Positions 1 to 64,000 of a stretch of 64,000 bases of DNA are shown here, piece after piece (position 1 is the first letter of the stretch; every line of letters begins with the position of its first letter). Origin of the DNA: Ecdyonurus torrentis (Eukaryota; Arthropoda; Insecta; Ephemeroptera; Heptageniidae). The notes below the pieces were generated by a model, which saw nothing but the letters and a program-made list of their open reading frames with translations, was not told the DNA's origin and searched no databases. The translations under genes were made by a program, and so were the position numbers. The stretch is from contig OX439133.1 of NCBI GenBank assembly GCA_949318235.1, positions 3,087,097 to 3,151,096 of the forward strand, in the 5' to 3' direction.

Positions 1-191
1 AAAAATCGTTTTATTTATTATTTTTTTTTCCAATTCAAATTTGTGGTACGCGTTTTGCCGTGCAGCGTTTTAGAAACCCCTGCAAGAGTAAAAAAAAAAA
101 TTTAATAACAAAATTTCCTAATTCTCGTCACCAAGCAGGAGGTGAGATGCGTGTAATATTGGATATATTGTAGTTATTTTACTGAATGAAG

Positions 192-332
192 CAGTGGCGG
201 TCCTACAGGGGGGATTGAGGGGCGGAAATCCCCGGGCCCACTAGGTTTGGGGGGCCCGGGACGAGGCCTACATGTAAAAATTCAAAGCTAACGAAAAAAA
301 AAGAAGAAAAAAAAAAGGAAGTTGGGACGGGA

Positions 333-426
<94 letters not shown>

Positions 427-1155
427 CTTGATAGAGAGAAGTTTATGAACCAATTTAATAATTATCATTAATAAAATTATCCCTAACAAACAAATTATCC
501 AAACAAATTTATAATATTAAAAAAAAAAAAAAAAACTAAAGCATATACTACCGCAGATAAAATACAATATCTCCTAATTTACTTAATTACAACTTTATTC
601 AGCAGAATTTTTAAATATTTTTTAATAAGCGCTGCCCTGGTTTAAAAATGAAAAATAAACTACTTACTAGAATTATAATGAAGACTTAAAAGTTTTCAGG
701 GTGTTATTTTATTGCATTTTTATTCTAAAAAAGGGCAATGTCCTAAGTCGATAGATAAAGAAATTTCTAATTTTCGAGTTCATTGAGTATTTTTAATTAA
801 TTTTTAAAAGTCTTAAAAGGACATTACAGTCGTTACAGCTCGCATGGCGCATGCATATAGGTATTGCGTATCGACATTTTTTGATTTTTTTAATAGAAAT
901 GCTTAATGAACTTAAAATTTAGAATTTTGCAAATAAATCGATTCAGGACAATGTCTTCTTTTAGAATATGAAAAAAAAAACCCTGAAAACATTTTAAGTC
1001 GTACTTATTGGCCTGGCGTAGGTGAAAAATTTTCAATGATAAATAAACACTAGCTCGATCTTCCTAAATTTGAACTATTTCTATTCATCAAAAATTGACC
1101 CTGTCCTCTGCTCCTAAGTGATGATGGCGATCAACTTTGGGTATTCAAATGGAAT

Positions 1156-1188
<33 letters not shown>

Positions 1189-1365
1189 TGCAAGAGAACA
1201 GGGTTTATGAACAACACTTTTGTTTTGGAAATTTGAAATAATTCTAATAGAAATAAAAAAAGCTTTTTGTGAATATGAATGAAACATTTTTTGCATTCGA
1301 TTAATCTGGCCTAAATCTGCAAAGAAATTAAAAATTAGTGATTTTTCATTATAAATTTTTGTATA

Positions 1366-1396
<31 letters not shown>

Positions 1397-1671
1397 CATT
1401 CTAAAATAAAATTGAGCATTTCCCCTCTCTATTTTTGAAAAAAAAAATAATAAAAAAAATCATAAAATAAAAATAACATTATTAATTTTTTCTTAAAGCT
1501 ATCTGCACTGACTAGTATACTGAATTTATACACTGAATTCTGAATTGCCCGAGTCACGTGGTAAAACATAAAAAATCGCGCCTGCGGCGGGCTATTGACG
1601 CTTCGCGCATCTATTAAAAGGGCCCAGTCAGATTTCTGTTCACGGGCCCAAAAAACGTAGGACCGCCACTG
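192..1671. mobile_element. hAT-type non-autonomous DNA transposon
   Basis: Terminal inverted repeats of 15 bp (CAGTGGCGGTCCTAC at the left, its complement at the right) are flanked by an exact 8-bp duplication, GAATGAAG, at 184-191 and 1672-1679. An 8-bp duplication with CAG...CTG ends is the hAT signature. The interior holds a GA microsatellite, poly-T and TA tracts and no transposase ORF, so it depended on a transposase elsewhere. Confidence 0.9.
336..421. repeat. (GA)n microsatellite
   Basis: About 85 bp of uninterrupted GA dinucleotides inside the hAT element. The serine/leucine ORF on the opposite strand is only this repeat translated. Confidence 0.95.
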
Positions 1672-1836
1672 GAATGAAGATCAAATAATTATATCCTTTC
1701 AAAATTATGAAAGTTGAAAGAGCTATCTAAACCTACCCGGAAAAAATTGATATGAAGTAAAATAAAAATAATATAAAATAATAGTAATAAAAACTGATAT
1801 AAAAAAAAAGCAGAAACATTTTTTTTTTTTTGCTAG

Positions 1837-2040
1837 CCATATCGTGTTGTTGTGTTACTCCATAATCCGAGTACAGTCAAGACATTGTCTTATCGACAGG
1901 TTAGAACTTTCCAATTAATGGAAAAGCACACACGGGGTGGCCACGACCTACGTACACAGCCTGTTTTCCGCCATGATAGCCTAGAGAAACCGTGGAAATA
2001 TCTAGGCAGAAATGTACTGTACAAAAACATTGAATAATAC
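1837..2040 (+). repeat. Dispersed repeat, family B
   Basis: The segment with the gacattgtcttatcgacagg core followed by acacacgggg and the cctagagaaaccgtgg end recurs near 42676-42850, and its core recurs inverted near 4085-4150. No terminal repeats or coding capacity were seen. It is probably a short non-autonomous element. Confidence 0.6.
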
Positions 2041-2288
2041 ACAGTACTGTATTATATACATGCATTGAAATTAGCGAGCGCAGCGAGCAGAAATTTTTTC
2101 AAAGTGTGAAAAAAAAAAAATAATAATAAAAAAAGTAGGAATTCTCAATAAAAGAACAAAAGAAATGGTTTATTTATTTTTTTCTATATTATTGCTGAGG
2201 GTTCTCGAAGAAATGAACCGGGATACGATCCCGGAACTCAAACATTTGCCGGGGTACCATCCCGGCTATCCCGGCCCTCTTTTACCAC

Positions 2289-2293
<5 letters not shown>

Positions 2294-2350
<57 letters not shown>

Positions 2351-2460
2351 CATATATATATTTGGTTCAAAATTAACATTGGACAATAGTTAACTTTGAA
2401 CCAAGTGGACAACGGACAATACAGCGGACCAACGTCGATATATATATATATATATATATA
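2294..2460. repeat. (TA)n microsatellite pair
   Basis: TA tracts at about 2294-2347 and 2438-2460 flank a short inverted pair of ggttcaaa/ttgaacc sequence. Tyrosine/isoleucine ORFs here are translations of the tract. Confidence 0.9.
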
Positions 2461-2845
2461 CACTCATACATTTAAATAAAAAACAAAAAAATGAAAATAC
2501 AAAAGAATCACTTAAAAATTTAGATACATCAAAGAATGCAGCAAATAAAGTGATTATTTGAAGCATTAGAGATGTAAATGATTGTTGGAGATGCACCATA
2601 TTAACTTTGGTTTCTATTTTAATTAAATTAAAAGTTTAAATATGTTGTTAACTAAATAGAAATAAAAATAAACAATAATTTTTATATTTTTTTATTTGTT
2701 TAAATATAATATTTTATTCAAAATAATGGAAATTGCAGTCAAGGCAAAACCAACGCCCTATAACTGAACCAATATTGAATAAACATAACAAAAGAATTGA
2801 TTAAATAAAAAATATATATTCACAATAATATTCAATTTGGAAGAT

Positions 2846-4026
2846 AATTAAGGCCATAGACCACATAAAACAAAAATTACTTTTCAATTAATAATAATTA
2901 AATGGGATCTTTAAAACTGATGATTATTTTTACCAGAATATTAAATTAGTCCCATAAGAGATCGTGAAAATACTGTAAAGTATGCCATTTGCGTGACTAT
3001 TCATGTTTTCTGACGTCAGAAAAATGCAAAAAAAAAAAAAAAAAAAAAAAAATCAGTAAAAAAATGTTTTACGGGTTGCATGGATTTAAATTATTTGATC
3101 ACTGCTATGAAACAACCTTTGGTTTTTGTGACAAACTTGAAAATGGGTTATTTTTATATAAGTCTCACAAAGTGCTTTGCGTTAAAATTAGTGCTGTATA
3201 GATAATCGCTAAAATTTTCAAAACCGGTTAATCGTTAAGAAACCTTACCGGTATAAGCGTAAACCGGTTTGCAAAGTAAAACGATTTTAACCATTTAAAT
3301 AATCGTTAAAATCGCTTTAAATCGTTATCGATAATAAAATTAGGTAAAATAGGTAACAATGTTACGATTTTTAATTAAAACAATCATTAGATCCTATTAA
3401 CAATTTTAATAAATAGAAATTATTTACTAATTATATTAGTAAAAATATCAAAACTTCTTACAATTCGAACAAATAAATGCAAATTTCCTCGTTATATATT
3501 TTTTCAATGTAAAAAATTACTTAAAAGAGTTTATAAATTGAATTTCATGCATTATATGGAGTACAAATATTCATTTTTTAATTTATTTTTTTATTAGTAT
3601 AAGTTTCAAAAAATAAATAAAAAATATTATACAAGTAAGTATAATTATAACACGTTCCTCAATGCATGTAAAAATGATATTCTAAAATTTTATACTCTAA
3701 AATGCAATAAAATTAACAAATAAATCTGAAAAATTAATAATATGCTCTGATTAGGATTTTCATTTTACAAGCTTATTGTTTTTAGAATCGCAAACATACC
3801 TGACGATTCTCAAAATCATTTACCATTAACTTGCTCAACGATTTTAGCTATTTCTAAAATCGAAAAAGTCCTTATCGATTCCTACTAACGACTAACCGGT
3901 TTTTGAGTTTTCAATGAAACCGCGGTTCATCGAATTTTTATAAGTAACCGGTTTGCTGTAAACCGGTTTTATCCACAGCCCTAGCTAAAATTGCTTATAT
4001 ATTTTCTTGTGGCTTGTTTCTTTAAG
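2846..4026 (+). mobile_element. Dispersed MITE family A, interrupted copy
   Basis: It begins with the ggccatagaccacataaaa end and shares its body (gtgaaaatactgtaaag, gggttgcat, ttgatcactgctatg) with 11934-12612 and, inverted, with 13054-13400. The tail tgcttatat...tttaag resumes after the hAT insertion at 3189-3983, as comparison with the 11.9-kb copy shows. The family ends are inverted repeats near TTAAAGGCATAGACCA. Confidence 0.7.
3189..3983. mobile_element. hAT-type transposon with AACCGGTT subterminal repeats
   Basis: Ends TAGTGCTGTATAGATAA (left) and the complement of TAGGGCTGTGGAT (right) are imperfect inverted repeats. The flanking octamers GTTAAAAT (3181-3188) and GCTAAAAT (3984-3991) match at 7 of 8 positions, a decayed 8-bp duplication. 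Both subterminal zones are crowded with AACCGGTT and ATCGTTA motifs, probable transposase-binding sites. No ORF remains. Confidence 0.85.
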
Positions 4027-4324
4027 TCATTATTTAAGAGTTATATTTTATTTTAATTTCTCTTTTTAAATTGCAGTATTCAAGCAAGTCCTTTTTTCCA
4101 TTGATAAGAAAGTTCTTACCTGTCGATAAGACAATGTCTTGACTGGGACTGGGATTAGTAATGCATGATATCATAAAATGGCAAGTAAGCAAGCAAGAAA
4201 AAAAAATTGTAAAAAGGTAGACTAGCTGCTATATTTTTGCTCTATGTTATATGAAGTACCAATTGCAAAAGTTCCATCTGCTCCAGCAATTGACCCGTTT
4301 AATTTTTAAATTAAAATCGTTTAA

Positions 4325-5790
4325 CCCTATGTCTTGCCAAACTTTTTGCGCGGAAGGCTGAGCCAAATTCAATGGCTGAGCCTAGTCAAGCTGTCTCAAG
4401 GTGTATATTGTATGAAGTTCATTTTTTTATAGACGATCCAAAATTTATTAAGCTGCTTTTAAAAAAAAATTACAATATTTTTAACGCAATTATTGTAACC
4501 ATAAAATTATTAACTAAAATTACTTCTGTCCATAAGAAATTCATTGACCGCGATTCCCAATTTTCAAGCATTTAGGTATAAGAGAGGTCGTGTGTCTATA
4601 AGGTTAAAATAAAATAGATCAAGGGATGTGCGATTATAAAGAGGGGGAAAAAAGCAAAATAAACTTTTAATAAGGCAAAGGGGGTTGGTAGCAAATTTAA
4701 CTTTTATAAGAAGAGAAAACTCCAAAATCTAAAGTATAAAATTTAATTTAGTATATTATATAGCTTTTCTCATTTGTCATATATGTATAACTCAAACAAA
4801 TTAAAATATTTTGTTAAAATTAAAACTTATAAATATATATATATATAAATTTCTTAATTCTATTAATTTTATTTTGCAGTATTTCAAGCAGGACGCAAAC
4901 AGATATTTTCCATAGTATTAATTCATATTCAAATACACACTCAATTTTATAATTCTTTTACACATCTTTGAAATTTGTGCTTGCATTGTGTTTGTGTTGA
5001 ATAGCATAAACAGATTCTAGATAGTATATTTTATACTGTATTTTACCAATTTTTATATTATGATTTGTTAGTATTTTTTCCTTTCCTTTCCTTTCCTTTC
5101 CTTTCCTTTCCTTTCCTTTCCTTTCCTTTCCTTTCCTTTCCTTTCCTTTCCTTTCCTTTCCTTTCCTTTCCTTTCCTTTCCTTTCCTTTCCTTTCCTTTC
5201 CTTTCCTTTCCTTTCCTTTCCTTTCCTTTTCCTTTTTTTCTTCTTTATCTTTTTCTTACCACACACCACATGCGTATTTGTTTTACACCTTTTTTATATT
5301 TATTTTCATTAGTGGTATATATTATAAGAAAATGCATGAAGCATCAAAAGGGCCGCATATTGTATTATAATATAATACTAATTAATGCATGAAAGCAATA
5401 AAGCTTTTAAAATCCTTTATTTATATCTGATACCTAACCTTATTTTTCTTTGTGAAAAAAAGGATCCCTCTTAATTTTTGCAACCTCTCAGGGTAATAAA
5501 ATTTGCACTCCAAAGTGATCGACTGCACAAGGGGTGGCTTTTTATACTCTTATATAGATCGATGCACGCAGATGTCCTAGGCCGTGTACGGCTGTCCACG
5601 CAAAATCAAAACTTTAATTAAGAAATACAATAAAACCAATCATATCTGCGCGCTCATCTTTTTTTGTCAATATGTAAGTAAACACTTTTGAGGAAGTAAC
5701 AAAATTTCATAATTTTTTAGCAATTACAAAAAAATTAAATTTTTAAAACTAACTCAAAAATGAGACAGACCCTGCCCGAGCGCTTGAGGG
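4325..5790. mobile_element. piggyBac-like MITE, solitary copy
   Basis: It is bounded by TTAA on both sides (4321-4324 and 5791-5794). It begins CCCTATG and ends GAGGG, and it is homologous to the copies at 17924-19265 and 19299-20623, whose ends are CCCTCAAG. TTAA targets with CCCT ends fit the piggyBac superfamily. The interior is non-coding and carries a (CTTTC)n tract. Confidence 0.8.
5080..5230. repeat. (CTTTC)n pentanucleotide microsatellite
   Basis: About 30 CCTTT units lie inside the piggyBac-like MITE. The copies at 17.9-20.6 kb lack this tract, so the expansion followed insertion of this copy. The Lys/Glu-rich and Phe/Leu/Ser-rich ORFs over it are repeat translations. Confidence 0.95.
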
Positions 5791-5852
5791 TTAATGAATA
5801 AAATCAATATATCTAGGTAGGTAGCGAACTGACAATAGTAACAATGAATATT

Positions 5853-5856
5853 AATT

Positions 5857-5919
<63 letters not shown>

Positions 5920-6030
5920 TTCATTTATGTTATTTAATTTATTCATTTTTATTTATTCATTTATTTATTTACTTATTTGTTTATTTATTTAATTTAATTT
6001 GATTTATTCATTTATTTATTTATTTAAGTG
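5853..6030. repeat. (ATTT)n microsatellite
   Basis: A long TTTA tetranucleotide tract with occasional interruptions. The following stretch to about 6590 holds a poly-C run and unique-looking sequence in which I see no gene. Confidence 0.9.
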
Positions 6031-8458
6031 TTATGTGAGAAAAATAACAGTAACAAAACAAAGATTGTTCTGCTTAGCAATGTTAAAAACTACTCGAGCA
6101 TGCTTCCATCACGCACATTATTTATGATTTATGACGTCATGCGAATACGCCCTATAGTAGACATGACTCCCCCCCCCCCCCCACTGTATGGAGAGCCTTA
6201 AGGTCACAAAAGATGGCGAAACTTGGTTGTTATATGTAGAGAACTTTAACAGAGAAGTGACATCCTAAAAAGTTAGGCAGACCTGCAACACTCATTTCTT
6301 TAAAATTGGCAACGCTGCAGATGAAATTACTATAGGGCGCTCTATCATTGGCGCCTCAATTTGGATACTTCTGGCCTCTAATTGGTGCTTCAAAACGCAA
6401 CGTTGCCAAGTCAAAATTGTTCTGTGTTGCAGTCTGCCTAAAACATGAGGATGTCGCTTCACTATTAAAGTTCTCTAGTTATATGCCCACTTTTGTGACC
6501 CCTAGAGATGTTGTTAAGGGAGAAATTAAGCAATCTTGCTAAAAATAGAAGTGCATGGTTTATTTAGCTACAACAGCATCAATATACACACTAAAAAATG
6601 AGCGTTGAAAAGCTTGTACATTGTTTTTGCATCAATGCTTCAAGTATTGTGGAATCAACGGTTATGACGTCACTAAACGTTGATCCCTGGTCAAAAATCT
6701 TGCCTTAATTCTTACAAGATCAACTCAAGATCTTGTAAGATGGCTTCAAGACATCCAAGATCTTGAACATTTGAAAAAAGTAAGGCAAGATTGTTCAAGA
6801 TCTTACCAAAACTTAAAATCTTGCATGAATCTTACAATAAGATCTTGCAATTAATCTTGCATAAGATATTTTCGTGTGCAAGATAAAAATTAGGTTTCAA
6901 GATTAATTTTTCTTGTGCAAGATCCTAAAAATCTTACACAAGTAAATAAATCTTGCACAAGATCAACATCTTGGCAAGAAAATGTCTTGCGCAAGATTTT
7001 GTAGTCTTGTCAAGGCGTAAATCTTGAACAACTTGTGCAAGATAAATATTTTCTTGTGCAAGAAAAAGTATCTTATTCACGCAAAAATCTTGAGCAAGAT
7101 TATTTTTACCCAAGATAAAATCTTGCACCAAATTTTTACAAGAAAAAATCTTGCAAGACTTAACAATGCAAGATCTCTAAATCTTGTGCAAGAATTTGTT
7201 CAATTTTCCAAGTCCAAAATTCTATAATTTGGAGGAAAATTATAAATATCTTGCATATTTGGATTTATCTTGAACAAGATCGTAAATCTTGCATTTATAG
7301 AGGCCAACAGGTAAGATATTTTAAGTTTATGCGGAAATTTTGTGAAAGATATAAAATATCTTGGATAATATAAAAATATCTTGTGCAAGATTTTTTCGCG
7401 CGCTTTGACCATCTATCGGTGTATTTTGTAAACTTTGATGAGGAAATAGCCAGTGCGCATGACTGCACGCATTGCATTATGGGTAATAATGGATGCTGTT
7501 GATATAGATGATAAACACGTCGTACATGTGCTCTGTGTTTCTTTTAGTTTTGTGGCGTTTATAATAGTGATAATTAAGTTGCTTATGCACCAGATTCTAC
7601 ATTATAACAGGTAAGAAACATATTTAGTAATCGTTCCACACGCAAATTAGATTTTAGGCTAATATGAACTTATCTTTGTTTTCATATACGAGCTCTTCAT
7701 TGATTTAGTTGAGATATTCGCAACAAACACAAAGTGATCTATGATGATGGATCTGTGGAAATGCTATAGGTGGGCCTTTTTTGGATGAGGTGAGTGTAAC
7801 TCTTTTTTTTTTTTTCGTAAAAGTATGATTAAACAAATTATTTTTTTATGTTTTTTCTTATATAAAAATGTCTAAAAACAGAATAAAGGGTATAATGTTT
7901 TGGGGGAATTAGCTTATAAATTAATTATTGCATCTTTTTTTACTGTATTGTGAGTTGATAATGCAAGAATTAAAGCATTATTTTCTAACGGTTTTCATCT
8001 TGAGTTAATCTTGCAAGAATCAAAGCAAGATTTTCCAACGGTTTTTATCTTGAGCTGATCTTGCAAGAGTCAAAGCAAGATTTTCTAACGGTTTTTATCT
8101 TGAGGTGATCTTGCAAGAGAGTCAAAGCAAGATTTTCTAACGGTTTTTATCTTGAGGTGATCTTGCAAGAGTCAAAGCAAGATTTTCTAACGGTTTTTAT
8201 CTTGAGTTGATCTTGCAAGTATCAATGCAAGATTTTCTAATAATTTTAATTTTTTGAGCTGTAGGCAAGATTCAATAATGCAAAATTTCATGTTTTTAAG
8301 TTTTTCTTCTTTATATAGCTGACCTTGCAAGATGCATGAAAATGTTGTATGATTTTAACATTTAATTTGTTGCATGCTCTATAAACTATAATGCACATAT
8401 CGAGATAATATAATTATATGTTACTAGCTTGCATGATTTTTACGATGAGCAATCACTT

Positions 8459-9873
8459 CCCTGCTCACAAAACCGTGATTTTAGCCGCTCGGTTCTGAGA
8501 AAAATAAAAAAAACCGCGCGGTTCTCAATAAACCGTGCAAAAGCCGCGCGGTTCTTAAAAAACCGTGCAAAAGCCGCGCGGCCCTAATAAAACCGCGCGG
8601 TTCCTAAGAACCGCGCGGTTTTTGCACGGTTTTTAGAATAAGGTCACGTGATCTAGCGCATGCGCATTTAGGATGTGTGAGAAAGATGCGCAGTGTGTCA
8701 GTGAACTTGAGCATTGAAGAAGCAAATATGGCGAATATACTTTGTGTTGTTTTTTACGTGAATATTAAGTACAAAGGATTGTAAGAAGCTAAAAAATTAG
8801 TGCTCGATGTTTATAAATGAGGTAAGAATTTACTGAATGTATAAATCCAAAGTTTTAATGTCAGTAGAGGGCTAAAACAGTGATTTTTGTTACATGTCCT
8901 TGGGCGCGGCTATGGCGAGTGGCTTTGAACTTCGCAAAGACCAACGTTTTTCTATACACGCATCATGGAACGTAAAGTTTTTTTTTTTTTTTTTTTTTTT
9001 TTTGTAATATATTGGGGTTGTTTTAAGGGAGTAGGGGACCGACCTTATATCTCAAAAACTAGCTCGTGTTTTGGGTCTAAATTTGGTGTCATTGTGTAGC
9101 TAAGGGTCACACCTAGCCGTGATAAAAATTTCAAGATGTGTCACCGTCCAAAAAAAAAAGAAAAAAATTATTGAAATTAACATTATGCCTTATGGGCTTA
9201 AAATTTCAAAAAATCATATAAAATTAATTTGCACGGTGACCACCCAAAAATTTTATATATTTGAAATTGTCTCAAGCAGAAGTATCATTGTGCAAAATTT
9301 CAGATTTTTTTGCCGATAAAAGTTTGAGGCTAATGGCCGACGTCGGTCCCCTACTTCCTTAATTAGAATGTATATTAAATATATATTTTTATGTCTTAGA
9401 TTTTGTTTGTTGAACCCAATAATTATATGTATTTCATAATTTTTATATGTATTTTCTTTTGATTGAAAAATTAAGCGTGGTATTTATATAAAGGTACGCT
9501 TTTTCAATGAAAATGTGTGTAGTATCTAATGGTATTTTTGTTATTCAATGGTACACATACGTGTGTAAGTAGAAAATGTTGTGTTCTGTTAACTAATTCA
9601 GGTGCAGTGTGAAAATAAAAGTAAGTTTTTTGCGACATTATTGAACCAGAAAGGTGCGGAGCCCACTGAAAGCGTCGGAGAAGGCGGCATTTGGGTTCAA
9701 CAGCACGCGCCATGTAAACCATAGAGCCATCTGGGTTCAACGTGAGAACCGCCCGGCAGCCGCGCGGTTTCAACCCAAAAACCGCCCGGTAACCGCCCGG
9801 TTACCGCGCGGTTACCGAGCTCGGTTTTTTGCCCGGTAACCGCGCGGTTTTTTGCGCGGTTTTGTGAGCAGGG
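8459..9873 (+). mobile_element. Nested CCCTGC-end transposon with AACCGCGCGGTT repeats
   Basis: Ends CCCTGCTCACAAAACCG and cggttttgtgagcaggg form inverted repeats. They resemble the CCCTGGTCAAAAA ends of the host element, so the two probably belong to one superfamily. The subterminal zones repeat AACCGCGCGGTT. An ATGGCG ... gaggtaagaatt stretch near 8728-8830 recalls the exon-like start in the host element. Poly-T near 8980 and AT-rich sequence fill the middle. No full ORF. Confidence 0.8.
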
Positions 9874-10044
9874 TTGTTTATTAAGTTACAGAGATATATT
9901 ATACCATTTATTATGTTCTACTTCAAATTTGTTTTCTTACATTTTTTTTTACATAAATGTCATTTTGTTATTTGCCTGGCCAATAACTGACGAGTGACGA
10001 GTTATAGAGTGCTGAACAAGTACGCAATAGTAACTGATGCCATT

Positions 10045-11090
10045 TTTTTTTAGCTTGCTGTCTGGACAATAAAAATTAACGAGTACTTCAAGATTGCAGA
10101 CCAAATAATCAATAATTATGTTTAACTTTGTTTTTTTTTTTTAGCTTGCTGCCTGGACAATAATTGACGAGTTCTTCTAGATTGCAGAACAAATACGCGA
10201 TAATAATAGTTCATTTTTTTTTTTTTTTTTTTTTTTTTTTAGCTTGCTACCTGGACAATAAATTGACGAATACTTCAAGATTGCAGAACAAATACGAGAC
10301 AATAAAAGTTCAGTTTTTTTTTTAGCTTGCTACCTGGACAATAAATTGACGATTACTTCAAGATTGCAGAACAACGCGATAATAATAGTTCAGTTTTTTT
10401 TAGCTTGCCACCTGGACAATAAATTGACGATTACTTCAAGATTTCAGAACAAGTATACGCAATAATTATGTTTAAGTTTTTTTTTTTTTTTTAGCTTGCA
10501 GTCTGGACAATAATTGACGATTACTTCAAGATTGCAGAACAAATACGAGATAATAATAGTTCAGTTTTTTTTAGCTTGCCACCTGGACAATAAATTGACG
10601 ATTACTTCAAGATTGCAGAACAAATATACGCAATAATTATGTTTAAGTTTTTTTTTTTTTTTTTTTTTTTTAGCTTGCTGCTTGGACAATAATTGACGAT
10701 TACTTCTAGATTGCAGAACAAATATACGCAATAATTATGTTTAAGTTTTTTTTTTTTTTAGCTTGCTGTCTGGACAATAATTGACGATTACTTACTTCAA
10801 GCGATTGCAGAACAAATACGAGATATTAATAGTTCAGTTTTTTTTAGCTTGCCACCTGGACAATAAATTGACGATTACTTCAAGATTGCAGAACAAATAT
10901 ACGCAATAATTATGTTTAATTTTTTTTTTTTTTTTTTTTTTTTAGCTTGCCACCTGGACAATATATTGACGATTACTTCAAGATTGCAGAACAAATACGC
11001 AATATTAATGTTTAAGTTTTTTTTTTTTTTTTTTTAGCTTTCTGCCTGGACATTCTGGACAATAGTTGACAAGTAATTCTAGTTTGCAGA
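10045..11090 (+). repeat. Tandem array of about 90-bp units
   Basis: Roughly twelve units each carry tagcttgctgcctggacaat, ttgacgattacttcaagatt and gcagaacaaatacg, separated by poly-T runs of variable length. The array lies inside the CCCTGG element between its centre and right subterminal zone. The poly-T plus TAG beginning looks like a repeated 3' splice-site context. Confidence 0.85.
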
Positions 11091-11933
11091 ATAAATATGC
11101 GATAATTAAATATATTTAATTTTTTTTTTTTAAGTTTTATATTAAAACTTTTATTTTGCAGAGTAATTGTTGCTTGGATCTGACCAGAGCTTTTGATTCT
11201 ACATATTGCGAAGAAAAGCTGCCAAGACCATATTAAGATCAGAAAACAAGATTTCCTGAAATACATTATAGAAACATCTTGCATAGTCTTGACAAGATTT
11301 TCTGCAAGATTTTATTTAAGATCTTGCAGACTCTTGGCAAGACTTGTTGCAAGATTTTATGATAATCTTGCAAAGTCTTGACAAGATTTTTTGCAAGATT
11401 TTACGACGAAAGTCCTGTTTATTCTTGACAAGATTTGCTGTAAGATTTTACGGACCCAAAATCTTGCACAAGATTTTTAAGTACGACAAGGTGTCTTGTG
11501 CAAGATTGTCATTTCTTGTTATAAGATTATCCTCAAGATCTTGACAAGATCTTGTGCAAGATCTTGACAAGATCTTGTGCAAGATCTTGTCAAGATCTTG
11601 TCGTGCCATAATAAAAATCTTAAACAAATCTTGAGCAAGATCTTGGCAAGATCTTGCTCAAGATTTTTGACCAGGATATTTCAACAATAAATACATTAGT
11701 GACGTCACAAGCGTTGGGACTAAATAGAAAAATTGTATATTTGTGACGGCCAAGTTTAACGTTATTCCACTGTGATTCTAACGCTTCTGACGTCATTTAT
11801 ATATTTTTCATTACATTGAAAAACGTTTAGTGACGTCATGCTCATGACCGTTGATTCTATAACACTTAAAGCAATGCAAAACTGTGTACAAGCTTTTCAA
11901 CTTTTTTTTTTTTTTTTTTTTTTTTAGAGTATA

Positions 11934-12612
11934 TTAAAGCCATAAACCACATAAAACAACATGAGCTTTTTAATAAATAAACACGAAATGGGATATTCAA
12001 AACTGAGGACAATTTTTACCAGACGGTTAATGTAGCCCAACGAGAGAGCGTGAAAATACTATAAAGCAGGGGTGTCAAACACGCGGCCCGCGAGGTCATT
12101 TTGTGCGGCCCGCGGAACCTCCGATAATTTTTTTTTTTTTTTTTTTAAACAAATTTTTTAAAAAATATTGCTGTATAATTACAGTTTTAGTTCCCCCTTT
12201 TTTTAGTTTTATATTCATGGTGTTGATATTTTGAGTAAATCGTACATTATTTGCGTAAAAAATCAATAGCCACGCCCCCTTTTTGAAAAATTTTTCGCCT
12301 CCGGCGGGGCCCTGACCCCCCACAGTAAAAGTCTGCGGCCCGCTAATATTTTCTAGGACCGGATTTGGCCCGGCATGCAAAATGAGTTTGACATCCCTGC
12401 TATGCAATTTACGTGAAATTTCATGTTTATGACGTCATAAACATGCAAAAATTAATATGAAAATGTTATGCGGGTTGCATAAATTGAATTTTTTGATCAC
12501 TGCTATGGGGCTACTGTTGGGTTTTGAGACAAACTAATGTTATTTATGTAAATCTTAACAAGTGTTTTGTGATATAAATGCTTATGTTTTTCTCTGGTCT
12601 ATGCCTTTAAGT
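11934..12612 (+). mobile_element. MITE family A, copy with hAT insertion
   Basis: The left end ttaaagccataaaccac and right end ggtctatgcctttaag are inverted repeats. The body matches 2846-4026. It is interrupted by 12067-12399. Confidence 0.75.
12067..12399. mobile_element. hAT-like MITE, CAGGGGTGTCAAAC ends
   Basis: The left end CAGGGGTGTCAAAC and right end GTTTGACATCCCTG are near-perfect 14-bp inverted repeats, with two ggcccgc-rich blocks typical of this widespread hAT group. It is 333 bp and sits inside a family A MITE. The expected 8-bp duplication is not clean (ctataaag versus ctatgcaa). Confidence 0.8.
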
Positions 12613-13053
12613 ATATATGTTATATTAGTGTAGACAAAATAAATTCAGTTTGCTCCAGCAATTAACCCTAATAAACTGTCAAAATTTTAAATAAGTTAAT
12701 ATTATATACCAAGAGAAAAAAACAGTAGCCAAACAAAATTACTTAAAAATTCCTCATCTCTGCAATATTGTCAAATCATATTGAGCTACATGTTATTAAT
12801 CAAACCGCAAGAAAATCGAGTATTATAAACACTGCACTGCAATTATTTTAATTCATTCTAGTGTCAATTTTCATATGAGCAAGATTTGGGTGTTGTGTTT
12901 GTGTTTATTTAAATATATTTTGTGCTTCATTTTGTTGGCGGTGTATATCTACAAAGTTGAAGGTAACAAATGTTATTTTATTCTTATAGAAATAAAAAAA
13001 AAATTGTTTACATATATATCCTCATTTTTGTTTTGTAAAGGAAAACTTATCTT

Positions 13054-13119
13054 AAAGGCATAGAACAGATGGAAGTGTGAGCATTCATATTACAAAACAT
13101 TTGATACGCTTACATGCAT

Positions 13120-13155
<36 letters not shown>

Positions 13156-13400
13156 TTTGTTTAAAACCCAACTGTAGCCTAGTAGCAGTAAAAAGAAAAT
13201 TTCAATTTATGCAACTCGCACAACATTTTCATACTAATTTTATCATGTTTCTAACATCACAAAAAGTCACGCAAATTGCATACTTTACAGTTTTTTTTCA
13301 CGCACTCACATGGCGTTTACATTCTGGTAAAATTGTAAACATTTTAAATATTCCATTTGTTGATAATTCATTAAAAATCACAATAAGTTGTTTTTATATT
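13054..13400 (-). mobile_element. MITE family A, partial copy
   Basis: It begins cttaaaggcatagaaca and carries the family body inverted (actgtagcctagtagcagt, gcaactcgcacaacatt, gcaaattgcatactttacag). A poly-T run lies at about 13123-13153. The opposite end is not recognisable. Confidence 0.6.
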
Positions 13401-13439
13401 TTATGTTCTATATGGTTTTAATATTATTAACGTCAATGC

Positions 13440-13585
13440 TACATAATATATAGACCGAACCGAAGTATAGTCGTAGTCGACATCGCCTCCCTCCTAGTCA
13501 TATATGATCTGGTTGGTTCGTCAGTAAAGTGAGTGACTTTCAGTGTGTAACACGTATCTCTCTGTCTGTCTATATCTCTTCAGTC
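13440..13585 (+). promoter_or_regulatory. Putative ferritin core promoter and 5' leader
   Basis: Upstream of the start codon are TATA-like stretches (acataatatatag near 13442; catatatg near 13500) and two TCAGT sequences, the arthropod initiator core, near 13520 and 13538. The transcription start cannot be fixed by reading. A CAGTGT near 13539 was tested as the loop of an iron-responsive element, but its flanks do not pair. Confidence 0.35.
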
Positions 13586-13766
13586 ATGACGAAGCTACTC
13601 CTCGTCTTATGTGCTCTCATAGTTGCAGTAGCTGCAGAAGTCAAAACAGCAACTACAACTCCTGCTACAACTCCTGCTGCAACTCCTGCTACAACTCCTG
13701 CTCCATTAACAGACTGTTACGATAATGTATACTCGATTTGTAATGAAATTACAGTTACAGATACAG
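13586..13766 (+). CDS. Secreted ferritin, light-chain-like subunit, coding exon 1
   Basis: Ferritins form 24-subunit iron-storage cages; arthropods have a secreted class with a signal peptide and extra cysteines. This exon encodes 60 residues: a clear signal peptide (MTKLLLVLCALIVAVAA), a short Thr/Pro/Ala repeat, then a Cys-containing stretch (CYDNVYSICNE). It ends at a GTAAGA donor in phase 1. Exon 2 (22948-23084) starts in the matching phase and exon 3 (24592-24741) follows in phase 0. Exons 2 and 3 give the ferritin helix A/B signature (KSIEYLLL then ASHFGG...RPGFEKVF and W-E-D-A-I-K-L-I-K). At the usual ferroxidase positions the Glu, Glu and His of heavy chains appear replaced by His, Thr and Asp, so this is light-chain-like. 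The C-terminal half is not in the window. The ferritin call is strong; the chain class is inference. Confidence 0.85.
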
Positions 13767-13980
13767 GTAAGAAAGTTCTGTAATATTCATATACAATATA
13801 TATTATATATATGTCGATTTAGGACAATGTCAGCTTTCAGAATATGCAATAACAATAAAATCCCCCCCCCCCTTATTTTCTAATTCCGATAGTTTCAAAT
13901 GTATTCAAATGACTTGTATCTCAAATGTTAAAAAGAAAACTTCTAAAAACTTTATGATAACATATGAAAGTTAATAGTTA

Positions 13981-14972
13981 CCCTGGTCAAAAATCTTGCG
14001 CAAGATCTTGTCAAGATCTTGTCAAGATCTTGAATATGGCAAGATAAGATCTTGTTGTTGTCTTGTCAAGATCTTGTCAAGATCTTGACAAGATCTTGCA
14101 CCAAATTATGGCAAGATCTTGTGCAAGATCTTGTCAAGATCTTGAGCATATCTTGACAAGATAATTGAATCTTGCACAATCCATCTTGTCGTAAAAAATG
14201 TCTTGTGCAAGATCTTGACGTCGTAAAATCTTGCCAAAAATTGATTTAAGACTATGCAAGATGTTTGTCGAAAAATCTTGCAAAAATATCTTGTCAAGAC
14301 TAGGCAAGATTAAAATCTTGCAGGAAATCTTGTCAAGACTAGGCAAGATTTTTGAAATAAAATCTTGCAGGAAATCTTGTCAAGACTTTAGGCAAGATTG
14401 TTTCAATAAAATCTTGCAGGAAATCTTGTCAAGAATATTTCTCGGGTACGCTCTCTAGCTGCATCTAGTAAATTGCTTCTCAAGATGATATGGTGCTATT
14501 ATATTCTAAATGGACTCACTTAGAAATATTACTCCAAAAATCCAGACGCAGCGCATTAATCTGGAAAATAGTATATTAATAAAAAGATGAAGCGTTTGAT
14601 TTTTAATTGAGGAGAACCCACAAATGATTTCAAGTTGAGGCAGCTATCTATAAAACATTAAAAAAAAAAGTTCAATTTAAATAAAATAAGTTTGCTTATC
14701 CTGCATCGACATATATGGATAATATGCCCAGTAGCAAGTCGGCAATCTGGAAAAAGAAAATTAATATAATGAACAAAAGCATTTTAATAAGACTACTTGT
14801 ACTCTTTGCAATTTAGTAGTATAATATCGATAAATAACCATCCATTAGTTAATCACGTGTAGGCTTAGCTAAAAAATATAACAAAAAGCGATCATTTTAA
14901 AAATATTTTTGCTTATTGAAAATCTGCAATCAAATAGTATATCCTTCATGCACAAAAGGCAGCATTCTTGAA

Positions 14973-15030
<58 letters not shown>

Positions 15031-17480
15031 TAAGTGCTCGTCCATCAATGTAGGAGTTAATCTGTCATTTATTCAGGATCTTGCCCCGATTCGAATAAAA
15101 AATTTACATTTTTTTTCTAAGTACACTTTATAAGAGTACCTGTTTTGCAATTTAGAATTAGGTACCGCGGCGTCAATTATATAGTTGATGCCCGCAAGTC
15201 GTAATCTAAAACAGAATATTAAACAGAAACTTAAAAACGTGTGCTCGTATTCTGCAATATTAGTCCATTTCCATCAAGGTAGTCTATATAAATCTGATTA
15301 ATAAATTAATAAATAAAAATAGAAAAAAAAAGTAATAAAGCCAAAAAAATAATAATAAATCAAAGTTATTGTCCCCTGCATTAATGTAGGAGTATAAAAA
15401 TCAACTATTCAAGGCAGGGATCTAAAATCATAATAGTAATAAATTAGCAGACACTATATTTAGGTATAAGCTTAAGTTTTTATAGCGTCTTAAAAGGCAG
15501 GATATATCATATTAGTCCAGTAGTATTTATAGTGAGGATAGATATCAATAAGACATGCACTGCGCAGCACAGCAGATTGTAATCTTAAATAAAATAATAA
15601 TTAAAAACTGCTGGAATTTCAATATATGAGTATTTATTCATTCAAAAGATTATCCGACGTATTCCAAATTACAAAATTTTATGTAAGAGTCAGTGCAGCT
15701 AAAATAAAAAAGTTTCATGCATATAAACTGGAAACAGCACAATTATATAAGTATATATATAAGCATAAGTTAAAATAATACTTTTAAAAAAATTATGCAA
15801 ATTAAGTATACCCAAGATTTTTATACAAAACAAATCTATAGCTTCAATTCTTGCAAAATTAAAAGCTCGTCAAGATTTTCATTATTAAAGCCACCTTATT
15901 TGCTTTTTGATTCTTGCAAGATATTTTTATAAAATCTTGTTTTATTTCTTGCAAGATTAGATCAAGATTTAAACCGTTAAAATATCTTACTTTAACTATT
16001 GCAAGATCAGCCCAAGATTTAAACCGTTAATAAATCTTGCTTCGAATATTATAAGATCAGCTCAAGATTAAAACCGTTAAAAATTCTTGCTTTGATTTTG
16101 ACAAGATTAGCTCAAGATTTTTGTTTTTAAATGAAGGCTGCCCCAAAATCGCATTTACATATAATTTTTAGTTAAAAAACGATATAAAAAACATACACTC
16201 ACCTCATCGAAAAGTCACAACGTTATATATTTACCATATCCACTCACAACCATGAAAGTGATTGCTCTATATATGTTGTAGATTTCTCATGTCAAGCGTC
16301 GTATGCATGAAACAAAGACACGTTCATATTAGCGAAACAACTAAATTAACGTGTGGAACGATTACTAATTATGTTTCTTACCTTTCAAAGTAATATCTTG
16401 GTCCATCAAGCACTTCACTATCACTCTTAATTACGCCACAAAAGTAATAAACCACAGGAGCTAAAGTACGGCGTCATTACCAAACAGCGGCCATTATTTC
16501 CCATGATGCAATGCAATGGTACAGCACCAAAAAAATCTTGCACAAGATATAATTAGGTTGAACAAGACAAGATAATATCTTACTCAAAATCCACAAGAAA
16601 ATATCTTGCATGTTTTAAAAAATGCAAGATTTTCAAAACTATGCTCTAAAGCCAAGATTTTTTCTTGCAACTATAGACTTTTGCTTATGAATCTTGTGCA
16701 AGATTCCATGATTCTCTAATTAGTTGAATCTTGCAAGATACTTTCTTGTAAAAATTTGCGTAAGATAAAATCTTGGGTATTTTAGCATAGGCAAGATTTT
16801 AACGTAAGTAAGATAATAATTCTTGCAAAAGATAAAATTTATCTTGCTCTAATTTCAAAATCTTGCAATAATTGAATCTTGCAAGATATTTTCTTGGTAG
16901 CATTTTGCGTAAGACTTTATCTTGTGTTAATTATCTTGTGCAAGATTTTTACGTGAATAAAAAAAATGTTTCTTGAACAAGATTAAAAAATCTTGCATTA
17001 GTTTTATCTTGCAAGATATTATCTTGTGAAATTTGACCTCAAGATAGTATCTTGGGGAAAAATATTCTTGCGCAAGATATTTTCGTACATAAAATCATTT
17101 TTCTTGCACAAGATAAAATTTATCTTGACCATATTCTACAAGATTTACGCCTTGACAAGACTGTCAAATCTTGCGCAAGATATATTCTTGCCCATATGTT
17201 GATCTTGTACAAGTTTAATCTTCTTGTGTAAGATTTTTAACATCTTGCACAAGAAAAATGAATCTTGGAACTTAAATTTTATCTTGCACACGACAATATC
17301 TTATGCAAGATTTATAACAAGATCTTGATCATAAAAACACTCAAGATTTTAAACTTTTGTAAGATCTTGAATAATCTTGCCTTACTTTTTCCAAATTTGC
17401 AAGATCTTGGCTATCTTGAAGACATCTTGCAAGATCTTGAGTTGATCTTGCAAGAATCAAGGCAAGATTTTTGACCAGGG
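13981..17480 (-). mobile_element. CCCTGG-end DNA transposon, copy 2 (ferritin intron 1)
   Basis: Perfect terminal inverted repeats CCCTGGTCAAAAATCTTG are flanked by TA on both sides, consistent with a 2-bp target duplication. The short subterminal palindrome zone is at the left (13981-14440) and the long one at the right (15830-17480), the mirror image of the 6685-11675 copy, so the two are inverted. A conserved segment near 16380-16510 includes the splice-donor-like tgaaaggtaagaaacat in reverse. The central part is AT-rich with a poly-T run of about 52 at 14977-15028. No transposase ORF. Confidence 0.85.
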
Positions 17481-17639
17481 TAAGGCTATACCTATATGAT
17501 AAAACTTTAAGAACTCGTGACCATCAGATAAGAGAGAAAATAATTATTGAAGTTAACGCATGGGCTATTATATGGTACTAAATTTTTTTTTAAAAATATA
17601 TATAATTTAATATATAAGGTGGTTTCATTAATGTTAAAG

Positions 17640-17890
17640 TCGACGTCATAAATGAGTACTAATTAACATGATCTGGTATAGGAAAATAGCACATTTTGCC
17701 ACTTTAAAAATACTTCGCGATTTTTTTGAGAGCATTGATGCTGTTAACAGGTTGAATTAGTATCTCAAGTATGTGAGAAAAATAATAATGACCAAAAAAA
17801 TAGCAAATTTTTCAAAGAAAATAGCAAAAAGCTACGTTTGTCCTATGCTGAGCAATGTTATTCATTGCTCAAGAAGAGCATCGTAAATCA
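17640..17890 (-). repeat. Dispersed repeat, family C
   Basis: The sequence with gagcattgatgctgttaaca, tcctatgctgagcaatgtta and a tgacgtca-containing end recurs inverted at 20870-21120 and 43120-43440, and partly near 43545-43735 and 56612-56740. Non-coding. Confidence 0.65.
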
Positions 17891-17923
17891 CTCATGAGTA
17901 AAACATAGATAATGCTGAATTAA

Positions 17924-19265
17924 CCCTCAAGATGCCGGACTAAACATTTTTCGTGGAAGGCCAAGCCCAGTGCACTATAGACCCTATTTTTATAATTAAA
18001 TATTACAAAAGCTAGGTATCCATTGTACAAAGCTCAAATTTTTATAGACGATCCAAAATTTATTAAGCTGTATAGCAAAATTATTGAAGCATTTTTATCG
18101 CAATTATGGTAAAAGTGAAAAATTAATAACTGAAATTACTTTTGTCCAAAAGAAATACATTGACCGCGATTCACAATTTAAAACTTCATCAGGTATTAGA
18201 GAGGTCGTGTGCCTAAGGTTAGAAAAAAAAAAAGTTGAGCAAGGGATGCGCGATTATAATATATATAAAAAATGTTTTTATGATGCGAGGGGTCGCTAGC
18301 AAATGTTACTTTTATAAGAAGAGAAATCTCGAATCTAAAGAATAAATTTTAAAATAGTAGTATGTTCTTTCTCATCTTTCTTGTCATATTAACTCAAACA
18401 AATTAAGTTTTTTTTTTTGTTTTTTTTTCTATAAATTAAATAAAGTAAAAATCAAAATTTCTACTACGGCATAACCGTTTAGCAGATTTTTTTTTTTTTT
18501 TTTTTTTTTGCCATGATATTTTTAATTTAAATTATATTCAAATATGCATATTTTTATACATAATTTCTCTTACAGATCTAAAAATCTTTCAGAGGTAGAT
18601 ATTTGCAATATATATATATATATATTATGGCATTACAAATTACAGAGATGATATATTTTATACTAGATTTGAATAATTACCATTTTTATTTTATGACGTT
18701 ATTTAGAAAACTGCGTTATTTTTTTCTTTTCTTACCACACCACACGCGTATTTTTTTACACTTTTTATATATTTATTTTCATTAGCTGTTGTATATTATA
18801 AGAACATGAATGAATCATCGAAAGGGCCGCATTGTGTTATAATATAAAATAATAATAAATGCAAGAAGGGAATAAAGCTTTTAACATCCCTTATTTTTTA
18901 TCTTATTCTTAACATTATTTTTCTTTGCGAAAAAAAGGTCCCCTCTTTATTATTGTAACCTCTCAGGGTAATAAATTTTTCACTCCAAGGTGATCGACTA
19001 CTCAAGGGGTGACCTTTTATATTTTTTATATAGAGCAGGTATGCAGATGTCCCAGACCCGGTACGGCTGTCCACGCAAAATCAAAACTTTAATTAAGAAT
19101 TACAATTAATGCAATCATATCTGCGCGCTCAACTTTTTTGTGAAGATGTAAGTCAACATTTTTGAGGAAGTAACCAAATTTCATAATTTTTGAGCAATTA
19201 CACAAAATTTAAAATTAAAAAAACTAACTCAAAAATGAGACAGACCCTGTCCGAGCGCTTGAGGG
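17924..19265 (+). mobile_element. piggyBac-like MITE, left arm of inverted pair
   Basis: It begins CCCTCAAG after TTAA (17920-17923) and ends CTTGAGGG before TTAA (19266-19269). It is homologous to 4325-5790 and, in reverse orientation, to 19299-20623. No transposase ORF. Confidence 0.85.
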
Positions 19266-19298
19266 TTAAGCAGTAAAACATAGATAATGCTGAATTAA

Positions 19299-20623
19299 CC
19301 CTCAAGCGCTCGGACAGGGTCTGTCTCATTTTTGAGTTAGTTTTTTTAATTTTAAATTTTGTGTAATTGCTCAAAAATTATGAAATTTGGCTACTTCCTC
19401 AAAAGTGTTGACTTACATTTTGACAAAAAAGTTGAGCGTTCAGATATGATTGCATTAATTGTAATTCTTAAGTTTGGATTTTGCGTGGACAGCCGTACCG
19501 GGTCTGGGACATCTGCATACCTGCTTTATATAAAATATATAAAAGGTCACCCCTTGAGTAGTCGATCACTTTGGAGTGAAAATTTTATTACCCTGAGAGG
19601 TTACAAAAATAAAGAGGGGACCTTTTTTTCGCAAAGAAAAATAATGTTAGGTATAAGATAAAAAATAAGGGATGTTAAAAGCTTTATTGCCTTCTTGCAT
19701 TAATTATTATATATTATAACACAATGCGGCCCTTTTGATGCTTCATTCATGTCCTTATAATATACACCAGCTAATGAAAATAAATATATAAAAGGTGTAA
19801 AAAAAATACGTATATGTAGTGTGGTAATAGAAAAGAAAAAAAAAACGCAGTACTAAAGAACGTCATAAAATAAAAATGGTAATTGTTAAAATCTAGTGTT
19901 AAATATATGATCTCTGTAATATGTAATGCCATATATATTGCAAATATCTATACTTCTGGAAGATTTTTAGATCTGTAAGAGAAATTATGTATAAAAATAT
20001 GCATATTTGAATATAATTTAATAAGTTAAATTATAATAATTAAAATATCATGACAAAAAAAAACTGCATGCTACACGGTTATGCCGTACGTAGTAGAAAT
20101 TTTGATTTTTGATTTTTACTTTATATAATTGCTATAAAAAAAAAACTTAATTTGTTTGAGTTAATATGACAAGATCGAGAGATGAGAAGGAATATACTAC
20201 TATTTTAAATTTTATTCTTTAGATTCGAGATTTCTCTTCTTATAAAAGTAAAATTTGCTAGTGACCCCTCACATCATAAAAAGTTTTTTTTTCTTATATA
20301 ATCGCGCATCCCTTGCTCTATTTATTTCTAACCTTAGGCACACGACCTCTCTAATACCTGATGATGAAGTTTTAAATTGTGAATCGCGGTCAATGTATTT
20401 CTTTTGGACAAAAGTAATTTCAGTTATTAATTTTTCACTATTACCATAATTGCGATAAAAATGCTTCAATAATTTTGCTATACAGCTTAATAAATTTTGG
20501 ATCGTCTATAAAAATTTGAGCTTTGTACAATGGATAGCTTTTGTAATATTTAATTATAAAAATAGGGTCTAGTGCACTGGGCTTGGCCTTCCACGAAAAA
20601 TGTTTAGTCCGGCATCTTGAGGG
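19299..20623 (-). mobile_element. piggyBac-like MITE, right arm of inverted pair
   Basis: An inverted, highly similar copy of 17924-19265 bounded by TTAA (19295-19298 and 20624-20627). Only about 30 bp separate the two, and that spacer repeats the sequence that precedes the left copy (gtaaaacatagataatgctg). Confidence 0.85.
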
Positions 20624-20869
20624 TTAAAAAAATTGTGCCTAAAAAAAATGATATACAGCATCAATTATAGTTATTTACAATATTTACGTATTTATTTTTT
20701 CAAAAGCTTTTTAACTTTTTTTTTTTTTTTTTTGTACTTTTATTGCATATTCTAATGGTACAATACGTCCTGAAACCATTGATACGTGAATTTCTAATTT
20801 TTAAGCTCATAAGAGTATTTTTATTAATCAAAAATTAAAAAATGATATCACGTTCAACAACTTAAATAT

Positions 20870-21120
20870 AGGGTGTATGCGGATGACGTCATATTAATTG
20901 CGCTTGGATGCCATACTGGAGTAATGAATAACATTGCTAGCATAGGACAAACTTTATTTTTGACTTTTTTTTTGAAGAATGCGGTTAAATTTTTTTTTCT
21001 TACATACACGTTCTTGAGACACTCGATCATTCAAGCTGTTAACAGCATTAATGCTCTAAAAAAATATTACGCATGGTATTTTTAAACTGGCTAAATTAGT
21101 TATTTTCCTATGCTGTCCAT
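20870..21120 (+). repeat. Dispersed repeat, family C (opposite orientation)
   Basis: It carries gcggatgacgtcat, agcataggacaaac and gttaacagcattaatgctct, the reverse-orientation counterpart of 17640-17890. The reading frame across it is open only by chance. Confidence 0.6.
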
Positions 21121-21124
21121 CATG

Positions 21125-21640
21125 CAGTGTCGGACTGGCCATTAAAGTTGGTCAGGAAATCCTGACGGGACCCTACTGGTTTGGGGCCCTGCTTGTTACC
21201 TACTCTTCAAAAAAAAAAAAAAAAAGGGGGGGGGGGAAAGCAAAAAGAAAATGAAAAGAGAAAAGAAAGAGAAAAAAAAATAAAATAAAACTAGGGTGAA
21301 AAACACCCAAAAAATTCACTATGTCCTATATTTGTTTTAACTCTTAAAACGACCTTTTTTGCCCTTATTTTCTTACATTATACATTATGATTTATTATAT
21401 TGATTATTTATATGAATGAAATATATGTTACAATACGTAATTTTGAAAAGTAAATAAATATAACATCAATATTAATAAACCATATAAAATTTATTATTTA
21501 TATTACATATATGAAAGATTTTCTTATACTCTATCGAAGTTTTTTTTTTTTTTTTTTCGAGGGATGCACAGAGCATCAGGGTTTTTAGGGATCCAGGGCC
21601 CCCAAAAACCTGTCAGTCATGGATATACGCTGTCGGTCGA
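21125..21640 (+). mobile_element. Degenerate hAT element, CAGTGTCGGACTGGCC end
   Basis: A recognisable hAT-type left end (CAGTGTCGGACTGGCC followed by ggggccctg) and a damaged right part (gggcccccaaaaacctgtcag). The right terminus is too decayed to place exactly. Confidence 0.5.
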
Positions 21641-21723
21641 AAATTTATCCAGTCAACTTCCTTTTGATGTTTAATATTAAAAAATAATAATTTTATCGAT
21701 AAAATATTATTATTGATTTTTTC

Positions 21724-22437
21724 TAGAGCTGTAAATTTAAACCGGTTCGAGCACCCGCCCGGGCCAAAATCTTCGGGTGCTCGTTTTTTTGAAAATGGTA
21801 AACCCGGGTTTCGAGCTTTTAGCTCGAAAACGAGCTTTTAGCTTGAAAACGAGCTTTTTCGAGTTCAGCTCGTAAATGACTCGTGAAAAAAACGAGCTTT
21901 TCAAAATAATTCGTGCTACAGTACAAATTTTGAAGAAAGCAAAGAAAAAAATGTTTGTAATTTTTCTTTAAAATGGCATTTTTAAAATTCTATCATGCAA
22001 AAAAAGCTGTTTAAAATATTTTTAAAGAATTATTTTATTTTATTTATGACTTTTATCCTTTAAAGGTAGAGACAGTGGTCAAAATATCCCGTTGGTATTG
22101 TGACAGCGATAGTAAACCAGCTCTCTGATTGGCTAGAAGGTTTCCTCTAGCCAATCAGGTAGCTAAATTTTTATCGCTGTCACAATAAAAACGGGATATT
22201 TTGACCACTGTCTCTACCTTAAAAACAAAATTTTCATTATAAAAATCGAGCTTTTTTCTTCATAGGCTCGAAGGCTTGTTTTTAAACTTGGGCTCAAATG
22301 TCCAGCTTTCCGAGCTTTGGCTCGTTTTTCGAGTTTAACAAATAAGCTCGATGTCAAGCTAAACCCGGGTTTCAATCCAAACCGGGCTAAAAAATTTCCG
22401 CCCGGGCTAAAAATATTTCGAATATTTTACAGCTCTA
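21724..22437. mobile_element. hAT-type transposon with exact 8-bp duplication
   Basis: The left end TAGAGCTGTAAA and right end TTTACAGCTCTA are inverted repeats, and the octamer ATTTTTTC flanks both sides (21716-21723, 22438-22445). Subterminal zones repeat aaacccgggtt and cgagcttt motifs. It contains a second, hairpin-forming MITE at 22063-22220. No ORF. Confidence 0.9.
22063..22220. mobile_element. Hairpin MITE nested in the hAT element
   Basis: Two arms of about 50-60 bp starting AAGGTAGAGACAGTGGTC are nearly perfect inverted repeats around a short loop, with a second small palindrome (ttggctagaagg/ctagccaa) in the centre. About 158 bp. Confidence 0.85.
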
Positions 22438-22947
22438 ATTTTTTCCTTTTTCCTCTTTTTTTTTTTTTTTTTTTTTTCCTTTTTCTTTTCTTAGATCGAT
22501 CAACGTAGCTCTAAAAGTGATCTATTTCAAATCAAGATCTTGCTTTAAAAAGGTTGTAAGATCACCGATCAGTTCAATTTTAATGATTGTTCTGAACAAA
22601 TTTTGATCTATAAAAATAAGGGTCACTATACAACACAATTTTATTATAATTTTTTTAACAAGCAAAAATATTTAAATATTTTTATAGTTATAAAAAAACA
22701 ACTACTTTAGGTGTTTTTTTTTTTTTTTGCTTAAAAAAGGGACGTGTTTTAAAATTTTAAAATTTGGTATACTGACAGGAGACGATTTCGAAGAAGGCTT
22801 CGCTACTTGATCCCAATACTGAAGAAATTGGCTATTTCTCTCTTCTCCGCACCAGGGCTAGGTCACGGGTACCAGGACCTATAATCACTCAGCCTCATAT
22901 ACCTTCAATGCAACATATATTATTAATATTAAAAATAATTGTTATAG

Positions 22948-23084
22948 GCAATATTGAACCGCTACAATTTCCCAGTTCATGTAACTCCACGTTCGGCGGT
23001 TTACAAAAATATGATGCTTTATTTAAATATATTACAAGTTACGCCAACCTGCACATCATGAAAAGTATTGAATATCTTCTACTG
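22948..23084 (+). CDS. Secreted ferritin, coding exon 2
   Basis: The acceptor ttgttatag and donor GTTAGT bound 137 bp: two bases complete the split glycine codon from exon 1, then 45 codons. The product has a cysteine (SSCNSTFGG), probably part of the disulphide pair of secreted ferritins, and the start of helix A, ending KSIEYLLL. It joins in frame to ASHFGG of exon 3. Intron 1 upstream is 9.2 kb and mostly transposons. Confidence 0.85.
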
Positions 23085-23102
23085 GTTAGTATACCTTGAT
23101 AC

Positions 23103-23543
<441 letters not shown>

Positions 23544-24150
23544 ATACTCTTTCTTACTTCTGTCGCATCTCAAAAAGGCGTAGAACGTAGATCATCTTCA
23601 TGTAAAACAAAAATTTTACAAATTATTCAGATATATTATAGGTGTATAACTATTCCAGTAAAAAAAAATGATTTATTTATTTGATAGGTTCAACAGTAAT
23701 TTATTAGTATATTATAATAAACGTAATTTCTATAGCAGTATAGTTAAATCTTTAATTTAGAAAAACCATATTATATAAAATATCTAACGGAATTTATTAT
23801 AAAATTAAAAAAAAAAAAAAAAAATCTAAAGAGTAATCTCTTTAGATATTTTTTTCCGTATTGACCACAAAATTGCTTAACAACCTAACATATACCTGCG
23901 CGCGCATCGACAGCAGTTGATTGCCCGATTATATATTATTAATATACTATATATACAGTATTAAGGCGGTGCAGTTTGCCTAGGTAGCACCAGGTATCAA
24001 ACGTCATGCAAGGTGAATCACACACAACCAGAGGGGAAATTTCACACGCTGAAAGAGGGGAGATTTTTTGTCCCTCCTTCTCTTTCCAGGTACATAATGT
24101 ATTGTACCTGAGAGACCACGTGGCTGTGTTTACAGTCACCTTGTATGACG

Positions 24151-24385
24151 CAACGAAGCTGAACGTAACGTAAGGCAACGACTGCGCATTTCGTGCGTCT
24201 GCTGCAAGATTTAAATCTTTATTTCCGGTATTTTTCACGTTTTGATGGCGGGAAAATATTATCGTGTGTATTTTTTTTTTTGAAAAAATGAAATTTTACC
24301 GGAAATAGATCTCGTCGATCGGGCAAATTCGGAAAAGACGAACGAAATTCGCAGTCGTTGCCTTACGTTACCTTCAGCTTCGTTG
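24151..24385. mobile_element. Foldback MITE with 8-bp target duplication
   Basis: Inverted arms of about 35 bp (caacgaagctgaacgtaacg at the left, its near-complement at the right) are flanked by the exact octamer GTATGACG (24143-24150 and 24386-24393). 235 bp, in ferritin intron 2, non-coding. Confidence 0.88.
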
Positions 24386-24591
24386 GTATGACGTATGTCA
24401 AGAATCGAAGTTTTACGAAGGGAACCGAGTTTTGACGACAGTGAAAGGGCAAATTATACCACCTTCTACACCTTGGGTGCTATTGACATTTTTTTATTTG
24501 GCACATTAATTATTTATTTTGGCGCAATCATTGAACGTCAACTTTAATAACTTGAATATGTTAATTTTAATCATGACATAACCTTATATAG

Positions 24592-24741
24592 GCATCTCAC
24601 TTTGGAGGTCACGAACACCAACGTCCTGGGTTCGAGAAAGTATTTCGTGAACTTTCTGACTCCACCTGGGAGGATGCCATTAAACTGATCAAATATATGA
24701 CCAAGCGAGGAAAATCTATGATAGTCGATATTGGTGCACTT
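24592..24741 (+). CDS. Secreted ferritin, coding exon 3
   Basis: The acceptor ccttatatag and donor GTAAGT bound exactly 50 codons in phase 0. The product covers the end of helix A and helix B (HEHQRPGFEKVFRELS, then TWEDAIKLIKYMTKRG), the best-conserved ferritin region here. Heavy-chain ferroxidase residues appear substituted. I found no exon for helices C-E between here and the LINE; they may lie beyond the window or have been lost. Confidence 0.85.
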
Positions 24742-25214
24742 GTAAGTACATTTTCTCTCTATATTGTGAGTATACTGATGATATGGATTAATTCCTATAT
24801 TATTTTCTTAACAAAAAATAAAAACCGACAATTTTACTTATTAACCAATACATTGTGGTTTTTAAGTTTGTATTCTTTTCAGAAAATGTTTTCTTTTATT
24901 ATATTGTCTTTTTTTTTCAAATGGGGAAAAAAAAGAAGCTAGAGTTTGATTTGTGGTCTGTGCACTATGAATTACCACATCACAAGATTTATTCACCCAA
25001 AATTAAAAATAATAATAATAATAATAAATTATATATTTATTAAAGGCGTAGAACACCTTGAACAAAAAAATTGCGTAATATCCTAACTAAACTGAAAATC
25101 AATGTTGATTTATGTTCTACGCATATTTTAGTAACATTTTATCGTTATAATTAATTTTTTAAATTTTGCAACCGTTTAGTTTGTTAGATATATTTTAAGC
25201 TGTTATTGTGTCTT

Positions 25215-25360
25215 ATAAAGGAACTAACAACTGTTTTGAGGCTGAATTTAAGCGATTTCACGCACATCTGCTTCCATTTACTTCGCATATGCGCAGTACG
25301 TCGAAACGGAAGCGAGCGAAATCACTTACAGTCAGCTTCAAAATAGTTGTACCTTTAATA
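25215..25360. mobile_element. Foldback MITE, ggaac...acaactgttttgagg family
   Basis: Arms gaactaacaactgttttgag and gtcagcttcaaaatagttgt are imperfect inverted repeats around a tgcgcagtacg centre. Related copies lie at 39085-39232 and 60755-60904. About 145 bp, non-coding. Confidence 0.7.
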
Positions 25361-25619
25361 GTCAATAGGACCTCAATTGTGAACGTTTTCTACATATATA
25401 TCACTAATAAAAAACAAACAAACAAACTAATATTTACATAGGGATACCGGATAACACTAAAAATAAGTATTTTCTGTTTTGTTCTACAACTTAATTTTCT
25501 AGAGTATAATAAATCGTTTTATTTTACCTTTTATAGTCTGCGAGATAAAAGCGAGCCCCGCGATGGTATAACAATATATAGTACACGCCCTTCTACTATG
25601 CGAGGAAAACATGTTTTTT

Positions 25620-25915
25620 TCAATTCAATTCAAAACGTCTTTATTTTAGGTGTACCACTCCCTTTAACTGCTATAAGCTTGGGAAGGTTTACAGTATTTT
25701 TTACTTACACTGCTTGATGCAGGTACCTCTAACCCAGCCCTCCACGTATTATTACTAATAAGTATTTCATTGTGTAATGCCGTGCCTTGCCTATGTATCC
25801 ATATCCCTTTCAAACTTCCCTCGAACCCTGTAGCTAAAATGTAATCAGCTGCCACCTAGCGAGGATTTTGAATGTTAGCTTTTGTTTACGAGGGGATTTT
25901 GTTGTTGTTCTTTAG
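25620..25915 (-). mobile_element. Possible LINE 3' end fragment
   Basis: On the minus strand the segment ends with aataaagacgttttgaattg followed by an aattgaattg-type tail, as seen at the 3' ends of several insect non-LTR retrotransposons. No reverse transcriptase is present. The sequence to about 26560 shows no recognisable gene. Confidence 0.35.
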
Positions 25916-26894
25916 TGGTCATTTTATGTGAGAGAGCCCAGGGGCAACGGGGGCTCATAAGGCTGTAGTGACGTCACGTGAATTGTTTTGCCCATAATAT
26001 TAACATTGATTTTTCCGGAACGCGTGACGTCACAGCTGCTAGTGAGCCCTCCCTGGCCCAAAGGGGAAGCCCAGAAGTTAAATGTAATGTAAATAGCATT
26101 AAGTAAATTGGTAAATATTGGGATATATTTAGTCGTAACCAAGGTAGTTTACGATTAAACATATTCCTGAATATGTAAGGTTAGGTTCAGGATATAAATT
26201 ATAGGTAGGGAACAGAGATTTTCTGATATAAAATATAGACAAGGGACATGCACCTAGCGTCCCCGTGTTTTATATCACCTACACATAGGATAGCTAAGTG
26301 CGCCCACGCTAATTGGCAGCCGTAGGGTGTTATACATAATAAATATTAATTTGTCAGCATTGTATTACCCATGCTTTCATTTAATTATTATTGACCTTTC
26401 CTATAAATTAACGATAAGTTAGTTTTTGTTTGCATTTTCATAAGAAAACTAACGTAAGTCTAGGAGAAGATCAAAGATTAGATTAGGTTAGCTTCCTGTT
26501 TATTTACAACTTAGAAATAGCATACTTTGTAAGATGTTAGACACTAAAAGGTATATGGTACGATTCCTGGGAGAGCGTCAGGCCAGGAAGTAGGCCGTGG
26601 TTTTCTACAGCGACCAACGAGGGGACTCCCGAGGAGGAACCCGGCTATTTCAAGGACGCGGAGTCCGAGGTAACGCAGAGCCCGCATCCAGTCCACGAAC
26701 AAACACCAACTTTTTGTGATGACGACAGCATCGTCCCGCGAATTAACTCGTGGTCACCACAACAGGATGAGTGACGCGAGGTTCATCGCAGTGGTCGTAA
26801 TTTTACGACCGCCGCTGCCGGTGCGTACCATACTCCTTTTTTTTTTAATAAATTTGACATATTATCAAATCTAGATAACAATATAAAATCCTGT

Positions 26895-27303
26895 ATGAAA
26901 TACACTGAAGGTGACATTTTTAATTCACTAAATGATTCAAGTTTAGCGCATTCTGTAGGAGAAGATTACCTGATGAACTCAGGTTAAGCTAATGAATTCA
27001 AATATAGATTTGGAAATATTTTCTTCCTAAAAAAACCTAACAAAAAAGTAGGTGATGTAACTATACTTTCAATAGGAAATCAATATATTTTTTATCTAAT
27101 AACAATGAAAAACCTATATTAAGTATATTAAAATGTTTGAGATCACTAAAACACTACTGTACAGAACTAGGAGTAAATAAAATTTTAATTCCTCTTATTT
27201 GCTCAAGATGTGATAATCATCACTGGTCTAATATTGAAAACCTTATTAACGAGGTTTTTGGCAATTCTCACATTACAATTATTGTCCACACATTACCTAA
27301 AAT
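26895..27303 (+). pseudogene. Macro domain (OARD1-like) of the LINE, broken
   Basis: With one stop and one frameshift the translation follows the OARD1/C6orf130 type of macro domain, an ADP-ribose-binding or deacylating fold. It opens EGDIF then SLAHSVGEDYLM, continues with FKYRFGNI, VGDVTILSI and IFYLIT, shifts frame, then gives CTELGVNKILIPLI, a CSRCD segment where the family has a Gly-Cys-Gly-Leu-Asp loop, and WSNIENLINEVFG with a final ITIIVHTL strand. The loop Asp is kept but the glycines are lost. The assignment rests on the ordered family signature, not on a search. Confidence 0.65.
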
Positions 27304-28329
27304 GGTACGAACCAATGTTCCATTATATGACATCAACTTTCCTCCAATAAAAATACTATGTCTCGCAGGCTTGAACCTCGTGCGCCAGTGATGCAACACC
27401 GAAAACCACAAGAGCAAGCTCCACGGCAACGAGCTACACGTGATGAAATGCCACAATTACAAGCTAAGGAGAACAACAGCCACCGTTGACTACACAGAAA
27501 TCGAAGAAGTTGCCTAGCCCACAGGCGCATAAAGAGACTTTAACGCACGACGTTACAGCTATTGACTATCCAAAAGTTAATGTAGAAATAGAACATGATA
27601 ATATTAAAAATATTAATACAGTTAATACTCATACTTCAATTCCAAGTTCTGTGTCATCCACGCCCCTAGAATATAATTTTACTCAACCACAGAGTATATA
27701 TTGATGATTTATTTGATGTACGTATTGTTCAATAAGTTGTAGAAAAACATTATTAAACCCAACCACGACGATCAAGATGGAAAAGTATATGAAATTGATG
27801 CTAAAAACTATAATGGAGACTTATCATATAATTAAAAAATTTTCTCCTAGTGATAAAATTGTACCAGATATTATTTCTTCACCTCTAAAAATACTATCAA
27901 TTTATAATACTAGGTCAACAAAACAAAAAAGTGAGAGACATAAATCAAATTTTTAAACTTAAAAACCTCAAAAATATACAATGTTAATAAAAATAAAACA
28001 TCATTTAACTCAGCAGAAGTTGATTTAGATAGTGATATGCCTTTGTAAGGTTATTTTTGTTTAAACAACAAAACATTATTTTTAGAAAACTTTGTTAATG
28101 ATATATCAGAATTAAATATTTAATTTTATTTAACAAAACACCACCTTAAACTTTCTTGCTTTGAAAAATTAAAGTTAATTAAATTCAAATTCTCAAGTGT
28201 CTTCTCTAGAACAAATTTAGAATGCTGTGATTGCGCTATTTGAATACGTAATCTTGTATGTATAGAAAGAACTAACATAAAAAATATCTCGATGATGGTC
28301 TTATTGAAATATAAAATCAATTGATATTG

Positions 28330-28615
28330 AAATTTTTAATGTTAGTTGCACAATTCCTTGCATATATATACCGTCCACCTTATAATTTAAAAGAAAGTTT
28401 AGATATAGTATTTTTGACATATTTGAAAAAGTAGTAAATAAAGTAAATAGGGAAAAACGTTTCTCTATAATTTGTGGTGACTTCAATATTGACCTTTTGT
28501 CATCAGATGACATGAAAACTAAATACTTTAATGATGTGCTTAATTTAAGTAATATTGTCAATACATTAAATTCACCAACTATAATACGTGATTCCTCCGA
28601 AACACTTATTGATAA
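28330..28615 (+). pseudogene. LINE APE-type endonuclease fragment
   Basis: Frames joined across a shift give the non-LTR retrotransposon endonuclease signatures: a YRPP motif near 28366 and ICGDFNIDLLSS near 28471-28505, then a leucine-rich stretch ending before the expected Asp-His motif. The region downstream (28690-29230) reads as the usual spacer between endonuclease and reverse transcriptase. Confidence 0.7.
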
Positions 28616-29477
28616 TATATAAGTCAGTTATTTCTTTTCCTTTAAAATACCAGTGAAAAAAGTAATTGAATGTTTTTTTCTAACCATGATGCACAATTTT
28701 TAAATATTCAAAATTTATCAAATATAAAACATATTTATTAAATCAAGAATATCAACAGCGTGTTTTCTCAGATAAAAATATCGTATAATTGAAACATTTT
28801 CTAAAATGTGAAGAATGGATAGATGTTTATAACAAAAATGATCCTAATGTATGTTTTAAAATATTTCACACAAAAATCAAAAAAATTGTTTTAAAGAGGC
28901 TTTACCAATAAATATATTTAAGAAAAAGAATAATAAAAATAAAGATAATTTCATGTCAAGTGGATTGAAAATCTCACGCGCTAAAATACGTTTATTGAGA
29001 AAATTACTAAAACTGTAAACGTAAAGAAAAATTTGGACTCGAGATTATGTTAAAATTTATAAATTTATATTCAACAAACTAGTTAGAATAAAACATAAAA
29101 ATAGAAATACTTATATTATTTATAATTCTAATAATAAATCTGCAGCTATGTGGATATTGTTGATAAAAAGTATGGTATGACAACAATTAAAGAACCAAAT
29201 TCTGAAATTAAAATTAATGATGTAACAATTAAAGATCCAAAAACCATGGTAAATCCTTTAAGTGAACATTAAGAGGTATGAAAAAAAAAAGTTAACAAAA
29301 TACAAGACAAAATTTTCTTTTTGCTACACTTAATATTTTCTATCAAAACTAAAAGTACACAATTATATACATGATAAAGAATAAAAACAAAATATTATCT
29401 CCCTCACTTTATAACTGAATTTAAGATTAATTAAAAAACAAATTTGAAAGAAAAGGCTAGGAGAAAACAGCGCTGGT

Positions 29478-29790
29478 CTTACCATAGCAAAGAGAGTCCC
29501 ATAGTTCAGTGACAAATCTTGCTAGCACAGATATAAAAAACTAACACATTGGAAATAATTTGTCAATAAAGTACAAGAAAGATGAAGTGTCTTCATCAGT
29601 CCTTACAGACTTGGAGAGAAACTGTGAATGATCTCTCCGAGTCCGTATGGACTGATAAAGACATAACACACTGCATCTCTCTTGTAGTTTATTGACGAAA
29701 TATTTCTAATGTGTTAGTTTTTAGATCTGTGCTAGCAATATTTGTCACTGAACTATGGACTCTCTTCACTATGGTAAGACCAGTTCATGC
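29478..29790. repeat. Foldback in block P
   Basis: Two arms of about 110 bp (ending near taccatagcaaagagagtcc and gactctcttcactatggtaa) are near-perfect inverted repeats around a smaller palindrome with ggactcgg/tccgtatggac. The same structure occurs at 41093-41385 and 63238-63530. Confidence 0.85.
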
Positions 29791-30124
29791 TTTTTCTTTA
29801 TCTATCAAATTTATCCCTAACGGAGACGGTTTAATTTCCTTACTCTCTTAAACTAAATATTAAAATAAGACTCACTGTCGAGCGTACAACACTCGATCAA
29901 GTCCATCTTATTTTACGTATAAGAGTCTGTATATTAGAGTCCAATATATAGACTCCATATTGGATACATGGATACAATAAGTCTATAAAAGAATTTACTA
30001 TTTTTTTTATAACATTTTAATGTATTTAATTACAATCAATTGTAGCTCTTATGTAAGAGTCGATGTAGTTTTTTTTTTTTTACATCAAGTTCACATGTCT
30101 ATAAGGTTTTTATTAGCTTTGATA

Positions 30125-30740
30125 AACATGTGAAAATCGACCTAATTAACAGGTGGACTCTACTATAGCTATATATTTGAGAGTCCATAGATAACTGAGA
30201 CAAGTCCACATACAAGTGAACCAGACTTATCAATAAAGTTCAAATTAACATCGTTTAAACATGATAAAAACGACGTTAATAACAAATGGATTCTACTACA
30301 GCTATATCTTTGAGAGTCCACAATTATATCCAAGACAAGTCCACGTACAAGTGAACCTAACTGGTCAATAAAGTTTATATTAACATGGGTAAACATGGTA
30401 AAAACGACGTTAATAACAAATGGACTCTACTACAGCTATATCTTTGAGAGTCCATAGTTATATCCAAGACAAGTCCACGTACAAGTGAACCTAACTGGTC
30501 AATAAAGTTCATATTAACATGGGTAAACATGATAAAAACGACGTTAATCACCAGTGGACTCTACAATACAGCAAATCTTTAGGAGTCCATAGTTATATCC
30601 AAGACAAGTCCACGTACAAGTGAACCTAACTGGTCAATAAAGTTCATATTAACATGGGTAAACATGGTAAAAATGACGTTAATCACCAGTGGACTCTACT
30701 ATACAGACAAATTTTTAAGAGTCCATAGTTATATCCGAGA
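30125..30740. repeat. Tandem array, about 123-bp units
   Basis: Five to six units each contain tggactctactacagctata, agagtccatagttatatcc and aagtgaacctaactggtcaa. The second copy of block P has about four units (41715-42190), a copy-number difference between blocks. Confidence 0.85.
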
Positions 30741-30788
30741 CAGATCCATGCAGACGGCACCGCTGAACTCTGCCTCGGGGGCGTACCG

Positions 30789-30950
30789 TCACTTCTCTAT
30801 CCAGTCCAGATGAAACTTGCGCCTGGAGCGGACTGAGGTGCAGGAGAAGTCCAGTAGACTGATGGACTCGTCCAGTGCCATGTACAACGTGCTCGGGTCG
30901 AATGCGATACTGTAGACTGGACTGCTGTGTTTACTGCGAGCGAAATACAA
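30789..30950 (-). CDS. WD40-like terminal coding exon, copy 1
   Basis: On the minus strand a TTGCAG acceptor opens 53 codons and a TGA. The product contains SPVYSIAFDPSTLYMALDES and SLLDF, which reads like the last blade of a WD40 propeller; F-box/WD proteins of the FBXW4 kind are the closest I can think of, unconfirmed. Upstream exons of a propeller are not in the window. The nearest upstream exon, 31560-31735, ends in phase 1 whereas this frame starts in phase 0, so direct splicing would give an early stop. One silent difference separates it from the copy at 42247-42408. It may be a captured host exon or the end of a gene amplified with the array. Confidence 0.45.
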   Translation of the reverse strand: MYFARSKHSSPVYSIAFDPSTLYMALDESISLLDFSCTSVRSRRKFHLDWIEK

Positions 30951-31089
30951 CTGCAACAAAATAGTGAGGGGTGAGTAAATATGTGTGTGAGTAAGTCAGC
31001 CTCGAGACCCAACTAAAATCTCACCAAGACAGAAGTCGTGGTAAACCTGAGCCCGCGGACGTGAAACCACCCCGAACACATTTCCCTTT

Positions 31090-31540
31090 GACAGGAGGTG
31101 TTCCCCAACCCTTGCCACCCTCCTGGGACCCTCGCAAGGGGTGCTCGTCCCTATCACTCTGACCTGCCTGTGCTCTACACTGGTGTTCCAGTAGTGAACC
31201 GCTACCAAAACACTAATAAAAATACTAGCAGGGCACACCTGACATCTCCCTTTGACAGGAGATGGTATCCCAACCCTTGCCACCCTCCTGGGACCCTCGC
31301 AAGGGGTGCTCGTCCCTATCACTCTGACCTGCCTGTGCTCTACACTGGTGTTCCAGTAGTGAACCGCTACTAAAACACTAATAAAAATACTAGCCGGGCA
31401 CACCTGACATCTCCCTTTGACAGGAGATGGTATCCCAACCCTTGCCACCCTCCTGGGACCCTCGCAAGGGGTGCACGTCCCTATGACTCTGAACGGCATA
31501 TGCTCTACACTTGTGTTCCAGTAGTGAAACACTAACTAAC
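31090..31540. repeat. 165-bp minisatellite (unit 1)
   Basis: About two and a half units of 165 bp, each with ccctttgacaggag, ctcctgggaccctcgcaagg, ggtgttccagtagtgaaccg and aaaatactag. The unit length is a multiple of three and both strands stay open, so long ORFs appear on both strands. I regard them as non-coding. The unit carries the 11-bp iteron motif. Confidence 0.85.
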
Positions 31541-31559
31541 TTTACATGCATACACTTAC

Positions 31560-31735
31560 CAGCCTTGAACATGAATGAACGCTCGTCGTTGACAGACTTC
31601 CCGACACGATTGACGCGCTGTAGTGTTTTGTCCATATCAGACGATGAGTTTAAAGTGGTTTCAGCTGCCGAAGTCTCATTCGGCGCACTGGGCCCTCTCT
31701 TGGCTTTCTTGGCTGCTGGCTTCCGCTTGGCGGGG
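31560..31735 (-). CDS. Lysine-rich exon X, copy 1
   Basis: The acceptor cttaacag and donor GTAAGT bound 176 bp with one open minus-strand frame. The product starts PAKRKPAAKKAKRGPSAP, a basic histone-tail-like or nuclear-localisation stretch, and ends NRVGKSVNDERSFMFKA. It begins in phase 2 and ends in phase 1. Neither partner exon is clear: the preceding phase-2 exon was not found and the next coding exon (30789-30950) is out of phase. Identical in layout to 45136-45311. Confidence 0.5.
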
Positions 31736-32444
31736 CTGTTAAGAAAAAAAAAATTACAAAACCGACAAAAAAACTGAAGATATTATAATCACGTTCATTA
31801 TTATAAAATTACTGTACAATTTGAGATTGATCAGTAATACAGAAACTAAAACCATTAAAAATTGACGTCTAGAAAACAAAAGCACGCTCGGATTCATAAC
31901 TTTGAATATTTCCGTTGCTAATTATGTATAATCCACTCAAACACAGTTTACTCAAACAGAATGACTTGCAAATTTTAGTAACTTGTAATTTCGTAATTTT
32001 TATTTATTTGTACTCCAATTTTTATACGTTACATTAGAAGCACAATTTACTTTAATAAATGTACTTTACCCCATAATTATAATTGATGCAGAGATCACTA
32101 CAAACGAATTATTACTAACTAAACAAACGTAAATTTCTTAAAATTTTAAACGATAGTGTTGAAATTTGCATTTTCAACACGTTTTTTAAACGGCATGAGT
32201 CGCGAGCATTATAAACAAGTTAAAAAGTATAAATACTTAACTTTCCGAACTGAATTATATGTTCAATTAGTACTTCGAAAATTGATAAATGATAATATAA
32301 CCTACCTCATCTTCAACGGAACGTTAGTTAATAGGATTTCACAAAGAAAAATTCAGGAATTCACAATAAGCAGCAACGGATCCAATATGGCTGACTTCAC
32401 AAACATTCTTGTCGCCCCTAGCGGACAAAACTTGATCCACTTGT

Positions 32445-32483
32445 CACTAGTGTTTCGTTAGTGTTATGATAGTGAAACACTGG
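32445..32483. promoter_or_regulatory. 11-bp iteron cluster, intergenic
   Basis: Three TAGTG cores at 11-bp spacing (TAGTGTTTCGT, TAGTGTTATGA, then TAGTGAAACACT) downstream of Rep copy 1. Present identically in unit 2 near 46022-46060. Confidence 0.6.
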
Positions 32484-32808
32484 GCAATAGTCAATGTTAA
32501 TTTACAAAATTATCTAATATATAAAAAAACTATATATAAAACATTATCTATACACATCACAATTAAATCGTATAATTTATGTCAATTTTACATTTAAAAT
32601 TAATAGAACACTTTAAAAATACTAAAAAAAATTAAAAACTGAGTCTTCTGCGCCCGGTCGGTGAAACGCGCGCTTGATCATCAGTTCTCTCGCCAGCAGC
32701 TACTCCTGCAAAATAATTCATATGATTATGTAGTGTATTGCTAACTCGTCAACCACGTTTTATAAATAATCTCCAAATTTTAAATTTTAATATGATTAAT
32801 TAGTCAGA

Positions 32809-33110
32809 CGTTAGTGATACACTAGCGGTACGTATTGATATAGCCAGAATACTTACTTTCGTTGCGGACTGAAACGGCGTAGAAATCAGTAATTCTCTTC
32901 GAGAGCCTCTGATTACCATTTTGTACTGCAGTCCTGCACAACCTAGCATTGCCGTTAGTTTGCGTGCCTGTCAAAAATTAGAAACGGCATAAGTACTTCA
33001 CTGGTGTTTCAGTAGTGATACGCTAGCGTTTAAGTAAAGTCTTAACCATATTTGGGCGCCAAAGTTTGAAATTTCATTCGTTGGCGTTCCACTAGCGTGT
33101 GACTACTGAA
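32809..33110. promoter_or_regulatory. Iteron clusters in Rep introns 4 and 5, copy 1
   Basis: Three sites: 32809-32829 (ttagtgatacactagcgg), 33001-33029 (GTG/GTG/GCG cores 11 bp apart in ggtgtttcagtagtgatacg and following) and 33083-33110 (ccactagcgtgtgactactg). All lie in introns of Rep copy 1. Confidence 0.6.
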
Positions 33111-34492
33111 GAAACCCTAAAATTTCAAATTACTCACCAGATCGTTGGGTATTTTTATTGCCGTTTTCTGTGTTTCTTTGCGAGGCATTAGGTCTGCTAC
33201 TGGCTTGCACCGTATTAGAGGACGAAGGGGTACTACGGTTTTCCGCAATGACACGGCTCCTTTGCGTCCTCTGTCTGTTTTGCGTTGTGGCTCGATTTTC
33301 CGCGGCAATATCTAAGAATCATATAAATATAAATTTCTATCCGTTAGGAGATAATGAAGGTTGACTGTACATAATGATCTCACTATGTACCTCTTACCGA
33401 ACGCGCCTCCCTTATACTTCTCGTTCTGGTTGGCACGTTCGTATCGACAACCGTTTCGGAGATGTCAAATTGAGAACAAAAGGAAGTATTCACGCCACGA
33501 AACTCGATGTTCGTCTCCTTCGCCCTTGGTACTATTATCATATTCCTGCAGTGACGTAACTCCATTGTTACTTGTACGTTCACCATGTGGAATTTCAAAT
33601 GCTCTGGAATAGCCTTGGACGATGTCAGTATAACAGGCACGCTATAGTTGTTGCATACGAGCCCGTTATCGAACGTGACCTGAAATTTGGTTTCAATACA
33701 CAAATGATTAATGTTCCGTTAATGATAGCCTAATGTTAGATATAAAATTCATAAAATATTTGTGATTTACGAAATACTCACGATACTGTCCGTTTCGTAC
33801 TTCAGGATAGGAAGTATGGTATTACCCTCGAAGCGTTTGTTTTCAAGATCTTCAATTACTATTACTTTGTGGAAAGCGGGATTGAAGTGTACCATCGGAG
33901 ACTTAACGTTAGGGACACGATAAGCGTACTCGACAGCTCCTGACTTCTCAAGCACGTATTCAATGAGAGTAGTCTTACCACTCTCTTCCGGCCCTATGAT
34001 GACTAGCGGCTTAGGAAACCGTTTCACTCCCACACTTCCTTGTTTAACGTCTTCGTGATATGCATTGAACTTCTCAAAAAGTAAGTTAATATAGCATATG
34101 CTGGATATACACCAACTGATATTGAAAGAAAGTTCAATGCGCTTGTATTCGGTCCATTCCTTAACTTTCATCTGCTGTCTCAATTTGGTCGCATATTTCT
34201 GCGCCGCCGTGAATTCATGCAGATTTGCAACAAACTCCTTGACTTGCAGTTCGTCCTTGTTAAACAAGCGATGAAATTTTTGATAGTTAGGATGAAACGA
34301 AGATGGAGACACATTGAAAAATGGGAAGAAATCTTCCTTTGTGATGTAAGCCAGCGTTTTTGGTCTGCTTCTGATACTTCGAAGGTGAATTTGCCTCTCC
34401 TGTCCGAAATGGACTTGAATGTTCTGCAAAAAAAAAAAATGAAAACAACCTTTGAAATACAGTATTTATATAAAAGTAACGATAGGCTCATA

Positions 34493-34524
34493 TTTCACTA
34501 GTGAATCACTAATGAAACACTAAC
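34493..34524. promoter_or_regulatory. Iteron cluster in Rep intron 1, copy 1
   Basis: Three consecutive 11-bp units, ACTAGTGAATC, ACTAATGAAAC and ACTAAC. The same array is at 48069-48099 in unit 2. Confidence 0.65.
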
Positions 34525-34941
34525 ACATGATATTCATAATACTAAAATAGCACAAACCTGCAGTAAGACTGTGGAAGAAACATCGCTCTTGTAATGGACG
34601 TAGGCGTGTATGTGACTAACAAACTGTAACGACGTCTTGTGACGTTCTAGAGCAACACAAAATTCGTCCATTACCACGTTCTCTACTTCGCAAAAACCCC
34701 TGAATGTTTCCTTCATCTGAGTCTCGTTGGCAAATTCATTCAATTCGTTACGTTCAAAACTGACAGTTATGAGATAGCTCGGGTGGTACTGTTCTCTCAA
34801 AATACTCTCCGAAGCACCTCCCATTTCTTCTCTTGGCCGTCCTGCTCCTCGACGGTTCTGGTTGTTATTCCGTGCATTAGGAGGGCCATTGGGCGGTGCT
34901 TGTGGTTGCGGTGCTTGAGGATCTGCTAGGAGATTGAAGTG

Positions 34942-35935
34942 ATAGTAGGCAAGTTTAAATGTTATTTTATTTCTTTGACCAAATCCACTAGCTTTAGAGT
35001 AGTGTTTCAGTAGGCAAGTTAAAATGTTATTTTATTTCTTTGACCAAATCCACTAGATTTAGAGTAGTGTTTCAGTAGGCAAGATGAAATGTTATTTTAT
35101 TTCTTTGACCAAATCCACTAGCTTTAGAGTAGTGTTTCAGTAGGCAAGTTTAAATGTTATTTTATTTCTTTGACCAAGTCCACTAGCTTTAGAGTAGTGT
35201 TTCAGTAGGCAAGTTTAAATGTTATTTTATTTCTTTGACCAAATCCACTAGATTTAGAGTAGTGTTTCAGTAGGCAAGATGAAATGTTATTTTATTTCTT
35301 TGACCAAATCCACTAGATTTAGAGTAGTGTTTCAGTAGGCAAGATGAAATGTTATTTTATTTCTTTGACCAAGTCCACTAGATTTAGAGTAGTGTTTCAG
35401 TAGGCAAGTTTAAATGTTACTTTATTTCTTTGACCAAATCCACTAGATTAAGAGTAGTGTTTCAGTAGGGAAGTTTAAATGTTATTTTATTTCTTTGACC
35501 AAATCCACTAGATTTAGAGTAGTGTTTCAGTAGGCAAGTTTAAATGTTATTTTATTTCTTTGACCAAATCCACTAGCTTTAGAGTAGTGTTTCAGTAGGC
35601 AAGTTTAAATGTTATTTTATTTCTTTGACCAAATCCACTAGATTTAAAGTAGTGTTTCAGTAGGCAAGATGAAATTTTATTTTATTTCTTTGACCAAGTC
35701 CACTAGCTTTAGAGTAGTGTTTCAGTAGGCAAGTTTAAATGTTATTTTATTTCTTTGACCAAAACCACTAGCTTTAGAGTAGTGTTTCAGTAGGCAAGTT
35801 TAAATGTTATTTTATTTCTTTGACCAAATCCACTAGATTTAGAGTAGTGTTTTAGTAGGCAGGTTTAAATGTTATTTTATTTCTTTGACCAAATCCACTA
35901 GATTTAAAGTAGTGTTTCAGTAGGCAGGTTGAAAT
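34942..35935 (-). repeat. 62-bp minisatellite at the unit 1 deletion joint
   Basis: About 16 units of 62 bp, each with aaatgttattttatttcttt, gaccaaatccactag and agtagtgtttcagtaggcaa. The last two carry the 11-bp iteron phase. The array begins exactly where Rep exon 1 is cut. Unit 2 has only about five such units, at 56215-56530, next to its big gene, so the array bridges the internal deletion. Confidence 0.9.
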
Positions 35936-36170
35936 GTTTTTCACAAGTGCGCTCTGAAGATAAGTAAATTGATATTGGATTGAGAACGCCTAATATGAAA
36001 CGTTATATTATTATTTTATTATTAATTATTAAACCGAGCCTTGTAGATTTATCCAGTCCAAACTTGTCCCGTCTAATAGTACATGACTAAACGTTATTTT
36101 ATTAAATTTGTTATTAAATTTTAACAAATTTTGAAATAAATATTTAATTGGTTTAAATATATGTACTTAC

Positions 36171-36381
36171 CAAAATGGAAAGCAATCTTATCGGCTCTCG
36201 TAGTGCTTAGATAATTGAAGAGTTTTGGTTTAGCAGACGTACTGATCAAAGTTTCTGCTTCTGGAAATGCTTCTTTGCTAGCAGACTGTGGGCACTCGTG
36301 ATGGATGTTTTCAAGTTTTACCAACTCTGACTTGATTGTTGTCGTCGCATTATCTTCAAGCAATTCCATTGCAGACTCAAC
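36171..36381 (-). CDS. Large nuclear-type gene, exon c, copy 1
   Basis: Bounded by an ATAG acceptor and a GTAAGT donor: 70 codons, phase 0 in, phase 1 out. It encodes TIKSELVKLENIHHECPQ, with two SUMO-consensus (hydrophobic-Lys-x-Glu) sites, and ends ADKIAFHFG. In unit 2 the homologous exon joins in phase to 55741. Here the downstream exons are deleted, so this is an orphan 5' part. Confidence 0.6.
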
Positions 36382-36835
36382 CTATAATTAAATTATACTC
36401 TATAGTCTTAAATGATTACAATTAAAATATAATTAAACGCACGTAAAATACTTATAATAACAAGTGCAAGTTAATTTTACATATATTTTAAATCTATGTC
36501 AAACATTTTTTACACCTGATTGAGGAAATTTTTCAAAAAAAAAAAAAAAAAAAAAAAAACAATTTCATTTTATATGTTACTCGACTTTTTATAGTAACTT
36601 TATTTAATTTAAAAGAAATCCTATCTAAAATGCTCTTATAAGTCCATAGGTGTGTAGGGTGTTAAATTAGAAACAATTTTCAAAAAATTCAGCGTTCTGT
36701 GCGTGAGTCCCAGTGTTTTTGCAGGGGGGGGGGGGGGGGATATAAAATATCTTAATACAGTATACATCAATAAACAGTACTATCAACAATGCACTAGTGC
36801 ACACATCTTATATAATTAAGACTTCAAATGTATAC

Positions 36836-36970
36836 CTTGAATTGTGTAGGATTTGCTGTCACAAACTCCTCTCCATCCTCAAACTGTGAGCACTCAGATT
36901 GTATTTCTTCCGGTTCTATCTTTATGATAGACGTCAAATAATTTTCTGAAGAATCCATAGTCTGCTCCAT
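36836..36970 (-). CDS. Large nuclear-type gene, exon b, copy 1
   Basis: Exactly 45 codons from an ATG right at a TTCAG acceptor to a GTATAC donor, phase 0 at both ends. The product MEQTMDSSENYLTS continues IIKIEPEEIQSECSQFEDGE, an acidic stretch with a SUMO-consensus IKIE. It is a paralogue of exon a in the shared ECSQ-x-E-x-G-x-EF and PTQ-x-K ends. This ATG could be the start codon. Confidence 0.6.
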
Positions 36971-37507
36971 CTGAAGTTAAAATATATTTTAATTTTACAT
37001 TATCAAAAATCATTATATTTTAGCTTAAAAATCTTTCATTGAAATGGAGTTTATTGGTCAATAATAATAGATATTATTAATTAAAAAATTAAAAGTGTGT
37101 ATATAATGGTAATGTAGTACATAGTATATATTGATAAGCTTTACTGAATATAGCCCCATTGAACAATTTAGAATATTGGCGCAGTTAATGCGGTATGGAT
37201 AAGAAAATAGAGTGGGTACCGCGTTCTTTTTTTTTAGTAAATTAGTAGTGAATCAGTAATGATCCTTTAACAAATTAGTACTGATCCGTAAACAAATGAC
37301 CATAATTATATCCATTACTTATTCATTAACGGATCATTACTGATTCGTTAATGAATAGTATTGGATATTTTTGGTGCGATTTTTTTAAACGTTTGATACA
37401 ATTCACTAGTGATTTATTAACGCGGCATGAGCTATATAAATCTAGAATATGGATAAAAGAGGACCCGAAACTTTATCAGGGACTCCAGAGGACCCCAGAA
37501 ACTTTAC

Positions 37508-37633
37508 CTTGATTTGTGTAGGCGTCGCTGACACAGAAAATTCCTGTCCCTCCTCAATCTGCGAGCACTCAGTTTGTAATATTTCTGTCTTAATGTTAAT
37601 CTTAGACGATAAATGGCCCTCGGAATCTGCGTG
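37508..37633 (-). CDS. Large nuclear-type gene, exon a, copy 1
   Basis: From a probable AGAG acceptor at 37634-37635 to a GTAAAG donor: 42 codons in phase 0. It encodes INIKTEILQTECSQIEEG followed by an EF...PTQIK end, the same plan as exon b. The 5' boundary is the least certain of the set. No ATG lies upstream in frame nearby, so either more 5' exons exist or translation starts in exon b. Confidence 0.5.
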
Positions 37634-38093
37634 CTCTATTCTATGTATTCAAAATAAACTTTAGATGTAATTTATATATAAAAAAATAAAAAATTATGAT
37701 TTACAAATATTTGATTGCAGTAAAGGAAGGTTTTCGGTTTAAGTAAGTTTGTAGACAAAAATTAAACAATTTTTTTTTTAGCCATGTGATAAGATACAAA
37801 ATGTATCGTAAGTAATCCACATTTCAAAACCCCTTTTTTTTATTTTTCTTTAAAATTTCTTTAAACATACCTTTTTTATGTTTTAATTACAACACAAATG
37901 AGTTATAAACCACTACCGATGTTTTGTATAATTGTTGAAAACGGTACTATATAGGCAGACATATTATTCTTAAAAATTCCTGAGAATGTCTTTGTTTGCA
38001 CTATACCAACTTCAAAAATTTGCTTTTACCAACCTAACAAAAAAAAATTACCTAAAAAAAGCGCCATTAATTCAAAAACATGTTGTGACCAAT

Positions 38094-38285
38094 ATGTCTC
38101 TCACATGTCTTCCAACTCCCTATGCTAGCGCGTAGTCCAATATGAAACGACGCTGCGCCAATAGTAGTGACATCTGGAACTAAAAGCCTCGTAAGCTTAA
38201 CATTGTAGTTCAGGTGTCGCGTGCGGTGTCGCTAGTGTCGCTGGACTACAAAAAGTGCCTGGAGTTGGAAGACATGTGAGAGACA
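38094..38285. mobile_element. Foldback insertion unique to unit 1
   Basis: Arms tgtctctcacatgtcttcca and ggaagacatgtgagagaca are inverted repeats. Unit 2 (near 60117) has only a short stretch at this point, so this is an insertion in unit 1 or a loss in unit 2. A TSD is not clear. Confidence 0.6.
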
Positions 38286-38531
38286 TTGAATGTCACTAAG
38301 TGTCCCGTATACATGTCTTCCAACTCTCTGTATAAATTTGTAGACAAGCATGATTGAAGCTTTTACACTCTAGCGCCGCGATTGGCAGCCAAAACTTCTA
38401 TTACAAATATTGCTTCACAAGTTTTGAGGTCTTATTGTCACCTGAGCGCAAGAATTCAGAGTGGTTATATCTGTTTACGTCATACATTATTTTGTTTCTG
38501 ACATTTAGACAGCTTTATCAATCCTTATCAT

Positions 38532-38685
38532 CAGGGGCGTATCCAGGGGGGGGGGGTCGGGGGTCTGGACCCCCACCCCCGTCAGGTCTGAAAAAGCATA
38601 GGAAATGGGGGTGGTTTCCCCCCTTTTCCTATATGCTCAATATAGGCTCGACCTCTCCCGTCGCAAAATCCTGGATACGCCCCTG
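38532..38685. mobile_element. hAT MITE unique to unit 1
   Basis: Ends CAGGGGCGTATCCAG and CTGGATACGCCCCTG are perfect inverted repeats, with the octamer CTTATCAT duplicated exactly (38524-38531, 38686-38693). Unit 2 has the empty site near 60359-60369 (one octamer, no element), so this insertion followed the unit duplication. Confidence 0.92.
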
Positions 38686-39311
38686 CTTATCATAATAGTT
38701 TAAATAGCCACGAAACGTGTCGCAGTGTTCCCTAGAGAGGGAAATGTAAAACAGCGTGTCTAAAAAATCAGCCAAGAGTCGGAAAACTTGTAAGGGCCGA
38801 CATTGAATGTCACTCATATATATAGACCCCTTGCACATCCTTATGCGCCATGTTTGTGGTGCCTAATGCATTGTCCAGCATAGAGGAAACTTCGTTTTTC
38901 CTAATTTTTCACATAAAAAATTGTTTATTTCAACTCAACAAATTTTTTCATATCCTTCGAGCTTATTAGGAGCTAGAAATAAGGCTTTGTTTGAGCTTTC
39001 AAGCTTCTTTTGCTATTAAAAAAATAAAAATGATGTTTTTCCTATGCTGGCCTATGTATATACATTATATATTTCAATTAAAAAGGAACAGCTGTCTTGA
39101 GGCTCATTATATTAGCAATTTTGTTTAAACCACTTTTGTTTTAACGTTCTGCGCATGCGTAGCAAGTAGAAACGGAAGCTGAATTGACCAAAATTGCTTA
39201 AATCAACCTTAAAACAGTTGTTAAAGAAAGGTCTTCTTACCCCGTATGCTTGCATGTATTTTAATCAAAATAACGAATCGCCATACAAGTGACACGTTAC
39301 ATAACCAGAGC

Positions 39312-39457
<146 letters not shown>

Positions 39458-40409
39458 CGTTCGTGTTACATACCGATAGTGAATCTAATATACTAACATT
39501 ACATTTAAGTGCATGACAAATAATGAGATAAACATTTCGCTTCTCATGACAAAATACGAGATAGACGTTTTGTTTGCAACAACATTGATATGCAGTGCTG
39601 TAATGCAGTCTCGTAAAAACAAATTGTTACATTTACTATCGGTTAATAAACATACACAAATCAAGGAAAAAAAATATCTAAGTATGGTTTCAATTTTTTA
39701 TTTTTATGAAAACATTGATAACATGGATAATTATAGCAATTTAACAAAACTTCAAAATGTCCACCTTTTTATCTCACATAATATGTAAGATTTTTTTTTA
39801 AACAATTTTGTTTAATTATATTAAAAATATATCACAAAAATTATTTTAAAACACATAGCTGTGGAAATATTAAGTTTTATTTGAAACAGGTTTTATAATC
39901 AATACTATTCATCGCAAATTTAGAAAATTTAACAAATGAAGAAGAAAAAGAAAAAAAAAGTAAGAAAATTAAGTAGCTTTCAAATGATTTTTATATGTTA
40001 TCTCACGTTAAAAAAAATACAAGTACCCTTTCTCTTGCTTCATGTTATAGTTGCCATTAATTATTTCATATTTACATTAAAAAAATATAAATAAAGGATG
40101 ACTTTTTTAATGTCATTTAAAAATTAAAAAAAAATTACAAAAAAAAATAAATATAGAAAAAGTTTCAATTTTTTTTTCATGCAAAAAATTCTCATACAAT
40201 ATTCAACGAAACTTCAATTAATAAAATTAAAAAAAAAAAACCTTTTTTTCCTTTTGATGTATCGATTATAAAATTTTAACAAATTTCCACAGCTTTAATT
40301 TTATATCCACATAAAAAAAATTATAATTAAATTAAGTTACAAAATAATAATGACTAATAAAAATGATTTGATTTAAAAAGAGGGAGGGGGAAGGAAAGAG
40401 ACAGTAGCT

Positions 40410-40516
40410 TTGTTCGTAAATTCTGTTCCCTTGCACCAAAAAATGCGCATTCCATTTGAATAACCAAAGCCGATCGTCATTTTTGTTGCAGAGAACAGGG
40501 TTTACGAACAGCATTA
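40410..40516. mobile_element. Short foldback, tgttcgtaaa...tttacgaaca
   Basis: Arms tgttcgtaaattctgttccc and gaacagggtttacgaaca are inverted repeats around a gcgcattccatttgaataac centre. Counterpart at 62228-62330, and a related sequence at about 1138-1220 near the window start. Confidence 0.65.
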
Positions 40517-40612
40517 GTGAACCATATTTATGTTTAAGAAAAAATAATAATATGAATGGCTTAAAATAAAATAGCTTATAATAGAAGTATAGTAACCAGC
40601 AAAACCATATAG

Positions 40613-40815
40613 GTTTTACCAGAATTACATTGAACTGGCTATATACTAAAGCTGCTAACTATTAAACAAATCAATATTGATTGTTGCTAGCAGCTTTAGT
40701 AACCAGTTCAATGTAATCAGCTCGTCATCAGGATTACATTGAACTGGCTACTGAAGCTGCTAACTTGTATACAAATCAATATTGATTGATGCTAGCAGCT
40801 TTTGTAGCCAGTTCA
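40613..40815. repeat. Palindromic-unit tandem array, 2 units
   Basis: Each unit of about 110 bp is itself a hairpin: acattgaactggctactgaa and gctgctaac on one side, gctagcagctttagtagcca and gttcaatgtaat on the other, with ttgtatacaaatcaatattg in the loop. Unit 2 has about five units at 62440-62950. It sits just before block P at the unit joint. Confidence 0.88.
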
Positions 40816-40884
40816 GTGAAATTAGTGTTCACTAATATATATGAATATATAAAGGTTGAATATGAAGTTATATTTTATGTACAA

Positions 40885-42447
40885 AAAGAAAGAAAAAAAA
40901 AAGTTAACAAAAAACAAGACAAAATTTTCTTTTTGCTACACTTAATATTTTCTATCAAACTTAAAAGTACATAATTATATACATGATAAAGAATAAAAAC
41001 AAAATATTATCTCCCTCACTTTATAACTGAATTTAAGATTAATTAAAAAAACAAATTTGAAAGAAAATGCTAGGAGAAACCAGCGCTGGTCTTACCATAG
41101 TAAAGAAAGACCCATAGTTCAGTGACAAATCTTGCAAGCACACATATAAAATACTAACACATTAGAAATATTTCGGCAATAAACTACAAGAGAGATAGAG
41201 TGTCTTCATCAGTCCTTACAGACTTGGAGAGAAACTGTGAATGATCTCTCCGAGTCCGTAAGGACTGGGACACACTCCATCTCTCTTGTAGTTTATTGAC
41301 GAAATATTTCTAATGTGTTAGTTTTTTATATGTGTGCTAGCAAGATTTGTCACTGAACTATGGACTCTCTTCACTATGGGAAGACCAGTGTATGCTTCTT
41401 TTCTTTATCTATTAAATTTATCCCTAACGGAGATGGTTTAATTTCCTTACTCTCTTAAATTAAATATTAAAGTAGGACTCACTGCCGAGCGTACAACACT
41501 CGATCAAGTCCATCTTATTACGTATAAGAGTCTGTATATTAGAGTCCAAAATATAGACTCTATATTGGATACAATAAGGCTATAAAAGAAGTTACTATTT
41601 TTTATAACATTATAATGTATTTAATTACAATCAATTGTAGCTCTTATGTAAGAGTCCATGTAGCTTTTTTTTTACATCAAGTTCACATGTCTATAAGGTT
41701 TTTATTAGCTTTGATAAACATGTGAAAATTGACCTAATTAACAGGTGAACTCTACTATAGCTATATATTTGAGAGTCCATAGATAACTGAGAGAAGTCCA
41801 CATACAAGAGAACCAGACTTATCAATAAAGTTCATATTAACATCGTTTAAACATGATAAAAACGACGTTAATAACAAATGGACTCTACTACAGCTATATC
41901 TTTGAGAGTCCACAATTATATCCAAGACAAGTCCACGTACAAGTGAACCTAACTGGTCAATAAAGTTCAAATTAACATCATTTAAACATAATAAAAACGA
42001 CGTTAATAACAAATGGACTCTACTACAGCTATATCTTTGAGAGTCCACAGTTATATCCGAGACAGATCCACGTACAAGTGAACCTAACTGGTCAATAAAG
42101 TTCATATTAACATGGGTAAACATGGTAAAAACGACGTTAATCACCAGTGGACTCTACTATACAGACAAATCTTTAAGAGTCCATAGTTATATCCGAGACA
42201 GATCCATGCAGACGGCACCGCTGAACTCTGCCTCGGGGGCGTACCGTCACTTCTCTATCCAGTCCAGATGAAACTTGCGCCTGGAGCGGACTGACGTGCA
42301 GGAGAAGTCCAGTAGACTGATGGACTCGTCCAGTGCCATGTACAACGTGCTCGGGTCGAATGCGATACTGTAGACTGGACTGCTGTGTTTACTGCGAGCG
42401 AAATACAACTGCAACAAAATAGCGAGGGGTGAGTAAATATGTGTGTG
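40885..42447. repeat. Unit block P, second copy
   Basis: Homologous to 29281-30990 with the same foldback (41093-41385), fewer 123-bp units (41715-42190) and the WD40-like exon (42247-42408). It separates unit 1 from unit 2. Confidence 0.88.
42247..42408 (-). CDS. WD40-like terminal coding exon, copy 2
   Basis: Same 53-codon exon as at 30789-30950, with a TGCAG acceptor, a YSIAFDPSTLYMAL core and a TGA stop. The one nucleotide difference I noticed is silent. Two near-identical copies with an intact frame and splice site suggest recent duplication. Function and partner exons are uncertain. Confidence 0.45.
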   Translation of the reverse strand: MYFARSKHSSPVYSIAFDPSTLYMALDESISLLDFSCTSVRSRRKFHLDWIEK

Positions 42448-42449
42448 AG

Positions 42450-43865
42450 TAAGTTAGTTAAATATGAATTTGTAGATCATACAAGTAAATTTAATATTGC
42501 ATGTATATAGAGTATGATGTGTATATTCACACGAAAAAATATAAATCACTTAATTTATGCTGCATTTATGTCATTATAGCAGAAATAATGATTAATTAAA
42601 ACAACACAAATAGTTATGCTGTACAACATAATATTTATGCTATATGTAACATTTTTTTTTTTTTTTTTTTTTTGCTTGCCATATTGTGTTATCGTGCTAT
42701 ACACCAATCCCAGTCCCATTCAAGAGACATTGTCTTATCGACAGGTAAGGACTTTCCAATTAATGTAAAAGCACACACGGGACGGCCACGGCCTTAGTAA
42801 ACAGCCCGGCATTCGCCATGACAGCCTAGAGAAACCGTGGAAACATCTACGCCTGCTGGTCGGTGCAATCACATCAATCATGCACCTCCCGAATACTGTG
42901 CGTCGTCATGGAATGCATGTAAACTTACATCGTGCAACGTGTTGGGCTCGCACACTTGACGTACGCACCCAGCAGTGGCTCGAACCTATACTCGGTGAGG
43001 AGTATACAGAGTTGCGAGTCAGCTGCCTTCACCACTCGGCCATACCAGCTTGGTATGAAGTTGTTATAAAGTATAGCATAAATTATGCTATATTGAACAA
43101 ATTGTGCTGAAAATGAGCTATAGTATAGGGTGTGTACGCATGACGTCATTCTAAGTGCTTTTCGATGCTCTTCTTGAGTAATAAACAACACTGCTCAGCA
43201 TAGGACAAACGTAGTTTTTGGCTATACGTTCTTTGGAAAGTTAGCTATTTTTTGGTCATTTTTACTTTTCTTGAATACCTAAGCTACTAATTCAACCTGT
43301 TAACAGCATCAGTGCTCTCAAAAAAATTACAAAGTATTTTTAAACTCGCAAAATGTGCTATTTTTCTATAACGGCCAATGTTATTTAGTACTCATGCACT
43401 TATGACGTCGACTTTAACATGAGTGAAACCACCCTATAGTTATTACGTATATTTAATATTGTCCGTGCATATATGAATATTATAAAAGTCATCGCAATGT
43501 TGAATCACTCAATAACATGCACAAATATAGGAAAATGACTTATTTTGCCAGATGATTTTTTTTTTTTTTTTTTTTTTTAGAGCATTGATGTTGTTAATAG
43601 CTTGAATTAAGTTTTCAAGTATGAAAGAAAAATAATGACCAAAAATTGACTGAAATCCATAAAGAAAATGGATAAACACAAAATTTGTGTTATTTATAGA
43701 TCCAAGATGGCGTCAAAGCGCATTCAGTATGACGTCATACGGATACACTTGTTCAATACAGCGTAAATTACGTGATTTATGTTTAATTACGTTTAATTTA
43801 TGTTAACAAGTCCAGCCTTGTTATTTTATCCAGTTAGAACTAGTTAGAACTAGTACTGAAACACT
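42450..43865. repeat. Insertion-derived sequence specific to unit 2
   Basis: Unit 1 lacks this 1.4 kb between block P and the 165-bp repeats. It contains a poly-T run (42651-42674), a family B copy (42676-42850), two family C stretches (about 43120-43440 and 43545-43735) and AT-rich sequence. I see no gene. Confidence 0.7.
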
Positions 43866-43975
43866 AACAAAACACTACTCAAACGACAGCCTCAAGACCC
43901 AACTAAAATCTCACCAAGACAGAAGTCGTGGTAAACCTAAGCCTGCAGGACACAAACCCTCCCCAGACACATTTC

Positions 43976-44890
43976 CCTTTGACAGGAGGTGTTCCCCAAC
44001 CCTTGCCACGCTCCTGGGACCCTCGCAAGGGGTGCACATCCCTATGACTCTGACCGGCCTATGCTCTACACTGGTGTTCCAGTAGTGATACGCTAGCCGG
44101 GCACATCTGACATCTCCCTTTGACAGGAGACGGTACCCATCTCTTGCCACGCTATGTACCTATGAACTAGTACTGAAACACTACTGAAACGACAGCCTCG
44201 AGACCCAACTAAAATCTCACCAAGACAGAAGTCGTGGTAAACCTGGCCCGCGGACGTGAAACCACCCCGAACACATTTCCCTTTGACAGGAGGTGTTCCC
44301 CAACCCCATCCTCCTGGGACCCTCGCAAGGGGTGATCGTCCCTATCACTCTGACCGGCCTGTGCTCTACACTGGTGTTCCAGTAGTGAACCGCTACCAAA
44401 ACACTAATAAAAATACTAGCCGGGCACACCTGACATCTCTCTTTGACAGGAGATGGTATCCCAACCCTTGCCACCCTCCTGGGACCCTCGCAAGGGGTGC
44501 TCGTCCCTATCACTCTGACCTGCCTGTGCTCTACACTGGTGTTCCAGTAGTGAACCGCTACCAAAACACTAATAAAAATACTAGCCGGGCACACCTGACA
44601 TCTCTCTTTGACAGGAGATGGTATCCCAACCCTTGCCACCCTCCTGGGACCCTCGCAAGGGGTGCTCGTCCCTATCACTCTGACCTGCCTGTGCTCTACA
44701 CTGGTGTTCCAGTAGTGAACCGCTACCAAAACACTAATAAAAATACTAGCCGGGCACACCTGACATCTCCCTTTGACAGGAGATGGTATCCCAACCCTTG
44801 CCACCCTCCTGGGACCCTCGCAAGGGGTGCACGTCCCTATGACTCTGAACGGCCTATGCTCTACACTTGTGTTCCAGTAGTGAAACACTA
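43976..44890. repeat. 165-bp minisatellite (unit 2)
   Basis: Five to six units of the repeat seen at 31090-31540, open on both strands for over 200 codons because 165 is a multiple of three. A further partial unit lies at 44990-45110. Each unit carries ggtgttccagtagtg, part of the iteron motif. Confidence 0.85.
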
Positions 44891-45135
44891 ACTAACTTTA
44901 CATGCATACACTTACCAGCCCAACTAAAATCTCACCAAGACAGAAGTCGTGGTAAACCTGGCCCGCGGACGTGAAACCACCCCGAACACATTTCCCTTTG
45001 ACAGGAGGTGTTCCCCAACCCCATCCTCCTGGGACCCTCGCAAGGGGTGATCGTCCCTATCACTCTGACCGGCCTGTGCTCTACACTGGTGTTCCAGTAG
45101 TGAAACACTAACTAACTTTACATGCATACACTTAC

Positions 45136-45311
45136 CAGCCTTGAACATGAATGAACGCTCGTCGTTGACAGACTTCCCGACACGATTGACGCGCTGTAGT
45201 GTTTTGTCCATATCAGACGATGAGTTTAAAGTGGTTTCGGCTGCCGAAGTCTCATTCGGCGCACTGGGCCCTCTCTTGGCTTTCTTGGCTGCTGGCTTCC
45301 GCTTGGCGGGG
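45136..45311 (-). CDS. Lysine-rich exon X, copy 2
   Basis: Second copy of the exon at 31560-31735: phase 2 in, phase 1 out, basic PAKRKPAAKKAKRG start and DERSFMFKA end. It sits about 0.9 kb beyond the Rep stop on the same strand. Whether it belongs to Rep's transcription unit, the WD40-like exon or another gene is unresolved. Confidence 0.5.
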
Positions 45312-46209
45312 CTGTTAAGAAAAAAAAAAATTACAAAACCGACGAAAAAACTGAAGATATTATAATCACGTTCATTATTATAAAATTACTGTACAATTTG
45401 AGATTGATCAGTAATACAGAAACTAAAACCATTAAAAATTGACGTCTAGAAAACAAAAGCACGCTCGGATTCATAACTTTGAATATTTCCGTTGCTAATT
45501 ATGTATAATCCACTCAAACACAGTTTACTCAAACAGAATGACTTGCAAATTTTAGTAACTTGTAATTTCGTAATTTTTATTTATTTGTACTCCAATTTTT
45601 ATACGTTACATTAGAAGCACAATTTACTTTAATAAATATACTTTACCCCATAATTATAATTGATGCAGAGATCACTACAAACGAATTTTTACTAACTAAA
45701 CAAACGTAAATTTCTTAAAATTTTAAACGATAGTGTTGAAATTTGCATTTTCAACACGTTTTTTAAACGGCATGAGTCGCGAGAATTATAAACAAGTTAA
45801 AAAGTATAAATACTTAACTTTCCGAACTGAATTATATGTTCAATTAGTACTTCGAAAATTTATAAATGATAATATAACCTACCTCATCTTCAACGGAACG
45901 TTAGTTAATAGGATTTCACAAAAAAAGTTCAGGAATTCACAATAAGCAGCAACGGATCCAATATGGCTGACTTCACAAACATTCTTGTCGCCCCTAGCGG
46001 ACAAAACTTGATTCACTTGTCACTAGTGTTTCGTTAGTGTTATGATAGTGAAACACTGGGCAATAGTCAATGTTAATTTACAAAAATATCTAATTTATAA
46101 AAAAACTATATATAAAACATTATCTATACACATCACAATTAAATCGTATAATTTATGTCAATTTTACATTTAAAATTAATAGAACACTTTAAAAATACTA
46201 AAAAAAAAA

Positions 46210-48966
46210 TTAAAAACTGAGTCTTCTGCGCCCGGTCGGTGAAACGCGCGCTTGATCATCAGTTCTCTCGCCAGCAGCTACTCCTGCAAAATAATTCATA
46301 TGTTTATGTAGTGTATTGCTAACTCGTCAACCACGTTTTATAAATAATCTCCAAATTTTAAATTTTAATATGATTAATTAGTCAGACGTTAGTGATACAC
46401 TAGCGGTACGTATTGATATAGCCAGAATACTTACTTTCGTTGCGGACTGAAACGGCGTAGAAATCAGTAATTCTCTTCGAGAGCCTCTGATTACCATTTT
46501 GTACTTCAGTCCTGCACAACCTAGCATTGCCGTTAGTTTGCGTGCCTGTCAAAAATTAGAAACGGCATAAGTACTTCACTGGTGTTTCAGTAGTGATACG
46601 CTAGCGTTTAAGTAAAGTCTTAACCATATTTGGGCGCCAAAGTTTGAAATTTCATTCGTTGGCGTTCCACTAGCGTGTGACTACTGAAGAAACCCTAAAA
46701 TTTCAAATTACTCACCAGATCGTTGGGTATTTTTATTGCCGTTTTCTGTGTTTCTTTGCGAGGCATTAGGTCTGCTACTGGCTTGCACCGTATTAGAGGA
46801 CGAAGGGGTACTACGGTTTTCCGCAATGACACGGCTCCTTTGCGTCCTCTGTCTGTTTTGCGTTGTGGCTCGATTTTCCGCGGCAATATCTAAGAATCAT
46901 ATAAATATAAATTTCTATCCGTTATGAGATAATGAAGGTTGACTGTACATAATGATCTCACTATGTAACTCTTACCGAACGCGCCTCCCTTATACTTCTC
47001 GTTCTGGTTGGCACGTTCGTATCGACAACCGTTTCGGAGATGTCAAATTGAGAACAAAAGGAAGTATTCACGCCACGAAACTCGATGTTCGTCTCCTTCG
47101 CCCTTGGTACTATTATCATATTCCTGCAGTGACGTAACTCCATTGTTACTTGTACGTTCACCATGTGGAATTTCAAATGCTCTGGAATAGCCTTGGACGA
47201 TGTCAGTATAACAGGCACGCTATAGTTGTTGCATACGAGCCCGTTATCGAACGTGACCTGAAATTTGGTTTCAATACACAAATGATTAATGTTCCGTTAA
47301 TGATAGCCTAATGTTAGATATAAAATTCATAAAATATTTGTGATTTACGAAATACTCACGATACTGTCCGTTTCGTACTTCAGGATAGGAAGTATGGTAT
47401 TACCCTCGAAGCGTTTGTTTTCAAGATCTTCAATTACTATTACTTTGTGGAAAGCGGGATTGAAGTGTACCATCGGAGACTTAACGTTAGGGACACGATA
47501 AGCGTACTCGACAGCTCCTGACTTCTCAAGCACGTATTCAATGAGAGTAGTCTTACCACTCTCTTCCGGCCCTATGATGACTAGCGGCTTAGGAAACCGC
47601 TTCACTCCCACACTTCCTTGTTTAACGTCTTCGTGATATGCATTGAACTTCTCAAAAAGTAAGTTAATATAGCATATGCTGGATATACACCAACTGATAT
47701 TAAAAGAAAGTTCAATGCGCTTGTATTCGGTCCATTCCTTAACTTTCATCTGCTGTCTCAATTTGGTCGCATATTTCTGCGCCGCCGTGAATTCATGCAG
47801 ATTTGCAACAAACTCCTTGACTTGCAGTTCGTCCTTGTTAAACAAGCGATGAAATTTTTGATAGTTAGGATGAAACGAAGATGGAGACACATTGAAAAAT
47901 GGGAAGAAATCTTCCTTTGTGATGTAAGCCAGCGTTTTTGGTCTGCTTCTGATACTTCGAAGGTGAATTTGCCTCTCCTGTCCGAAATGGACTTGAATGT
48001 TCTGCAAAAAAAAATGAAAACAACCTTTGAAATACAGTATTTATATAAAAGTAACGATAGGCTCATATTTCACTAGTGAATCACTAATGAAACACTAACA
48101 CATGATATTCATAATACTAAAATAGCACAAACCTGCAGTAAGACTGTGGAAGAAACATCGCTCTTGTAATGGACGTAGGCGTGTATGTGACTAACAAACT
48201 GTAACGACGTCTTGTGACGTTCTAGAGCAACAAAAAATTCGTCCATTACCACGTTCTCTACTTCGCAAAACCCCCTGAATGTTTCCTTCATCTGAGTCTC
48301 GTTGGCAAATTCATTCAATTCGTTACGTTCAAAACTGACAGTTATGAGATAGCTCGGGTGGTACTGTTCTCTCAAAATACTCTCCGAAGCACCTCCTATT
48401 TCTTCTCTTGGCCGTCCTGCTCCTCGACGGTTCTGGTTGTTATTCCGTGCATTAGGAGGGCCATTAGGCGGTGCTTGTGGTTGCGGTGCTTGAGGATCTG
48501 CTAGGAGATTGAAGTGTTGATTCCCTACGGCACGATACTCCAGTACCATAGCCCTAATCTCGGGATCAATTTCATTAACCTCATCAGCGTCTAGGTAGTC
48601 GTTCTGCAGAGGGTCTTCCTGTAAAGCTTCTGGTACGCCTTCGTGGACATCTTCTTCGGCTTCGAACGAGTTCTGATGGAATATTTCTTCAATTTCTGCT
48701 TGATTGGCAGCTTCTTCCTCTTCCTCTTGGGATACATAATGTCCATCATGATCTTGTACTTCTTGGGTTCCTCCTCCTTGATCCGACGCATCATCTCCTG
48801 GTTCGCCTTGCGTTCCCTCTGGTACTCCATCATGTCCATCTTCAATAGGAAGGGTGGCATTTTGAGAAGCGATTGAGGTATTGCTAGGCTGACTACCGTT
48901 AATGAATGATGCACTAAAGAAGGGTGTATCAAGATCTAAAGAACTTTGTGAACCGTTGGCATCCAT
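46210..48966 (-). CDS. Rep-like initiator: HUH endonuclease + SF3 helicase, six exons
   Basis: Exons (minus): 48133-48966, 47360-48001, 46976-47257, 46716-46889, 46435-46545, 46210-46283. The first three junctions are phase 0 with GT-AG sites. After an acidic, Pro/Asn-rich N-terminal half, exon 1 has HUH motif I (YLITVSF) and motif II (HIHAYVHYK). Exon 2 has motif III with the catalytic Tyr (YITKED), Walker A (GPEESGKTTL) and Walker B (VIVIEDL). Exon 3 has motif C (VPVILTSS). This order is that of CRESS-DNA virus and plasmid Reps, which nick and rejoin DNA at an origin and unwind it in rolling-circle replication. About 680 residues, longer than viral Reps of about 300, with introns. Start: ATG 48966, right at a TTTCAG acceptor, or ATG 48975. 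The C-terminal frame is uncertain (see findings). Domain order strong; role inferred. Confidence 0.85.
47286..47318. promoter_or_regulatory. Degenerate iteron triplet in Rep intron 2
   Basis: Three 11-bp units, TTAATGTTCCG, TTAATGATAGC and CTAATGTTAGA, in exact phase inside a 102-bp intron. Also present in copy 1 near 33708-33740. Confidence 0.5.
48069..48099. promoter_or_regulatory. Iteron cluster in Rep intron 1, copy 2
   Basis: ACTAGTGAATC, ACTAATGAAAC, ACTAAC in 11-bp phase, as in unit 1 at 34493-34524. Further intron clusters of this gene lie at 46386-46406 and 46579-46608. Confidence 0.65.
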
Positions 48967-49044
48967 CTGAAACATGCAAAGATCAGTTAGTTAATCGTTA
49001 GTGTTACACCAACATAAATCACCGCTATAACGCTACTACAATGT

Positions 49045-49560
49045 GGCTCACGCCTGAAACTCTGGTGTTCCCGTAGTGTTACGCTAGCGTTTTAGTAAAG
49101 TTTAGGATATTTTTGGGCGGCAAAGTTTGAATTTTGATTTAATTTGTTGGTGTTTCACTAGCGTATGACTACTGAAAATACCCAAAATTGGGTCTATGGG
49201 TAGGAAGGTACCCAAAACGATATGGGGGACTCCCTGGGACCCCTACAGCCAGAATATGAAAGATCTGTGACCGCATCTCAAAAATTGCATTTTTGAGGCT
49301 CCTGAAATAGAGAGCGAGTCAAGAATAGTTAAAATTTTCAACCTATTTAAAATTCGTATATATCGAGTCAGGAGCGAAAGTGAAGAAAATTTGAAAATTG
49401 CTGTTTTCGCGTGTTCTGAAGGCACGTGGCGTGTCCCGGCGACCCCCCAAAGCGTTCCTGTCGATCTGGGGGTCGGGGGGCTCCGGCTTGGGTCTTTTAG
49501 GGGCAAGTATTTGTAATCCGTTGGTGTATCGTTAGCGAAACACCAATGAAATGTCAGTCA
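49045..49560 (-). repeat. Repeat T, inverted copy
   Basis: About 500 bp matching 51235-51720 and 51895-52385 in reverse. Both ends carry iteron motifs (gtgttacgctagcg; ggtgtatcgttagcgaaaca). A 60-87-codon frame is open in all copies (contains RYIRILNRLKILTI) but differs in length and lacks any recognisable domain, so I list it as a repeat. Confidence 0.75.
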
Positions 49561-49683
49561 CTGGCTCGATTCAATGGCCAGCCTAAGCTCTGGACTGGTG
49601 TTCCAGTAGTTAAACGCTAGCGTATGACTACGCACTAAGGTCATCTAAATGGGTGAAATATAAGTATAAATGCATACAATTAC

Positions 49684-50112
49684 CTATTTACTCTTGTTCT
49701 TGTAGAAGGTATGCGTCGTGCCGTCCAGGTTATAAGCTCGTCCCTTTCGTACGTTGTAGTAGTAAAAATTTGCCAAGAATGCAGGTTTTTCTTTGTTCAG
49801 TTTTGAATAAAATATTACGTAACTCTTTCTTTCTAATAAAGGAAATGGTTTTACTGCTAAATCTTTAAGAACAGATATCATAAGCAGCGGATCCACTAAA
49901 TTACCATAAAAGAATGTTACTATAATATTTTGCTCCTGCTCGGTGAATTTTCCTACAGCTAAAATTTTTCTGATAGGGAAACTCCACAAATCAAACTCAC
50001 CTATCTGTGAAATTAGGTTTCTTAATGCTTTAGATTCCACCCTCTTAGCTTCAAGACGATTTATATATAATTTATCTTCTTCTTTCTTACTCACGTATTT
50101 GTTTTTAGACAT
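49684..50112 (-). CDS. Small ORF C, second cistron (142 aa)
   Basis: A complete minus-strand ORF from ATG at 50112 to its stop. The A of its ATG is the last base of the upstream ORF's stop (TAATG), the arrangement used for termination-reinitiation in some viruses and LINEs. The basic N-terminus (MSKNKYVSKKEEDK) precedes hydrophobic and aromatic segments (NIIVTFFYGNLVDPLL, YVIFYSKLN, FLANFYYYN) and a basic C-terminus. No signal peptide or known domain. It resembles ORF D in spacing: I-x-K-I-L, then FF, PF-x-x-L and a final Tyr/Asp-Gly segment, suggesting an old duplication. Only in unit 2. Function unknown. Confidence 0.6.
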   Translation of the reverse strand: MSKNKYVSKKEEDKLYINRLEAKRVESKALRNLISQIGEFDLWSFPIRKILAVGKFTEQEQNIIVTFFYGNLVDPLLMISVLKDLAVKPFPLLERKSYVIFYSKLNKEKPAFLANFYYYNVRKGRAYNLDGTTHTFYKNKSK

Positions 50113-50525
50113 TAGTCAGTATAACCTAGAACTCCAGGCCTTATCCAACGTGACCTCAATTCTCCGTTCAGGTATGTCAATCTTTGGCTCACAAGGTCAA
50201 GCGAATAATACCTGCGACGAATTTTGCTACCTTCCTCGTTCGGTTGCGTAATATATCTATATAGTTGTCTAATTTTTAACTCGTCGAAAGGATATAACGT
50301 CGCTTCGTGAAGGTATCTGATCAGCAAATCCTCGTCTAATCTATTGAGAACAAAAAAACACACAATTTTTAATCTTCTCGCGTAAGTGTAACGCTGAGTA
50401 TATAAAATTTTTTGTATGAAATATGGCCAGGTATGCACAGGCCCTACACGGTCTTCTACCACGGTTGTCCAAACCATATCTGTTTTGAATATATATGCAA
50501 ATACCCCACGAATTTTTTGCGGCAA
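50112..50525 (-). CDS. Small ORF D, first cistron (up to 137 aa)
   Basis: The frame is open from above 50525. The first in-frame ATG is at 50477 (122 aa). Alternatively the frame enters through an acceptor just upstream (GCATAG, near 50540) joined to an exon ending at 50873. The product has YFIQKILYTQRYTYARRLKI, then VCFFVLNRLDEDLLIRYLHE, a PFDELKI segment and YLNGELRSRW at the end. Basic and aromatic-rich, no domain recognised. It overlaps ORF C by one base and may be its distant paralogue. Lies between the Rep gene and repeat T. Confidence 0.55.
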   Translation of the reverse strand: MPQKIRGVFAYIFKTDMVWTTVVEDRVGPVHTWPYFIQKILYTQRYTYARRLKIVCFFVLNRLDEDLLIRYLHEATLYPFDELKIRQLYRYITQPNEEGSKIRRRYYSLDLVSQRLTYLNGELRSRWIRPGVLGYTD

Positions 50526-50872
50526 AAAGAGGAACTATGCTAATCTTTATCGCAATTCACTAGTGTTTAACTAATGAAATAATATCTAATTATTATACAC
50601 TGCTAAAAAAAGGAGTGTAAAATTAGTTATTTAATAGTCATTTTCAGCAAATAAATAACACTAAAACATAAAAATTATCGAAAATAAAAACAACGATTTT
50701 AATTATATTAAGTGCATATACATTATACATATACATCATATACATTGCACAAATTATATTAAGTGCAGTACACGTAAAATGTAAAATTAAAAATACAAAA
50801 AGAAATATCGAACACGAAAAAATAATAATCGTCATTATAAACAATAGTAATTATGATTACATAAAATTATAC

Positions 50873-51000
50873 CTTTAAAATTTTTTTCACCGCAGAAAAG
50901 CAGCACACAGCTTCTTCAACAGTTTTTCGCCGCGTCACTAAGCGTTCCTCGAAATGGCTGACGAGCGTGGCAGGAATTGCGGTTGAAATAGTAACTACGA
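50873..51000 (-). CDS. Possible upstream exon of ORF D
   Basis: The minus-strand frame ending AVKKILK at a GTATAA donor (50872) is open for about 45 codons (HFEERLVTRRKTVEEAVCCF) and is phase-compatible with a frame entering ORF D. No ATG is visible in this frame before a stop near 51012, and the 5' boundary is unknown. The intron between (50541-50872) is AT-rich with an iteron at 50557-50580. Confidence 0.3.
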
Positions 51001-51029
51001 AAATATTTCATTTGTGTTACGCTAGCGTT

Positions 51030-51235
51030 TCACTACTAGAACTTCAGTGTAGAGCACAGGCCGGCCAGAGCCAAAGGGATGTGCACCCCTTGCGAGGGTC
51101 CCAGGAGCGCGGCAAGGGTTGGGTAACACCTCCTGTCAAAGGGAAATGTGCTCGGGGTGGTTTCACGTCCGCGGGCTCAGGTTTACCACGACTTCCACAG
51201 GTGAGATTTTCAGGGTGAGGCCCAGCGACTGACGT
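51030..51235 (-). repeat. Inverted partial units of the 165-bp repeat
   Basis: Carries ccccttgcgagggtcccagg, caaagggaaatgtg and gtggtttcacgtccgcgg, the reverse of the 165-bp family. Similar partial units are at 51735-51905 (same orientation) and 52420-52600 (opposite). Confidence 0.75.
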
Positions 51236-51720
51236 TTCATTGGTGTTTCGCTAACGATACACCAACGGATTACAAATACTTGCCTCTAAAAGACCCAAGC
51301 CGGGGCCCCCCGACCCCCAGATCGACAGGAACGCTTTGGGGGGTCGCCGGGACACGCCACGTGCCTTCAGAACACGCGAAAACAGCAATTTTCAAATTTT
51401 CTTCACTTTCGCTCCTGACTCGATATATACGAATTTTAAATAGGTTGAAAATTTTAACTATTCTTGACTCGCTCTCTATTTCAGGAGCCTCAAAAATGCA
51501 ATTTTTGAGATGCGGTCACAGATCCTTCAGATTCTCACTGTAGGGGTACCAGGGAGTCCCCCATATCGTTTTGGGTACCTTCCTAACCATAGACCCAATT
51601 TTGGGTATTTTCAGTAGTCATACGCTAGTGAAACACCAACAAATTAAATCAAAATTCAAATTTTGGCGCCCAAAAATATCCTAAACTTTACTAAAACGCT
51701 AGCGTATCACTACTGGAACA
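51235..51720 (+). repeat. Repeat T, direct copy 1
   Basis: The reverse complement of 49045-49560. It forms a long inverted repeat with it around the ORF C/D pair. Both ends carry iterons (ttcgctaacgatacaccaac; acgctagcgtatcactactg). Confidence 0.8.
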
Positions 51721-51894
51721 CTAGTTCAGAGCATAGGCTGGCCAGAGCTAAAGGGATGTGCACCCCTTGCAAGAGTCCCAGGAGCGCGGCAAGGGTTGGG
51801 TAACACCTCCTGTCAAAGGGAAATGTGTTCGGGGTGGTTTCACGTCCGCGGGCTCAGGTTTACCACGACTTCCACAGGTGAGATTTCAGGTCGG

Positions 51895-52385
51895 GCCCAG
51901 CGACTGACATTTCATTGGTGATTCGCTAACGATACACCAACGGATTACAAATACTTGCCCCTAAAAGACCCAAGCCGGGGCCCCCCGACCCCCAGATCGA
52001 CAGGAACGCGTTGAGGGGTCGCCGCGACACGCCACGTGCCCTCAGAACACGCGAAAACAGCAATTTTCAAATCTTCTTCACTTTCGCTCCTGACTCGATA
52101 TATACGAATTTTAAATCGGTTGAAAATTTTAACTATTCGTGACTCGCTCTCTATTTCAGGAGCCTCACAAATGCAATTTTTGAAATGCGGTCACAGATCC
52201 TTCAGATTCTCATTGTAGGGGTCCCAGGGAGTCCCCCATATCGTTTTGGGTACCTTCCTACCCATAGATCCAATTTTGGGTATTTTCAGTAGTCATACGC
52301 TAGTGAAACACCAACAAATTAAATCAAAATTCAAACTTTGCCGCCCACAAACATTCAAAACTTTACTTAAACACTAGCGTATCAC
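51895..52385 (+). repeat. Repeat T, direct copy 2
   Basis: Tandem to the 51235-51720 copy, separated by a partial 165-bp unit, so repeat T plus the partial unit forms a roughly 660-bp period. From 52640 to 53160 the sequence is AT-rich with no gene visible. Confidence 0.8.
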
Positions 52386-53168
52386 TACTGGAACACCAGT
52401 AGACACTCAAACGACAGCTTTGAGACCCAACTAAAATCTCACCAAGACAGAAGTCGTTGTAAACCTGAGCCCGCGGACGTGAAACCACCCCGAACACATT
52501 TCCCTTTGACAGGAGGTGTTACCCAACCCTTGCCGCGCTCCTGGGACCCTCGCAAGGGGTGCACATCCCTTTAGCTCTGGCCAGCCTATGCTCTGAACTG
52601 GTGTTCCAGTAGTGATACGCTAGCGTTTTAGTAAAGTTTAGGATATTTTTGGGCGGCAAAGTTTGAATTTTGATTTAAATTGTTGGTATGTCACTAGCGT
52701 TTTCATCAAAACCTAAACCTATGCTATTATATTGCTAGTGATTTTGGGTTAAATTTGGGTATACAATTTAAATTTTTATTAACTACTTAGATTTTCCTCA
52801 AGCTATCTATTTCTAACTAAGGTGCTTAATATTTAAGTACTGTATTCCCAGATAATTTTAATATTTAATTATATGTATATTTATAGATTTTTTATTATAC
52901 TATCGTAATGGTAATAAGATAAAAGCACATATTTAATAATTTATATAATATATTTTTTTTATAGTCGTCATTTTATAATTACAATATACAAATTTGTAAT
53001 TTTATATTAAGATATATGTAATTAATTATTCATTATTAAATTACATTATACATTATACAATGTAGTCCATCAAGCTGGATCATGAATTATTTAAAAAGTA
53101 AGACATTTAACATCACAAAGTTAACACATTAAAATATTAATATTAAAATACAATTATCAAATAGTGGA

Positions 53169-55741
53169 TCAATCTTCAGTTTCATCTTCATCTGACTTAG
53201 GCTCTTCTCCGGACTGCTGTGTTTTCTTATCTTCCTTTGCTTTCTTCCTTGACCTGGTCTGCAAGGTACCTGATGAAGTGGTGTTTGGAGTTGCGTTCAG
53301 ATCGAGCTGCGTCTTTACTACAGATAAAAAAAATAATTAGTACCTTTTCAAATTTTCTATAAAACTATCTTACGTTTCTGTCTTCTCCTATATTCTTCCA
53401 TATCTGCGTTCTTCTGCGCCTGAGTCTCTGTTATTGGATCCAATATTGGTGGATCTGCGTTTGGTTCGTCCTCAGGCTCCTCTTGATCTGCAGGTGTATC
53501 GGGTGTATCGATATGTGATGTATTGGGAATGGTTGCATCAGGATCTATTTCATCTTGACCTTGACCTTGTTCAGCTGTATCTTGTTCCTCCTGCAACGGT
53601 GGCCCCACGTACATTTCTTCATCATAGTTGTATGGCTTCTTCTTAGCCTTAGGGACGTTTTGTTGTTCCGCCGCGTCGTCTTCCTCTTCTGTGTCTAGAG
53701 AATCATCTGTTTCTGGAAAAAAAGAACGTAACACAAATCAGTATCAAAATTCGTTAACAATGTATAATATTAAAAAATCGTTAATGCATAAAGCCGTACC
53801 TGAGTCCTGCTGACCTACGCCAGAGGTTTCACCTATAAGGGTATCGAAGAGTCGAGGACTTCGAAATGGCAATTTGTGAGTATTACGAGGAGTGCTTGTA
53901 AGTAACTCATAATCAAGGTTGATATTTCGATTGACTTGTAGGTGTGCGTCAGCTACGGCCTTACTCGGAGGTAGAATACAAGGGACTCCATTAGGTAACT
54001 CTCGGGCGAGCCCACCTTCCTTCAACAGGTAGACAAAGTCATTGCCTGAAACAGGAAAACGGATATTATCTATAAGACACTATTAAATAAATTAAATAAA
54101 AATATAAACTTTGGCGCCCAAATATCACGTCAATTGAGCCAAATCAGTAGCGTTTTACCAACGAAACGTTAGCGGTATTGGGTCTCATTTACTTTTTATC
54201 ATGAAATAATGAAATATAAAGAAAAATGCATCATAATATTATAATTACTTTCGGCATCATCACGCACACGGATGGGGAATTTCTCGGTGCCTTTGCCGGT
54301 CGGCACATCTAGGCTCATGTAGTCCTGATGGATGAAGGTGCTCAATGACATCAGTTCAGACTGCATATCCATGAAGGCAGCCAAGGCTTTCTTGTGGATC
54401 TGTAATATCAAGAATGCATTAAACATTACTATATAAATATTCAACTCATTATTAAGAAAACTTACCTTCACTTTCTTAGGATCGTCAACCAGCAGTGAAG
54501 GCCTGAGGACCACTTGAGCATTGAAGCCCTTCCTGATAATGTTGCTTATCTTCTCCCCGCAGTACATTAAGTAGGCTCGATGACGCTCCTCTTCCACACT
54601 ATCCAGATCTGTACGAGGTTTCTTCTTGCGGCTCTCTCGCTCTGCTGTCTCACGCTCATAGGTTTCTCTTCCTCTTTTAGAACGTACTGTTAAGGTTGAC
54701 GACTCAGATTCTTCGCCGCATTTTGCATCCTTTTCCAGTTTTTTTGCCTCCTCCACTAGAAATTTCTTGTACTTGCCGGAGTAGCAGCTATCAAGCAAGG
54801 GACCCAGCGTGCGCTCAAATACGTGGTCAAAAATAGCTTGTCCCGTTAGAACTTCCTCGTAGGTCCTTGGCAGAAAGTCCTTTACTGACCCAGCACTCGG
54901 CATGGCAAGCTGCGAACAAAAATAATAAATACACATTATTGCATTACTAATGAAACACTAGTGTACCTAAAAAACGCATTAAATAAAAACTATAATTAAA
55001 AATTAATTTGTGATGCACTTACACGACAAGGGATCACGGAGGTAGGTTTGCCTCTGGTAACGATGAACTTGAATCGCTCCTTCAGGGTCGGGAAGTGGCC
55101 AGTGTCAGTCAGTTGTTGCAGGTCTTCCTTGTGGTAAGTTACCAGATGATTAAAAAAGGCATCCTCCCTCATCTTTTTCTTAATATAAAATGTAGATTTC
55201 TGGCTTTTGCCCCAATGCATGCCCGTGTCAATCTGAAGTGCCTTTGCAATCTCTGCTACTTGGGCTTCTGTAAAGAAGGCTTCTTTCTCGAACTTTAAAT
55301 TGCGCCCAGTCCACAGCGTGAGCATCCATAGACACGTAGAATTGGCGTCATTAAAAAATGTGACGGGGTCACAAATTTTATGACGCCTGAGTTGAGATTG
55401 CAGAGGGGTCCAATATTTTACGTGCGTGTTCAATACACTATAAAACTTGAACCACATTTGGTTGAAGTTGGCATTTAAGGGTAACCAGTCGTTGAGCGCG
55501 TACTCTAGGAATTGTACCCTATCTGTGCCGTCGTGAAGTGCGCGGAATCTAGCACACTTAGCAAGCAGCGCATCGTTATCCATAAGTGCAGGTGTGTCAT
55601 CAGGATCATCAGTATCTTCCTCCTCCTTGCTGACATCCTTAATCACCATTACCTTCAACCCGTCGACTTCCAAGATGAGGTAACGGATGGGGACATAGAT
55701 TCTGCCTGGCTTGTCTGGGTCTCGGGCCGCACCGATTTCAC
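53169..55741 (-). CDS. Large nuclear-type gene, exons 4-9 (unit 2)
   Basis: Six exons: 55023-55741, 54466-54909, 54249-54399, 53800-54045, 53374-53712, 53169-53317 (TGA). All junctions are GT-AG and phase-consistent (0, 0, 1, 1, 1). The first begins by completing a Gly codon, matching the phase-1 end of exon c at 58007. With exons b and c the product is about 800 residues. Visible parts: a globular region with RIYVPIRYLILEVDG and Trp-rich helices (LNDWLPLNANFNQMW, CLWMLTLWTGRN); a charged helix and basic cluster (RESRKKKPR), a probable nuclear localisation signal; a long acidic Glu/Asp/Gln/Pro-rich tail; a final basic then acidic end. No family recognised. The acidic and basic pattern suggests a nuclear or DNA-associated protein. 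Absent from unit 1. Confidence 0.7.
54144..54178. promoter_or_regulatory. Iteron cluster in an intron of the large gene
   Basis: CAGTAGCGTTTTACCAACG followed by aaacgttagcgg lies in the intron 54046-54248. Another cluster, cattactaatgaaacactag, is in the intron 54910-55022 at about 54943-54962. Confidence 0.55.
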
Positions 55742-55764
55742 CTGGAAATGAAAAAAAAAAAAAG

Positions 55765-56215
55765 TCAGAACATTACTTAAACACTAGCGTATCATCAGTG
55801 GTGAAATTTACGTAACTCAGATTTTAACACTCTGGGATTGAGAATATTACTCTCGTACTTTTTTTTTTCCAAGTCAGAACATTACTAAAACACTAGCGTA
55901 TCATCAGTGGCGAAATTTACCTAACTCAGATTTTAACCCTCTGGGATTGAGAATATTTCTCCCGTACATTTTTTTTCCCAAGTCAGAACATTACTAAAAC
56001 ACTAGCGTATCATCAGTGGCGAAATTTACCTAACTCAGATTTTAACCCTCTGGGATTGAGAATATTACTCCCGTACTTTTTTTTCCCAAGTCGGAACATT
56101 ACTAAAACACTAGCGTATCATCAGTGGCGAAATTTACCTAACTCAGATTTTAACCCTCTGGGATTGAGAATATTACTCTCGTACTTTTTTTTCCCAAGTC
56201 AGAACATTACTAAAA
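55765..56215. repeat. 108-bp minisatellite
   Basis: About four units with tcagaacattactaaaacac, tagcgtatcatcagtggcg and aaccctctgggattgagaat. Each carries an iteron half. It lies in the intron between exon c and exon 4 of the large gene and passes directly into the 62-bp array. Confidence 0.88.
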
Positions 56216-56530
56216 CACTAGCTTTAGAGTTGTGTTTCAGTAGGTGAGTCTAAATGTTATTTTATTTCTTTGACCAAATCCACTAGATTTAAAGTAGTGT
56301 TTCAGTAGGCAAGATGAAATATTATTTTATTTCTTGGACCAAATCCACTGGATTTAGAGTAGTGTTTCAGTAGGCAAGTCTAAATGTTATTTTATTTCTG
56401 TGACCAAATCCACTAGCTTTAAAGTAGTGTTTCAGTAGGCAATATGAAATGTTATTTTATTTCTTTGACCAAATCCACTAGCTTTAAAGTAGTGTTTCAG
56501 TAGGCAGGTTGGAATGTTTTTCACAAGTGC
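56215..56530 (-). repeat. 62-bp minisatellite, unit 2 (about 5 units)
   Basis: Same unit as at 34942-35935. The right flank (acaagtgcgctctgaagata) is shared with unit 1, which fixes the right edge of the unit 1 deletion. Confidence 0.88.
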
Positions 56531-56739
56531 GCTCTGAAGATAAGTAAATTGATATTGGATTGAGAACGCCTAATATGAAACGTTATATTATTATTTTATT
56601 TTTAATTATTAAACCCCATCAATGCTCTCAAAAACATTGCATAGTGTTTTTAAACTGCCAAAATGATTTTTTGTCCTATGCCACCCATGTTATTGAGTTA
56701 TCCAACATGGCGTCGACTTTAACATGTATGCATAGACCC

Positions 56740-57590
56740 TTTTAACATTGTAAATCACTAGCGATTCAGTACTGTTTCACTAGTCTATATATAAAATTTA
56801 CCCTTATAGAACTTAGAATATTATAAGTTTAACTATTCTATTACATTGTAAATCACTAGCGATTCAGTACTGTTTCACTGGTCTATATATAAAATTTACC
56901 CTTATAGAACTTGGAATATTACAAGTTTAACTTTTCTATAACATTGTAAATCACTAGCGAATCAGTACTGTTTCACTAGTCCTTTTATAAAATTTACCCT
57001 TATAGAACTTGGAATATTATAAGTTTAACTATTCTATTAACATTGTAAATCACTAGCGATTCAATACTGTTTCAGTAGTCCACATATAAAATTTACCCTT
57101 ATAGAACTTGGAATATTATAAGTTTAACTATTCTTTTAACATTGTAAATCACTAGCGATTCAGTACTGTTTCACTAGTCTATATATAAAATTTACCCTTA
57201 TAGAACTTAGAATATTATAAGTTTAACTATTCTATTACATTGTAAATCACTAGCGATTCAGTACTGTTTCACTGGTCTATATATAAAATTTACCCTTATA
57301 GAACTTGGAATATTACAAGTTTAACTTTTCTATAACATTGTAAATCACTAGCGAATCAGTACTGTTCCACTAGTCCTTTTATAAAATTTACCCTTATAGA
57401 ACTTGGAATATTATAAGTTTAACTATTCTATTAACATTGTAAATCACTAGCGATTCAATACTGTTTCACTAGTCCTTATATAAAATTTACCCTTATAGAA
57501 CTTGGAATATTATAAGTTTAAGTTTTCTATTAACATTGTACATCACTAGCGATTCAGTACTGTTTCACTAGCCTATATATAAAATTTACC
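56740..57590. repeat. 99-bp minisatellite with iterons
   Basis: About nine units, each with cactagcgattcagtactg followed by tttcactagtc (three iteron cores 11 bp apart), then aaatttacccttatagaact and ggaatattataagtttaac. Unit 1 lacks it. Located in the same intron of the large gene. Confidence 0.9.
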
Positions 57591-58006
57591 CCTTTTTTAC
57601 GGCCAATAGTAGTCGTTTTGACTTTGCTAAGGGGAGTAGCCTAAACGTTATTTAATTATTATTTTGATTAGTAATTTATTATAAAGGGAGACGTATATAA
57701 ATTTAAAATATTTGTATTTATTATTGACTATTAATCATTACTTGATCATTACTGAATTACTAACGAATAACTGAATTACCGATATGAGCAATCACAGATT
57801 GTCCTATGATAGAAGCCTCAACAGTTTAAAAACAAATAGCTCCACCCTCTTACTGCGGTCTTTTTTATTTAAAAAAACCTTTCCATATAAATAATAGCAA
57901 CCCACACTATCCTTAACCACGACATTTTTCCCTTTAACACAAGCCTTAAATTGCTTTTAACAAACTTTGAAATAAATATTTAATTGGTTTAAATGTATGT
58001 ACTTAC

Positions 58007-58217
58007 CAAAATGGAAAGCAATTTTATCGGCTCTCGTAGTGCCTCGATAATTGACGAGTTTTGGTTTAGCAGACGTACTGATCAAAGTTTCTGCTTCTGG
58101 AAATGCTTCTTTGCTAGCAGACTGTGGGCACTCGTGATGGATGTTTTCAAGTTTTACCAACTCTGATTTCATTGTTGTCATCGCATTATCTTCAAGCAAT
58201 TCCATTGCAGACTCAAC
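58007..58217 (-). CDS. Large nuclear-type gene, exon c (unit 2)
   Basis: 70 codons plus one base, GTAAGT donor, phase 1 out, joining in frame to 55741. It encodes MKSELVKLENIHHECPQ (SUMO-consensus MKSE and VKLE) and ends RADKIAFHF. Differences from copy 1 are mostly amino-acid changes (for example LFNYLS versus LVNYRG). Confidence 0.65.
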
Positions 58218-58659
58218 CTATAATTAAATTATACTCTAGAGTGTTAAATGTTTATAATTAAAATATAATTAAACGCACGTAAAATACTTATAATAACAAT
58301 AGCAACTAACTTTTACATACATTAAAAACTTATGTCAAACATTTTTACCACCTGATTGAGGAAATTTTTCTAAAAGAAAAATAATAATAACAATTTAATT
58401 TTATATGTTACTCGACTTTTTATAGTAACATATTTAATTTAAAAGAAATCCTATCTAAAATGCTCTTATAAGTCAATTAATGTGTAGGGTGTTAAATTAG
58501 AAACAATTTTCTAAAAATTCAGCGTTCTGTGCGTGATTCACAGTGTTTTTGCAGGGGGGAGGGATATAAAATATCTTAATACAGTATACATCAATAAACA
58601 GTACTATCAACAATGCACTAGTGCACACATCTTATATAATTAAGACTTCAAATGTGTAC

Positions 58660-58794
58660 CTTGATTTGTGTAGGCTTTGCTGTCACAAACTCCTCTCCAT
58701 CCTCAAACTGTGAGCACTCAGATTGTATTTCTTCCGGTTCTATCTTTATGATAGACGTCAAATAATTTTCTGAAGAATCCATAGTCTGCTCCAT
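58660..58794 (-). CDS. Large nuclear-type gene, exon b (unit 2)
   Basis: 45 codons, ATG at the acceptor, GTACAC donor. Same acidic IKIEPEE...ECSQ plan as copy 1. Candidate translation start of the large gene. Confidence 0.65.
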
Positions 58795-59280
58795 CTGAAG
58801 TAAAAATATATTTTAATTTTACATTATCAAAAATCATTATATTTTAGCTTAAAAATCTTTTATTGAAATGGACTTTATTGGTCAATAATAATAGATATTA
58901 TTAATTAAAAAATTAATAGTGTGTATATAATGGTAATGTAGTACATTGTATATTGATAAGCTTTACTGAATATAGCCTCATTAAACAATTTTGAATTGTG
59001 GCGCAGTTAATGCGGTATGGATAAGAAAATAGAGCGGGTACCGCGTTCTTTTTTTGTAGTAAATTAGTAGTGAATCAGTAATGATCCTTTAACAAATCAG
59101 TACGTATCCTTAAACGAATGACCATAATTTAATTAATTAGATCCGTTAATGAATAAATAATGGATATATATATATATATCTATATCCATTACTTATTCAT
59201 TAACGGATCATCACTGATTCGTTAATGAATAATAATGGATATTTGGTGCGATTTTTTCAAACGTTTGATACAATTCACTA

Positions 59281-59431
59281 CCCAGTAAACCACAGTTTTT
59301 TCACATGTACATTGCAAGTACTTTTCCGATGCAAGAATGTCAGTACCAGTGACGTCACATGAGCTGGGAGTGACACTCTTACATCGGACAAGTACTTGCA
59401 AACTACTTGTGAAAAGCTGTGGTTTACTGGG
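59281..59431. mobile_element. MITE unique to unit 2, TA target
   Basis: Ends CCCAGTAAACCACAG and CTGTGGTTTACTGGG are perfect inverted repeats with longer imperfect arms (ttgcaagtactt both sides). Unit 1 has the empty site attcactagtgatttatt near 37399. Here TA is duplicated at both edges, so this insertion is younger than the unit duplication. Confidence 0.92.
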
Positions 59432-59532
59432 TAGTGATTTATTAACGCGACATGAGCTATATGAATCTAGAGAATGGATAAAAGAGGACCTGAAACTTTA
59501 TCAGGGACTCCAGAGAACCCCAGAAACTTTAC

Positions 59533-59658
59533 CTTGATTTGTGTAGGCGTCGCTGACACAGAAAATTCCTGTCCCTCCTCAAACTGCGAGCACTCACTTT
59601 GTAATATTTCTGTCTTAATGTTGAACTTAGACGATAAATGGCCCTCGGAATCTGCGTG
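59533..59658 (-). CDS. Large nuclear-type gene, exon a (unit 2)
   Basis: 42 codons in phase 0 with a GTAAAG donor. The acceptor choice (AGAG at 59659-59660) is tentative. It encodes the IKTEILQTECSQFEEGQ plan; compared with copy 1 there are a few replacements (Ile to Phe, Ile to Phe). Confidence 0.5.
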
Positions 59659-60989
59659 CTCTATTCTATGTATTCAAAATAAACTTTAGATGTAATTTAT
59701 ATATATAAAAAAAAATAAGAAATTATGATTTACAAATATTTGATTGCAGTAAAGGAAGGTTATCGGTTTTAGTTAGTTTTTAGACTTTAATTAAAAAACT
59801 TTATTTTTGAGCCATGTGATTGGATACAAAATGTATCGTAAGTAATCCACATTTCAAAACCTCCTTTTTTTTATTTTTCTTTAAAATTTCTTTAAACATA
59901 CCTTTTTTATGTTTTAATTACAACACAAATGTTATAAAACCACTACGAAGTTTTGTATAATGTTGTAAAACGGCACCAGGCAGCAGGCAGACATATTATT
60001 CTCAAAAATTCCTGAGAATGCCTTTGTTTGCACTATACCAACTTAAAAAATTTGCTTTTACCAACCTAACAAAAAAAAAATACCTAAAAAAAGCGCCATT
60101 AATTCAAAAACATTTTGTGACCAATGTCACTCTGTGTCCCTTACATGTCTTCCGACTCCCAGTATAAATTTGTAAACAAGCATGATTGAAGCTTTTACAC
60201 TCTAGCGCCGTGATTGGCAGCCAAAACTTCTATTACAAATACTGCTTCACAAGTTTTGAGGTCTTATTGTCACCTGAGCGCAAGAATTCCGAGTGGTTAT
60301 ATCTGTTTATATACGTCATACATTATTTTGTTTCTGACATTTAGACAGCCTTATAAATCCTTATCATAATAGTTTAAATAGCCACCAAACGTGTCGCAGT
60401 GTTCCCTCGAGAGGGAAATATAAAACAGTGTGTCTAAAAAATCAGCCAAGAGTCGGGAAACTTGTAAGGGCCGACATTGAATGTCACTCATATAGGCCCC
60501 TTGCACATCCTTATGCGCTTTGTCACCATGTTTTTCGTGCCTAATGCATTGTCCAGCATAGGGGAAACTTCGTTTTTCCTAATTTTTCACATAAAAAATT
60601 GTTTATTTCAACTCAACAAATTTTTCTCATATCCTTCCAGCTTATTAGGAGCTAGAAATAAGGCTTTTATTGAGGTTTGAAGCTTCTTTTGCTATTAAAA
60701 AAATAAAAATAATGTTTTTCCTATGCTGGCCTATGTATATACAGTATAATTCAATGTAAAAGGAACAGCTGTTTTGAGGCTCATTATATTAGCAATTTTG
60801 TTTAAAACACTTTTGTTTTAACGTTCTGCGCATGCGTAGTAAGTAGAAACGGAAGCTGAATTGAACAAAATTGCTTAGGTCAACCTTAAAACAGTTGTTA
60901 AAGAAAGGTCTTCTTACCCCGTATGCTTGCATGTATTTTGATGAAAATAACTAAGCCTCAATACAAGTGACACGTTACATAACCAGAGC

Positions 60990-61220
<231 letters not shown>

Positions 61221-62439
61221 ATATCATGACGCTATAAATCCCTTTCGGGGTAAGCCAACAACACAGATGTTTTATCCTGACCCAGTGATATACACACGTT
61301 CGTGTTACATACCGATAGTGAATCTATATATACTAACATTATATTTAAGTGCATGACAAATAATGAGATAAACATTTCGCTTCTCATGACAAAATACGAG
61401 ATAGACGTTTTGTTTGCAACAACATTGATATGCAGTGCTGTAATACAGTCTCGTAAAAACAAATTGTTACATTTTAACTATCGGTTAATAAACATACACA
61501 AATCAAGGAAAAAAAAATCTATAAGTATGGTTTGAATTTTTTATTTTTATGAAAACGTTGATAACCTGGATAATTATAGCAATTTAACAAAACTTCAAAA
61601 TATCCACCTTTTTATCTCACATAATATGTAAGATTTTTTTTTTAAACAATTTTGTTTAATTATATTAAAAATATATCACAAAAATTATTTTAAAACACAT
61701 AGCTGTGGAAATATTAACTTTTATTTGAAACAGGTTTTATAATCAATACTATTCATCGCAAATTTAGAAAATTTAAGAAAAGTAAGAAAATTAAGTAGCT
61801 TTCAAATTATTTTTATATGTTATCGCACGTTAAAAAAAATACAAGTATAGCTTTCTCTTTCTCTTGCTACATGTTATAGTTGCGATTAATTATTTCATAT
61901 TTACATTAAAAAAAATAAATAAAGGATGACTGTTTTAATGTCATTTAAAAATTAAAAAAAAAATACAAAAAAAAAATAAATAATTGAAAAAGTTTTAATT
62001 TTTTTTTCATGCAAAAAATTCTCATACAATATTCAACGAAACTTCAATGAATAAAATAAAAAAAAAAAAACTTTTTTTCCTTTTGATGTATCGATTATAA
62101 AATTTTAACAAATAAAATTAATTTTAAATACACATAAAAAATTATAATTAAATTAAATTACAAAATAATGACTAAAAAAAAGGATTTGATTTAAAAAGAG
62201 GGAGGGGGAAGAAAAGAGACAGTAGTGTTGTTCGTAAACCCTGTTATCTTGCACCAAAAAATGCGCATTCCATTTGAATAACCAAAGGCGATCCTCATTT
62301 TTGTTGCAGAGAACAGGGTTTACGAGCAGCATTAGTGAACCATATTTATGTTTACAGAAAAAATAATAATATGAGTGGCTTAAAATAAAATAGCTTATAA
62401 TAGAAGTATAGTAACCAGCAAAACCAAATAGGTTTTACC

Positions 62440-62950
62440 AGAATTACATTGAACTGGCTATATACTGAAGCTGCTAACTTGTATACAAATCAATATTGAT
62501 TGATGCTAGCAGCTTTAGTAGCCAGTTCAATGTAATCAGCTCGTCACCAAGATTACATTGAACTGGCTACTGAAGCTGCTAACTTGTATACAAATCAATA
62601 TTGATTGATGTTAGCAGCTTCAGTAGCCAGTTCAATGTAATCAGCTTGTCACCAGGATTACATTGCACTGGCTACTAAAGCTGCTAACTTGTATACAAAT
62701 CAATATTGATTGATGTTAGCAGCTTAAGTAGCCAGTTCAATGTAATCAGCTCGTCACCAGGATTACATTGCACTGGCTATATACTAAAGCTGCTAACTTG
62801 TATACATATCAATATTGATTGATGTTAGCAGCTTTAGTAGCCAGTTCAATGTAATCAGCTCGTCACCAGGATTACATTGCACTGGCTATATACTAAAGCT
62901 GCTAACTTGTATACATATCAATATTGATTGATGCTAGCAGCTTTAGTAGC
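62440..62950. repeat. Palindromic-unit tandem array, about 5 units
   Basis: Units of about 110 bp as at 40613-40815: each a hairpin with arms acattgaactggctactga and gtagccagttcaatgtaat. Neighbouring units are separated by cagctcgtcaccaggatt. Confidence 0.9.
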
Positions 62951-63029
62951 CAGTTCAGTGAAATTAGTGTTCACTAATATATATGAATATATAAAGGTTG
63001 AATATGAAGTTATATTTTATGTACAAAAA

Positions 63030-64000
63030 GAAAGAAAGAAAAAAAAAAAAAGTTAACAAAATACAAGACAAAATTTTCTTTTTGCTACACTTAATATTTT
63101 CTATCAAAACTAAAAGTACATAATTATATACATGATAAAGAATAAAAACAAAATATTATCTCCCTCACTTTATAACTGAATTTAAGATTAAATAACAAAC
63201 AAATTTTAAAGAAAATGCTAGGAGAAACCAGCGCTGGTCTTACCATAGTAAAGAGACTCCCATAGTTTAGTGACAAATATTGCTAGCACACATATAAAAA
63301 ACTAACACATTGGAAATATTTTGTCAATAAACTACAAGAGAGATGAAGTGTCTTCATCAGTCCTTACAGACTTGGAGACAAACTGTGAATGATCTCTCTG
63401 AGTCCGTATGGACTGGGACACACTCCATCTCTCTTGTAGTTTATTGACGAAATATTTCTAATGTGTTAGTTTTTAGATCTGTGCTACCAAGATTTGTCAC
63501 TGAACTATGGACTCTCTTCACTATGGTAAGACCAGTGTATGCTTTTTTTCTTTATCTATCAAATTTATCCCTAACGGTGACGGTTTATTTTCCTTATTCT
63601 GTTAAATTAAATATAAAAGGAGGACTCACTGGCGAGCGTACAACACTCAATCAAGTCCATCTTATTACGTATAAGAGTCCGTATATTAGAGTCCAATATA
63701 TAGACGTTCATGGATACAATAAGTCTATAAAAGAAGTTACTATTTTTTATAACATTATAATGTATTTAATTACAATCAATTGTAGCTCTTATGTAAGAGT
63801 CCATGTAGCTTTTTTTCTTTTTTTTTTACATCAAGTTCACATGTCTATAAGGTTTTTATTACCTTTCATAAACATGTGAAAATCTACCTAATTAACAGGT
63901 GGACTCTACTATAGCTATATATTTGAGAGTCCATAGATAACTGAGACAAGTCCACATACAAGTGAACCAGACTTATCAATAAAGTTCAAATTAACATCGT
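63030..64000. repeat. Unit block P, third copy, cut by window end
   Basis: Matches 29281-30240 and 40885-41850, including the foldback (63238-63530) and the first part of the 123-bp unit array. It implies a third tandem unit continuing beyond the window, so a third WD40-like exon is expected a few hundred bases past the end. Confidence 0.88.

Follow-up and report, generated by a model that had tools for sequence, protein, structure and literature searches.

A candidate family of integrating replicons with a spliced HUH-SF3 Rep gene in an animal-type genome

Helitrons and replitrons are chromosomal HUH elements and in this respect are comparable to the locus described here. Helitrons carry a non-SF3 helicase. 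To our knowledge, replitrons carry no helicase, neither group is known for long inverted ends, and no eukaryotic HUH transposon named so far has an SF3 helicase. Rep copies in animal chromosomes are usually interpreted as dead viral inserts. In the Reps of CRESS-DNA viruses (Cressdnaviricota) and related plasmids, as described in PMC6668415, an HUH domain is followed by an SF3 domain, and the HUH motifs are UUTU (I), HUH (II) and YxxK with one tyrosine (III). The same source describes pCRESS of bacteria as integrated Rep replicons without known structural genes. Parvoviruses also have an HUH-SF3 initiator (Rep/NS1), and are described in PMC6668415 and PMC5714925 as using rolling hairpin replication.

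The gene analyzed here resembles CRESS-DNA Reps in the order HUH then SF3, but differs in the lack of a detectable sequence match, a long acidic N-terminus, a motif C ending in TSS, as many as five introns in the case of the window lineage, and its place in a chromosomal element with two partner genes, Y1 and Y2. The linear genome and inverted terminal repeats of parvoviruses resemble in outline one lineage of the element, on contig C8; however, no capsid gene was recognised here and no profile matched, the repeats are minisatellite arrays, and a hairpin is not demonstrated. pCRESS are site-specific bacterial integrants, whereas our element had no significant match in a plasmid collection. The C8 lineage has inverted ends, as a TIR DNA transposon would, but its candidate target-site duplication is ambiguous because it lies in satellite DNA. 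No comparable element was noticed in the opening parts of abstracts in the open-licence literature.

The window is the whole stretch of 64,000 nucleotides that was analyzed (G000:C12:3087097-3151096 of a 503-Mb, 117-contig assembly). On its minus strand, a Rep gene at 48966-46278 contains six motifs in the order LITV, HIH, YITK, GPEESGKT, VIVIED and VILTSS. The gene model has six exons, with all junctions phase-0 GT-AG. Rep and its neighbours are as follows.

50112..50477, minus strand: gene Y1, 121 aa, intronless, paralogue of Y2
49684..50112, minus strand: gene Y2, 142 aa, intronless, its start overlapping the Y1 stop (TAATG)
49062..49564, plus strand: R2 repeat between Rep and Y2
48133..48966, minus strand: Rep exon 1, acidic N-terminal part and HUH motifs I (YLITVSF) and II (HIHAYVHYK)
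47360..48001, minus strand: Rep exon 2, HUH motif III (YITKED), Walker A (GPEESGKTTL) and Walker B (VIVIEDL)
46976..47257, minus strand: Rep exon 3, motif C (VILTSS)
46716..46889, minus strand: Rep exon 4 of the phase-0 GT-AG model, basic, with RCK..ADLMPRK common to the C8 lineage (by eye)
46435..46545, minus strand: Rep exon 5, tentative, model only
46278..46283, minus strand: Rep exon 6, tentative, GAG TAG stop, model only

The HUH motifs UUTU, HUH and YxxK were found in order, as were Walker A, Walker B and motif C of SF3, the SF3 assignment being made by eye. Each Rep exon was then shuffled separately in 200,000 trials. The exon-2 pattern (YxxK, Walker A and Walker B with Rep-like spacing) was never recovered (0/200,000), while the exon-1 pattern appeared in 1,692 and the exon-3 pattern in 6,747 of 200,000 shuffles, motif C being weakly diagnostic. 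The ordered HUH and SF3 motifs of the original prediction were present, on the minus strand, and we regard the putative HUH + SF3 Rep as real. Judged by motif order, it should act as a CRESS-type Rep. Of the span first proposed for the gene (46210..48966), the start at 48966 stood, but the stop was moved to 46278 by the exon model ending in GAG TAG.

Five introns had also been claimed, those across the three motif-bearing exons as phase-0 GT-AG. For the first two, at junctions 1/2 and 2/3, GT and AG were retained in a C8 relative (69% at exon 2) with differing intron sequences; the last three, toward the 3' end, remain a model. The intron-2 donor was gone in a C48 relative, and the intron-1 donor in L018, a broken copy at C20:0.26 Mb. 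A single open frame spanned motifs I-III together with Walker A and B in two loci, C15 (608 aa) and C12:6.46 Mb (624 aa), and motifs I, II and III also shared a frame in C10. At least intron 1, as seen in the window lineage, is therefore lineage-specific.

The original prediction had looked to HUH and SF3 profiles for confirmation and had counted the lack of a hit to either as a refutation, and no such hit was obtained: no Pfam profile matched either domain of Rep at the curated cut-off, and no solved structure (PDB) matched it to a known Rep. Window exons 1 and 2 were scanned separately, which lowered the power of the profile test, and searches were likewise negative for L009, L010, L012 and L013, in which the HUH part is unsplit. 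No helitron or other helicase profile in Pfam was matched, so that the helitron combination of a Rep with a non-SF3 helicase was not seen. NCBIfam gave no match at its curated cut-off and PHROGs gave weak ones only; Y1 and Y2 matched no family above the cut-off in Pfam, PHROGs or NCBIfam. AlphaFold2 on single sequences gave low pLDDT (34.3 for exon 2, 43.8 for Y2).

Some weak matches were seen. Exon 2 resembled P-loop families (Pfam ATPase_2 at E 0.0013 and NCBIfam elongation factor G at E 0.00085), and exon 3 resembled Baculo_p74_N (E 0.012). For Y2 the weak match was an aminoglycoside nucleotidyltransferase model (E 0.0031; 16.5 bits, where the cut-off is 550), and for the L010 HUH part it was an HNH endonuclease phrog (E 0.0067); L010 also matched Pfam and PDB entries through its low-complexity parts. 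We regard the weak hits as P-loop or low-complexity matches, those to P-loops lying near Walker A. Protein searches returned nothing at E <= 1 among candidates of about the length of the query piece, which numbered 49 (exon 2), 6 (HUH part of exon 1) and 122 (first exon of a further gene part, X). Two pattern scans of IMG/VR found 1 and 118 stretches that fitted the pattern, and no relative was confirmed; tblastn against phages gave four records at E 1, matching the P-loop only, and no phage relative. In the plasmid collection, tblastn found no match for the HUH part of L009 and five records for exon 2, none significant, the best being an unannotated stretch of a Photobacterium plasmid (E 0.1, 29% over residues 61-183).

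Because no profile matched, the case for homology with CRESS Reps is built on which motifs are present, how they are ordered and how far they are conserved. An unrelated P-loop gene that is no HUH-SF3 Rep and has the motifs by chance would agree with Pfam and PDB searches that gave nothing beyond a weak P-loop near Walker A; we consider this very improbable, given the order and spacing of the six motifs and the retention of most motif residues between lineages that are 25-33% identical overall. The same retention leads us to read the absent profile match as extreme divergence, not as refutation.

A search of the genome with exon 2 alone, whose counts are lower bounds, gave at least 23 rows representing at least 20 loci, in at least three lineages and on many contigs, down to 25-33% identity; the three C20:262-kb rows were counted as one locus, as were the two C10:20.7-Mb rows. 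Six loci were 98-100% identical at exon 2, four on C8 and one at C4:7.77 Mb were 69% identical, and two, on C48 and C72, were 66% identical. The C48 and C72 copies are perhaps one locus, since they share 7.7 kb at 99.99% identity. Two partial loci were found at C20:0.26 Mb and on C24, and five loci at 25-33% on C10, C15, C12 (6.46 Mb), C8 (20.86 Mb) and C17. Among the fetched loci, the HUH part of C10 matched the window lineage in tblastn at E about 1e-10. Motif residues were largely retained across lineages. Motif II reads HTH in L010, L011 and L013; L018 is broken by stop codons and the lost donor and has LVKV as motif I, and the broken copy L012 has lost the first histidine of motif II and the tyrosine of motif III. 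On C4, two inverted Rep stretches in L020 (2469-4657 and 7713-9901) were 99.95% identical over 2,189 bp. On C17, L013 contained an inverted duplicate (2813-3782 / 6578-7545, 98.97%), a reverse-transcriptase-like frame flanking its Rep-Y2 block on both sides.

Selection was measured with our own pairwise Nei-Gojobori script. Between the window and C8, dN was 0.18-0.25 for the HUH part of Rep exon 1, Rep exon 2, Y1 and Y2, and 0.43 for exon 3, with dS saturated throughout; for the acidic N-terminal part, dN was 0.62 and dS 2.9. Between C8 and C4, omega was 0.24 for Rep exon 2 and 0.17 for Y2, and X copies gave 0.08-0.31. These results show that Rep exons 1-2, Y1 and Y2 are under purifying selection between lineages. 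Between C8 and C48, where changes are few, omega was 0.53 (Rep exon 1), 0.74 (Y1) and 2.7 (exon 3), which counts against our best explanation.

The view that the gene is not a simple dead viral relic was borne out by its presence at 20 or more loci, the purifying selection between lineages and the largely kept motif residues. The original prediction had also offered a domesticated Rep. Open frames under purifying selection, and introns, would suit a Rep that was captured once and became a host gene, but such a history would hardly lead to 20 or more loci spread over many contigs, to copies that are tandem, inverted or broken (L018, L012) and to repeat arrays, and we give it almost no weight.

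Y1 and Y2 lie upstream of Rep on the same strand. Of the 18 places where Y2 was found, 15 had a same-strand Rep match no more than 3 kb away; the other three were at C10:44.7 Mb, C26:4.26 Mb and C8:5.78 Mb. Y1 adjoined Y2 in the window, both C4 loci and the C8, C48, C72 and C20:0.26-Mb loci; when searched with Y1, the C15, C12:6.46-Mb and C17 loci gave only a weak overlap with Y2. In the C8 lineage Y1 and Y2 aligned ungapped over 99 residues at 21% identity (E 9e-07 for that one comparison), and by this alignment Y1 is a paralogue of Y2. The recurring block is therefore Y1-Y2-Rep, or Y2-Rep in the most diverged lineages. If the mobile Rep element is true, Y1 and Y2 would constitute a new protein family.

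In the window lineage, two further gene parts, Z and X, accompany the block, and the window holds a second copy of the element.

about 45883-45887, minus strand: first exon of gene Z, by eye
45136..45311, minus strand: gene Z exon 2, lysine-rich, donor GCTG|GTAAGT
55023..55741, minus strand: first X exon, acceptor CAG|GTGAAATC, with a splice phase that fits the Z donor
53357..54910, minus strand: further X exons, boundaries approximate
30997..36035, minus strand: second, truncated copy with Z, a 5'-truncated Rep and a 65-bp minisatellite

In the C20 and C4 copies, the X region comes after Z with R1 repeats between them, whereas the window has X upstream of Y1. A Z donor (GCTG|GTRAGT) and an X acceptor (CAG|GTGAAATC) of matching phase are present in both arrangements, so Z and X are probably one gene, ZX. 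Its division in the window was probably caused by an integration that was circularly permuted or rearranged in another way; this likely gene is split here and in order in two other copies, so that copies are permuted or rearranged. Permuted copies are compatible with a circular form. C20 has a second X copy in tandem, and C26 has no more than the counterpart of 46868-49103. X turned up at four places of the window lineage, with weak relics of it on C11 (45% over 73 aa) and C26 (26%).

Near-identical duplicates had been claimed as well. The second Rep copy in the window (32.6-34.94 kb) was indeed 98.8% identical over 3.5 kb (32 mismatches in 3,526 compared columns), but its acidic N-terminal part is missing, cut off by the 65-bp minisatellite. 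The compared copies span 31407-34941 and 44988-48516. A host segment is also duplicated in tandem (29280-30996, 40892-42454 and 63042-64000) and includes a minus-strand frame at 42453-42247 that looks WD40-like by eye. The host segments are mostly 90-94% identical, and the 182 bp adjoining the right end of the second copy 96.7%. The higher identity of the element parts suggests that they were homogenised by gene conversion or are later than the duplication.

Repeat arrays flank the element in the window.

43842..45110, plus strand: left array of R1 repeats, box TTTCCCTTTGACAG at 43972, 44276 and 44991
51006..52399, minus strand: right inverted R1/R2 array, box on the minus strand at 51133 and 51810
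52405..52700, plus strand: further R1/R2 copy where the X part begins, box at 52499
55762..57591, plus strand: minisatellites (109, 65 and 98 bp) with the TAGYG half-site motif

From the positions and strands of the box, the window's Z-Rep-Y2-Y1 block lies between two arrays of like kind in opposite orientation. The box also occurs at 31081 in the second window copy. Clear terminal inverted repeats were found in one lineage only, that of C8, where L017 is a 7.06-kb unit with inverted ends of about 530 bp that are 96.8% identical and built of 99-bp units. This 14-mer box is present four times per end in L017 and three times in L014, and also in L018, L020, L021 and L023; it was not found in L009-L013, L016, L019, L022 or L024. 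The right terminus of L017, CGAAAATATGTGC, recurs in L014 and the near-identical L015 and is absent from the left end.

Five places on C8 carry Y2; all five have the right junction string, and four have the left one. This one common junction, within a satellite of about 342 bp, indicates that the C8 copies derive from one insertion. The copies L017 and L025-L033 (C8:5.69-5.82 Mb) lie inside this satellite and were multiplied along with it. A 33-bp direct repeat at C8 was considered as a target-site duplication and dropped, because it sits in the satellite and is ambiguous; no clean target-site duplication was found at the elements examined.

There are 14 copies of the half-site TAGYGWWWC in 45120-50550, where 200 shuffles gave 0.9 on average and 4 at most; they lie in introns and spacers, often as the palindrome TAGTGAAACACTA. 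The window as a whole has 88 sites, of which 57 fall in 43880-57600 and 25 in the second copy; one of the other six is at the element's edge. The half-site is numerous in other loci of the window lineage (19 in L018) and occurs at most once in the loci at 25-33%; C10 has it once and lacks the box, and neither the box nor the dispersed motifs were found in the C15, C12:6.46-Mb, C8:20.86-Mb and C17 loci. In the C8 lineage, a TAATGAAATC-like motif, whose pattern was picked after k-mers of that lineage had been seen, occurs eight times in the element and not at all in 10.8 kb of flank and adjoining DNA, ten times in the element in L014 with none in the rest, and not in the window. A hairpin at 46010-46062 was rejected as not significant (z -1.53; 17 of 200 shuffles equally stable).

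Our preferred reading, to which we assign a probability of about 0.57, is that this genome harbours a new family of mobile replicons that integrate, with Rep as their replication initiator, and that selection acts on them as replicating DNA. The suggestion that the gene is the initiator of an integrated Rep element is supported by its many copies in several lineages, the recurring partner gene and the repeat arrays at its ends or flanks. By the chemistry known for HUH-SF3 proteins, Rep would bind the repeat arrays or the dispersed palindromes and nick one strand through the motif III tyrosine, and its SF3 part would unwind the DNA. The element would be copied as free DNA, either circular or linear by a hairpin route, and this DNA would re-enter chromosomes to give permuted and inverted pieces. 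Y1 and Y2 may be accessory replication or integration factors, and ZX may be cargo or a gene peculiar to the window lineage.

Permuted and truncated copies, small overlapping genes Y1 and Y2, spliced genes and several separate lineages could also come from a nuclear DNA virus lineage, so far undescribed, whose HUH-SF3 Rep gene is spliced and which integrates occasionally to leave endogenous copies; ZX or Y1/Y2 would then be its structural proteins. We consider this possible but less likely: no ORF was recognised as a capsid by Pfam, PHROGs or NCBIfam, all ORFs of at least 95 aa in the C8 unit lie in or overlap Y1, Y2 or Rep, X was found only in the window lineage apart from the two weak relics, and no relative was confirmed in IMG/VR.

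If instead the family of mobile replicons is real, it might, as we propose tentatively and with less than even confidence, represent a class of mobile DNA, so far undescribed, that lives in animal chromosomes. Its elements would have no capsid but a spliced HUH-SF3 Rep, the small duplicated partner protein Y1/Y2, long inverted terminal repeat arrays and parvovirus-like hairpin or circular copying, with several old lineages in one genome. Such a capsid-less class would link ssDNA viruses with transposons. A Rep element selected in several lineages, if true, suggests that a virus-type replication machine could persist as a genomic parasite, and its binding-site-like motifs, terminal boxes and partner genes would provide comparative material on the conversion between ssDNA viruses and transposons.

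Elsewhere in the window, a large inverted repeat at 4400-20530 (arms at about 4.4-8.2 kb and 15.9-20.5 kb) is rich in CAAGATCTTG-type palindromes and gave no Rep, Y or Z match; between its arms, a secreted-protein-like exon was seen by eye near 13.59-13.77 kb. A TATC microsatellite of about 110 copies occupies 23105-23543. At 12065-12405 lies an interspersed repeat of the 'gtttgacatccctgc / ggcccgc' kind, which may be hAT-like.
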